Source: Rhodocollybia butyracea
Lineage: Eukaryota; Basidiomycota; Agaricomycetes; Agaricales; Omphalotaceae
NCBI GenBank assembly: GCA_015501585.1
Contig: JADNRY010000390.1
Location: forward strand, 1-56,749
DNA: 56,749 nt
Reading direction: 5' to 3'
This document shows, one piece after another, positions 1 through 56,749 of the stretch. A program made the translations under genes and the position numbers. Position 1 is the stretch's first letter. Each line of letters opens with the position of its first letter. The notes below the pieces were generated by a model. The model was given only the letters and a program-made list of their open reading frames with translations, searched no databases and was not told the origin of the DNA.

Positions 1-986
1 TCTCTATCTCACCATCTCCACTCTCACCCTACACCTCTTAGACTAATAGCAAATGGCATAATTGACTACATCTATACGAACCTGCGTAGAGGCTGCGTCT
101 AGTGTTTGAGGGTGAGTTTCAACATAGCATATATCGACAGTTCATCGATCATATAGCAAGTGCGTCTAGTCGGCTCACATTACTGATTAGATATGACTCA
201 TAAACGGTAATCTAGTTTCAACAGAGAGTGTCTACCGAGTCTATAAGTATTAGTAAGTAGCTTGGTAAGTATATCAGTAAGCTACATCGGAACCAGTATC
301 AGTTCTGGATTGACATGACATGATCCTCAAATACAACAGTAAGTATAGTCAGCGAGTCCACTGCAGCCTGAGGATGTGAATCAACAATTAATGGGTTTCA
401 CTAACCCTCTCTCATTGCTCTCATAACATGACCAAATGTTGTCCTGTGTGCAGTGGACTGTATGAATGATGTACCTTCAAATGTTTTGCTTTCTGCATTT
501 GACCAAGCTCTCAACACGTCCAAATCTCTCTGCCGCTAGGGACAGTTTCCACTGTAAACAGCAAGCAAAAAGGAATCATCATATTACACTTGGGCTGCAT
601 GTACTTTGTTTATTTTATTTTTATTCAGTTCTTCAATCTCTAGTGTTTTCCTTAGTGCTGGACCCTCAGATTCATTGGCAGCAGACTATAGGAACAAGGA
701 GCCGGAATTACTAGCTGATATCAAAGCATCAAAAAGCAAATTCAAGCAGCACTTCCACAGAAATTACAAGCCATCAAAACCCGAGCCCACTCCCGTGCCT
801 ATTGGTACAGCCATGGGTCCAGCAAAATCAACTTCTATTATGTACTTACCTCAGAACCTCAGAACGCTGACATTCTTTCTCGGTATGTGAGACAGCCTAT
901 TGCACCGTCTTCTCTCCAGGAAGGGCTCAATGCAGTGTTGGTAAAGTCGGCTGCCCGCCAACAAGGTCATGGGCGGACAGGTCTTT
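1..986. other. Left flank, no confident gene
   Basis: No convincing gene is seen. Short ORFs at 466-714 and 606-890 overlap in different frames and have no recognisable domain. A plus-strand stretch around 680-800 (KSKFKQHFHRNYK) is Lys/His rich and could be a relic, but nothing supports it. The region ends at the left inverted repeat of the first hAT element. Confidence 0.4.
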
Positions 987-1989
987 GGGACCTGTCCCTA
1001 AAAATGTGACCTGGCATTAGACTGTTTGTCTTTGCTTGACAGCGGCGGTGCAGGCCCGGGCGGTACAGCGGTAAGACATATCCGTCAGTTATTTTGATAA
1101 CACTGATTCATTGTTTAGCTGAAAGTCCTGATTGGTTTGGATTGTGCAAGCAGCGATATATGGAGAGATCCGTACATAGATATTGATAATGTAACTTTTT
1201 AAACTGAATATACGGTACCTACTGTATCGTCAACTGCAATGTCAACGCCCCCAAGTCCTTCTTTATCTGCATCTACCAACTCGTAAAATTCCATTTCTTC
1301 TTCCAGACTGTGTATGGCACTTGTATTATAAAGCGCTTACCCAAGTATCCTTTGAAAAATCAAACAACGCAGATAGAGAGATTGAAATGTGAGAAGGAAA
1401 TTTAAGACCAGCTGAGTCAACCTCAAGGCTAATGTCCTTGTCGTCGAGATCTGTCATCCCCTTCATCTCATCAGCTAATCGTTGGAAATCATCCTCTGTA
1501 TTGTTGCTATCATAAGATGCACTCTGTGCTTCTTCGGCTTCTGGAGATGTGGGGCTGCTTGTTCCCATATCAGCGATTGGCTGATTGCTACTAGCTGGCT
1601 GCTCGGCAGCATCAGGAAAACTGCCTACACCAAATATTTGATAATTGTGATATAGTTTCTGAAAATTCTTGGAAATTCTCAAAATTATCTAAATTACCCT
1701 TGTTTCGTTGATTTGAAAAATAACACAGTCCCCTTGCAAACTTCAGTAATTTTTCATAGGTTTTTGTGCCTTTTTCAAACACTATCAGAAATTATCGAGA
1801 TTTTCTCAAGGCTTCGCAAAACTTCAGCATAGCATAGTATCATTTTCAATTTACCACATTCATCTCAACTTTTCACTTCGTAACAGAGGACAATGTAAAT
1901 GGACTCTCATTAAAGCAATCCTAAGTAGCAAGTCACATTGCAATGAGCAACACTACTAAACAGATACATAAAGCAAGCTCTCAGTAGTA

Positions 1990-2125
1990 CTAAGGTGAAA
2001 TAGTGGTAGTAGGAGTGGTAGGCGAAGTAGTGGTAGTAAGGCAACATAGTGGTAGGCAAAGCAGCGGCAGCAAGGCAAAGTAGTGGTAGTAGGGCAATGT
2101 AGTGGTAGGCGAAGTAGTAGCATGT
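1990..2125. repeat. GTAGTGGTAG-type minisatellite
   Basis: Degenerate tandem copies of a roughly 18-25 bp GTAGTGGTAGGCGAA-like unit, with variants such as GTAGTGGTAGTAAGGCAA. The overlapping ORFs predicted here are only translations of the repeat. It lies inside the non-coding insert of hAT-1. Confidence 0.7.
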
Positions 2126-3100
2126 GACAGCGTGTGATATAAATCTGAAGACGAAGCTGGTGAGTCATAAATAGATGGTAAAAAAAGCAAACGCACCGAG
2201 CGGCTCATTAAAATTCAGTGATCGACAAATAGAGGATGGCTTAAACGAAGCCAGAGCCTATTTATGCCAGGACTCAGTAACCGTCGTAACGAACAAGCAA
2301 AACATACCAGGGTGAATATGTTTATACAAGCATGATAGTGAGAAAACGCTGGGTGACAGTGAGAGGTTGAAAGCAACACTGGTGAGAAGCACTGTGGAGA
2401 GAATATTGAGTGATGGCGAGAGGCAGAAGGCAGCTCAAGAAGCTGAAGGGAGAATCCAGTGAAAATCGCTGTTGAGAAGCAAGTTCAACAAACGCCGAAG
2501 AGCTTTTTCAACGTGGTAATCACGAGATCTTGAGGGCAGGATCTGGCTGGCTCCGGCATAACCTTCATTAACTTACAACAACAAAAGAGCCACGTCACCC
2601 GTCACATATTGAACTGTGATGATTTCTTCCTCGCTTTCTTCCTCTTCACGGCTGCTGCCTTTTTAAGTTTGTATCGTACATTTGCTTGTGTTTCATTATG
2701 ACTTTTACTTACTTCACTGTGTACTTTTATTTCAGTTGTTACCAGTAATACTTCACGTCAATCATGACTACGCCGCCCGGCAGCGCAGCGGTCCTACTGC
2801 GCTGCCTGGCACTACACGCCGAAAAGAACTCGCACATAGTAGAGCACAGCACTGGCATTAGCATAGCACATTCCTGCATGCCACGCAGTGATCGCAACCA
2901 CAAGCTTTCACGCCATCTTATTGGCATCTCTGGGTTACTTTTTTCTATACTGTCTGTAAATTTTTGATAATTCCAGAAAATTTTGCAAAACCTGGAAAGC
3001 CAATGGAAATCCCAGCAAAAATTTGTCAAAATCTGAATCCTATGTATTTTACTTGCATTAATTATCAAAATTGCCACAATTTGCAAAATTATGCAAATTT

Positions 3101-3180
3101 GGGTGATCTTAGTAGTCTTTTCAATATTACAAGAATATTTGGGTGATCTTAGTAGCCCTTTTGATATTACAAGAATATTT
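3101..3180. repeat. 40-bp tandem duplication
   Basis: Two adjacent 40-bp copies (3101-3140 and 3141-3180), each starting GGGTGATCTTAGTAG and ending ATTACAAGAATATTT, with three or four differences. This is local slippage or duplication in the AT-rich part of hAT-1. Confidence 0.8.
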
Positions 3181-5947
3181 CTCAGAATTACAAGATATTT
3201 CGAGTGGGCGTTTTTCCTGATGCGGGGCATTTCCGAACCGCCGTCTTGTGCGTCTTCCTGTTTCAATTTCAAGATGCTCATCTTGTACATGCATCTTAAC
3301 TTCAGCTAGCGAGGTCATGGTTTGGACACCCAATCGGTTGCGCAATTTTGTGAGAGTGTTTCCAAAGGTGCTGAACAGACGCTCACAAGAAGCAGAATTG
3401 GCACAGATTGAGAATATATGTAGGGCAAGGCGGACTAGGGCTCTGGGTTGCCGCTTGGATTGAGAAATCCAGACCAGAAACGCGAAGGATCTGGACTTTC
3501 ATTCTACATCAGAATGTTAGTAACATGGTCCATAAAATATAACATTGAAACACACCTCCTTTCTTGCTTCAACAGCTGCTGCATCACGGAAAGGCACAGC
3601 AGAAGCAAACATACAACATCCCCCATAGTAATCAGTTATGTTTTTGAATAACTGATTTAGCGCATCTTCTCCTTTGAAAAACCAAGTGTATAATCGGGAG
3701 TAAATTGCGAGTATACCTGCTTAGTTGTGCCATTCGATCATCGGTTTAAATATCCTTCCAACGAATGGATTCAGAAGTGCAGCAGCAATGAAAACCTCTT
3801 GATCAGTTTTCTTCCACCTGCCTTCAATACTTTTGAGAACAGCTGTACGGATATCTACATCCAAGGGATCAGTCAACCGCTGAAAGTGCATATATAATGA
3901 CCCCAAGGTCAGTAACACTTGATATAGGCGGCAAAAGGCACTTTGAGTAATGTTAGCTGCAATTGCCAGAGGCTCTAGATGGTTTTTGATCCTAACAGAA
4001 CTGATTATTAGATTCAAATATAATGAGAAGCAAGTATATGCATACCGAACAAGAGCTTGCCAAAAATGTTGATTTTGAAGGACAGCAATCACGGACTGTG
4101 CTTTTGTCTTTGCTTTTGCATCTCCAGTTACTAGCTCAAGCATTTTTCAGGCTTTTCGGGACTCGCCAGATGCATCAGTTGTGAACGCAACTACATTGAC
4201 CTTCTAATTAAACTCAAGCTCATGAATAACTTCAAGCATGAGTTTGAGAAGGTTATCTGCAGTCTTCCGTTCATTGGAAGTATCATAAACACGAACAGTG
4301 CGGACCTAACAAATAATTCCTGGTTAATGGCTAATAAAAATTACTTGAAATATGCATACCTTTCGGTCGACATTAACCATGAAAGCTACAAGATGGTGGT
4401 GATTTAACCCAGACCAACCATCACATTGACCTTTAACATTACAGCCAATTGCGTCTCGCATTGCCTGGTCTCGAAATTGTTGGGTCAATTTAGGAAGGAG
4501 CCGATTTGTCAATACTCTTTGACTTGGAACCTTTGCCTGAGGAAGTAACTCCTGCACGAAAGCAATAAACTCCGGGTTCTCAACCCAAGACAGGGCATTG
4601 TGCTTGCATACCCGGTGTCCACTCCTGTGTTCGAGGCAAGCTACTGTGGGAAGATGTTCGCACACGCTTTAGAAGAGAGCGGCCAGTATCAGATGCAGCT
4701 CCCAAATGGGACATTGAATCTGAGGGAGAAAGACTAGCCACACTAATAGCAGGAGATGAAGGCTGGAATGGAGCTTCATGCCAAAGCTGATGGGCCATGT
4801 CAAACTGCATTGCTGGCTGAGAATAAGACAGGATTTGGAGACTTGGAATTGGTTGTAAGAGTCCCGAAACAGGACCACTTGTCACCTGTGCTGCCAAACG
4901 GCTCGAACTGCTAGCAGGCTTTTCCGCTTCAGCTCGTACCTTAATATTATGGGGTACATGTATACGGTTGCGCAGATGGGTGTTCATTGTTGGACTGCGG
5001 GCTTGTATGATGATATCACTATTGTCAAATACTAAATCAAATAATGTGCGTGCACCATTAGTCAGAGCAAAAAAAGCTTAAGGATACAAACTTACAAGCA
5101 CGGTTAATCATGTCATCAGGTCGAATCATTTGGATTCTACCGTTACTGAGCAACAGCAGCATGCTGTTCAGCCATGAACACAGGGAAGCAATATTTACAT
5201 ATCACTTTTGGCTTTCCGCCGATAGCGTTTGAGCTGAATGCAGATGGAAGTTTGGCGGCAAGATCAGGGTGGTCCACAAAGTGGTCGCGGTACCATGTAC
5301 GGGTATTGCGACTCATAGCTGCTGGAATATGTAGACTACATGCATTTCCTTATATACATGATGAAGCAGGGAAGTAATATCCCAAAAAGACATACAGGTA
5401 GGTCAGCAGGAACAGGCAGGTACTCAGGAGTGCCAAAAATGCAAATAGCAGGGAACAGCAATCCTGCAAAGGGAACGAGGGGAAAGTAGGGTCAGGAGCG
5501 GGACTCCCAGTGAATAAGATGTAAAAAAAAGTATCAGAAAGCTAGCGATGGGAAGGGCCGAGTATGACAGCCTTTGTTGAGGGCCAGGGACTCAACCCAG
5601 TCAGAAGGTCTCTGTCTCTGCCTGATCCAACTTTCCCTCCAAACATTGTGGAAGTGTGCAAACTGAGTGCAAATATCACATGACGTACTTTGAGTTTGAG
5701 CTTAAAAAGAACTAATAAATTCACACTCATAGTAGAAAGCATTGTTGCAGGAGTCAGTGTAGGTACATATAGTGCCTTAAGGGTACCTACAGAGTAGCTT
5801 AACTCAAATACGAGAGCAAAACAATAAGTAACAAAGAAGTGCGTACAACCGTATCCGTAAACGTGACTTCATAACATTATACTTCGGAAGCCAGCTGCCG
5901 ACAGCCTAATGCCAGGTCATTTTTAGGGACACATGTCCTCCAGTGAC

Positions 5948-6372
5948 TGTTGGACTTCGTCATCTATCAACTTCATTATACTTACTATGGAACAGTCTTC
6001 CCACTTCGTTACTATCTATGGAACGTTCTCTCTTGCTGTAACTACTGGTATGTGAACTAGTTGTACTATCTTTATCCTGCCCACTCGCCATTGCTCTATT
6101 ATCGTGCTCTCGTCTATCCTTACTTACTTACCTTGTGCTCCATTCCACTCTCGTCTTATTACTCTCACTCCGTCTGTGAACGCTTCACGCGTTGTACTTA
6201 TTATTAACTCGCTGGACTCGTATTTAAGCCTGTATGTACTTGTGGAATATCAAGTTGTGTTTTCTCTGTTTGTGTCTGTGTCTGGACCTTTGTCTCCTCT
6301 GTGTCTGTGTGACCAGAGCCTACTAACAGTGTAGAGTACACTGTCTGCCTTATCGATCAACCTCTAATAGGT
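5948..6372 (+). repeat. Copia 5' LTR
   Basis: About 425 bp, starting TGTTGGACTTCG and ending near CTCTAATAGGT. It is ~98% identical to the 3' LTR. Differences include a one-base indel in CATTGCTCTATTA versus CATTGCCTATTA and a few substitutions. The ends are not the canonical TG...CA, so the last one or two bases are uncertain. Confidence 0.9.
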
Positions 6373-6393
6373 TATGGGCCCCGAGCCTAACCA

Positions 6394-9300
6394 TTGACGC
6401 CACCATCCCAGACACCATTGTTGATGTCACAACAACCCAGCTCATCGAAACCATCCACACGAGCTTCAGCCACAACTAAGCCAGTTGCCGCCAACAACCC
6501 AGAGCTTCCTTGTGCCCTAAGACCACATCTTTGGATTCCAACAAAATACCAAGATTGTTACAACAGCTTACAGACTGGAAAATACGAATTTTGTAACCGG
6601 AAAATCTGTCCAAACAGATAGGACATACCCAGTCCTACAGAAGACATACCAGAAATAACATCTGGAATAGCACACAGAATTGAAAAATCCCAGGAGAAAG
6701 CGGCAGTACCCAAACCAGCGGCACCAACATCACCTCCACAGCAGCCAGCCCCGAAAATATCAAGGGCATCATCACAAGCATCACAGGCCTCTCAATCACA
6801 ACCAACACAGCCAAAGCCGCAGCCACCACCGCCGCCCCCACCAGCTCCATCACCTGTACCATCAGATCACGATACTCCTTTGATCCCAAAATCAGACTTA
6901 CCTCACAGCTCACCACCATCTGACGGAGGCGATCCAGGATCATCAGACAAAGAAGAATCAGATAGCTACTCATCTGATGACGAGATGTCCAAAGCACTGA
7001 AAGCATTTGACAAGGTCACCACCCTTAAACCGGATGGATCGAACTGGGACACGTGGAAAAGTCGAGTAGAATTAGCTGCAAAGTCCATAAATTATGGCAA
7101 GTACCTCACATGGAACCCCCATGAAGCAACAGACACACGAGAAGCCGGAAATACAGGGATAAATCATCTGATACAGATTTGCTAAATGCTTTAATTGGCA
7201 GATTATCGGATGGCATTTTTCGAAGGTATAGAAATTATACCAACACTTGTGATGTGTGGACAAATTTAATCGCTGATTTTGACTCCAAAAATGCGCTCAC
7301 GGAATCACATCTGCAGAGACAGCTTCACACCATGCGTTGCTATGAACCATCTAGGGTTAACGAACACCTAGACACTATGTTGGAAATCCGAGACAGTCTT
7401 GAAACCCGCGGCATCGAATTTAGCGATGAAATGTTCAACAACACCATCATATCCTCTATCCCCAACCAATTCAGACCCACCATAAACGCACTTGTTGTAG
7501 TCACATCTCGAACCGACAAGAAACTGGCAACACAGGAATTGATTGCCACCATTCGTGCAGAAGCACAGGGACACGTACGTAGTGCTAGTCATCACAACAA
7601 GGGGAAGAAGGAATCGGCTAACTATGCGGGAAATTCCCGAGGTCGAGGATTTTCTCAGAGGGGATTTTCTAGGGGCCAAGGAAACTCGAAACCAAACGGA
7701 CCTAACAGGTCTACTTCCGCATGTTTTAATTGTGGAGGGAAAGGACATTTTGCGAGCACATGTCCATCGCCTAAACGGCCACAGGCTAATCAAGCCAAAG
7801 AGAGTAGGGAAACTCACGAGCCGAAAGAGGGGAAGAAATCAGATGGAAATTGGAGATCTAGGCCAAAGGGGAAGGAAACCGCATCTTCATCACAGATTGA
7901 AGAAGTCCCAGAATCATCTTGGGCAGCCATTGAGTTGTCATCGGACACCAGCTTCGTCTTTCCTCCCGCCAAATCCTACACCGAGCTTGGAAACTCGACG
8001 GCATCTTTCCAGATGTCCCCAAATACAGCAGAAACATATCTCACATTTGATTTCAATGATATTGCTGATGAACACGAAACAGCAATGATGGGAGCACATA
8101 GCCGAGGGGCTATACTATTTGATTCCGGATGTTCGAGCCACATGACTCCTATGGAGGACAGCCTCCAAGATCTAAAGTCTATTCCGACTAAAGTCATTCA
8201 AGCAGCCAATGCCGGAACTTTTAATTCTAGCATGGCAGGTACGCTTCATTTGGATTTTCCAATTGATAACCACGGCAATACTCGAACCGTCCCACTCCAT
8301 AATGCCCTCCTATGCCCCAACATTCCCAACACTCTTATTTCCTTGGGAAAACTCGATGATGATGGATACAATATCCACATTGGGAATGGTTTACTCACCA
8401 TGACTGACCCCAACAACAGGATCGTTGCACGTATTCCGAAGATCCATGGACTCTACCAGATTCCCATGGAGGAATATGCTTATGTTGCCAAAGATCGACT
8501 GGTATCACTCTATGACGCCCACTGCATCTTAGGCCATCAGAACTATGCTTATATTAAGCACTTATTCGCACACAACCAGATCAATGGGATGAGATTGGAT
8601 AAATCTCACATGGACGAGCCGGAATGCCGTACATGCTTGCTAGCTAAGGCAGCAAGATTTCCGATTGCCAAATTACGGTCTTCTCCACGAGCGGAGAATT
8701 ACGGAGATGTTTTTCACATGGACGTCTGGGGACCCGCATCAGTTCAGACTATCAACCGTTGCACTTATGCCCTCACCATAGTCGACGAGGCGACTCTATG
8801 GTTAGAGGAACCATTGCTGAAAAGCAAGGATGAAGCATTCACCCAGTACGTCATTATTCAAACCAATCTCCAGACTCAATATGGCATCACTGTTAAAATT
8901 CTTCACTCTGATTGAGGGGGAGAGTTTCTTAGCCGAGAATTTAACCAGTACCTGGAACGACTTGGCACCCAGCGGAGATTAACGGTGCATGACACTCCGG
9001 AACATAACGGCATAGCGGAACGCACTCATCGGACTCTACTGAATGCAGTACGAAGTCTAATCATTTCATCAGGACTACCTAAATGGCTATGGGGATTTAT
9101 GATGAAGTACGTGGTTTATATTTGGAACAGGACACCAAAGAAGGGAATAAATATGGCGACACCATATGAAAAAACGGTTCAATCAAAAACCCGACATTTC
9201 TAACTTTCAAATATTCGGGAGCATAGTGTATGTAAAGAAGGAGAAAGAGCCAGGAAAATTCGAACCACAGGCACAAGAAGGAAGATGGATAGGTATAGAC

Positions 9301-11199
9301 ACGGAATCTAACGGATATTTTATCTATTGGCCACAGCGACGAACAGTTACCACGGAACGGAACGTAACAATTTCCAACAGGCAGATCCAACTCATTGAGG
9401 AGGAGGATGGAAATTTGGAAAATTTGGAAACATCAGTCACTGAGTCGGAACAGCCTATTATTCCTGTACCTGACGAAATTGCAGAGCCCATCCCGCCGGA
9501 ACAACTTACCGGAAAACGTGTCAGGCGACCCACTCAGAAAATCAGGGATATCATTGAAGGATCAGCAGAGGGTAACACAGAACTCCGATACCTTACAGCA
9601 TCGCTTGCACAAGTCACATCTGAAATCGAATCAGATCCTTTATCAGTTGCAGAAGCTATGCGCCGACCTGACTGGCCAAAATGGCAAGAAGCCATGAACG
9701 AGGAGATATCCAGACTCAACCAGCGTGAAACTTACGATATAGTCACGGCACCATCGGATGCAAACATTCTCACATCCAAATGGGTTTATCGGACCAAGAA
9801 AGATGAACAAGGACGGCTTACTAGTCACAGAGCCAGACTTGTGGTGCGAGGATTTAATCAAATCCCAGATGTTGATTATTTTCCAGATGAAACTTTCGCA
9901 TCAGTTGCCAAACTCGCATCAGCCAGAACTATTCTCAGCATCGCAGCTGAACACAGCTGGATCATTCATCAGATGGATGTCAAATCGGCATATCTCTATG
10001 GCAAACTTGATGACAGCGAAAAGATCTACATGAAGGCACCAACCGGCATTAATCTAGGTGTAAAACCCGGACAAGTACTTCGACTCAAACTTGCCTTGTA
10101 CGGACTTAAACAAGCAGGTCGAAGATGGTATTTGCGATTCAGAGAAATCATGACGAAGCTAGGCTTCAAACGGTCAGATTTTGATCATGCCGTATTCTAT
10201 CGCACCAACCCGTTCACAATCATTTTCATCCATGTGGATGATATGACATTGGTTACCAAAACTCTGGAAATTATGGCACAGCTGAAGAAATCTATCAGCG
10301 CGATTATCGAGGTCACAGATCAGGGCGAAATTCATTGGCTACTTGGAATCGAGATTCAGAGATCACTTCACAGCAGATCTATCCGTTTATCACAGCGATC
10401 ATACATTGATGCTATTCTTAGCCGCTACGGATTTTCTGACATAAAGCCACTCTCCATTCCTTTCGACCCCCATATTCATCTCACCAAAGACCAGATGCCA
10501 CAGACTGTGGAAGATATCGCCGCCATGCGGGATAAGCCTTACCGAGAAGCACTTGGTGCTCTCCAATATCTTTCCATTGCCACACGACCCGACATCACCT
10601 ATACGGTTGCCATTCTTGCCCGATTCTCACAGAATCCAGGCATCGCTCATTGGAACGGACTTAGGCGTGTATACGCTTATCTGAAATATACCCGGGATTA
10701 TTGGCTAACTTCAGGAGGAGTGCAGAAACATCCTGTCGAGGGATTTACGGACGCCGATGGAATGTCCCAAGAGGACAGACATGCCATATCAGGATACGTT
10801 TTTATGCTTAATGGCGGAGCAGTATCATGGTCATCAAAGCGACAGGACACCATCTCTCTATCCACTACAGAAGCAGAGTACGTTGCTCTCACGCATGCAG
10901 CCAAGGAAGCAATTTGGCTTCGAAACCTCATCTCCGAGTTGTTCACTCCAATCGCCGGACCTATCACACTTCACTCGGACAACCAATCAGCCATTGCTTT
11001 AGCGAAAGATGACAGGTTTCATGCACGGACCAAACACATCGACATACGGTATCATTTCATTCGGTATGCTATTGAAGAAGGTAACATTCGACTTACTTAC
11101 TGTCCAACCGAGGACATGACGGCAGACATTTTCACCAAGGCTTTGACTTCAGCAAAAGCCAAACACTTCGCATCGTCTATGGGACTTGCAAAGGTTTGA
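6394..11199 (+). pseudogene. Copia Gag-Pol polyprotein, broken
   Basis: Reading order: a proline-rich Gag (from about 6,394); zinc knuckle CFNCGGKGHFASTC (about 7,720); aspartic protease LFDSGCSSHM (about 8,110); the pre-integrase His/Cys region and integrase FHMDVWGP (about 8,720); reverse transcriptase with FIHVDDMTLV (about 10,230); and RNase H ending at 11,199. Four lesions are seen: a TAG at 6619-6621, a frameshift near 7,160, a TGA at 8914-8916 just before GGEF of the integrase (CGA to TGA), and a one-base gain in an A run near 9,171. The RT-RNase H part (9,166-11,199) is one long open frame. HVDD in place of YVDD occurs in fungal copia elements and is not itself a defect. The copy is non-autonomous. 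Confidence 0.93.
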
Positions 11200-11206
11200 G
11201 GAGGAG

Positions 11207-11630
11207 TGTTGGACTTCGTCATCTATCAACTTCATTATACTTACTATGGAACAGTCTTCTCACTTCGTTACTATCTATGGAACGTTCTCTCTCGCTGTAA
11301 CTACTGGTATGTGAACTAGTTGTACTATCTTTATCCTGCCCACTCGCCATTGCCTATTATCGTGCTCTCGTCTATTTCTACTTACTTACCTTGTGCTCCA
11401 TTCCACTCTCGTCTTATTACTCTCACTCCGTCTGTGAACGCTTCACGCGTTGTACTTATTATTAACTCGCTGGACTCGTATTTAAGCCTGTATGTACTTG
11501 TGGAATATCAAGTTGTGTTTTCTCTGTTTGTGTCTGTGTCTGGACCTTCGTCTCCTCTGTGTCTGTGTGACCAGAGCCTACTAACAGTGTAGAGTACACT
11601 GTCTGCCTTATCGATCAACCTCTAATAGGG
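11207..11630 (+). repeat. Copia 3' LTR
   Basis: 424 bp matching 5948-6372, immediately after the polypurine tract. It is followed by GTGAC (11631-11635), which also precedes the 5' LTR, so both ends and the target duplication are intact. Confidence 0.92.
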
Positions 11631-11635
11631 GTGAC

Positions 11636-12720
11636 GGTGGATCGCGAGCATCTGATAAGCATGAGTCTGTAGATCACCAATATTCCCATCGGTGGAGGTT
11701 CACCTCCGCGTATTCGCCAGTGCATTGAAGTCGTACTACATATAATTTATATTCGAGGTCAAGGTCCACCTCTGTGACATAAGATATTGCTCAGCTGGCG
11801 AATGATGGGACGTTCACAAATTTTCGGTTACTACGGTGAATTAGACGAGTCCAACTCTCTCATCTTTCTTTCGCTCATTTCTTCTTTACAATGCTTACCC
11901 AAAGTCTCGGATGATACTACTTCCGACGGCATCAAACGGTTTACGGTTTACGGTCCTCACTTCCGACTCGGACGGCTGCCTTCACTGAGTAGATATCAGG
12001 TGTAGCATAAGTGCAGCGTCTTAATCATTGAGGAGCAAGTTAAGACTAATGGGGAATCAACGTTTCAACACTCCGGGCTCGTAAGATGGGCGTCATTGGA
12101 AGATGTTGCTTGATATGGATAAGTAAGGGAGAATTTGGGTAAGTACTAAGTACTACTAAGTATCGCTGAATCTGATCTCAAGCACTAATAAACTCCATAG
12201 CATTTTTGAGGCACAGGGGATATGGTATAAGGCGCAGCACTGTGCACCAGTGTGCACCAGGCACCTCCTTTCTATCTCTAAGCAGTGCTTGCAACGTGGA
12301 AGCCAAGAATTTTGTTTCATAGCCTATATGCATAATAGCCAATCGGCTCTTGGCATTGTACTCGCCATTTAGAGTATCCTACAGGTAGGTAGGTAGGTAG
12401 TAGGCATCTTGTTTGCAAATCATTGTAGCGATACTCAAACTAACTCAAGGATGTTAGGATTCCATATCGCTCGAGAAAGATTGTCGCAAGTTTGGCAGGC
12501 GCGATTCAGAGTCATTGATCTAGTGCAAAACCTCCTAGAGATTATATTCCCAACGAGAGCCTGAATGCCGCTTTTGGGCAATGGCGCTAATCTTGAGCTG
12601 ATATTATCTTATCTTTACTGCCGTCGGGCCGTGCAAGGCCCGGACAAAACCGATCATCCTTTTTTTTTCTCATAAACTTTTTCGACTCTTCGCTGAACTT
12701 GGTGGTTTATTTCTTTCATC
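11636..12720. other. Intergenic, no gene; AGGT microsatellite
   Basis: No supported gene. A (AGGT)n microsatellite lies near 12,382-12,402. A poly-T run at about 12,660 falls in the presumed promoter/5' UTR of the aldo/keto reductase, about 55 bp upstream of its ATG. The 72-codon ORF at 11,787-12,005 has no recognisable domain. Confidence 0.5.
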
Positions 12721-14255
12721 ATGCCTGCTCCTTCTATCAAGCTTAACAATGGTGTCGAGATTCCTGCTATCGGTCTTGGTATGTAAGATACTCAGAAGTG
12801 TCACTTTCTGAATTGCGTGACTTATTTCACCCCTGCAGGAACGTGGCAATCGAAACCGGAAGAAGTGGTCTCTGCTGTTTCTTATGCGTTGAAGGAAGCA
12901 GGATATAGGCATATTGATTGCGCCTGGTAATTCTCTAACGATCCATATCCCATCTTGATGATATTAAGTACTTTACCAGGGGCTACTCCAACGAAAAGGA
13001 AGTCGGACAAGGTATAAAACAGTCAGGTGTACCTAGGTCGGAGATCTTTGTAAGTCTGGATTTGCTTTTGAACTTTGAAGCTTGATCTCGAACGATTCTC
13101 CTGTATGGTCTGAAGATAACTAGTAAACTTTGGGGAACGTACCATTCTCGCGTTGAGGAAGCTCTCGACGAAACTCTGGCGAATTTGGGGACTGATTACT
13201 TGGATTGTATGTTCAGATTGTTCATCGCATTTCAATACTTTACTAACTGTAGATCTGCAGTGTATCTAATTCACTGGCCAGTCCCGATGAATCCCAAGGT
13301 GCGCTTCCCGAACAGGCTCAGGTTGAAATTCCAAGTGAAATAACCAACCGATAGGGCAATCATCCTACTTTTCCGACGTTGCCGAATGGCTTGCGTGACG
13401 TTGACCACTCTTGGAAACTGTCTGACACTTGGAAACAGATGGAAGCCATGGTGAAGAAAGGTGAGGGTCATGCTTATTTTACCGGGTTCCTGAGATATCC
13501 TTGGCTGAACGAATATGAAGGCAAAGTCAAGACGATTGGAATAAGCAATTTCTCAATCAAGAAGATGGATGAAATTCTTCCTACCGCGGAAATCATCCTG
13601 CCGTCAATCAAGTGCGTTGAACTGCATACGAAGCATATTGGCTATACTTACCTGAAACATAGCTAGAGCTCCACCCTTACAATCCTCAACACGAGTTGCT
13701 CTCCTATCTTCACTCCAAGGGGATAGTCCCCGAGGCATACTCGCCGCTAGGATCCACCAATTCACCGCTGCTCAAAGATGATGTTGTCGTCAGGATTGCA
13801 CAAAAACATTCCGTTCAACCCTCTGATGTCCTCCTCGGATGGCTTGGTAGGCTTCCCACAACTTCGGTAAGAATACAGCGCTCACTGAACTTTCTTTTTA
13901 CCAGTGGCTCACGACATCGTGGCTCTCCCGAAATCTGTTACCCCTTCCCGTATCGCATCCAATATGACGGGGACAATATCTGCTGTTGGGAAGCTTGACA
14001 AGGAAGATATCGTGGAACTTGATGGACTTGCTGCCTCCGGGAAGCAGAAGAGGTATGTGTATTTTTGTCCTTGGCTTTCATTTTTACCCAGACAACTCAA
14101 CCGCGATGCTTTTGTTTATGAAAGGTTTATAATGCCTCCATGGCGTAAGTAAAAAATTTCTATCCGCCTCTCGTGAGCTCATCGCTAATTCATCTCCAGC
14201 TGTCGACCTCGGATTTGACAATTGGACCGCACCTATGCCGACGGCGAAAGAATGA
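12721..14255 (+). CDS. Aldo/keto reductase, NAD(P)H-dependent
   Basis: Eleven exons: 12721-12778, 12839-12926, 12980-13049, 13116-13206, 13261-13298, 13355-13460, 13521-13615, 13663-13846, 13905-14052, 14125-14144 and 14200-14255. They sum to 954 nt, or 317 aa, normal for the family. The start is [20 protein letters not shown]. The tetrad residues are visible: Asp in HIDCAW, Tyr in GYSNEKEVG, Lys in ITSKLWG and His in [19 protein letters not shown] and [11 protein letters not shown] follow, and the C-terminus is [13 protein letters not shown]. Exon 10 is only 20 nt. The donor after exon 7 must be GTTGAA to keep the frame; the stronger GTGCGT three bases upstream would give a stop. Family members reduce sugar aldehydes and ketones in the cytosol. 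The neighbouring inositol oxygenase makes a glucuronate- or aldose-type substrate plausible, but the substrate is inferred. Confidence 0.9.
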
Positions 14256-15195
14256 ACAAGCAACGCAGCCTGGAAAGAGTATGATCGCGCTGAAAGTGTA
14301 CATTATCTTTTACAGAATCTATTCGAAAGCCTTATCCGAAGCTCATAACCTTCGATCTTGTCTCCGAAAACTTGAGTAACGATGGGAACGGCGTAAGTCA
14401 CCAAATGGGATAATCTGCAGTCTGACTGTCCAGGTGCGAGCGGCGACTACAAGGGTTGCTGTAATGTTCTCGACTTGGCCACTTGCAATAGAAACGGTTA
14501 AGTATTGCAGCTAAGATTGTTCTGCCAGGGTTCGTATAAACCTAAGTACGAAAGAATGATGGGATAGCCTTGAGCGCGTTGCAGAACTGTTGCTGACTAG
14601 TCGGAGGAGATGAACCGTTTAGATAGGCTTCAAAGTTCATAAAACATGAGAAAAAGCTCAGATACTGTACACGATGCAGTGCCTTCTCATTAACGATGTT
14701 ATCGTATGCACGATGAACATGGTTATCGAACTTGATCTGTATTGCTGTTACTGACAAAGCGCAGGCCTCTGTACGCAGGCAACTGTGATGTGAATCCTGA
14801 ATCCTGATTGGCAGTGATAAAGATTACCCTAATTACAGCCGTGCCTTGAGCACAGCGACACGTGGATTAACGCCGCACGTGGCAAAAATTGAACGGTCAA
14901 GAAACTCTTGTTTGAGCTTGTGTTTTACGATTACCCTTGATTTTCTAATATCTCCTCTTACACACTACCCGGTACAACTTACTTGATTTGTTCAGAAACA
15001 AAATGCGATTGGCGGAGCGTTACAGAGCGTTACCGTTGAATCTAATATAAATCATCAAACCTGCAAATGGCAAGCGGGCACCACTTGCAGATGTAATTGG
15101 AGATTTGCAGTACAAAAGGGCCTTTGCTCGAGTTTCTGTCCATTACTTTCCCCTCTCTTCTGTTTTCTCTCTTAGATTCTCGAACTCAACTCGCC
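14256..15195. other. Intergenic, probable promoter of inositol oxygenase
   Basis: No gene is supported. Two short minus and plus ORFs (14,173-14,379 and 14,542-14,757) lack domains. CT-rich pyrimidine tracts at about 15,145-15,175 precede the next ATG, as is common in fungal core promoters. Confidence 0.5.
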
Positions 15196-16455
15196 ATGCC
15201 TGCTCCTTTAACCCCCAACGCTGGCCGTCTCCTTGACGAGATTTCTGACAACATTGATCATGGTGTGTTATCTTCGCGACTTGTTGAACGCGATTAATCC
15301 TTTTCTAGTCAACGTGCTCAAAGGAAAAATATGGAACGAAGAATCGCAGTTTGACCAGGAGAAAGACAAAACCCAGTTTCGGGACTACGATGCTGCTTGT
15401 GACCGGGTCAAAAACTTTTACAAAGAGCAGCATGGTCAGTCTAACTTTCTAGTGGCGTACTTGACGTTGTTCTCATCATCGCCGATGTATAGAGAAACAA
15501 ACCGTTGAATTCAACATCAAAGCACGAGTGGCGTTCAAGAGCAAGCAACGCGCGCGCATGGGTATCTGGGAGGCGATGGAAATGCTCAACACGCTCGTAG
15601 ACGAATCCGATCCCGACGTGGGTTCATTTCCTTCCTGCATGTGCTCTTCTGTCACTGACAAGGCGCTGCAGACGGATCTTTCACAGATTGAGCACTTGCT
15701 GCAAACAGCTGAAGCCATCCGGCGTGATGGGAAGCCGGAGTGGATGCAGGTCAGTTTGTCAGGCGTTTGGGATCTGTGGCCGCCGTTTCCTTATTGAAAT
15801 TATCCTAGGTCACTGGGCTTGTACATGATCTGGGCAAACTATTAACCATCTTCGGATCGGAAGGCCAATGGGATGTCGTGGGGGTAAGCGCTATGTGCGA
15901 AGCTGTAGCCAACATGATTGACTGATGACCGGTTCCTCGTTGTCTACAGGATACCTTTGTTGTGGGGTGCAAATTTTCCGACAAGATAATCTACCCGCCC
16001 ACTTTCGAGGGGAACCCGGACTCCAAGGACGCGGTGTACAGCACCGAACATGGAATCTACGAGCCGCACTGTGGGTTGGATAATGTCATGCTGTCCTGGG
16101 GACACGATGAGGTGAGTTCAGAGGCTGCTAACCCGTACACTTCGGATTCACTGACTTGGGATCGCTCGGCATATTCTTTATCCTATAGTACTTGTATCAC
16201 GTCCTCAAGGATCAAAGTTCCCTTCCCGAAGATGCCCTCGCGATGATCCGGTACCACAGCTTTTACCCCTGGCACCGGGAGGGCGCGTACACCCATTTAA
16301 TGAACGAAAAGGATCACAAGTATCTTGACGCTGTTCGGGCGTTCAATCCCTACGATCTTTATAGCAAAAGCGATGGATCTTGTGATCCTGCCAAGCTGAG
16401 GCCGTACTACGAAGGCCTGATCGCGAAATTCTTCCCAACTGTGTTGGATTGGTAG
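15196..16455 (+). CDS. myo-Inositol oxygenase (MIOX)
   Basis: Seven exons: 15196-15262, 15309-15434, 15493-15617, 15672-15749, 15809-15883, 15950-16111 and 16189-16455. Together they are 900 nt and encode 299 aa; animal MIOX is about 285. The enzyme opens myo-inositol with O2 at a di-iron centre to give D-glucuronate. The expected iron ligands are visible: His in [13 protein letters not shown], His-Asp in VHDLGK, His in LSWGHDE, His in [11 protein letters not shown] and Asp in FNPYDLYSK. The 54-nt intron inside exon 3/4 is a multiple of three and open, but splicing restores the conserved DPDTDLSQ. The co-oriented aldo/keto reductase upstream could act on the glucuronate product (inference). 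A degraded DNA-level copy of the last exons, introns included, lies at 40,620-41,150. Confidence 0.96.
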
Positions 16456-16836
16456 TGGTAGGAGAATTACCCGCTACAGACATTGCGCCCGATGCGTGCC
16501 GCAGATGTAGGACTTTTCTTCAAGTGACTTGAGCGTTATTTTACTTTCAAACGCGCTGGCTGGCGATTAATCCTCGTAGTATTCTCTTAGGATTTCCTTC
16601 ACTTAGTATACTATACTTTCGATTAAGTTTTCTTCTTATAGCTGTACAAGCTTATACCTTACCAATTTCGTTGATCCTTCAGACTTTCTACTTTACTGGG
16701 ATCGATAGACGCTAGTAGATATTGTAGATCGGATAAGATAAGATAACATCGTGTAAAGTTTTCCGATTCCGAAACGTGCGTCCTCTTCAGTTCGTTCTTT
16801 TACCACAACCACCACCACCAACTTCGGCTAGCTAAA

Positions 16837-18163
16837 ATGAGTGCCGCTCCACCCGAAAGCACATTACCGTATCCTCCCATTCACAAGGACAAGAAATTTG
16901 TTGTACTCTCTGATTGGTTAGAAGCATTTTGAGGCGCTGCCAGCTTTCTACTTAAATTTTGAAACAGGGATGGCACGATAACGACGTACGATTCTAATGA
17001 CTGTAGGTTCTAGATCCTTTGATTCTTGGCGATCGACTGACTGGTTGTCTATCCACCTGTTCCATGCGTATACTATCCACTTTTGTCATTTTTGGTGAAA
17101 TATGACTAAAGACATGACGGATAACTTGGGCTTTGGCAGGGAGAGGAGGAGAGAGTTGAATATCGATATTTTAGAGGATAGGATAACGTTCCGGTGAGTT
17201 TCTCAACTTCAAGTTTGATTCTATATCCAAGTTTTGGTTCTTTGACGATTCGACTTATTGACTCGGTTGAATTCATAGAGACGCGTTTCGGGAGATGTTA
17301 GCTAGCGTTGTTGCGAAAGGGTATTCGTTTGAGGAATGTAAAGACATTTTACGGAAAAGTGGGTATTAGTTCTATTGAAACCTGAAGTGTTTGGAGCTTG
17401 AAGTGTGACTTGGGGCGCTGTTTACTTATGGCCTCTTCTTTCAGATATCAAGCTAGATCCTGGATTTAAAGAGTTCTATGCCTGGTGCAAGGCTAATGAT
17501 ATTCCTGTTATCATTGTTTCGAGGTATGTGTTTCGGTTGTCTAAATCTCCATGCGGCCGTGTGTTCCATGAGGTATATTGATTGAACATGCAGTGGAATG
17601 ACGCCTACCATTCGTGCAGTGCTCACTAATCTCGTTGGAGAAGACTCTGCGAACGAGATCGAGATTATATCGAATGACGTTGACATCAACCCCGATGGGA
17701 CTTGGGAGATCAAGTTTAGACATCCTACCAGGTAAGACAGATCCAAAACTCGGAATTAGCCTGAGGTTTATTTACGTGCTTTTACTTTTTTTCTCTCAGT
17801 GGTTTCGGTCACGACAAGTCCCAAGCCATCTTACCCTATCGCGATTTGGCGAATCCTCCGACCTTGTTTTTCTTCGGAGACGGGGTATCTGGTTTGTCCC
17901 TTCTCTTATGCATGCCCGACCATTAACCTTACCATCACCTCACTCTCTTCCGATCGCCATTAGATATGTCCGCCGCCAAACACGCCGACGTACTTTTCGT
18001 CAAAGAGAAGGACTACGGAGAGAACGACCTCGCGGCTTATTGCACGAAACTGGGAATCAAGCATATCTTGTTTAGCGACTTTTCGAAAGCGCTTCCTGTG
18101 GTGCAGGATGTTGTAAGGGGTGAGAAGAGTGTAAATGAGGTTTTGAGTATCGGGCATGCTTGA
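16837..18163 (+). CDS. HAD-superfamily phosphatase (PHO2/MtnX-like)
   Basis: Eight exons: 16837-16916, 16968-17002, 17112-17193, 17279-17358, 17445-17523, 17594-17731, 17800-17891 and 17964-18163. They sum to 786 nt, or 261 aa. HAD motif I is LSDWDGT, with the nucleophile and acid/base at Asp26 and Asp28. Motif II lies at VSSGMTPTIRAVL, and the terminal FFGDGVSDMSAAKHADVLF is the metal-binding motif III/IV. The protein resembles fungal YNL010W-type and phosphoserine/MtnX-like phosphatases, which hydrolyse small phosphate monoesters; the exact substrate cannot be read from sequence. It begins 380 bp after the MIOX stop in the same orientation and ends about 150 bp from the convergent membrane-protein gene. 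A degraded copy lies at about 41,700-43,040. Confidence 0.92.
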
Positions 18164-18311
18164 GTGCGATTGAATTGCTAGATCTATCTACTAATACTAG
18201 ACTTGTTACTATAGATTTCTTACAGGCCGGACCCTCTACGACGTGCTGGACTGAAAATAAACGTAAGGTTCGACCAATAAATATTAGAAAGATGAAGCGC
18301 CGACCTTGCGT

Positions 18312-20227
18312 TTAGTTTGGCATTCTGAACACTTTCCGCCGTGTCGTGCTCTTCTTCCCAAAAGCATCCACAGCCGTATCTTCCGCACAATACTGCAATC
18401 TCATAGCATCGTCGTCCTTTATCAGTGCCGAATCCACATTGGTATGCCTTGTCGCAGCCACCATCGCTGAAAAGTTTATATCGTCTGGATGATTATCTAC
18501 TCTCATGCACCATATCCCATAAACCGCCCCAATGCTGACAGCTAATATAGCCAGCCCATAGATCAACCAGAGTTTCCAAACAATGTAATGGTATTGGTTA
18601 TACGAAGGTAAAATTTGCATTTCCGCAAGAGTGGTGGGGGGTGACAAAGAAGGATATGTCAGGTTGGAGGCGATGGAGATGAAGGCAAGGGTGGTGTTGG
18701 TGAAGAGATCTGTGAGCCCTTGGCTTAAATTACCAGAGGGAGCGTTCAGATCGAATGACCACTGGTCCAGCGTGCTGTTCACGGAGAAGAGTGGGGTGAA
18801 CTGGGCGGACGTTGTTTCTCCGGCGTCGAGGAACGTCCCGGTATGACCATAGAAGGTCAAGTTCCCAAAGAACAAATCAACAAATGTTTCAGCCATGGCA
18901 TGGCTTGCTATGGCAAAGTTGGCGTCAGGCGAAAGGATCGAGCCACTATCGACCCAACTGGTGGCGCATGCGTCAAGCGTGCAGTTCGAAGGCGAGAGCG
19001 GGGAATTGTACGAGAGTATCTGCGAGGATGTGGTTTGGGTGTTATTGACAAACGTTGTTGTCGCAGAATACGTCGCATTCCAAAAGGTGCATGTTGAGCC
19101 TACAGGTGTGAGTTCTGAGCCTTGTAATGCTAGAGGGTTATAGAGACCAAAGTGGGGAATACAAGCAATCGTTAAATCGTAGATGGAGGTGTCTTCCCAG
19201 ATATTCACAAATGGCGCCACTGTCCGGTTGAGATTCGAGGTGGCGTTGTAAGTCCCGACGAAGTTCGCAGTGGCGTTCCATTGATTGAGATCGATTAAGA
19301 CTTCTAAATTCGTTCCATTGCCAGAGTCAGTCCCATTTCCTATGTTATCTGGTGAAAGATCGGTACATCGGAGCGCGGGTGCAGTGTAATTAAATGTGTA
19401 GGAGCAACTCAACGCCGAGATGCAGTCTCCCTCGGGTACATGCCATCCAGGTGCGACATTGGTCGTAGCAGCTACGTAGATAGCCTGTTTGAAAAGGCTC
19501 GATGGCTCCAAGTAGTTGAGAAATGTGTTCATGTTGGCAACACTAAGCGGATACATGGAAGACAGATCCAAGGAAGGGACCTGACCAGTCGTGGATGTAA
19601 CGGTACCGCTTTCAATGGTGAGTGTTCCGGGAACAAATACAGGAAGCAAGGCGAGAGACAGGTTCGTGACCGCAATCACAATAAGGGGCAGAATAAAGAA
19701 GACCTGGTAGCTAAAAGTGGCACGGAGCAAGGATGGGAGGCTGGAGAGCTTAAACAAGCGGTCAAGCTCGGGTAACGTATGCGAGCGATGTCCGACGTGG
19801 TACCAAACCTGCGTAAATTTTTTATGAGATCAGGGTGAACAAAAGACAGTTTAAAATGTACCGCATGCGTTAAGCTACAACTCATTGACACCCCAAGGGC
19901 AACCTGCACCACCTGGGGGAATGCGTTCTTTGCAGTTGTGATCCAAAACTGAGAATACATATTTGAACGCTTCCCACTCAGAAAGGCAAAGAAGATGTGG
20001 TTGCCAATCATAACCCCGATTCCCGCGAGTAACCCTCCAACGATTGCAAGTATGGACAGCCAGTTTGAACCAGAACTCGAAGGACGGAAGGTTGAATACT
20101 GCTGCAGGTCGCTGCTTGCTTTGCTCTCGGCTTCGGGCTTGTATGGGTCGTACTCGCCATCAGAGCCTTCCTGGTCAAGAAAACCTTGATGCGAATCGTC
20201 CACTGTTCTCATGGGTGCATAACTCAT
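18312..20227 (-). CDS. Multi-pass membrane protein, fungal, unknown function
   Basis: Two exons on the minus strand, 20227-19862 and 19808-18312, separated by a 53-nt intron, sum to 1,863 nt or 620 aa. The start is MSYAPMRTVDDSHQGFLDQ. Hydrophobic segments are LSILAIVGGLLAGIGVMIG (about residue 55-80), one near QVFFILPLIVIAVTNLSLAL, and a C-terminal one (LWLIYGLAILAVSIGAVYG). The roughly 350-residue middle part is rich in N-x-S/T sequons and Cys, so it is probably extracellular or lumenal and glycosylated. The cytosolic tail ends RRKVFRMPN. This topology is common in a lineage-specific family of fungal surface proteins, but I do not recognise a named member. The gene is convergent with the HAD phosphatase. 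Confidence 0.85.
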
Positions 20228-21934
20228 TGTCGGCCAGGCTACTAGAGCAACACAGTTTATCCAGTTTATCAGACAGGCGGTAAAGCTGTGAAGGAAACGG
20301 TACTGACTGAGACTTTTTGAATGAGATAACTGTTAGTAGTATGAAGGGCATGTTTTTGTCTTGATCTTTCAAGGCCTTTTATTACAGCGCCGGGCGGGAA
20401 GCATACACTGGAGCGCGCGTTTCATCTCATTCCTGATGGCCCACAAACCTGACGTGCTCAACACACCTCAACATCACACCAATCAATGGGAGTAAGCCTG
20501 GTAAGATGGGCACATGCCAGGCCCCCTCCCTGGATCTGGGCCTTTCTCAACATTGCGAGTATTTCTCTGTATTTCTAGGTATTTCTGTGAATAATTCTAG
20601 ATATTTTTCATAAGGAAGGCTAGCCTGATGTAAAGCTACCGGTAAGCCGCATGATAACAATCCGACGTTAAGTGCACCCTTTGCCAAGTCCAAGATATCG
20701 GGTCTGAGCTCACCGCTTGCCTGTTGCTGCCCATCCCTTGTCCTGACTCCGCGATTTTTTCCAGTAACTTGAATCATGGTACTGCTTATCTTACGTCTGA
20801 TTTTTTTTGAAACCTTATGTACTCTGAACGTTCGTTTGATGTTATGGGCAGTGGCATTCAGCACTCGATGCACTCATATGTTGGTGCTGCGAGTTTCTGG
20901 AAGGCTCTCAACATGTAACCTATATCCTCTTCAGTAGTGTATTCTTACCTTGTTCTAAGGCCTTGTTAGTGAACTACAAAATGCGCAGAATGTTATCATT
21001 GGAGACTGAACTTGGTCTCGATTGATGGCATGGGTGACGCTCACAAAAGACATCCAGAACTCAACTACAAGTCCCGGACTGTCCCAGAACATTGTTTTTG
21101 ATCTCTGGTATCTGCCGCCTGCAACTTCATACCAAGGAGTCAACGACTCATATCACCATCACAAATATAAGCATCCCTGCACCTCGAAGCAAGGTATTCA
21201 GCGCTTTAACGGGCTTCCGTCATCAATGAGCTCGTAGATGAAGCAACAACATGTTCATATCATGTACCGCAAGTATGTATCCGTTTCTCGCCTGTTTGTA
21301 CATCCCGAAGCGCGAATCGCGCAATCGTGCACATGGCGCACTACATACTGCTTATCCTACCGTGCCCTTTCAGCCTGGCAGAGCCTCTAGGTGCTTGTGT
21401 ATAGGGCTACGAAGAATGCGAGTTACGACAGATCTAAACCTGCCAATATCGTGCTCGAAGCCTCGGAGACAAATTTTTGTGCGACGTACAGTGTGATTCC
21501 AATCTTCTAACTTTAGGAATCAGCTTTCACGGTAGGCTTCATTGAGAAGCGGAGGCGAAAGCAGATGATCATTCCTATGATAGAGAGTAAACCGCTTTTT
21601 TTAGAGTTAACGAAGGAAGAGAGAGGCGAGGTAAGACTAGAGGTGATACTGGCATTGGACGGGATGCAAGGTGAAGAAGGGATCTAAACAAAGACATCAA
21701 TTGTCCGAGGGATATCAACCGACGAGCAACGAGCTAAGCAAATGTAACTCCATCTCAAGCCTTTGTCTTGTCCCGTAGCACAACAACAAACAACGAGCTG
21801 TGGAAACACAGTTCTGTTCTCGTAAGTCCTCCCCATCTCTCGTCCCTCTTCTCCCCTTCTACATCTCTCCCCTCATGTTCACATCCAAATCGCACACCCA
21901 GTCCATGCCGATGCTTCTGAACATTATGTAACCG
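20228..21934. other. No confident gene; segment with a degenerate copy elsewhere
   Basis: The left part is the upstream region of the membrane-protein gene. The 108-codon minus ORF at 20,547-20,873 has no recognised domain. The block 21,277-21,445 (GTATGTATCCGTTTCTCGCC and following) recurs in degenerate form in the same orientation at 39,477-39,660, so it predates that duplication. Confidence 0.4.
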
Positions 21935-22360
21935 AAAAGCTCGACGGGTTCAAAATCTTTTCGGATTCAAGTTTCCCTCTAATTCCCGTTTTCGAGGTGT
22001 TCCTTCGCACAGCACCACCAGAAATAGTGCTAGCACCAGACGTAGAAGTAGTAGCAGGAACAATTTTCCTCCCTCTCAGACGCCCTCAGCGCATCATCTG
22101 GGCTTAAGCCATTCTCGGAAGCCACAGAGCCATGACCCATGATGGATCCTCGCTCGTTGTGTACCACCCTTCGGCCGGTGCGTATGGCTTAAACAAGGGC
22201 ACAACGGAGGTCGGCAGCGTGGAGAGGGGAGAAACGGTGTGGGATACGAGAAATCTAGCATGAACTTGGCGAAGCAGTGAGCAGTGGCTCACTCAGATTA
22301 TAGCGCGTATGTACCGAAATGGGGAACCTCGTTGAGCTTGGTTGAGTCGTTGGTCCTATT
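21935..22360 (-). pseudogene. Coding-like relic, unidentified C-terminus
   Basis: On the minus strand one frame reads LRGRKIVPATTSTSGASTIS through RNTSKTGIRGKLESEKILNP to a TAA near 21,930. Upstream, in a different frame, lie RVVHNERGSIMGHGSVASEN and, further up, NDSTKLNEVPHFGTYA. The pieces look protein-like but are separated by a frame break near 22,090 and by stops, and no domain is recognised. This could be the end of a spliced gene with unresolved introns or a decayed gene. Confidence 0.3.
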
Positions 22361-22899
22361 CTGATACACGGATCGCTAAAGAGTCAGAAACAGTCTGAAA
22401 CCTGAACCGACATTGACAAAAAACGGGGATGAAGTCAAAGGGATGGCGAATACGCGGAAGAGAGCTGGAACGAATGTCTGAGAATGGTTCAACAAAACAA
22501 AACTAATGCTAACACAGAAGCGAGCATTCTGGAATGTAGATCCAACGTTCCTCTTACAACATTACACTCCCGTTCCCAGACGCATTCATCCTCCCTTGGA
22601 TCATCAATATTGTCAATGCCCGACGTTGGGACCAATTTCTTTGCTATTTGGAAACAACGCCGATAATATGGCTGTACGGGGTGGATGTCTGGACAAGCAG
22701 GGGACAGCTCTGGAGACGTATCACATACTCTCTTTGAACGTAATCGTGTCTGAGCTGTCCATAAGTCTTGCCAACCAGAGATATCAGCACAAATATTAAA
22801 ATCCGAGCTATGACTGGAGAATTCCTATGGCCATCCAATCCAATCCGATGTCCTAGCTCTAGCTCCCACAGTGGCGGCGGCAGCTCGTCGTTCAAGCAG

Positions 22900-23398
22900 T
22901 GCAATGAAGGCAACCGGACCAAACGAGTGATATCGAGTAGCCAGGTCTGGAGAGAGAGAGCTCAAAGCAAGGCTCGAAGTGGAGGAAAGAGAACGTGATT
23001 TTGAGATGCCAGTCACGTCAATGGGCACAGAAATGGAGGGGCAGAATTGAACTATGCTATGGCTCGCTTCGGTAACTTTCCCGCTCTGTCCACTTGTTCA
23101 CCCAAATACAGATAACCCAGCATTAGAATGTTCGAGCTTTCCAGTCTTCCTCCAAAAAACAGATATTGAAAGCACAGTGGACCAACTTGCGGAAAGGGAG
23201 ATGAACCAAACTGAACGAGCAGATTTATCGGCGTTGCCAGAGTCGTTGTATTTGCTCCGGCGGGTTTTCTCTCGAGCTGCAGGTGTGGAGAGCCTACAAC
23301 CCACTGGAGAACTAGTGAGCTGTAACAATGTTAGATAGGAATTGTGGGACGAGCTGAACGTACTGGAATCGAAACTTCGCACCACGTGAATAGTCTAT
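22900..23398 (+). other. Coding-like exons, unidentified (coiled-coil-like)
   Basis: Plus-strand frames here give charged helical text: GERELKARLEVEERERDFEM (about 22,950-23,010), then TDIESTVDQLAEREMNQTER with PESLYLLRRVFSRAAGVESL (about 23,160-23,310). Skipping a 24-nt GTGAGC...TAG stretch would give ELWDELNVLESKLRTT and a stop near 23,397. No family is recognised. A 24-nt intron is shorter than the others here, so the structure is doubtful. The locus ends about 100 bp before the MULE insertion site. Confidence 0.3.
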
Positions 23399-23510
23399 AC
23401 TACGGGGGAAAGAAATTTGTCGCCATGGCTAGGTATCGATTGTCTGTCACCAAACCAAAAGGGCTAGCTGGAAAGGCAGTTGTAGTGGACGGCATCGGAC
23501 GATCACTTAG

Positions 23511-23570
23511 GCGAAGCGAGTCGCCACAAAGTTTAGCTAAGCGTTGCATAAGCGATAACAGTTATCTTTT
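23511..23570 (+). repeat. Left TIR of the MULE
   Basis: Begins GCGAAGCGAGTCGCCACAAA and continues GTTTAGCTAAGCGTTGCATA. The first 41 bp match the inverted right end with about seven mismatches and no gaps; after that small indels are needed, but GTTATCTTTT and GCGCTTATT still align. Confidence 0.85.
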
Positions 23571-23867
23571 GCGCGCTTATTTCTTTCCGTTTCCGTTCGG
23601 GGCGGGAAGTCGTTGCGTCGCGTGAATTGCTCGATCGGGTTTGTGCGCCCTCCCCTCTTTAACCGCAATGCCATTGATTGACAGCAAGCTTCTAGGGTAT
23701 CACAAAATAAAATCCTGTCAGCCATTGTGAAACCTGAAAGGCCCGATACCGGCGAAGAGAATGCCTAGAAAGCTTTTATCTAGGTGATTGGGGCACTATT
23801 TTGCCCCATTCTTTTCTTTCTCTTTCCCTCTCACTACTCTTGATCGTCTCCGTCGCTTTCAGAACCC

Positions 23868-25148
23868 ATGGCTCGCGTTGATCCTTTTATCAGCGCCTTT
23901 GACGCGAATGGCAACCCCGTCGACTTTCCTTAGTATGTACTCTCTATTTTCCCCGTCATCTATCAGTTTTTCGACGCGTTTTTGATCTTTCTAGTCCAAA
24001 ATCTATTGATGGCCTCCCCGCAACTCCTGAAGAAGTTGTCAAAATGCAAGAATCGGGGGAACTCAACATATTTTGCAGGCATCAATTACGCGTCAATGCC
24101 TGGTGTGTCCCGCTGAACAGCGAAACCAAGTATAAAGGGTCCTGCTTCTTTCGCTGCGACAATCAACTGAATCACCGCTGTGGCCTTTATAGTAAGTTTC
24201 ATTCGTTCTTTTTGTAGCAATTTTGATAGCCGTCTAGTTAAAATCGACGACCTATATGCCCCCTTGCTATCTGAACACCTGGCGGACCCGCAATCTGGTC
24301 CTTATCCTTCTCCGCCTGCTTCGCGCAAACGCCCCTCCGTCAATACTCCGACAGAATCGAGCCCTACCAAACGGCGTAAAAGATCCTTGACCTTGGCCAA
24401 CTCTCCACCTCCACCAACCCCTAGCACCCCCAGCAAACTTCAAACAGACATTCACGATGGCGCATACTTTACAAAGCCCCCCTGCGAGCTCAACGGTCCT
24501 TTGCTACCCGATGCCAGTGATGACGGTAAGCAAACATTGACTACTTAACATGCTTTACTTACTTTCCATGTAGACATAGTTTCTTTCTTCACCGACTTGA
24601 AGGACGCTACGATAGGTTTAAAGGGCGTAGTTATATACGACGAATCAAGTAAGTTTTTTTCTCCTCACCTCGCGATATCTTACGAGCGCATACTTATAGA
24701 GACCTCTGCCGGGATATTCACAAAACTCACGGCTGTTGACATCGCGATTCTCATTCAGCAACTTCGTGACCGACTGTTCCCTGGAACAAAAGCTGGTAAG
24801 TATTTCAGATACTGGACGGTTTGGTATCATACCGATCAAATCAAAGAGCTCTTCCGCTTGATTCAGGATATCCCTGGCGCTGGAATTGGGCCCAACAACG
24901 AAATGATAATGGGACCAACGTCGTTCCTTGCAACCGGTGAATTCTTTGACTTGCTTTATGACCGCATCTAATGTGGCCCCAGGTGACACCGCTGACGATC
25001 CCATCGACTTGGATGGTAAGTGTTTTATTGTACTTCCCGAAGGTATCCTAATACGTTGTTTCTAGAGGTGGAAGTATGCGCCGACTGCCGGCAAGAAGTC
25101 GACAGCTCTTTTCACCAAGAAGTCTGCCTTGGTATGCCATCGGCATGA
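23868..25148 (+). CDS. Cys/His zinc-finger protein, MULE cargo (GRF-like)
   Basis: Proposed exons are 23868-23932, 23995-24191, 24238-24525, 24574-24648, 24700-24795, 24983-25015 and 25066-25148, giving 278 aa from MARVDPFISAFDANGNPVDF. Residues about 38-80 carry a Cys-rich module with CRHQLRVNAWC then GSCFFRCDNQLNHRCGLY, resembling GRF-type zinc fingers. A Ser/Pro/Lys-rich linker with a likely nuclear signal (PTKRRKRS) follows. The C-terminus is a CX2CX8HX3C finger (CADCRQEVDSSFHQEVC), like UBZ/CCHC fingers. If the intron after exon 5 is retained, the frame continues to a TAA at 24971-24973 with a plausible alternative C-terminus (FLATGEFFDLLYDRI). The gene starts about 360 bp inside the left TIR, faces inward and converges on the oxygenase gene. 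A nucleic-acid or ubiquitin-binding role is inferred. Confidence 0.7.
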
Positions 25149-25403
25149 ATGTAAGTTGTCTTATCATGTCGTTACCAAGCTAACGTTTTATTTCCAAAGG
25201 TTTAAGCGTGTGCCCACTGTTTCGAACACATTTCCTTACTTACCTGCTTATACTGAACGAACACTGCTTTATTGTACATTGATACAAGTTTCCAGTTACT
25301 TACAGAATGATCCAATAACTCTACTTAATCGCTTACTCTTGCTCCATCGTACGAACCAAAGAAATATGTATAGCTAGAATTCAAGTTAAATAAATACTGA
25401 CGT

Positions 25404-27104
25404 TTAATCAATTTTACAAAGTAGTTCATCTACAGTTGAATAAAGTTCTAATCGTCGAGATACAGCGGTAGATTTGTCCCTCATCATCTGGCGATAACGA
25501 GTGGGGTCAGATTTCTCCAGTTTTTCCTCTGTCAAGCAACCGTTCTCCACCCAACGGAATATTGCTCCGGCGGTGTATTGAGTGAACGATGTTCGAATGT
25601 CTCCGTCTGCAACTGGGGTGTTGGAATGGGTGATGACAGCGGAGGGAATCAGGATAGTTGAGGCGTGAGGAAAATCGATTACCAGCTTGAGCTCCCAGAG
25701 AATAAGTTGGGCACTGCGCGTGGGGTCAAACTTGCCTAGAGCTGTAATTGCGCACCAACCGAAGGGCCAATTCTGAAAATCGCGATGTTTGAACGTCCAT
25801 ACGCTACCGCCAAAGTTGAACGCTGCAGCACCGAAAACTCCACCTGGGAAGTTGTTTTGAAGACCTGGCATCTTCTCCCACATGGTGTTTGTCGTCCGTT
25901 CGTACACCTCATAGACCCTCGGAGCCCAAAGAGAAAATGCCGCTATTAAAAATCAACGTATGAAAGATTGAAAGTAAAAATACCTTACCGTTCTGATACA
26001 TTGCCATCCTGCGGACGGACTTGCTGCCCACAAGGCGTTCCAAAACGTCTTTCATATGCTTCGGATCAAGCTGGACGGGATGAGAGTTCCCCATACCCAT
26101 ACTGACGCCGCAGTTGAATGCTGGGAACCAGCCCCGCGCACCAGCCCCTTCAGATGAAGTTGCTCCCAGGCCGGCCCCTTCACCCTCTCGCATCATCTCC
26201 TCAAAAGCATCATCGAGTTCAGCTGCGTATCCTGAACCCGGTTGACCTGCGAGAACTCCGATAATGCGACCAACGCCGTCAATGAGGGGGAAAGGGGTAC
26301 TAGAGGTCTTCCGTGTTAGAATTTTAAGATGAAGCATTGCATTTGAACTTACCTGCCATCCCATTTGATATGTCGAAAGCCGAGGGAAAGAAGATTGGCC
26401 ACAGTGTACGGCCTACGGATATCTGGAGTAGACCCTCGTTCTTTCTTCGTACCTCGCTTTCCAGTATGGGCCCCCCGCGCTGCGTCGAAATTTGACGCGT
26501 TAATCTCTACTTCAATGGAAGTTCCAGGAGAGAGAACCTCGGCAAGGGTTCGCTTCAAGGGCCTGGAATCTGGAGCTTCCTCCTCTGCCTTCCGTTTCCG
26601 AGCTTCTCGGCGTTTGGAATTTCGTTGGGACTGAACGTAGGGGGCGGGCGTTGAGGCGGAAAGGGATGGAGAGGATTTTAAGCGTGTGAGGGGTTGGAGG
26701 AACGTAGCGACTTTGGAAACCAGCGAAGTTGGTGGTGATTCTACAGGGAGGGGATTGGTATGAGCCGTCACCGAATCTGCAAAGGGGAGCTCCGCCTGAA
26801 GTCCAGCATTAGCTTGAGCTTTCTTATTAGCTGACTGACGGCGACGTTTATCGCGCCGCCTGGCGTTGTCTCTCGTTTGAATTTGCTCCCCCTCGTCTAT
26901 TCCTAATTCATCCCCCTCGTCAATTCCCAAATCGCAGTAGACGGTTACTTGAGGAGCATCGCCAATAGAAGCTCGTGTTAGCGTCAAAAAATCAAACCCA
27001 GGAGGTGCAAACCATGGCCGTACACGCTGCAGAGCCAGCGTTAATACCTGCAACTCTGAGAATTTTTGCAGTTTGCTTACCGCGTTATTTAAGAAATAGG
27101 TCAT
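25404..27104 (-). CDS. TET/JBP-family 2-oxoglutarate/Fe(II) dioxygenase
   Basis: Three exons (27104-26353, 26299-25989, 25942-25404) sum to 1,602 nt, or 533 aa. Introns are 53 and 46 nt. The N-terminal ~190 residues are acidic then strongly basic (RRRDKRRRQ, KRREARKRK), probably nuclear targeting and DNA contact. The catalytic core spans about residues 270-480. It shows VWTFKHRDFQNWPFGWC with the Fe(II) ligands His407 and Asp409, then PSAVITHSN with the distal ligand His460, and RTSFTQY with Arg471, the likely 2-oxoglutarate contact. This matches the fungal TET/JBP family, which oxidises 5-methylcytosine. The usual fungal context is KDZ transposons; here the gene sits in tandem behind a MULE transposase inside the same TIRs. 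An upstream in-frame TTG at 27113 is not needed, since ATG at 27104 gives a full protein. Confidence 0.87.
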
Positions 27105-27781
27105 AGGATTCAATTAAACGATGCTAAGATAGAGATACCTCGTCAGCCTGTAGATCTTGATTAAAATAGAAGGGGAATAGAAAGAAAATGGGAGGAAAAT
27201 GGGCCGGAAGCCCCCAAGCTCAATTTATAGCCCAGCGTGCGTAGTTAGGTCCGATCGGGTCCGAACCAGTAGTCCTACGGCGACAAAAGGCTTCTAATAG
27301 AGTTCGAGTAGACTCCTCGACGCGTTCAAACACGTTGAATGTTCCTCAGCCACCCAAAGTGGATCCAGAAGCAAGCTTCTGATTCACGGCTCTAGGAATT
27401 TGGGAAGCGTTCAAACGCTCTGAAAGAAGAAAAGATAAGGAAAATTTAGAGCAATAGACGTACCGTAAAGTATTTTCAAGCCAACGCGGCCTCGGAATCC
27501 AACGTAGTAGTTAAAGGAAGAGAGTAAACAGAAATTAACGCCTTGTTACGCGCACACGTGACGGGCGCCAAAGGCTGTTGTAACTCGCTGCCGTTGTCTT
27601 TGTTTCCTCCGACTAGCTATTACTTATTTACTTATAGAGCTCTACAACTAGTACAGATAGTGCTTTGAGCACTGTGCTCCCGTTTTCTCCGCAGTTTTCC
27701 ATCTCTTCATCCCCCGCGCATGCCAACGTTCCAGCGGCTTCCAAAATGTATACCTAATAAATAACTAAATGCGAAATGCCT
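27105..27781. other. Intergenic between oxygenase and transposase genes
   Basis: About 680 bp without a supported gene. It holds the oxygenase promoter and the transposase 3' flank. CpGs are frequent, for example in GACGCGTTCAAACACG near 27,318-27,333, unlike the decayed repeats further right. Confidence 0.5.
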
Positions 27782-30700
27782 TTACAAAGTGCCATGCGAG
27801 GCTTTGCGTATTTGCTTTCTCTCTGGAGAGGGGGCCCGCAGAGTAGGGACATCCGACTTTTGTCGCTGTCGCTTGAGGCTCCTGGTAGGCTGAGGGGCAA
27901 AAACTGTTGAGTCGGAAACAGTACGGCGAAAGTTTCGGCTTGGGCCTTGCTTGGGAGAACCGGTAAGTGAGGGAGGAACGGATGGGGAAGGTGAATTACG
28001 GGCTCGAATTTGAGAAAGTCGAGCGGATAGATTATCGATAACATCATGGAGATCTACAAGTTCGCGCGAAGGAGAGCTCAAGATTGTCACATCTTCAAGC
28101 AAGCTCTCTAGAGCATAGAGATTAGGGAGAAGTGCTACTGCCTGCTGCTGAAGCCGACTGCCGATTTGAGTCTGAATTGCAGCGAGCTGGGATGAAAACA
28201 AGCTTGTTGGCGCCTCTGTATTTCTTACAGGGTTCTCGCCTTCACTTGAACCAGAAACTGACCCTGTTCCAGAAGCCCCGCTGTTGTCTTCTTCAGCTGC
28301 ACCTCCAAGAGTTGTTCGATCGCCTCCCAATGCCTGCACCATTGTCCAGTCCGTAGCCATGGAGGAACACGGGTCCACGTCGGAAGGAGGAAGGGGAGAA
28401 AGAACGCTGGATGAGATATTGGGAGGGGAAGGAGTGACGGCGGCAATTTGTTGGGCTTCTACAAGGCTCAAAGGATAATGGAAAGCAGTTTCAAGTCCCC
28501 TGGTGACCCAACTATCAACGAGAACACGGAATGCCCGCAGATGCTTGCACGCAGCTCCCTTGTCGTAAAAATCCAGACAAGAACATGAGGCTTTACCTGA
28601 ACGGTGAATACTTAGTTGATATTCCGTTAGTCCTTCAGAAGCCAGGCAAGAGGTTATAAATGTATCCCTATCCAAACCGAAGGTGGGAGGGCGTAGTCGA
28701 CCTGCATGTAGAAGCTGAGTGGCATGGAGATCTCGAGTCTCATCTTGAGGCCACCAGCATAGGCTTCGTTGAACACGACAAAGCTCGAGCTTTGCAGTAC
28801 GTGCCTTCTTTTGAAGCTCAAGGATGTCTGCACCTCCAGCTGCCTCGCGGAACCGTGAAGTAAGCCAGAGGCGGTACTCCCTTTCGTTTGTACGACGCAT
28901 ATAGGCTTGAGGAAGGATTTTGGTAATCAGGAGCATGATGAGTGTGTCGAACCGTAAACGGTGTCCGGAATGGAGGTAGCGCTGGATGTATTTGCGTTTT
29001 AAAATCCCATTGAATGATTCCAGATGATTTGTTGTGGGTATAACTCCCTGTACCGTAATTCCTATGGCAGCAGCAGCCTTTACTCGCCCCCATTCTGACC
29101 AACTTTTCCAGAGATCAATTGACATCCAATTGACGTCAAGATACTTAATGTGCTCGAGAGCTGCCTCGGCGGCGTGCTTTGCCTCGGTATTCTGTACCAG
29201 GTTTGTGAAGTACGAGCGGTTATGAGAAATGAGATCTTTGGCAACAGAGTATTCCACGGTGGCGATTAATCTGTGTATATATCATTAGAATGTTTCGAAA
29301 AAAATTTAATCAAACTTACTGGACTTCGAGAGTCTTTAAGTTAGTGCGAACTTGGTTTTTCCAGAACTCGGGAGCTTTACACCTCGAAGCTTTTTTCAGA
29401 TTGTTTGTCCAGCACTGACGCAAGTGAAATTTACAGAGCAAAAGAATTATCTGAGGCCAAACGCAAATAAGAGCTCCGCGTTCCTTGGTATCCGTATCGG
29501 TGATAGTAGAGCAGGGTTCAAATGCTCCGAACTTCACAACCAAGTGCTGTTTCCACTTACTGAGTAACTTGGTGAGGATAGCCGTGTTATATGACGCGGA
29601 AGTTTGTCTGTGTCCTGTAGCAGCAGAGAAGAGAAAAAACGCAATGGGAACTCCCTTTCTATCCTCATCGACAGCCAAAGCAATGAATAGAAGCAGACGG
29701 GAGCTGCAAACTCCGAAGGTCCCATCGAGTATCATTTGAGAACTATGAGCGTACTTGTGTGCGGCTGCATCCATCTCTGGCGTGGAGATACAGATTTCGA
29801 ATCGGTCTTCAGCTTCAGCCCGAGCGCTATAATGAAATACAGCCTCTGCGATTTGAGGATTGAACTCTGGGCTTCCGGGATCCAACCAATTGTTGACGTT
29901 GTATTGGGGTTGAATCCGCGCATCCACTCCGAGCTCCTTACTAGCTTTCCGATACAGCGTGGCATGGTCGGAGTGGAGGAAGAGATACCGTACGTTTGTA
30001 GAGTCTGGATTGTATGTACCCATGTCTCGATACAATTTCTCGTTAATCATAGTGCGATTCTTTTCCTGAATCGCTGTAATACTAACGCAAAATCGGCCAT
30101 AGTAATGAAAATAGAGGAGAAATATACCTTGCGCCATTCTGGAGCTGTTTGAGTGCTTCTTCATAGACATGCTCATGCAAAGGAATTTGAGGTGTGCGCT
30201 GAATTGCCGACTTGGTGCAAGCTTCGTTGTGGACAAATACTCCGCAAATACTAGTTACGGCTCCGTCTTGAATACGTTCCACTATTTCAACGTGAGCTAA
30301 ACACCCTGTGAACTGGTAGGGATTTCTTCTTTTTGTGTTGACTTGAATGCTCTTTTTATGTTCGTCTCGCTGTTGGCGGATGCTTTTATGATACCCACAG
30401 GAGCTGCTTTCACAGCTTAACTCGTCAACCTTGAATGATTCGTAAGGACAACTTGCCATTGAAACAGTGTTCGTTTTTTCTTGCTCTTGTTTCCCCATGT
30501 TGTTGACCATTGAACCGTCCAACGGCTCTCAAGTGCAGTCCGAGATACCTGATCTAACCCAAGCTCAGCTAACTTTGTTAAAGCGGCTTCTTGGTTCGGT
30601 GTATTATCGAGTTTAAAACTGAGGGCGATTTGTCGGGAGGACTTGTAGATCTCGTTAACCGAGTTGCGCTGGGATTCAGCGAGGGAGAGGTATCCTATCT

Positions 30701-31300
30701 TAACCTAAATAGCGCAAGCGTGACATTACTCCGTTCATCTAAATAGATTTGCTTACCTCTCGTTGTTGGATTTGAGCCGTTGAAGAAAGGGGCGCAGCTG
30801 ATTTTCGAAGTTCATCCATGCTTAAAGTAGGTATAGGATGTGCGTTTAACTGCCAAGTGATATACCTTCATAAAATTACATTACGAAGTTAGCGTTGTAC
30901 TTACCTGTTTGCGTTTGCCTTTTGAGTGCAACGGAACTAATGGAGGAAGTGACGCCACCGCTGTACGGAGTTCATCAACGCTTAAAGTTGGAGGAGGAGC
31001 AGGATTGCTTGATCCCTGCTAGAAATGTTAATAAGATAACTGACTGCGTAAGTGTCTTACGCTGGAAGGGACGTTATCAAGTACAATCCATTCGGATTGT
31101 TCTGTGGATGAAGGCGGGGATTGCAACTGTACAGTATCAGTTATAGAGCTTAATACTTGCCTCCGATTAGTATTACTGACCTTTGGCAACCCGTTTTCAT
31201 CAAATATAATCCACTGGTCGGATGGGAAGGTTTGCACAAGCGGCCAGGAAGGCCCCTTCAGCGCGCATGAATAACTTTCTATCAGTATCTTCGGAGAAGT
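27782..31300 (-). CDS. MULE transposase with SWIM zinc finger
   Basis: Minus-strand exons: about 31300-31061 (5' limit unresolved), 31015-30905, 30849-30757, 30704-30457, 30403-30128, 30081-29320 and 29270-27782. Exons 2-7 keep frame for 993 codons, so the protein is about 1,070 aa. The N-terminal zinc-binding part includes FQCSCGYHKSIR and FTGCLAHVEI. The DDE core follows: Asp in ILDGTFGVC, Asp in TITDTDTKERGAL, KFHLRQCW, and Glu in TTNHLESFNG. A SWIM finger, CSCLDFYDKGAACKHL, lies near 28,540-28,600. The tail is Ser/Pro rich with basic patches. Exon 4 ends at a GC donor (TG|GCAAGT), which recreates the conserved Cys. The first exon lacks an ATG in frame, so another short 5' exon is likely. 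It cuts and joins the element's TIRs. No disabling lesion is seen in the assigned exons. Confidence 0.9.
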
Positions 31301-31804
31301 TCAAACCTGATATGAATTCATGTTGCGGAGCTCTAGCCAACGTTTCACGAAGATACAACGCCTAAGTTCGTCGCTTTGGAAAACAGACTGGAGGGTTTGC
31401 AACAGTATAACGGCTCAGTCGACGTCAAAGTACTGTATCATTGGGCAAAATTAAAAGAATAGTACTGCTTTGCTTAAAGTTACGGTCCGTATCTGGAGTT
31501 TTGGCTTTTTCATCGCCTTTGTGAGATACCGGAGCTTTGAGCCTAGGTATTCCGACGTCAAATACGAAGGTTGCTACGCCGGGGCAGTCGGGACAAGTAC
31601 GATGGGACCTGGATAAAAAGGAAGGCGAGTAAGTCACAATCGATTAATACCAACTGAATTGAGAGATCTACGGTTTTGTACTTTGTGTAGTCTTAAATCG
31701 AAGCATATTGCTCAAGGTTTGATTGAAACGCTAGCCTATTTGAGCTAGGATCCCGACGCAGGAGCGGAACGGCAAAAAAGACGCTCAAATCTAATAAGCG
31801 CCAA

Positions 31805-31864
31805 AAAGATAACAGCGATTCCGTTATGCAATGCTTATCTAAACTTTGTGGGGACTGCATTTGC
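31805..31864 (-). repeat. Right TIR of the MULE
   Basis: Read on the minus strand from 31864 it starts GCAAATGCAGTCCCCACAAA and continues GTTTAGATAAGCATTGCATA. It is followed outward by ATCACTTAG (31865-31873), the second copy of the 9-bp target duplication. Confidence 0.85.
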
Positions 31865-31873
31865 ATCACTTAG

Positions 31874-32425
31874 TTATCCATGTGCATTAGTAATGGTCGA
31901 CTCGTCACAAGTCTCGTCATTGGAACTCAGAGTCACCGCGCAGGTTCCCCTCGAAAGTGTGCAGGTCTGTAAACACCAGCAGCTAGGGGGATAAAGTGCA
32001 TAATATAAGACGCATCCGATTGAAGCTTGAAGACAACGTCTTTCATGTTGGAGATCAGAGACGCAGCGCTTATCCAAATCGGGAAGTTTTGAATTTAGCG
32101 CCGGTTCTCACGGTTTACCCCACTCGTTTGTTGTTGGTCGCTCTTCTCTTCACTCTCTTGCACCCGTCTCTCTGGCAGTAGATTGATTATCCATCGATTT
32201 TTCAGGCCTCCAATGATCCATTACTATCAATAATCTCAAAGCAAAAACAGAGATAGCCTGTACATGGAGAAATGAGGAAAAGTAGGAAAAGGGACGTTGT
32301 CCTTTACTTTCTTTCTTGGCATATATACAAGTATACACCCTTTTCGTCGGAGAGTAGTCATTTGGAAGCGGCACCAATGGTCTCTTTGTGCTCTTGTGGA
32401 ACAACGGTGCGTGTTGCGTTTGTGG
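31874..32425. other. Right flank of the MULE, partly duplicated elsewhere
   Basis: No confident ORF. The block 32,022-32,105 recurs inverted at about 40,495-40,580, and the sequence right of it recurs at 40,290-40,490. It may be the 3' part of the minus-strand candidate gene, since GTCTTTGTAAGT at 32,426-32,437 could be a donor rather than a stop context. Confidence 0.35.
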
Positions 32426-32967
32426 CTACTTACAAAGACCACTGGGATGAACAATAGGTCCGCCTAAATTCGGTTGTGGAGTAGTTTGGAACGGCAGAAG
32501 ATGAATCAATGATGGCCTCGAATTCAGACACAGAGTGGGAATGGTCAGACCGAGGTTGCAGGGAAAGGGATGGCAGGTCGACGGACTGCTTAGCAGCTCG
32601 ATGAATCGCGTCTGCTGCATGTAATATTCGAAATTGTTTTTTCTGTCCTGGAAGATACAGCCTTGAATATTAGATGCTGTAGATGAGAGGCGCTTGAGTA
32701 CATACCGTTGGACGAACCGGGATTTGGACTCTGGTGCGACTGACATTCGATCACCTGTGTAGGATGGCTACAGATTTCCGGTGACAGAAATGTTTTCAGA
32801 CTCGGATACTCGGACAGAGGGGACAGTTGTCGACACATTGACGGCGTGAATGGAAGCTCTAGGAATGGCGAAAGAGGTGAGGCGGCCAGAGCTTTTGGAG
32901 CAGAAGCAGAATTGTAGACTCCTACCAACTTCGTGTCCTGAAAAATAGGCGCTGTAGATTTCAACAC
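32426..32967 (-). CDS. Hypothetical protein, spliced, unidentified
   Basis: On the minus strand two segments join across a good 44-nt intron (donor AACG|GTATGT at 32706/32705, acceptor TTCAAG at 32662): about 32967-32706 and 32661-32426. One joined reading contains MCRQLSPLSEYPSLKTFLSP, then FEYYMQQTRFIELLSSP and IPTLCLNSRPSLIHLLPFQ. There is no recognised domain, and composition is Ser/Pro/Leu rich. A degraded copy in inverted orientation lies at 40,255-40,490, which shows the block behaves as a unit but does not prove coding. The true 5' and 3' ends are unknown. Confidence 0.35.
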
Positions 32968-34120
32968 TCAGTACTCAGCGCTCAGCACGGAGAAGTTGCA
33001 ACTGGGACTGATCAGGGCAAGGCCAGAAGATCTGACTCCAGCGGCTCGAATCATTCTTGTCCGACATGCACGTTGCTGATTTTAACTGTAAATCAAGCCC
33101 GCGGGGCGGGTCTCCCTCAGCGATACCGTCAGCCAGTCACAGGGGTGTTATATAGATTTGATTCTTGTTCCGGCACCTGCACTGTTGCTTCCGGTGGGCT
33201 CGGCGCGCTTGACCTATGTGAATATGGATGTTGACCCCATGCGAACATCTCCGATCCCGCAACCTCTGAACGTGTTGGTATGCCAATCAGCATACAATGA
33301 CGCACAACGACACAAGTAAGTGCGTACATCTAGTGCATGGTCAGAGCTAACAGAATTCAACAGGTCATATGTGGGCATCGTTGGCAGCGACGAAGACTCA
33401 ATACAGCCAGAGCCCGGCAAGTCAGGAGCGGTACATGGGATAGCAACGTATACCATCGTTCATTGACGCTGGATTATGATGGACGCATGGTGATATATTG
33501 TACGGGTAGAGTGAGGATGGGTAGAGGCAAAATTTGGAAGCGAGGTATGGATTCAAGTATGTGGTACTGCTTTATACTTGTAGCAAGAGCACTGATGGTT
33601 GGACCAGCTGTTACATGGTATGTATGCCTGATGTGGTTCTTGATTTCGAGGGTTCTCGGATACCGCATATAAACACGGTGTGACCACGACGCCCCACTAG
33701 CATTATGATTGCTCACAGTCCGTCTCCGATAGATCTAGTTCTCCATGAACTCAACCGCCTGATATTTTATCCAACACGCCCATCCCAGACGCTTCTTCTA
33801 CACATCTCTTCCACACACCGATCCAATGCACCCTATTCAACACACAATTCATTTCGTGTTCATTCTTTCTAGCTAACGCGAGAGGTCTTGCAATGCAGAA
33901 ACAGCGAGTTGTATTCATGGTTGTGGGTCCACTAATAATAATAATGCGTTTTGAGTCTACCGTTTGAATCTGAACTTGAAAGTTTAGAATGAGGGACTGT
34001 TGTCCACTGTTTCCTACCTCTATTCAGCTTACGCCAGAACTTGAAAGGTGACATACGAAAAGGGACTAGCGAGAATCATTCTTTCAAACAAATCGTGTTA
34101 CGCGAGAGGTCTTACAATGC
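32968..34120. other. No confident gene; internally repeated flank of the palindrome
   Basis: Overlapping ORFs on both strands at 33,214-33,716 are not convincing. A motif CGCGAGAGGTCTT(G/A)CAATGC occurs twice (about 33,876-33,897 and 34,099-34,120). The stretch between them, 33,892-34,090, recurs in degenerate form at 39,304-39,460, on the far side of the palindrome. The second motif copy abuts the palindrome. Confidence 0.5.
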
Positions 34121-35992
34121 TATCGCAATCGGGAGTTAGTTGCCCTATAAACTGACATTGCCGATCATCGGCTCAGGGTTTACGGTGATCGTTGCCGAAT
34201 TATCCCGGAGGTCTCCCGGAAATCATTTATATATAGAGAAAAAGCAAATGTGGATGTGGATAACAAGACAAGCAAAGGTAAAATTCATACCATAATACAA
34301 GTAGTAGTATTACTAGTTATACACGGCTACATCTTATGGTAGGTTCCCCCAAGGGAACAGCCAGACTCTAATGGAGAAAAGCATGCTCAGCCCTCAAAGA
34401 AAGCTTGCCCAGAAAGGAAATAATAGTTAAAAATCAGCTACATACAACCATTAGTTATTCCTTGAAGTCCTCCATAGTTCCTGATTCACCCCTTCATCCC
34501 CATTGGCCAGGCCACAGAGGCTCTCCTCAAACCTGCTCTGAATTAGCATAAATTAGGATGCAATTTGGTACTTTCCTCAGTTCTGGTCTGTTTAGTGCGA
34601 GTTAGACTTCAAATATCGGCTCCCAGTCCAAACTTCTCCAAAGCTTAAATTGAGGTGCTGGCTGTGACAATTTAAGCACGCTGCACAAGCTAAGATAGCG
34701 CAGAAGGAGACTGTGTGATGCTGCACTGATGCATGATCCGGGGTGTGTATAGACCTGTTGGTTCAATCTTGCTTAAGCTGTCAACCTCATAGAGGGGACT
34801 GTAGCAGGCCTAGGGCGTGTATAGCTGCGCGCACTGGCTTGTGTTATCCAAATTAGCATGAACCAGGCATGAAATTGAATAAGGACAAACTGCAAACTTA
34901 AGAACAATTCAAGTGATTCAACTGGGGTGCTACAGTAATGCTATGTCATAAGAAGTCTGAGATACCCGGCGCAGTAGATAGAAATAGTAGCAAAAAAATA
35001 AAAGGATTAGTGAGGCATAAAGAAAGAGAGAAAAGGGAGATTATTATCCCGAGACTCCAGCCCAGACCGTCTGAATGTACAACAGAAACTCTGCAGTGTG
35101 GACAAGTTTTCCCAGCTTGTTCTCAGCAGTGGAAGATAACCCAAGGTAGTGAAATGTAGGCAGAGAATGGGGCAGCCCGAGGGAGAAGTGAGTAGACATT
35201 GCCAGTCGATTTCAGGAGCCTAGAAAAATTCCATGATTTGGAGTGTGTACTGCAACTTCATGTCTTGCAATGGTTGATAATGTGGGCTGTGGCTGAAGCG
35301 GTGGGCCCGGGGAGTACAGTGACCAGTCGACTTGTGGTACCGTCGGGGTAAGGACAATTGTATTACTTCATGTACATACATTGTATGTAAGTAGCTTCTG
35401 CATGTAGCACCATTGGTTCTATAGGTAAGTACTCTACTAACACTGGCAGCTCAGCTGTCCCCAGCTGTCACATTAACCTAGTGGGTAAACCACAGACTCT
35501 TTGGAGTACTAGATACTTATTGCCAGTCAATGTCACCAAAGCACCATGCCCCGCACCACTAAAGGCGCAGGTACCTATTTAATTATCCAAGTAATTATCT
35601 CAAGTAGCGGGACTTCGTGATGATCTGCTTGTTGGACTAATAGTAGTAATACTTATTACTACTTAGCCTGTAATACTCATTACTCGCTGCTCACTTGGCA
35701 CACTAGTAGCTGCACTAAGTTCATCCACTGGGTCCAACACATGCTACTTATTTGAGGTTTTTACCAATACAACCAGACAGAAGGCCCCAATTGAAAAGTT
35801 CCTCAACTTGAAATCCCAGTGCAAAGTCATGGATCTAGCGTTCCGACTTGCGCCTCCTGCTTCCAAGCCTCATTCTTGAGCTTAGGTGAATAATCAGAGC
35901 TCAGTATTTCATGGATTCACTATCATTAGCTACCGATACAGTCTCAGCTCTCCAGAAAAGCATTGCACAATGCCCATTTTAAGAACCTTATT

Positions 35993-36110
35993 ATAGGTTA
36001 CATAATAATATTCGGAAGGCCTCCGGGAAAATTAGGCATCGATCACCGTAAGCCCTGAGCCGATGATCGGCAATGTCAATTTATAGGGCAACTAACTCTC
36101 GATTGCGATA
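35993..36110 (+). repeat. Terminal-repeat copy in the palindrome spacer
   Basis: A ~120-bp unit beginning ATAGGTTACATAATAATATT and ending CTCTCGATTGCGATA. It is homologous to the palindrome's right terminus, in direct orientation, and differs from the unit at 39183-39303 at about one position (GGCATCGATC versus GGCATCAATC). It sits exactly at the axis of the palindrome. Confidence 0.8.
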
Positions 36111-37958
36111 ATAATAAGGTTCTTAAAATGGGCATTGTGCAATGCTTTTCTGGAGAGCTGAGACTGTATCGGTAGCTAATGATAGTGAATCCATGAAATA
36201 CTGAGCTCTGATTATTCACCTAAGCTCAAGAATGAGGCTTGGAAGCAGGAGGCGCAAGTCGGAACGCTAGATCCATGACTTTGCACTGGGATTTCAAGTT
36301 GAGGAACTTTTCAATTGGGGCCTTCTGTCTGGTTGTATTGGTAAAAACCTCAAATAAGTAGCATGTGTTGGACCCAGTGGATGAACTTAGTGCAGCTACT
36401 AGTGTGCCAAGTGAGCAGCGAGTAATGAGTATTACAGGCTAAGTAGTAATAAGTATTACTACTATTAGTCCAACAAGCAGATCATCACGAAGTCCCGCTA
36501 CTTGAGATAATTACTTGGATAATTAAATAGGTACCTGCGCCTTTAGTGGTGCGGGGCATGGTGCTTTGGTGACATTGACTGGCAATAAGTATCTAGTACT
36601 CCAAAGAGTCTGTGGTTTACCCACTAGGTTAATGTGACAGCTGGGGACAGCTGAGCTGCCAGTGTTAGTAGAGTACTTACCTATAGAACCAATGGTGCTA
36701 CATGCAGAAGCTACTTACATACAATGTATGTACATGAAGTAATACAATTGTCCTTACCCCGACGGTACCACAAGTCGACTGGTCACTGTACTCCCTGGGC
36801 CCACCGCTTCAGCCACAGCCCACATTATCAACCATTGCAAGACATGAAGTTGCAGTACACACTCCAAATCATGGAATGTTTCCAGGCTCCTGAAATTGAC
36901 TGGCAATGTCTACTCACTTCTCCCTCAGGCTGCCCCATTCTCTGCCTACATTTCACTATCTTGGGTTATCTTCCACTGCTGAGAACAAGCTGGGAAAACT
37001 TGTCCACACTGCAGAGTTTCTGTTGTACATTCAGACGGTCTGGGCTGGAGTCTCGGGATAATAATCTCCCTTTTCTCTCTTTCTTTATGCCTCACTAATC
37101 CTTTTATTTTTTTGCTACTATTTCTATCTACCGCGCCGGGGTATCTCAGACTTCTTATGACATAGCATTACTGTAGCACCCCAGTTGAATCACTTGAATT
37201 GTTCTTAAGTTTGCAGTTTGTCCTTATTCAATTTCATGCCTGGTTCATGCTAATTTGGATAACACAAGCCAGTGCGCGCAGCTATACACACCCTAGGCCT
37301 GCTACAGTCCCCTCTATGAGGTTGACAGCTTAAGCAAGATTGAACCAACAGGTCTATACACACCCCGGATCATGCATCAGTGCAGCATCACACAGTCTCC
37401 TTCTGCGCTATCTTAGCTTGTGCAGCGTGCTTAAATTGTCACAGCCAGCACCTCAATTTAAGCTTTGGAGAAGTTTGGACTGGGAGCTGATATTTGAAGT
37501 CTAACTCGCACTAAACAGACCAGAACTGAGGAAAATACCAAATTGCATCCTAATTTATGCTAATTCAGAGCAGGTTTGAGGAGAGCCTCTGTGGCCTAGC
37601 CAATGGGGATGAAGGGGTGAATCAGGAACTATGGAGGACTTCAAGGAATAACTAATGGTTGTATGTAGCTGATTTTTAACTATTATTTCCTTTCTGGGCA
37701 AGCTTTCTTTGAGGGCTGAGCATGCTTTTCTCCATTAGAGTCTGGCTGTTCCCTTGGGGGAACCTACCATAAGATGTAGCCATGTATAACTAGTAATACT
37801 ACTACTTGTATTATGGTATGAATTTTACCTTTGCTTGTCTTGTTATCCACATCCACATTTGCTTTTTCTCTATATATAAATGATTTCCGGGAGACCTCTG
37901 GGACAATTCGGCAACAATCACCGTAAACCCTGAGCCGATGATCGGCAATGTCAGTTTA

Positions 37959-39150
37959 CACCGGGGGCAAGGACCGGCGCAGTTGATTTCCCACTGCCAT
38001 TAACGCAGTGGTCAACGCAGTAGGCAACGCAGTTGAAATGACATCATCCAATTTAAAATTTGGCACATGACTGATAACTGTTACTGATTTCAATACTCTT
38101 GTCCTCGATGTACGTACGTACCTACGCAAATCTTGCCATGAGTACCCCGCAGCGACACAATACCATAAATAACACAACCCCCAGAACTGATGAAAGGCAC
38201 ATTCAAACTTCAATGAGAAATGCAGAAGGAATTTTTCTTTTGCAGATATTTTAAGACTTAAAGCTAGCCCTTAAGGCTTAGATAGGGAATAGTAATACTT
38301 ATGATCAGGCTACTATGAGCATGTAGTAAGTCATTTTTACGGTCAACACTTGAGCTTTTTACAAGCTTTCTTTGACAAGTGTTTTCCTGTTTTGTGCATG
38401 TGTGAATCATCGACACCATGGCAGTCTAAGTATCCCAAATCAAGATGCAAACGAAGTGAGTTATCTTTCTTGACTCTGGTGCAATGTATGGGGCCCAAAA
38501 ATAAATAGACAGCTGATACAAGATGCTCTATATCCGCTGGTTTCATACTGGTGCAAGTACACCTGCTAGTGGCCTTGCAAAGGGCCCGCTGATCAGGCCC
38601 AGGCCTGGTCCCAGCAGGGCCTCTGAGGAGTCTCCCTCCCTCCCTCCCTCTATTTACAAACACTTCTCTGTTAATATCCTCCACGTAGAAGTTGCTTCCA
38701 GCTCTGCCCATAGCTCAAGCCGCAGCCACTCTAGGACTGTAAGTATTCTCAGCTACATCTACATTTTATGATAGCCATTTTTTGTGCCTGGTTATAGTTA
38801 TTCTCAGCTTATAGTTTCATGCTTTAGAAGTTCAGAACATGAACAATTCGGATGCCTTTGCACATGCCAACTTGGCAACTTAACTACTTGCTTGGATTGC
38901 TTGCCATATACTGCCAGTATCATTGATATGGAAGCATCATTGCTCTATGTACTAAGTCTAACCCTTTTCCAGACTCCGATCCAGCCTAAGTATAACAGGA
39001 AGACTCATCAACTCTCGAACGATGAACAAGAGCACATTCAGATCTACCACGTGCATGCATGACGTCAATCTGTCAACTGCGTTACCAACTGCGTTGACCA
39101 CTGCGTTAATGGCAGTGGGAAATCAACTGCGCCGGTCCTTGCCCCCGGTG
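37959..39150. mobile_element. Non-autonomous TIR element with TTA target duplication
   Basis: This 1,192-bp insertion splits the right tip of the palindrome. It begins CACCGGGGGCAAGGACCGGC and ends with the exact reverse complement. The TIRs are identical for about 62 bp and similar to about 85 bp. TTA is duplicated at 37956-37958 and 39151-39153; removing the insert restores the palindrome arm sequence. A CAC terminus with a 3-bp duplication fits CACTA-like or PIF/Harbinger-like elements, but there is no transposase. The ORF at 38,343-38,711 lacks any recognised domain. Perfect TIRs indicate a young insertion. Confidence 0.85.
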
Positions 39151-39182
39151 TTATAGGGCAACTAACTCCCGATTGCGATATA

Positions 39183-39303
39183 TTATAGGTTACATAATAA
39201 TATTCGGAAGGCCTCCGGGAAAATTAGGCATCAATCACCGTAAGCCCTGAGCCGATGATCGGCAATGTCAATTTATAGGGCAACTAACTCTCGATTGCGA
39301 TAC
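39183..39303 (+). repeat. Second copy of the ~120-bp terminal unit
   Basis: Nearly identical to 35993-36110. It follows the palindrome's right end directly and ends GATTGCGATA, after which CAATGCAGGAACAG resumes flanking sequence also seen at 33,892. Confidence 0.8.
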
Positions 39304-40619
39304 AATGCAGGAACAGCATGGTTCAAGTGGGTCCACTAAAAGGAATGACATATCCCATCTACCGTTTGAATCTGGACTATTGTCCACCGTTCTGGTTGTT
39401 CCCCAGCTTTTATTCAGCTTGCCCAAAAACTTGAAAGGCGACTTTGAAAGGAGAATAGCAACAAGACGCTTGTATCAATTATGTATCCGTTCTTTGTTCG
39501 TTTGTACATGCCAAGGCGCGAATCCCACATTCTTACACACAGTGTACTAAGTACTGTGTATCCCAACGCACCCTTTCAATCTGCCGGAGCCTTAGGTTGC
39601 TTGTGTACAGGGATACAAAGAATATGAGTTCACGACAAATCTAAATCTGGACAACGGCTCGGTTCTTGAACTTAACTTGACTAGAAGCTTTTGGCGAGCT
39701 GCTAGTGAGCATAGTAGAAGCTAGAGTCCAAGTAAGTAATTAAGTATGCTCTGTTCAAGCACAGACATTGCTTCGAACACTTTATGATCACTCCTTAGGG
39801 TAGTAGTATACCTTGGAAAATTTGGAATCTCGATCCCAATTCTCACTTAATCCATTGAGTCTACTATTGACAGGAAGAAATCCAGCACAGATTATATGGT
39901 GTTTTACAAGATACAGTAGACTTACAGATTTTCATATAGTACATAGTTTGTTCAATTTGTAGAAAAACTGAATCCAACTCCCGAAATTGCTGTCTAATCA
40001 GCCCGAGTATACCATCCATCCCACCAAAGGAGTTAAAATCCCTTGCAAAGGCTGATAGCCTGATACGAGATACGAGATGAATGTTATTGCGTGAGCAAGT
40101 GCTAGGAGGTAAGACGCACACTGCGGACCTAGGCAATGAGTCAACTATGCAAAACAACAACTTGGCAAGTACACTCAGGCTCACCTCAAGGGAAATGATA
40201 TTTGCCATGTTCGACAATGTTACAGCTCTAATTATCAGTATCTAATATTGAAGATTGATTTTTCCATGATAGAGCATTCAATCTTCGATATTACACGCAG
40301 CAGACGCGATTCCCCAAGCCCCAGCCCCAACCCGCATCTGAATTCGAGTCTATGGTCAATCCTTCTTTCGCCGGACCAGACTACTTCACAACCGAATTTA
40401 TGCACAATAAATGAGAACCTATTGTTCATCCCAGTAGTCTTCGTAAGTTACCGAACACTGGAAGATCAACGTAACATGCACCGTCGTGAAAACCGGCGCT
40501 AAATTCGAAACTTCCCAATTTGGATGAAAACCGCATCTACAATCTCCAGTCACAAAAGACGTTGTCTTCAAGCTTTATGTGTACGCGTCACGTCACTCAA
40601 AGCGCCTTGTATCCAGTTG
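39304..40619. repeat. Mosaic of degenerate copies of nearby loci
   Basis: Three blocks are recognisable. 39,304-39,460 resembles 33,892-34,090 (shared CTACCGTTTGAATCTG and ACTTGAAAGG). 39,477-39,660 resembles 21,277-21,445 (shared ATGTATCCGTT and GCTTGTGTA). 40,255-40,580 resembles the reverse complement of about 32,022-32,700 (shared CCGGCGCTAAATTC and AAAGACGTTGTCTTCAAGCT). No intact gene is present; the minus ORF at 39,864-40,217 has no recognised domain. Confidence 0.7.
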
Positions 40620-41192
40620 CTTGTAGCCAACATGATTGACTGATTTGATGACAACTGATTTGATGACCAGTTCTGTGTTGTTACTGCAAATTTTCTGACA
40701 AGATAATCTACCCGCACACTCTCAAGAAAAACCCGGACTCCGAGGACACGTTGTACAGCACCAACCATGGGATCTACAAGCTGTACTTACTGTGGGCTGT
40801 ATAATGTCATGCTGTCCTGGGGACATGACGAGGTGAGTTCAGAGGCTGCTAACCCATACACTTCGGATTCACTGACTTGGGATTGCTCAGCATACTTGCT
40901 ATGGGCCTGTAGTAGTTGTATCACGTCCTCAAGGATCAAAGCTCTTTTCAGCAACTTCTACCCCTGCTACCAGGAGGGCAGGTACACCCATTTGACAAAG
41001 GAAAGGACCACAGGATGTTCGTGCATTCAATCCCTACAACCTTTATAACAAAAGCATTGGATCTTGTGATCCTTCCATGCTGAGGCCATACTATGAAGGC
41101 CTGATTGCAAAATCCTTCACAACTGTGTTGGATTGGTAGGAGAATAACCTGCTACAGACATTGCACCCAATGTGTGCCACGTATGTAGGACT

Positions 41193-41540
41193 TAAGGATG
41201 GACACGAGTCTGGATCCCGGCAAACCCGGACCCGCCACACAGGTACCTGGGCCAAAAAAAAAGGCGACCTGTGACCTGACCCGGACCCGTGGGAAAAGGG
41301 TACCTGGATCCGGCGGATCTGGGTCATACAGGTCAACCTGCAGGTACCTGGCAATATATACCCTTATAATGTACATATACAGTACATCAGAAGGTCCAGA
41401 AATCCCCAAGGGGTGACCTGTGACCCAACCTGCACCCGTGGGAACAGGTACCTGGATCCGCCGGATCCGGGTCATGTGGGTATTCCCATGGGTTAAACCC
41501 GCGGGTCACCTGTAAAGAGCCGGACTCGTGTCCATCCTTA
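41193..41540. mobile_element. 348-bp MITE with 8-bp target duplication
   Basis: It begins TAAGGATGGACACGAGTC and ends with the reverse complement GACTCGTGTCCATCCTTA. GTAGGACT is duplicated at 41185-41192 and 41541-41548. The parental locus at 16,506-16,513 has a single GTAGGACT, an empty-site control. The interior contains inverted GGTACCTGGATCCG-type blocks, so much of it can fold back. TIRs plus an 8-bp duplication point to a hAT-type non-autonomous element. Confidence 0.92.
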
Positions 41541-42273
41541 GTAGGACTTTTCTTCAAATAATTTGAGCATTATTTTAGTTTCAAATGCGCTGGCTGGCAA
41601 TTGATATTTTAATCCTTGTAGTATTCTCTTAGGATTTTCTTCACTTGTTACAGATTCCAAACCATGTGTCCTCTTCAGTTCGTTCTTTTACCACCACCAC
41701 CACCAACTTTGGCTGGCTAAAATGGGTGCCACTCCACCCCAAAGCACATTACCGTATCCCTCCATCCACAAAGACAGGTTTGTCGTACTCTTTGACCAAT
41801 TAGCATTCCAAGCATTTTGAAGCACGTTCCTAATTAATTTTGAACCAGGGATGGCAGGATAACGACATACAATTCTAACAATGGTAGATTTTGAATCTGT
41901 TGGTTGGTCATGGACTTAATTTTTTTTGGCAATTGACTTCAGATTGACTAGTTGTCCATCCTGTTCATCCATGTGTACTATCTACCTCTGTTACTTTGAC
42001 TGTTTAGTGGGGAGAGGAGGAAAGAGTTCAATTTCAATACCTTAGAGGATGGGATAACATTTCGGCGAGTTTCTCTTGACTTGAAATCTGATTCTGATTC
42101 TGTAACAATTTGACTTGTTGACTCAATCGAATTCATAGAGGTGTGTTTCAGGATATGCTAGCTAGCTTGGTTGCGAAAGGGTATTCATTTGAGGAATGTG
42201 AAGACATTTTACGGAAAAGTGGGTACTAGTTCCGTTGAAACCTCATAAGAGGCACTGTTAACTTATGGGTTAT

Positions 42274-42516
42274 TGAAAGGCTGTCGTTCCGTATCGACAG
42301 ACACTCCGAAATGGTCACACGATATCGACAGAACCATGGTTTATTCTCCGGCAAGACACAATGTGCTATGAGCAGCAGAGAAACAAAGAAGACGACTAAA
42401 CAAGAATAAGAACAATGATCATGGTGGGGATACTCTACTGAAGAAGGATAACAAAACAAAGATATAAAAGGACAGTGGCAGTGTAGAAGTATGTGTGAGT
42501 ATGTGCCATACTTACA
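42274..42516. mobile_element. Small solo LTR in an intron of the copied phosphatase
   Basis: The 243-bp insertion starts TGAAAGGCTGTCG and ends CCATACTTACA, the TG...CA form of LTRs. It is flanked by GTTAT on both sides (42269-42273 and 42517-42521). The parental intron at about 17,380-17,444 lacks it. No related internal region is in the window, so it is best read as a solo LTR or a very small TRIM-like element. Confidence 0.75.
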
Positions 42517-43040
42517 GTTATTCCTTTCAGATATCAAGCTATATCCTGGATTCAAAGAATTCTATGCCTGGTGCAAGGCTAATGATATTCCTGTTATCAT
42601 GGTTTTGAGGTTTGTGTTTTGGTTCTGTGTGGCCATGTGTTACATGAGGTATATTGATTGAACACATGCAGTGGAATGACGCCTACCTACCATCCGCATT
42701 GTGCTCACTAACCTTGTTGGAGAAGACTCTGCAAACAAGATTGAGATTATATTGAATGACGTTGATATCAACCCCAATGGGACTTGGGAGATCAAGTTTA
42801 GATATCCTACCAGGTAAGTACAAACACATCCAAAACACGGATTTGGCCGAGGTTTCTTTATTTGCTTTTACTTATGTATACAAGCTCTGCGTTCTCATTT
42901 TTCAGTGGGTTTGGGCACAACAAGTCCCAAGCAATCTTACCCTATCGCAATTTGGTGAATCCTCTGACCTTGTTTTTCTTCGGAGATGATGTATCTGGTT
43001 TGTCCTTTCTCTTATACATACTCAATAATTAACCTTACTG

Positions 43041-45724
43041 AGCCTAAAACACAGATATCATAAATGAATAAGTGGTAGGGTCAGTGCGATCAATTATACC
43101 AAGAGACTGACTATGGCCACTCATCATAAAATAAATAATTGTTACCCATTGTCGTGCTCCCTTTGGGCCTTTTGCCCGCGCTATGTGCGGGCGCCCAGGG
43201 AAAATTAGGCTTCAAAAGCAATATTTTGGGGCCGTTGATGAATGTTGAATGCATATCCTGGCAAATCCTTGCTTTCCTCTAAAATAGGATCCACTGGCAG
43301 AGCAGGAATGATTATTATAATGCTATTAGAGTTATGACTGACAGTACTCACTGACGAGTACTGACCAGTTATTATGCTGGTTTTGAAGACTTATCGTTAG
43401 CACATTATCAGAGCCCAATGATTTTTACTATTAAGAGTACTATTATAACTACGACTGACAGTAATCAAACAAAGCCTTTTCCAAAATTCCAAGAAAAAAA
43501 TTGTATTTTCCCAAAAAGCAAGCATTGTCAATACGATAACATTAACGGAAAGTAGACTAAATATGATAGGGACCAAGGAGAGAGCAAGTGACGGCGACAA
43601 AACATTATAAGAACATATGCAATACTATACAATATGAACAAGTGACCAAGATTAGGCATACAACAAGAGTCGCATATAAAAAAACGGAGCGAGAGCAACT
43701 AGTCCTTTTTGTGTCGCTTAGCACTACCTTTATCCGCCCCAATTTCATTTTCTGAAGGCGATATTTGGGTATTTACGTGTAGGTATGCGAAAGGTGCTAT
43801 AAAACAACCTAACAAAAACACTACCGCACCTAACCAGACTATCAATATGTAAGGGAGCGAGGGCGGGTTGTCAGAGATTCCCCGAGGGAAAGCTTTGTAA
43901 TATCGGATGTACGCGCGCGACTGCTCCAGGTTCAAGACTGTAGCGCTAACGTGGGTAACTAAGCTTAGACAACTCTTAGAACTAAGTCGAGAGAAGCCTA
44001 GTTGGGGTGTACAAGTGTACGAGGGAACCAGGTGTGTATGTCCAAATCAATTAACCAAAACCAAAACCAATACAACGAAACTAAGATTCTCCTAGGCAAA
44101 CTCTGGCTCTAGCTAGAATAGTAATCTCAAGGTTTGTCAACAACCCTAGGCAAACTCTGGCACTAGCTGCTGTGACGCCGTAAAGTCCTCGACCAAACTC
44201 TGGGCCAAGCTACGATATTGTGAGTGAACTTAATCACTAGGAACTCGTACCACAATCTTAGTGGCTCGTCTAACTTCGTGAAGAAGTCAACTAAGGAACC
44301 CTCACTCTGGAGCCGAATAATCCCTTACTAGAAGCCGTCCCCTCTAAGGAAGCAACTAGATTTGAGTTGATCTGGAGTTCGAGAGAACTCTACACACTTA
44401 AATTTGATCAAGATATAAATGGGCTTTGCAAAGCGCGTGAAGTTTATTACTTTCTTAAGATAACCAAGTCAGGAGGCGTCACGCTACTGATCCCGTGGGG
44501 ACGTTCTACAGAGCACTGGTCTTAGCAGTCAAGTCGAGGGCAAGAAACTTGTCTTATTGAATAAATATATCTGGCTTATATACTGAGTAGAGAGAGTTTA
44601 ATACGAAAAATAGATGAAACAGATACAGAGAGAGACGGAAAGAGAGTGGAACAGAGGAATCTGGCTCGGAAAGGAAACTTCAGCCTATATATGGTACACA
44701 CGATAAAGAAATAGTCCATTCTTGGGTATATATCAGAGGTAAAATATGATTTCGTGAGGATTAACATAGTTTTAGAGTGTTTTGATCTGAGCGAGGTTTC
44801 TCCGATTACTCCACAATTCTCCGGGGTCAGGAGTACCTTTACGCTTCATGATCACTCGCCGCCCGGTTTCCCTTGGGTGAGTTTCATTCTATTCCTCGGA
44901 TAGTTCTGTCCATCCTGAGTGTGATTAACATTCTCTCGAGAAGGCCTGTTATCTAGCTTTCCAACGACACCACTTATGATAATCTCGAGCAACTGCGCTG
45001 AGTATGTACAAGTGATTCCCAATAGTCGGCTTTAACGGATAAGACCTTCCGTGTATGATTTCTAAGATCAAATGTTTCGATTTGCCAAGGCTATCCCGGC
45101 GCGTAGCTTTCCGTAGGACCGCTAAGCATGTTTCTACCGTCCTCATGGTTGCGACCGGTGCTGCGAATAGATCTTTATGGTTTCCTCGGGATCGTTCTGG
45201 TCCATTGTTACGGACTGTAAAGTCCACATCTTAACATAGCTCGTTGGGGGTCTTAGTGCGAGGGATGCCTTCCCTCGAGTAACGCGTTGGCTTAGTACTT
45301 ATCCCGCTTCGAGATGTCCTGTAGTTTAGAGAGTATGCACTCTTGGGTATAACTAAATTGACGATCTAGCGTTACATCTCCGGGCAGCCCAGGTATCCTC
45401 GCTAGCTTGGCTCCAGGCTACGCTTGTGGGCGTACCTTCACGGCTCGCTGAGTATTATTGTTAAGTTCTTTGCCTCGGCAACAGCTATCACGCTCGGGCT
45501 CCGTATAACTCTCTTATTGCATTGTATAACATGTACAAAGTGTCAAAATGTATGGTTACACGCCTTAGGCCGATTTTAGGCCTAATAGCGAGGTTTGCTT
45601 ACAGCCTGTACTCTCCTTTCGATTCCTCTCCTTGATTGTGATGGGTTCTTGGCTTGGGGCAGTGTTTCAGATTCGCTTTGGGCAGCCTACCACCATCGAT
45701 GGATCCGGATCCGGACTGCATATT
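43041..45724. other. Unassigned, repeat-derived sequence
   Basis: No recognisable gene family. Visible structure: GACTGACAGTA occurs twice (about 43,335 and 43,453), and CCTAGGCAAACTCTGGC(T/A)CTAGCT occurs at about 44,092 and 44,146. The first 50 bp may still be flank of the copied phosphatase. The text resembles LTR or other non-coding transposon sequence, but no paired end was found in the window. Confidence 0.4.
43699..43935 (-). CDS. Possible small membrane protein (78 aa)
   Basis: An ATG-initiated frame, MNLEQSRAYIRYYKAFPRGI, contains one strong hydrophobic segment (LPYILIVWLGAVVFLLGCFI, about residues 28-50) and a basic tail, SAKRHKKD. No homologue family is recognised. The surrounding sequence is repeat-like, so it may be chance or part of a transposon. 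Confidence 0.25.
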   Translation of the reverse strand: MNLEQSRAYIRYYKAFPRGISDNPPSLPYILIVWLGAVVFLLGCFIAPFAYLHVNTQISPSENEIGADKGSAKRHKKD

Positions 45725-47905
45725 TCACGGGTGTGAACAGCATTGATCTGCTGACGACTTGCGCCGAATACGAGGAGGACTATGAGGAGGGGTGTGGGCC
45801 AAAGGCTCAACGGAAGTGGAATTGAGGTCTATGTTTTCCTTCTCCTGGACAACTGGGATGTTTGGTCCCAAAGGGGTTGCAGTTACCGGCGTGACAGTTG
45901 TTGCAGCTGACAGTGTACTTGTTTTTCCACCATACTTCATGCTCAATGTTTTCGAAGGACCATGTCCTCTTGTCGTGCCACTTCCTCTCCTAGTGCCAGC
46001 GCCACGTCCTCTAGCAGCATGAGTCGACGCACCGACACCATTCTCTTCAGCAGTGGCAAATGGAGTAAGGAAATCGTGTAGCTCATCATCGCTGAAAGTC
46101 CTGATAGAACCTGGATTCTTTTCCATATAAGCCACAAAGAGTGATGCACCTAGGTTCATTTTGGCAGGAGGTGAGCTCGGAGTCTGACGCACTGTTGATG
46201 TAACAGCGGAAGTGGATGAAGATGTGGGGATGGGAGGAGGGATCATAGATATGGAGGTCTGAACTGGAGTCTGAGCTGGTACGGTTGGGGGAGGAATGGA
46301 AGCAGGAGATGTTTCAGACGTCATAGCAGCACCTGCCTGAGAACAAGCCAAGGCGGTCAAATTTTGCAACATAGGAACAGCAGATACTTGGGGCACAGCG
46401 CCTGAGGTTTGAGCAAAGATGGGGATTAGCGAAGTAACGAAGGAAGAGGATGGTCCATTGGCAGCAACTGCAACTTGGTTCGGGATCATCGAAAAAGCGA
46501 CAAAGGGTTCCTTCATAGCATCTGGAATTTGAGTGTCAGGCGAAACGGTAGAAACCGGGTTGGGAGAACATGTGACGATAGGAGTTGTCAAAGAAATTAC
46601 AGGGTTGGTTCATTTGTAGTGACTGCAACTTGAGCAATGCTGGGCATGTTCAAGGTAGGCAAATCAGGAAAAGAGGACATGAGTGATGCACCGCTTGTTT
46701 GTGAATCATTGAGCCTATAGTCGTCTGCTTCAAACCATCCAGTCTGCACTTGGGGCAAACTCCGCAATGATTTGTAATTGTCTGGAAAGTCATCCATGCT
46801 CTCAGTTGGCCAGCAATCCATATTGAAATTGTCAGTCCAAGTGCCGTTGTCAGGCCAGGCACCACCATCAAACGCGCCTTCAAATGCAACCAGATCACCC
46901 GACGCAGGAACCGCAGACAGGTGATTGATTGTTCTAGCCAGGCTAGAACTGTCTGCCCACAAACTGTTTGCCAACCCATTACCATGAGGCAAGGACAACG
47001 GAGTAGACAAACTGGAACCACTTCCCGGTAGGTTTGTTGGAGGTGATACTGACATATCAGAGGTCGGAGTAAAGATCGACAGAGCCACTGAACCAAAGCC
47101 ACATTGTAATTCATTCTCATCAGGTAAGGCAGTAGGAGGTGGTGAAACATTTGACCTCAAAGGAAAACCAGGAACTGGTGTGGTTACAACCAATGATGCA
47201 GCAGAAGCGGCAGTAGAAGCACACACCAACTCAATATTACCCTGTGATTTATTCCCATCGGTAAGGTACTAGTAGGAGATGGTGAAATGTTTGAGCCCAA
47301 AGGAAAGGCGGGACCAGTGTGGTTACAGTCAACGGTGCAACAGAAGCTGTAGTAGAAGCACCCCATGAAGTTCCAAAGGGGACTGTAGTTGACGGTATGA
47401 TCGGACTACTTTCCACCACTGACATTGGTGTAGTGTGTGGAACTTGGGATGACAGCGCAGTTTCACCCATCTTCAGAGAAGAGAGACAGGTAGAGGTGTT
47501 GGATGGTGAGGAAACAACTGTAGAACCAGGAGCTGAGCCTGTGTCCACCAAATGTTTGGTACCTGCAGCAGAGTGCCTCATTGTCAAAGGAGCCGATACT
47601 GACATGGTGATTTTGAGCGAGCGAACTTGGGCTAATAGCGGAGTTTCTGCCGTTGTTGACATAACTGATGAACAAGGAGAGGGGCTGGAAGATGGAGAGA
47701 CATTTGAAGAACCAGGTTCTAGACCTGTCATCACTGATACATCTGTCCTTGCAGCAGGATCAAGCTCTGTAGCTGTATTTCCCGGATCCTCCTTGCCCAC
47801 AGCAGAGCCTGATGGGTTGACAGAATGCTGTCTGGCTGCCACCGTCTCAATAAGTAAACAATACATAATGTGTTCCAGACAACTTACCCAATGCGCCTTC
47901 CGCAA
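45725..47905 (-). pseudogene. Ser/Thr/Pro-rich protein, broken, unidentified
   Basis: Three abutting minus-strand frames (47905-47249, 47229-46597, 46591-45725) read as one low-complexity protein of about 700 aa with interruptions near 47,240 and 46,594. Each part contains related text (SNVSPSSSPSPCSSVMS; SNVSPPPTALPDEN), so the protein has internal repeats. The C-terminal part has a small ordered patch, ASLFVAYMEKNPGSIRTFSD, an Arg/Gly stretch (HAARGRGAGTRRGSG) and a polar end. No domain is recognised. The breaks could be short introns, but no clear GT-AG pair was found, so I call it broken. The second hAT element begins about 40 bp upstream. Confidence 0.4.
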
Positions 47906-48173
47906 AATTCAGAAACGGTTCCCAATAAGCTTTGCGGTAGTTTGGGAGTAGTGTTGCAACGGCTCGGCTTGGCTTGGCTTCGGCTCGGCTCCGGCTCAAA
48001 CCAGATGGCTTCGGCTCAATGAGCCGATACTGGTACATGGCTCGGCTCAAGCTCAGCTAGCTAGCGGCTTAGCCGGTGGCTTGAGCCGTTCTTTTCTGCA
48101 GAATTTATCTTTATAGTGTATACTACTATGTACATTGTAGAGCTCTTTATTAACATGTACTTGTTATCATGTA

Positions 48174-51100
48174 TCATGGTCTCATGCACTCTCTGATGAA
48201 TGAGTTCACATCTTCAGGAACACGTCCCTCCACCTCAAGAATTGTTTCCAGTTCTAGGCTCTCCTGAGTGACATCCATGAATGAGGTGAAATCAAGAGGA
48301 TCATCATGACGAATGGCAAACTTTAACATCTGCAAAGCTTCAAACATCAGCGGCGAAAGTTTATTTCGCCTGACAGTCATGGTCTCATTTGAAGATGAAA
48401 AAACCCGTTCACAAGGCACAGCAGAGCCCTGCAATGGCAGAATATCCATAGCAAGCTTGAACAAAGTGGGATAGATGGTTTGTTTCTCCTGCAATATTTG
48501 TAAGCTTTCAAATTGGAATAAACCCAAAACTTCATTCACCTGCCAGTAAATAAGTGTTGTAGTTGCAAATGTGGGATCTGCCAGATATGCATTGAGCTCC
48601 TCTTCAACGTTTTGGTCCTGCGGACCTCGGTGTCGACGACGGCTAAACATTGCTTCAGCTTCTGAAAGTTGTGCTTGTGGTGCCTGGGTTTGTTCCAAGT
48701 TTGTGGTATAAGCTTGAGCACGATACCCTTGCATCTACAAATTTTATATGAGCATTCAGAAACTGATACACATGATATGTGGTACCCTACTTTCTCAATC
48801 ATCATGTCTTTTGCCCAGCAATGACCATCCATATCATTTTGCTGATGATAGTAGTCAAATTTCATATCTGGATTAATTACTGAGTGTAAATTGTCAATGA
48901 ATCGACCTGTTTACATCAATATATTTAAATATGTAAGCTCACCCATTGCCAGGGCATATGCTGGTACTCTAGCCATGCGCTTATGATAATCCTTGATTTT
49001 GCTGAGACCTGCTTGGATTGATTGTCTCATTTCGGGTAGTTGCCTCTGGAGCTCTTCCCATAGCTCAATTATCCGTGCAAATGAGGGTAAAAAATCGCAT
49101 AGAGTTGGGGTTTTCTCCTTCGAGAGTAGCTGTTGAAAGTTATGCGGTATCTACATATTATAGTTAGTTAGTGCTTGAATCAGTCACAATAAGTACATAC
49201 CTCAAGTACCCTGGACAGCTGTTTGAGAGCTAACCATTCTTGCTCATTGAGTACATACTGTGACAGATCTCCATATGCTGGATCCTTGAGAAATGAATCC
49301 ATGACCTGTGTACAATCATCAATGTTCATAATCAATTATTTCACAGAGATAAGAAAAAAGTAGGAAGTAATCACCTCACGCATCTCAAGTCCACGTTTCA
49401 ACATCAACTGGGTTGATGACCAACGTACATTCACATCCCGGAGGAGTTGGAGGGGGCGACTGAACTTTGCAGCCACCAGCTGCTGGAATGCATCACGTCA
49501 AACACCAGACTTCCGAATCTGATATAATAGGTGAAATAATGACAACTAAGAATTTTTAGAATTACCTCGCGTATACCTGTTCGCAATTTGGTAAGAGCAC
49601 CTGGTAATCTTTGAGCTATTCCCCGAGCACTCTGAGTGCTGTCTTCTGCAACACGTATAACAGCCTGGCACCCAAGATGAACAATATGCGGAAAACATCT
49701 ACAACATTGTTTTTAGAAGGAAGTCAATATTATTAAGATCATTTACCGTAGTCGATCCTCCTCAGCTGTCCATTCCAGCTCAGGCCATATATCTGCTAGC
49801 TCTAGTTCAAACTCTGTTGCCATAGTGTCATTTACCGATGCATTGTCCATTGTGATTCCTCCAACCTACAGTGTAATACAATTAGGCAATATTATTATTG
49901 CTTTGAAATGAAAAACCTCACCTTTCCCAAAATCCCTAAACGTTCACAAATGAATACAAGCCCATGTGAGCAGTGCCGACCAGTGTGTCTTCCAGGAATG
50001 TGAAGAAATCCAACGAGAGCACACTCAAAGTGGAGTCTAAGCTGGCCATCAGGTCCCTTCTTGGCTTCAATCCAGTGTGCAGTAACACCCATCACTCCTC
50101 TCAAAAGCATGTCAGACCACATGTCTTCCGTTAATGCAATCTTTCCAACTGCATTCTGTAAATTCAGCCCACGTTAGTACATACAGTAGTGACAAGTAGT
50201 ATAAAGCAAAGGAATATACCTTTAACCGAGTACGCAAGTCATCAAGATATTGATGCCATTTCTGCATGATGCGCTGACGAAGAGTCTCCCGAGAGGGAAT
50301 GTCATTATCATTGAGCTCTTCCCGTAACAAAAGAATGAGGCGGCGAAACTGCTTATTATCAATGACATTGATACTCTAGTATAGCCGTGTTAATAATAGG
50401 TGACTAAATGATGAGATAAAAACTAACCTGATCATCAGCTACAATAAAATCTACAAGTGCATCAATGAATGCCGCCATACTGAATGACAAACGCTCAGCC
50501 TGTAAGGCTGTTTCATCAACTGGAAGATTCTGGCGACGACACCATTCATTATAGTCTGCAAGGTAGCGCCCACGGACTTTGATCTTAAATTGTAGGCAAG
50601 CTTGGAACCAAATATCACCATGCTTCTTGAGAAAGTGTCGCCGAATATTGTCGATGCTTGTTGCAAAGCTGTATGATTGTACTGGGTGATTTGGGTTTGC
50701 TCCATGTAGGGCCCTAGACAAGATATATTGTAAACAAGGGCAGGACCGGAATAGATTAAAACAAATAACAAACTCGCAAAAAGAGCAGAAGCTCAGTTTA
50801 TTATCATGATCTTTCCTCACAAACTTAGCTACATCATTTGCTTTTCCGCCTTCATGTCGTTTTGTACCAACGCGCCGGGCAGAGGGAGGGCAAACGCATG
50901 TGCTCGAAAAGTAGGTGTGGCAAGTCGGTTTGGAGTCCGTACCTGATCCCGGTGTCGACGTGGAGTTTGTGCATTGACTGGCTGATGTTGGTGTCGACGT
51001 CGACTTGGTGTCTCTTCAAGGTCCTCGAATTCAGAATTTGCATCATCATCAATGAAACCACCCCCATCACCAAGATCACTGGAGCTGAGCTGTGGTAGTC

Positions 51101-51394
51101 GAGCACTGGGAGTAAAGGTTACATTGCGCCCATGGGCTCTAGCATCATTTCGTGAAAGGAATATGTCGTCGTCCGAGTCGTTATTCCTATAGAGTGGTGA
51201 AGCTGCAGGAACTGTATTGCAATTATTAATTTTTTCAAGGGCTAGATTAACATATAATTACCAGTGGGTGAGCTCGGTTGAACAGTGTTGTGCTCTGGCT
51301 GTCGGGGCTCTCTTGAGGGTCGTACAGCAGCTCGAGGATGACTGGGAAGAGAGGATTGAGGCTGAGCATTCCGACCCTGGCGTCGAGTTCGCAT
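48174..51394 (-). pseudogene. hAT transposase (hAT-2), inactivated
   Basis: The start is ATG at 51394 (MRTRRQGRNAQPQSSLPSH). A Ser/Asp-rich leader is followed by the BED-type region KRHEGGKANDVAKFVRKDHD with CSFC and the later RRHFLKKHG (about 50,620-50,840). Next come AVTAHWIE-like text at about 50,070 (GVTAHWIEAKKGPDGQ), DVNVRWSSTQLMLKRGLEMR (about 49,390-49,450), EWLALKQLSRVLE and PTLCDFLPSFARIIELWEEL. The C-terminal dimerisation domain is GSAVPCERVFSSSNETMTVR with NKLSPLMFEALQMLKF (about 48,300-48,420). Several introns of ~50 nt interrupt it. A TGA at 49500-49498 replaces an expected Arg codon (CGA to TGA) in SGV*RDAFQQL, so it is probably inactive unless other copies supply transposase. 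Confidence 0.85.
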
Positions 51395-52730
51395 TGTGTA
51401 CACGAGGTGTTTATGTGCTGTAGTGTTGGATTTGCAGTCCTTATAAATGCAGATTTAAGGGGACTCCAGAGTCAAGACCATTTTGAGTGGCTACTATAAT
51501 TATCTGACTCTTGAGTGCAGTAACGCAGGTATGTACAGCATCTGTAACGAAACAACATAATTTTTAGAGGAGATAAGAGGTTCATAATCATACACAAAGG
51601 AGCTCAAGGAACATGAGCAAATGTTGAAACCAGTAATTAATGCCAACTTCCTTGGAAGGGCAACATGATAGGATCCGGTACATACATATTGCATGAGATA
51701 AAAAGTTGATAAATTGAACTCTCAAATGAAGGTTCTCGAAACGCCTCAAGGCTCAACAACACAACAAAAACATATTAACGACTTCCATTGCCACCAACAG
51801 TCCTGTGGATATGCAACAGAACAGGAGTACTACATATTACTTACTGCACAGTCATTAGTAAGATGATCAACTGATAAATTACATTCCCAAAAGGATGATT
51901 GGACTATTGTAGTAACACAATGTAAATACCAGCGCTAATCATCTAGCGGAGGCCCTGGAGGGGCTATAGAAGAATCAGGAGTCAGGACTCCGGAGGTCCG
52001 AGGAGGTGTGACCGTATGATTTATGTACTACATAGATACTATTACAGCTTGAGATAACGGGTTAATAACCCTAAAGGAAGGTTTAATCTCCAATGGCTTC
52101 AAGAAAATGGAAGCCAGTATTAATTACTACTAATCATCACTGTGGAGAGTTCGAGTTGATGCAAGAACAGATATCCAATAGGTACCGTGACCATGTCATG
52201 GTGATAGATAATATGAGACCGTTGTAGTCGGAAGATGAGACCATTGTAGTTGGAAGATGACTTGATTGTTGACCGCTGTAGTCGGAAGATGGCCACTGTT
52301 GCGGCCATACTTACAGCATCAAATCTCTTTCGAGAGAGCATAGGGCCAGGGGGATGCATGGCTAAGATAGGAGTCCCATATGATAATGATATCATAGTCC
52401 ATAGTAACTCAAATATGCAATATCTAGTATCAGTCTCAAACATTGAGCTTGCAGCAAGTACCATATGAGTTGTTTACTGTTATACTCCCTGCCAATTTTT
52501 TGTTCTACTAATTCTTCTGGAGAAGTAGTGTTAATGAGAGATATAAGTTCATTTTCAGGAGCAGTATTCACATATGTTTTGCTTTGGTTCACTGCACTCG
52601 GAATTACTAGTTGCTTATCATGGCTCTGATACGGTGGAAAGGCATGGGCCAGCAGGCTGTGTTGAATCACATGATCTAAATTATCCCCCCATTCAATTAG
52701 TAGCAATCGAGTGGCAGCGTGAGTTTGTGT

Positions 52731-52752
52731 ATGCCACCGCAAGCGGTGGCAT
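52731..52752. repeat. Perfect 10-bp-arm hairpin
   Basis: ATGCCACCGC-AA-GCGGTGGCAT is a perfect inverted repeat with a 2-base loop, in the non-coding right part of hAT-2. There is no T-run after it, so a terminator role is not supported. It could be a subterminal or nested-element trace. Confidence 0.6.
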
Positions 52753-53352
52753 AAACATTTAACAAACATTAAGCGCCGCGGCAATACTTGCATTGGATAA
52801 TTTGAATTATCATGTTAGCATGTTAGCTTAAAGCTCTGCCAATAATAGGACCTATATATGGTCACATTTATGATTTATGCCTTTGTGTATGGGTGGTATC
52901 ATGGCTTGAGCTGGAACTGCTGATGAGAACTCGGGAGGGCCGGATCACTGACCGGTCCCCAACCTGACCTTTGTTCACGGCCCCAGGCTCTGACTTCTGA
53001 GCATTTGAGGTCTTAACCCAACCAAGGTCAACACAAAGGGTGGAGTCTTTGGCCAACCTGGCCCCCATTACTAGCTGTAACTATAAATCTAGCCAATATA
53101 GCTGTATAGCCCCTAGGTGTGGTGGCACTGTGCCTATTTTGATACCTGGTAGCATATTCTGTAATATATGACCTCAGCAGCAGGTAAAATAGAGAAAATA
53201 TATGGCTTGAGCCGCTTCAAGCCGGCTTGTGAGCCAGAGCCGAGCCGCCTCATGGCTCATGAGCCATTGAGCCATTGCAGCGGCTCGGCTCAAGGTGGCT
53301 CAGCTAAAGCCGGCTATGCAAGCCGGCTTTGAGCCGCGCCGTTGCAACACTA

Positions 53353-56300
53353 CTATGTCTGTTATTCACTGAATAGCTGGCTGTTGCGCAATATCTTGTT
53401 ATTCACTGAATATCTGGCTGTTCACTGTATATCTGGGTATTCACTGAATAGCTAGCTGTTCATTGCCATCCTCCCCATATCTGGGTTATTCACCGAATAT
53501 CTGGTTATTCACTGAATAGCTAACTGTTCATTGCCTTCGGGATTCTCCCCATATCTAGTTATTCACTGAATAGCCAGAGATTCAATGAATAACCAGCTAT
53601 TCAGTGCATAGCGGGCAGTGGCAGTGAAGCGAATATAGCTAGCTATTCAGTGAATAGTTAGCTATTCAGTGAATAGTTAGCTATTCAGTGAATAGTTAGC
53701 TATTCAGTGAATAGTTAGCTATTCACTGTAGCTATTCAGCAAATATCCAGATATTCACTGAATAGCCCAATATTCAATGAATAGCTAGAATAGATTCATT
53801 GAATAACCAGATATGGAGAGGAGAACACTGAATAGCTAGCTATTCATTGAATATCTTGTTATTCACCGAAGAGCTACCTTGGGACTGGGGAGGAGAACAC
53901 TGAATAGCTAGCTATCCACTGAATATCTGAAAAGCCAGCTATTTACTGAATATCTGGTTATTCACTGAATAAATAGCTGTCCGCTGCTGCTATTCAGTAT
54001 TCACTGCCACTGCCTACTGATCCTCCCCATGTCTGGTTATCCACTGAATAGCTGGCTATATCTGGTTATTCACTGAATAGCTGGCTGTTGCGCCATTTCT
54101 TGTTATTCACTGAATATCCAGTGGCTATTCACTGTATATCTGGTTATTCACTGAATAGCTAGCACTGAATAACTAGTATTCACTGAATAGCTAACTGTTC
54201 ATTGCCTTCGGGATTCTCCCCATATCTAGTTTTATTCACTGAATAGCCAGATATTCAATGAATAGCCAGATATTCAATGAATAGCCAGATATTCAATGAA
54301 TAGCCAGATATTCAATGAATAGCCAGATATTCAATGAATAGCCAGATATTCAATGAATAGCCAGATATTCAATGAATAGCCAGATATTCAATGAATAGCC
54401 AGATATTCAATGAATAGCCAGATATTCAATGAATAGCCAGATATTCAATGAATAGCCAGATATTCAATGAATAACCAGCTATTCAGTGCATAGCGGGCAG
54501 TGGCAGTGAAGCGAATAGCTAGCTAGCTATTCAGCGAATAGTTAGCTATTCAGCGAATAGTTAGCTATTCAGTGAATAGTTAGCTATTCACTGTAGCTAT
54601 TCAGCGAATATCCAGATATTCACTGAATAGCCCAATATTCAATGAATAGCTAGAATAGATTCATTGAATAACCAGATATGGAGAGGAGAACACTGAATAG
54701 CTAGCTATTCATTGAATATCTTGTTATTCACCGAAGAGCTACCTTGGGACTGGGGAGGAGAACACTGAATAGCTAGCTATCCACTGAATATCTGAAAAGC
54801 CAGCTATTTACTGAATATCTGGTTATTCACTGAATAAATAGCTGTCCGCTGCTGCTATTCAGTATTCACTGCCACTGCCTACTGATCCTCCCCATGTCTG
54901 GTTATCCACTGAATAGCTGGCTATATCTGGTTATTCACTGAATAGCTGGCTGTTGCGCCATTTCTTGTTATTCACTGAATATCCAGTGGCTATTCACTGT
55001 ATATCTGGTTATTCACTGAATAGCTAGCACTGAATAACTAGTATTCACTGAATAGCTAACTGTTCATTGCCTTCGGGATTCTCCCCATATCTAGTTATTC
55101 ACTGAATAGCCAGATATTCAATGAATAGCCAGATATTCAATGAATAGCCAGATATTCAATGAATAGCCAGATAATTCCAATGAATAGCCAGATATTCAAT
55201 GAATAGCCAGATATTCAATGAATAGCCAGATATTCAATGAATAGCCAGATATTCAATGAATAGCCAGATATTCAATGAATAACCAGCTATTCAGTGCATA
55301 GCGGGCAGTGGCAGTGAAGCGAATAGCTAGCTAGCTATTCAGCGAATAGTTAGGCTATTCAGTGAATAGTTAGCTATTCACTGTAGCTATTCAGCGAATA
55401 TCCAGATATTCCACTGAATAGCCCAATATTCAATGAATAGCTAGAATAGATTTCATTGAATAACCAGATATGGAGAGGAGAACACTGAATAGCTAGCTAT
55501 TCATTGAATATCTTGTTATTCACCGAAGAGCTACCTTGGGACTGGGGAGGAGAACACTGAATAGCTAGCTATCCACTGAATATCTGAAAAGCCAGCTATT
55601 TACTGAATATCTGGTTATTCACTGAATAGCTAGCTGTTCATTGTCAGGACTTGTCCAATATCTGGTTATTCACTGAATAAGTAGCTGTGCACTGCCGCTA
55701 TTCAGTATTCACTGCCACTGCCTACTGATCCTCCCCATGTCTGGTTATCCACTGAATAGCTGGCTAGATCTGGTTATTCACTGAATATCTGGCTATTCAC
55801 TGAATAGCTGACTGTTGTGCCATATCTTGTTATTCACTGAATAGCTAGCTGTTCATTGCCATCCTCCCCATATCTGGGTTATTCACTGAATAGGTTATTC
55901 ACTGAATAACTAGTATTCACTGAATATCTGGTTATTCACTGAATAGCCAGAGATTCAATGAATACCCAGCTATTCAGTGCATAGCGGGCAGTGGCAGTGA
56001 ACAGGTAGTTATTCAGTGAATAGCTAACTATTCAGTGGTCACTGGGACTGCCTCCCCATGTCTGTTATTCACTGAATAGCTGGCTGTTGCGCAATATCTG
56101 GCTATTCACCAAATAGCTAGCTGCCACTGCCTTGGGACTACCAAGATATGGGAGGAGAACACTGAATAGCTAGCTATCCACTGAATATCTGGTTATTCAC
56201 TGAATAGCTAGCTGTTCATTGCCAGGACTTGGGATCCTCCCCATATCTGGTTATTCACTGAATAAATAGCTGTCCGCTGCCGCTATTCAGTATTCACTGC

Positions 56301-56700
56301 CACTGCCCCCATGTCTGGTTATTCACCAAATATCTGGCTGTTGCGCCATATCTGGTTATTCATTGAATAACTAGTATTCACTGTTCACTGATAGCTACAT
56401 ATTCACTGAATAGCTAGAATAGCTAGCGTATAGCTAACTATTCACTGAATAGCTAGATATTCACTGATTAGCTAGATATTCACTGATTAGCTAGATATTC
56501 ACTGATTAGCTAGATATTCACTGATTAGCTAGATATTCACTGATTAGCTAGATATTCACTGATTAGCTAGATATTCACTGATTAGCTAGATATTCACTGA
56601 ATAGCTAGAGTATAGCTAACTATTCACTGAATAGAGTATTCACTGAATAGCTAACTATTCACTGAATAGCTAGATATTCACTGAATAGCTAGAAATAGCA
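53353..56700. repeat. Palindromic 19-bp satellite array
   Basis: About 3.35 kb, reaching the window end, is built from variants of TATTCACTGAATAGCTAG. The core ATTCA(C/A/G)TGAAT is self-complementary. Homogeneous runs occur at about 54,236-54,470 and 55,105-55,280 (19-bp unit ATTCAATGAATAGCCAGAT) and 56,455-56,595 (19-bp unit ATTCACTGATTAGCTAGAT). Longer blocks recur, such as GTTCATTGCCTTCGGGATTC at about 53,527, 54,198 and 55,062, so there is a higher-order repeat of about 0.67-0.87 kb that varies with the length of the 19-bp runs. No coding potential. Confidence 0.95.
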
Positions 56701-56749
56701 AGCTGCTCACTGCCAGGTTAGTCATATTTTTCCCACGTCAAAAGATTTA

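What the first reader, a model, noticed from the sequence alone, without database searches (positions are those of the whole stretch)
23502..31873. An intact-looking Mutator-like transposon that carries a TET/JBP DNA-methylcytosine oxygenase
Seen directly: a 9-bp duplication (ATCACTTAG) exactly flanks ~41-bp inverted repeats. Between them lie a MULE transposase (DDE residues plus SWIM finger), a 533-aa TET/JBP dioxygenase with all catalytic residues, and a zinc-finger protein. Established: fungal TET/JBP expansions are associated with KDZ transposons; plant VANDAL MULEs carry VANC anti-silencing proteins. Inference: this MULE carries enzymatic anti-silencing cargo, oxidising 5mC on its own DNA or at its ends to stay active or to transpose.
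Basis: partly seen in the sequence, partly recalled or inferred. Interest (0 to 1): 0.96.

Follow-up and report, generated by a model that had tools for sequence, protein, structure and literature searches.

The report
Mushroom jumping gene carrying TET enzyme
In a butter-cap mushroom genome, a Mutator-type jumping gene (DNA transposon) carries, between its own ends, an open gene for a TET-like enzyme that is predicted to oxidise methylated DNA and would likely help the element escape the host's silencing.

Summary
Window 23511-31864 is an 8354-bp Mutator-like element (MULE) with terminal inverted repeats and a perfect 9-bp target-site duplication. It holds three open gene models: a Cys/His-rich protein, a 533-aa TET-type dioxygenase and a MULE transposase.

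The oxygenase moves with the element. Five elements in this Rhodocollybia butyracea genome have different perfect 9-bp duplications and enclose the oxygenase and Cys/His-rich genes. One is a 99%-identical copy without transposase, with paralogous unoccupied target sites. The predicted structure matches CcTET, NgTET1 and TET2 best. Of 9 loci found with the Cys/His-rich gene, 7 have the oxygenase and 2 its remnants.

In the lineage pair where all three genes were compared, TET changed least. Of 27 transitions separating the two closest copies, 21 are at CpG, as methylation plus deamination would give.

Fungal TET-bearing DNA transposons of ten lineages are already described (Kojima 2025), but no MULE appears in that paper's main text: a new superfamily for a known kind. 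Catalysis, methylation state, expression and an anti-silencing benefit are untested, and CpG decay shows that carrying TET does not fully protect the copies.

The parts
23502..23510 (+). left 9-bp target-site duplication ATCACTTAG
   Evidence: exact pair with 31865-31873
23511..23582 (+). left terminal inverted repeat (about 72 bp; outer 41 bp 34/41 identical to the right end)
23868..25148 (+). Cys/His-rich 'zinc-finger-like' gene, 325-aa model, 6 introns; function unknown
   Evidence: gene model; found in 9 loci of the genome; no Pfam hit
25404..27104 (-). TET/JBP-type 2OG-Fe(II) dioxygenase gene, 533 aa, 2 introns; H407, D409, H460, R471
27782..30819 (-). MULE transposase gene (877-aa model from 30510; the NCBI model P0121 starts at 30819 but drops the DDE exon; true N-terminus unsettled)
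27849..30680 (.). stretch missing from the C1272 copy, which removes the transposase core
31793..31864 (-). right terminal inverted repeat
31865..31873 (+). right 9-bp target-site duplication ATCACTTAG

Best explanation
This is an 8354-bp Mutator-like DNA transposon that carries, beside its MULE transposase and a Cys/His-rich protein gene, a gene whose product has a predicted TET fold and would likely oxidise 5-methylcytosine on the element's own DNA, so relieving host methylation. Shown by sequence: the TSD/TIR boundaries, the open gene models, independent insertions that enclose the oxygenase, paralogous unoccupied sites, conserved catalytic residues and constraint on the protein between lineages. 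Inferred: the transposase cuts and reinserts the unit at its TIRs. The host methylates CpGs in the copies. The TET-like enzyme oxidises 5mC there, which lowers or recodes methylation at the promoters and ends, so that transposase stays expressed or ends stay usable. The third protein might target the enzyme or transposase to the element; that step is a guess. Gene-less 0.5-kb relatives (MITEs) with the same ends probably use the transposase in trans.
For: Boundaries and mobility: five elements with distinct perfect 9-bp TSDs enclose oxygenase and Cys/His-rich gene: C706 (window), C1272, C212, C494 and C877. Three paralogous sites of the C1272 insertion are continuous, with a single copy of the 9-bp target that differs at 1-2 of 9 positions. 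Two MITEs sharing the TIR also have perfect 9-bp TSDs.

Co-travel: the transposase query matched in 6 contigs, 5 with the oxygenase beside it and 1 (C993) cut by the contig start. Of 9 loci with the Cys/His-rich gene, 7 have the oxygenase and 2 its remnants. Neighbouring gene tags link TET and transposase in Marasmius crinis-equi, Paramarasmius palmivorus and Marasmius sp. AFHP31 (two loci); a shared contig length suggests it in Lentinula novae-zelandiae. Across the 6 linked pairs, window included, distances correlate, r 0.73, exact p 0.022.

Selection: pN between window and C212 is 0.155 for TET, 0.277 for transposase and 0.266 for the Cys/His-rich gene. TET pN/pS is 0.20-0.23 against five other loci. 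H, D, H and R are kept in 5 of 5 transposase-bearing elements.

Substrate: 21 of 27 transitions between the two near-identical copies are at CpG; p 3e-15 if all sites are alike, 9e-9 if only C and G sites count. PF00145 methyltransferase matches over the cut-off lie on 4 contigs.
Against: No methylome, expression or enzyme data. In two other mushrooms only a few TET/JBP genes showed weak expression (PMC8889193 passage). The CpG decay means that TET does not keep copies free of methylation; 5 of the 21 losses are in the window copy, whose transposase and TET are open. Other copies are damaged: C1272 has R471Q at the likely 2OG-binding arginine, the C877 TET an in-frame stop at residue 82, and the Cys/His-rich gene a stop in C212 and C1017. 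Within the young C212/C494/C877 group TET pN/pS is 0.57 to 1.5, as in decaying or relaxed copies. In other species not every listed transposase relative has a listed TET neighbour (Marasmius tenuissimus PM082 0 of 5, AAF712 0 of 1, Athelia 0 of 4, P. palmivorus 1 of 2; only 120 of 362 TET and 120 of 163 transposase hits were listed). On the TET tree the six linked rows are scattered in a 40-row branch: 5 changes against a shuffled mean of 5.9, 41 of 500 shuffles as low, so their grouping is weak. CpG o/e near 1 may show only youth; the C1272 flanks also have 0.94. PF12851 is not hit by the window protein.
Confidence: 0.56

Rival explanations
1. The enzyme acts in trans and genome-wide: it raises oxidised cytosine everywhere and the element profits no more than its neighbours; it is kept because any TET-bearing transposon survives better, not because it marks its own DNA.
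For: At least 70 TET loci in this genome, 5 near this MULE lineage's transposase and 14 near a KDZ match, so enzyme genes are plentiful. Kojima 2025 suggests non-target-specific action in Agaricomycotina (read). Gene-less MITEs with the same ends would profit.
Against: Such a gene would be redundant among 70 loci, yet between window and C212 TET is the most conserved of the three genes.
Confidence: 0.21
2. The enzyme serves the transposition reaction: oxidised or unmethylated cytosine at the CpG-bearing ends controls transposase binding or excision timing, apart from gene silencing.
For: The left TIR holds CpGs, one of which (element position 3) was lost in C1272. Transposase and TET are neighbours in the five loci that have both.
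Against: No binding or excision data. The outer 41 bp of the right TIR hold no CpG.
Confidence: 0.1
3. The oxygenase is passenger cargo, captured by chance and not needed by the element.
For: MULEs are known to take up extra reading frames (introduction of PMC6446971, passage seen). Young copies show pN/pS from 0.57 to above 1, and some carry stops.
Against: It persists, in fixed order, in deeply diverged elements with near-saturated synonymous sites and pN/pS about 0.2, and beside related transposases in other genera.
Confidence: 0.08
4. It is a DNA-modifying 2OG oxygenase with another substrate or product (6mA, thymine, 5mC conjugation as in CMD1, or RNA).
For: CcTET also acts on 6mA and CMD1 conjugates 5mC (Kojima 2025, section 3.4). 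Identity to the solved TETs in the list is only 9-13%.
Against: The best fold matches are DNA 5mC enzymes. CpG-biased decay points to 5mC as the mark on these copies.
Confidence: 0.1

Closest known systems
TET+ fungal DNA transposons (Kyakuja, Dileera, Zisupton, hAT7, PHISTA, IS3EU, EnSpm, ESTA, Plavaka, Helitron; Kojima 2025, PMC12730594)
   Same: TET/JBP gene inside a bounded DNA transposon in fungi; same proposed role against methylation-based silencing; other accessory genes also present in some.
   Different: The transposase here is a MULE with 9-bp TSDs. In the main text 'MULE' and 'Mutator' are not found; MuDR appears twice, both in a passage on VANDAL and SET elements. Its supplementary table was not read.
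KDZ transposon-linked TET/JBP expansions (Iyer et al. 2014, PNAS)
   Same: Expanded TET/JBP genes beside transposases in mushrooms.
   Different: Different transposase superfamily. The paper itself is not held; known here from Kojima's account and from recall.
VANDAL MULEs with VANC anti-silencing proteins in Arabidopsis (PMC10398659, abstract seen)
   Same: A MULE that carries an anti-silencing gene (predicted here, shown there); VANDAL TSDs are also listed as 9 bp (table passage in PMC6446971).
   Different: VANCs are sequence-specific DNA-binding proteins, not oxygenases; here the cargo is an enzyme. Homology between VANC and the third protein was not tested.
MuDR/MULE elements with SET genes in Phytophthora (passages of Kojima 2025, and PMC6446971)
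   Same: A MULE with a chromatin-modifying enzyme as cargo.
   Different: Histone, not DNA, modification; other host group.
CcTET of Coprinopsis cinerea (PDB 8jkk, 7w5p, 7vpn)
   Different: 11% identity.

Membership tests
Mutator-like element (MULE) | MULE transposase domain PF10551 | tested here: met
   29.0 bits, cut-off 27.6; relatives P0122 and P0133 31.7 bits
Mutator-like element (MULE) | 8-11 bp target-site duplications (PMC6446971) | tested here: met
   perfect 9 bp in 5 of 5 gene-bearing elements with both ends seen and in 2 of 2 MITEs read; C547's right end not found, C993 and C1017 cut by contig ends
Mutator-like element (MULE) | terminal inverted repeats (usual, some families lack them) | tested here: met
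   34/41 and up to about 72 bp here; 143 bp at 79% in C212
Mutator-like element (MULE) | SWIM zinc finger (common, not universal) | tested here: inconclusive
   13.9 bits, below cut-off 19.6 in the window protein; 26.8 bits in relative P0133
TET/JBP dioxygenase | TET-type double-stranded beta-helix fold | tested here: met
   AlphaFold2 pLDDT 93.9; TET structures top both lists, above FTO/AlkB
TET/JBP dioxygenase | HxD...H iron triad and 2OG arginine | tested here: met
   H407, D409, H460, R471; in alignment A1 of 88 relatives both His invariant, Asp and Arg in 90% or more
TET/JBP dioxygenase | Pfam PF12851 match | tested here: inconclusive
   no hit for the window protein; relatives P0082, P0109, P0110 (38-40% identical) carry the precomputed label but scan at 24.6-28.6 bits, cut-off 34.9
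TET/JBP dioxygenase | oxidation of 5mC | not testable with these tools
   needs enzyme assay
PE-type TET of Kojima 2025 | HxE in place of HxD | tested here: not met
   H407-R-D409
AG-type TET of Kojima 2025 | Gly/Ser at H+5 and Asp at H+11 (CcTET Gly331, Asp337, counted from His326) | tested here: inconclusive
   Asn and Cys here and each in 105 of the 109 relatives in which a motif was found, of 120 looked at; but a KDZ-adjacent TET of the same genome also has Asn and Cys, so this count does not separate the types
TET+ DNA transposon | TET gene between TIRs and TSDs of one unit, in repeated insertions | tested here: met
   five insertions with distinct TSDs
One of Kojima's ten TET+ lineages | transposase of those lineages | tested here: not met
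   the transposase is PF10551 MULE and none of the ten is named MULE
VANDAL MULE | VANC-type accessory protein | not tested
   no VANC sequence was compared

The most novel reading that the evidence does not exclude
A Mutator-superfamily transposon that runs its own DNA-demethylation service: an enzymatic counterpart of VANDAL/VANC anti-silencing, old enough to have diversified in several mushroom genera with the oxygenase as its most conserved gene, and shared with a swarm of gene-less MITEs that use the same ends.
Probability: 0.4. Interest if true: 0.8.

Novelty: new variant of a known kind. Interest (0 to 1): 0.65.

Why it matters
It adds the Mutator superfamily to the transposons known to carry a TET/JBP gene, with boundary evidence (five distinct 9-bp duplications and paralogous unoccupied sites) stronger than gene neighbourhood alone. 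MULEs already include plant VANDALs with VANC anti-silencing proteins and SET-bearing members, so an enzymatic version invites direct comparison of binding-type and oxidation-type escape. The system is testable: two nearly identical copies, one without transposase and with a probably broken TET, sit in one mushroom genome.

Tried and rejected
Sequence search of the Pfam library and of solved structures with the TET protein or its alignment gave no TET match; identity was settled by fold. The structure model of the Cys/His-rich protein family failed (mean pLDDT 39.6), so its 'zinc finger' label stays a pattern. I tried to classify the TET as AG, PE or PU type by residues counted from the text of Kojima 2025 and dropped it: PE is excluded by HxD, but the AG rule as I counted it does not separate a KDZ-adjacent TET of the same genome. 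A search for an unoccupied window site found only diverged partial relatives of the left flank on C574; the right flank had no match in the C574 pieces fetched. The right end of the C547 element was not found in 42701-43500. C222, C611, C954 and C1083 are TET copies cut at one common point without the Cys/His-rich gene; the four end sequences tried gave no hit there. An early dN/dS run let reading frames run into introns; I replaced it with exon cores and quote only that. For the KDZ distances I entered 89 coordinates of 144 matches, leaving out further fragments that I took for the same locus.

Literature: searches showed no paper on a MULE with TET among the rows listed (searches listed only part of their hits; one search used a phrase that cannot match the spelling with a slash); one search found Kojima 2025. 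The library lacks most subscription journals, so absence in print is not shown. Seen: PMC12730594 outline with abstract, passages, sections 3.2 and 3.4 whole and part 1 of 2 of section 4; PMC6446971, PMC8290104 and PMC8889193 passages; PMC10398659 outline with abstract; Iyer 2014 nothing (recalled).

Full report
What is there. The window is contig C706 of a 95.6-Mb genome; its proteins are named as Rhodocollybia butyracea BDP27DRAFT entries. The element runs from 23511 to 31864 and is flanked by a perfect 9-bp duplication. The outer 41 bp of its ends agree at 34 positions, never reached in 100,000 shuffles of one arm. Three genes have open spliced models: a 325-aa Cys/His-rich protein on the + strand, a 533-aa oxygenase and a MULE transposase on the - strand. 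Public gene models at this locus look mis-spliced: P0121 skips the DDE exon and P0241 the Cys-rich segment (compare).

The oxygenase is part of the mobile unit. A second copy (C1272:152582-158102) is 99.3% and 99.9% identical over the two shared parts, has its own perfect 9-bp duplication, keeps the oxygenase and Cys/His-rich genes, and lacks window 27849-30680 with the transposase core. Three paralogous sequences of its target run through the insertion point with a single copy of the 9-bp target, differing at 1-2 of 9 positions; a 21-bp gap lies just upstream in the inserted allele. Three older elements, about 65-70% identical to the window element in the longer aligned stretches, have their own ends and perfect 9-bp duplications: C212:106718-115248, C877:1442-11830 and C494:33573-41772. 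C547 has the genes and one end; its other end was not found. C1017 carries the Cys/His-rich gene and the oxygenase up to its contig end.

Co-travel. The transposase query matched 10 places in 6 contigs: five have the oxygenase beside them and C993 is cut by the contig start. The Cys/His-rich query matched 9 loci: seven have the oxygenase, and C525 and C118, 99% identical to each other, keep only remnants of it. PF10551 matched 10 places: C706, C494, C877 and C547 (C212 was found by protein only), and six other loci (C820, C645, C627, C819, C499, C561) with no listed TET match within 300 kb (81 of 231 TET candidates were scored); so TET looks like a trait of this MULE lineage, not of all MULEs here. 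In other species, neighbouring gene tags join a TET and a transposase relative in Marasmius crinis-equi (1 of 1 listed transposases), Paramarasmius palmivorus (1 of 2) and Marasmius sp. AFHP31 (2 of 3), and a shared contig length suggests it in Lentinula novae-zelandiae (1 locus; the many other listed Lentinula transposases share none). None was seen for M. tenuissimus PM082 (0 of 5; one shares a contig with a TET but is far off by tag), AAF712 (0 of 1) or Athelia (0 of 4). These are read by eye from the 120 listed of 362 TET and of 163 transposase hits; nearly every row shows one contig however many members it has, so links are undercounted. The six linked TETs, window included, all fall in one 40-row branch (SH-aLRT 97, quick tree of 120 rows) but are scattered in it: 5 changes, shuffled mean 5.9, 41 of 500 shuffles as low; the other rows of that branch were not tested for linkage. 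TET and transposase distances over the six pairs correlate (r 0.73, exact p 0.022).

Selection. On exon cores, window against C212: TET pN 0.155, pS 0.694 (447 codons); transposase pN 0.277, pS 0.826 (452 codons, the only pair with enough letters); Cys/His-rich pN 0.266, pS 0.747 (193 codons). TET pN/pS is 0.20-0.23 against C212, C494, C877, C547 and C1017. Within the young group it is high (0.57-1.5), as for copies that decay after insertion. Synonymous sites between lineages are near saturation, so the ratios overstate relaxation and are only a guide.

Methylation traces. CpG observed/expected is 0.99 in the element, 0.97 in C212 and 1.02 in C1272, against 0.24-0.6 in ten of the 28 2-kb stretches of the window and 0.47-0.74 in five loci of truncated or decayed relatives. 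But the C1272 flanks (0.94) and the MITE (0.97) are not depleted either. The two closest copies differ by 27 transitions and 3 transversions; 21 transitions are at CpG, 16 lost in C1272 and 5 in the window copy. This is what cytosine methylation and deamination leave, so the copies have probably been methylated. PF00145 matches over the cut-off lie on 4 contigs. Passages of PMC8889193 report oxidised 5mC in transposable elements of two other Agaricales, and only weak expression of a few of their TET/JBP genes.

Mechanism. I take the unit to be a self-mobilising MULE with an oxidation-type anti-silencing enzyme. Steps shown: insertion with TSD, shared cargo, conserved enzyme, CpG decay. Steps inferred: transposase activity, 5mC oxidation, action on the element, gain in expression or transposition, role of the third protein. 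Short elements with the same ends appear as inverted pairs spanning 533-582 bp in 14 places (from the matches), plus one on C494; the two that I read have perfect 9-bp duplications, so the family probably mobilises MITEs.

Against the known. Kojima 2025 (PMC12730594; parts seen are named under Tried and rejected) shows that TET+ DNA transposons of ten lineages exist in fungi and proposes escape from methylation. Neither MULE nor Mutator occurs in its main text; MuDR occurs twice, in a passage on plant VANDAL and Phytophthora SET elements. A broad MULE survey (PMC6446971) holds no 'TET', 'JBP' or 'dioxygenase' in its main text. So the kind is known and the superfamily is new to it, as far as these texts go.

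Noticed in passing
C1271:703158-703690 (L069), C494:41803-42321 (L073) and the pairs: Gene-less elements of about 0.5 kb share the element's terminal 41-43 bp at about 90-95%; the two read have perfect 9-bp duplications. One starts about 30 bp from the end of the C494 MULE.
   Followed up: partly
L042, L048, L052, L055, L056, L057, L059 (C470, C478, C485, C573, C556): Another repeated unit (86-99% identical over 2-4 kb) carries a TET 51-67% identical to the window's, in several copies beside a 228-aa ORF without Pfam match; its transposon type is unknown.
   Followed up: partly
L043, L049, L051, L054, L058, L060, L064 (C611, C954, C222, C1083): TET copies close to the window's all start at the same point (window 25355), lack the Cys/His-rich gene and share a further 0.7 kb; the three loci measured have CpG o/e 0.47-0.74. 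Perhaps capture by another element or a deletion family.
   Followed up: partly
window 30681-31864 against C1272: None of the 21 CpG transitions between the two copies lies in the right 1.18 kb, though it is 21% of the compared length; local protection, conversion or chance.
   Followed up: no
window 53360-56693: Long arrays of a 19-bp unit (TATTCACTGAATAGC-like); CpG observed/expected 0.24 in 54001-56000.
   Followed up: no
window 6622-11196 and 48177-51015: By eye, copia-like gag/pol ORFs and hAT-like ORF remnants (ORFs); not searched.
   Followed up: no
whole genome G000: At least 70 TET loci: 14 within 8 kb of a KDZ transposase match, 5 within 8 kb of this MULE lineage's transposase, the other 51 with neither, so further TET-bearing elements are likely.
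   Followed up: partly
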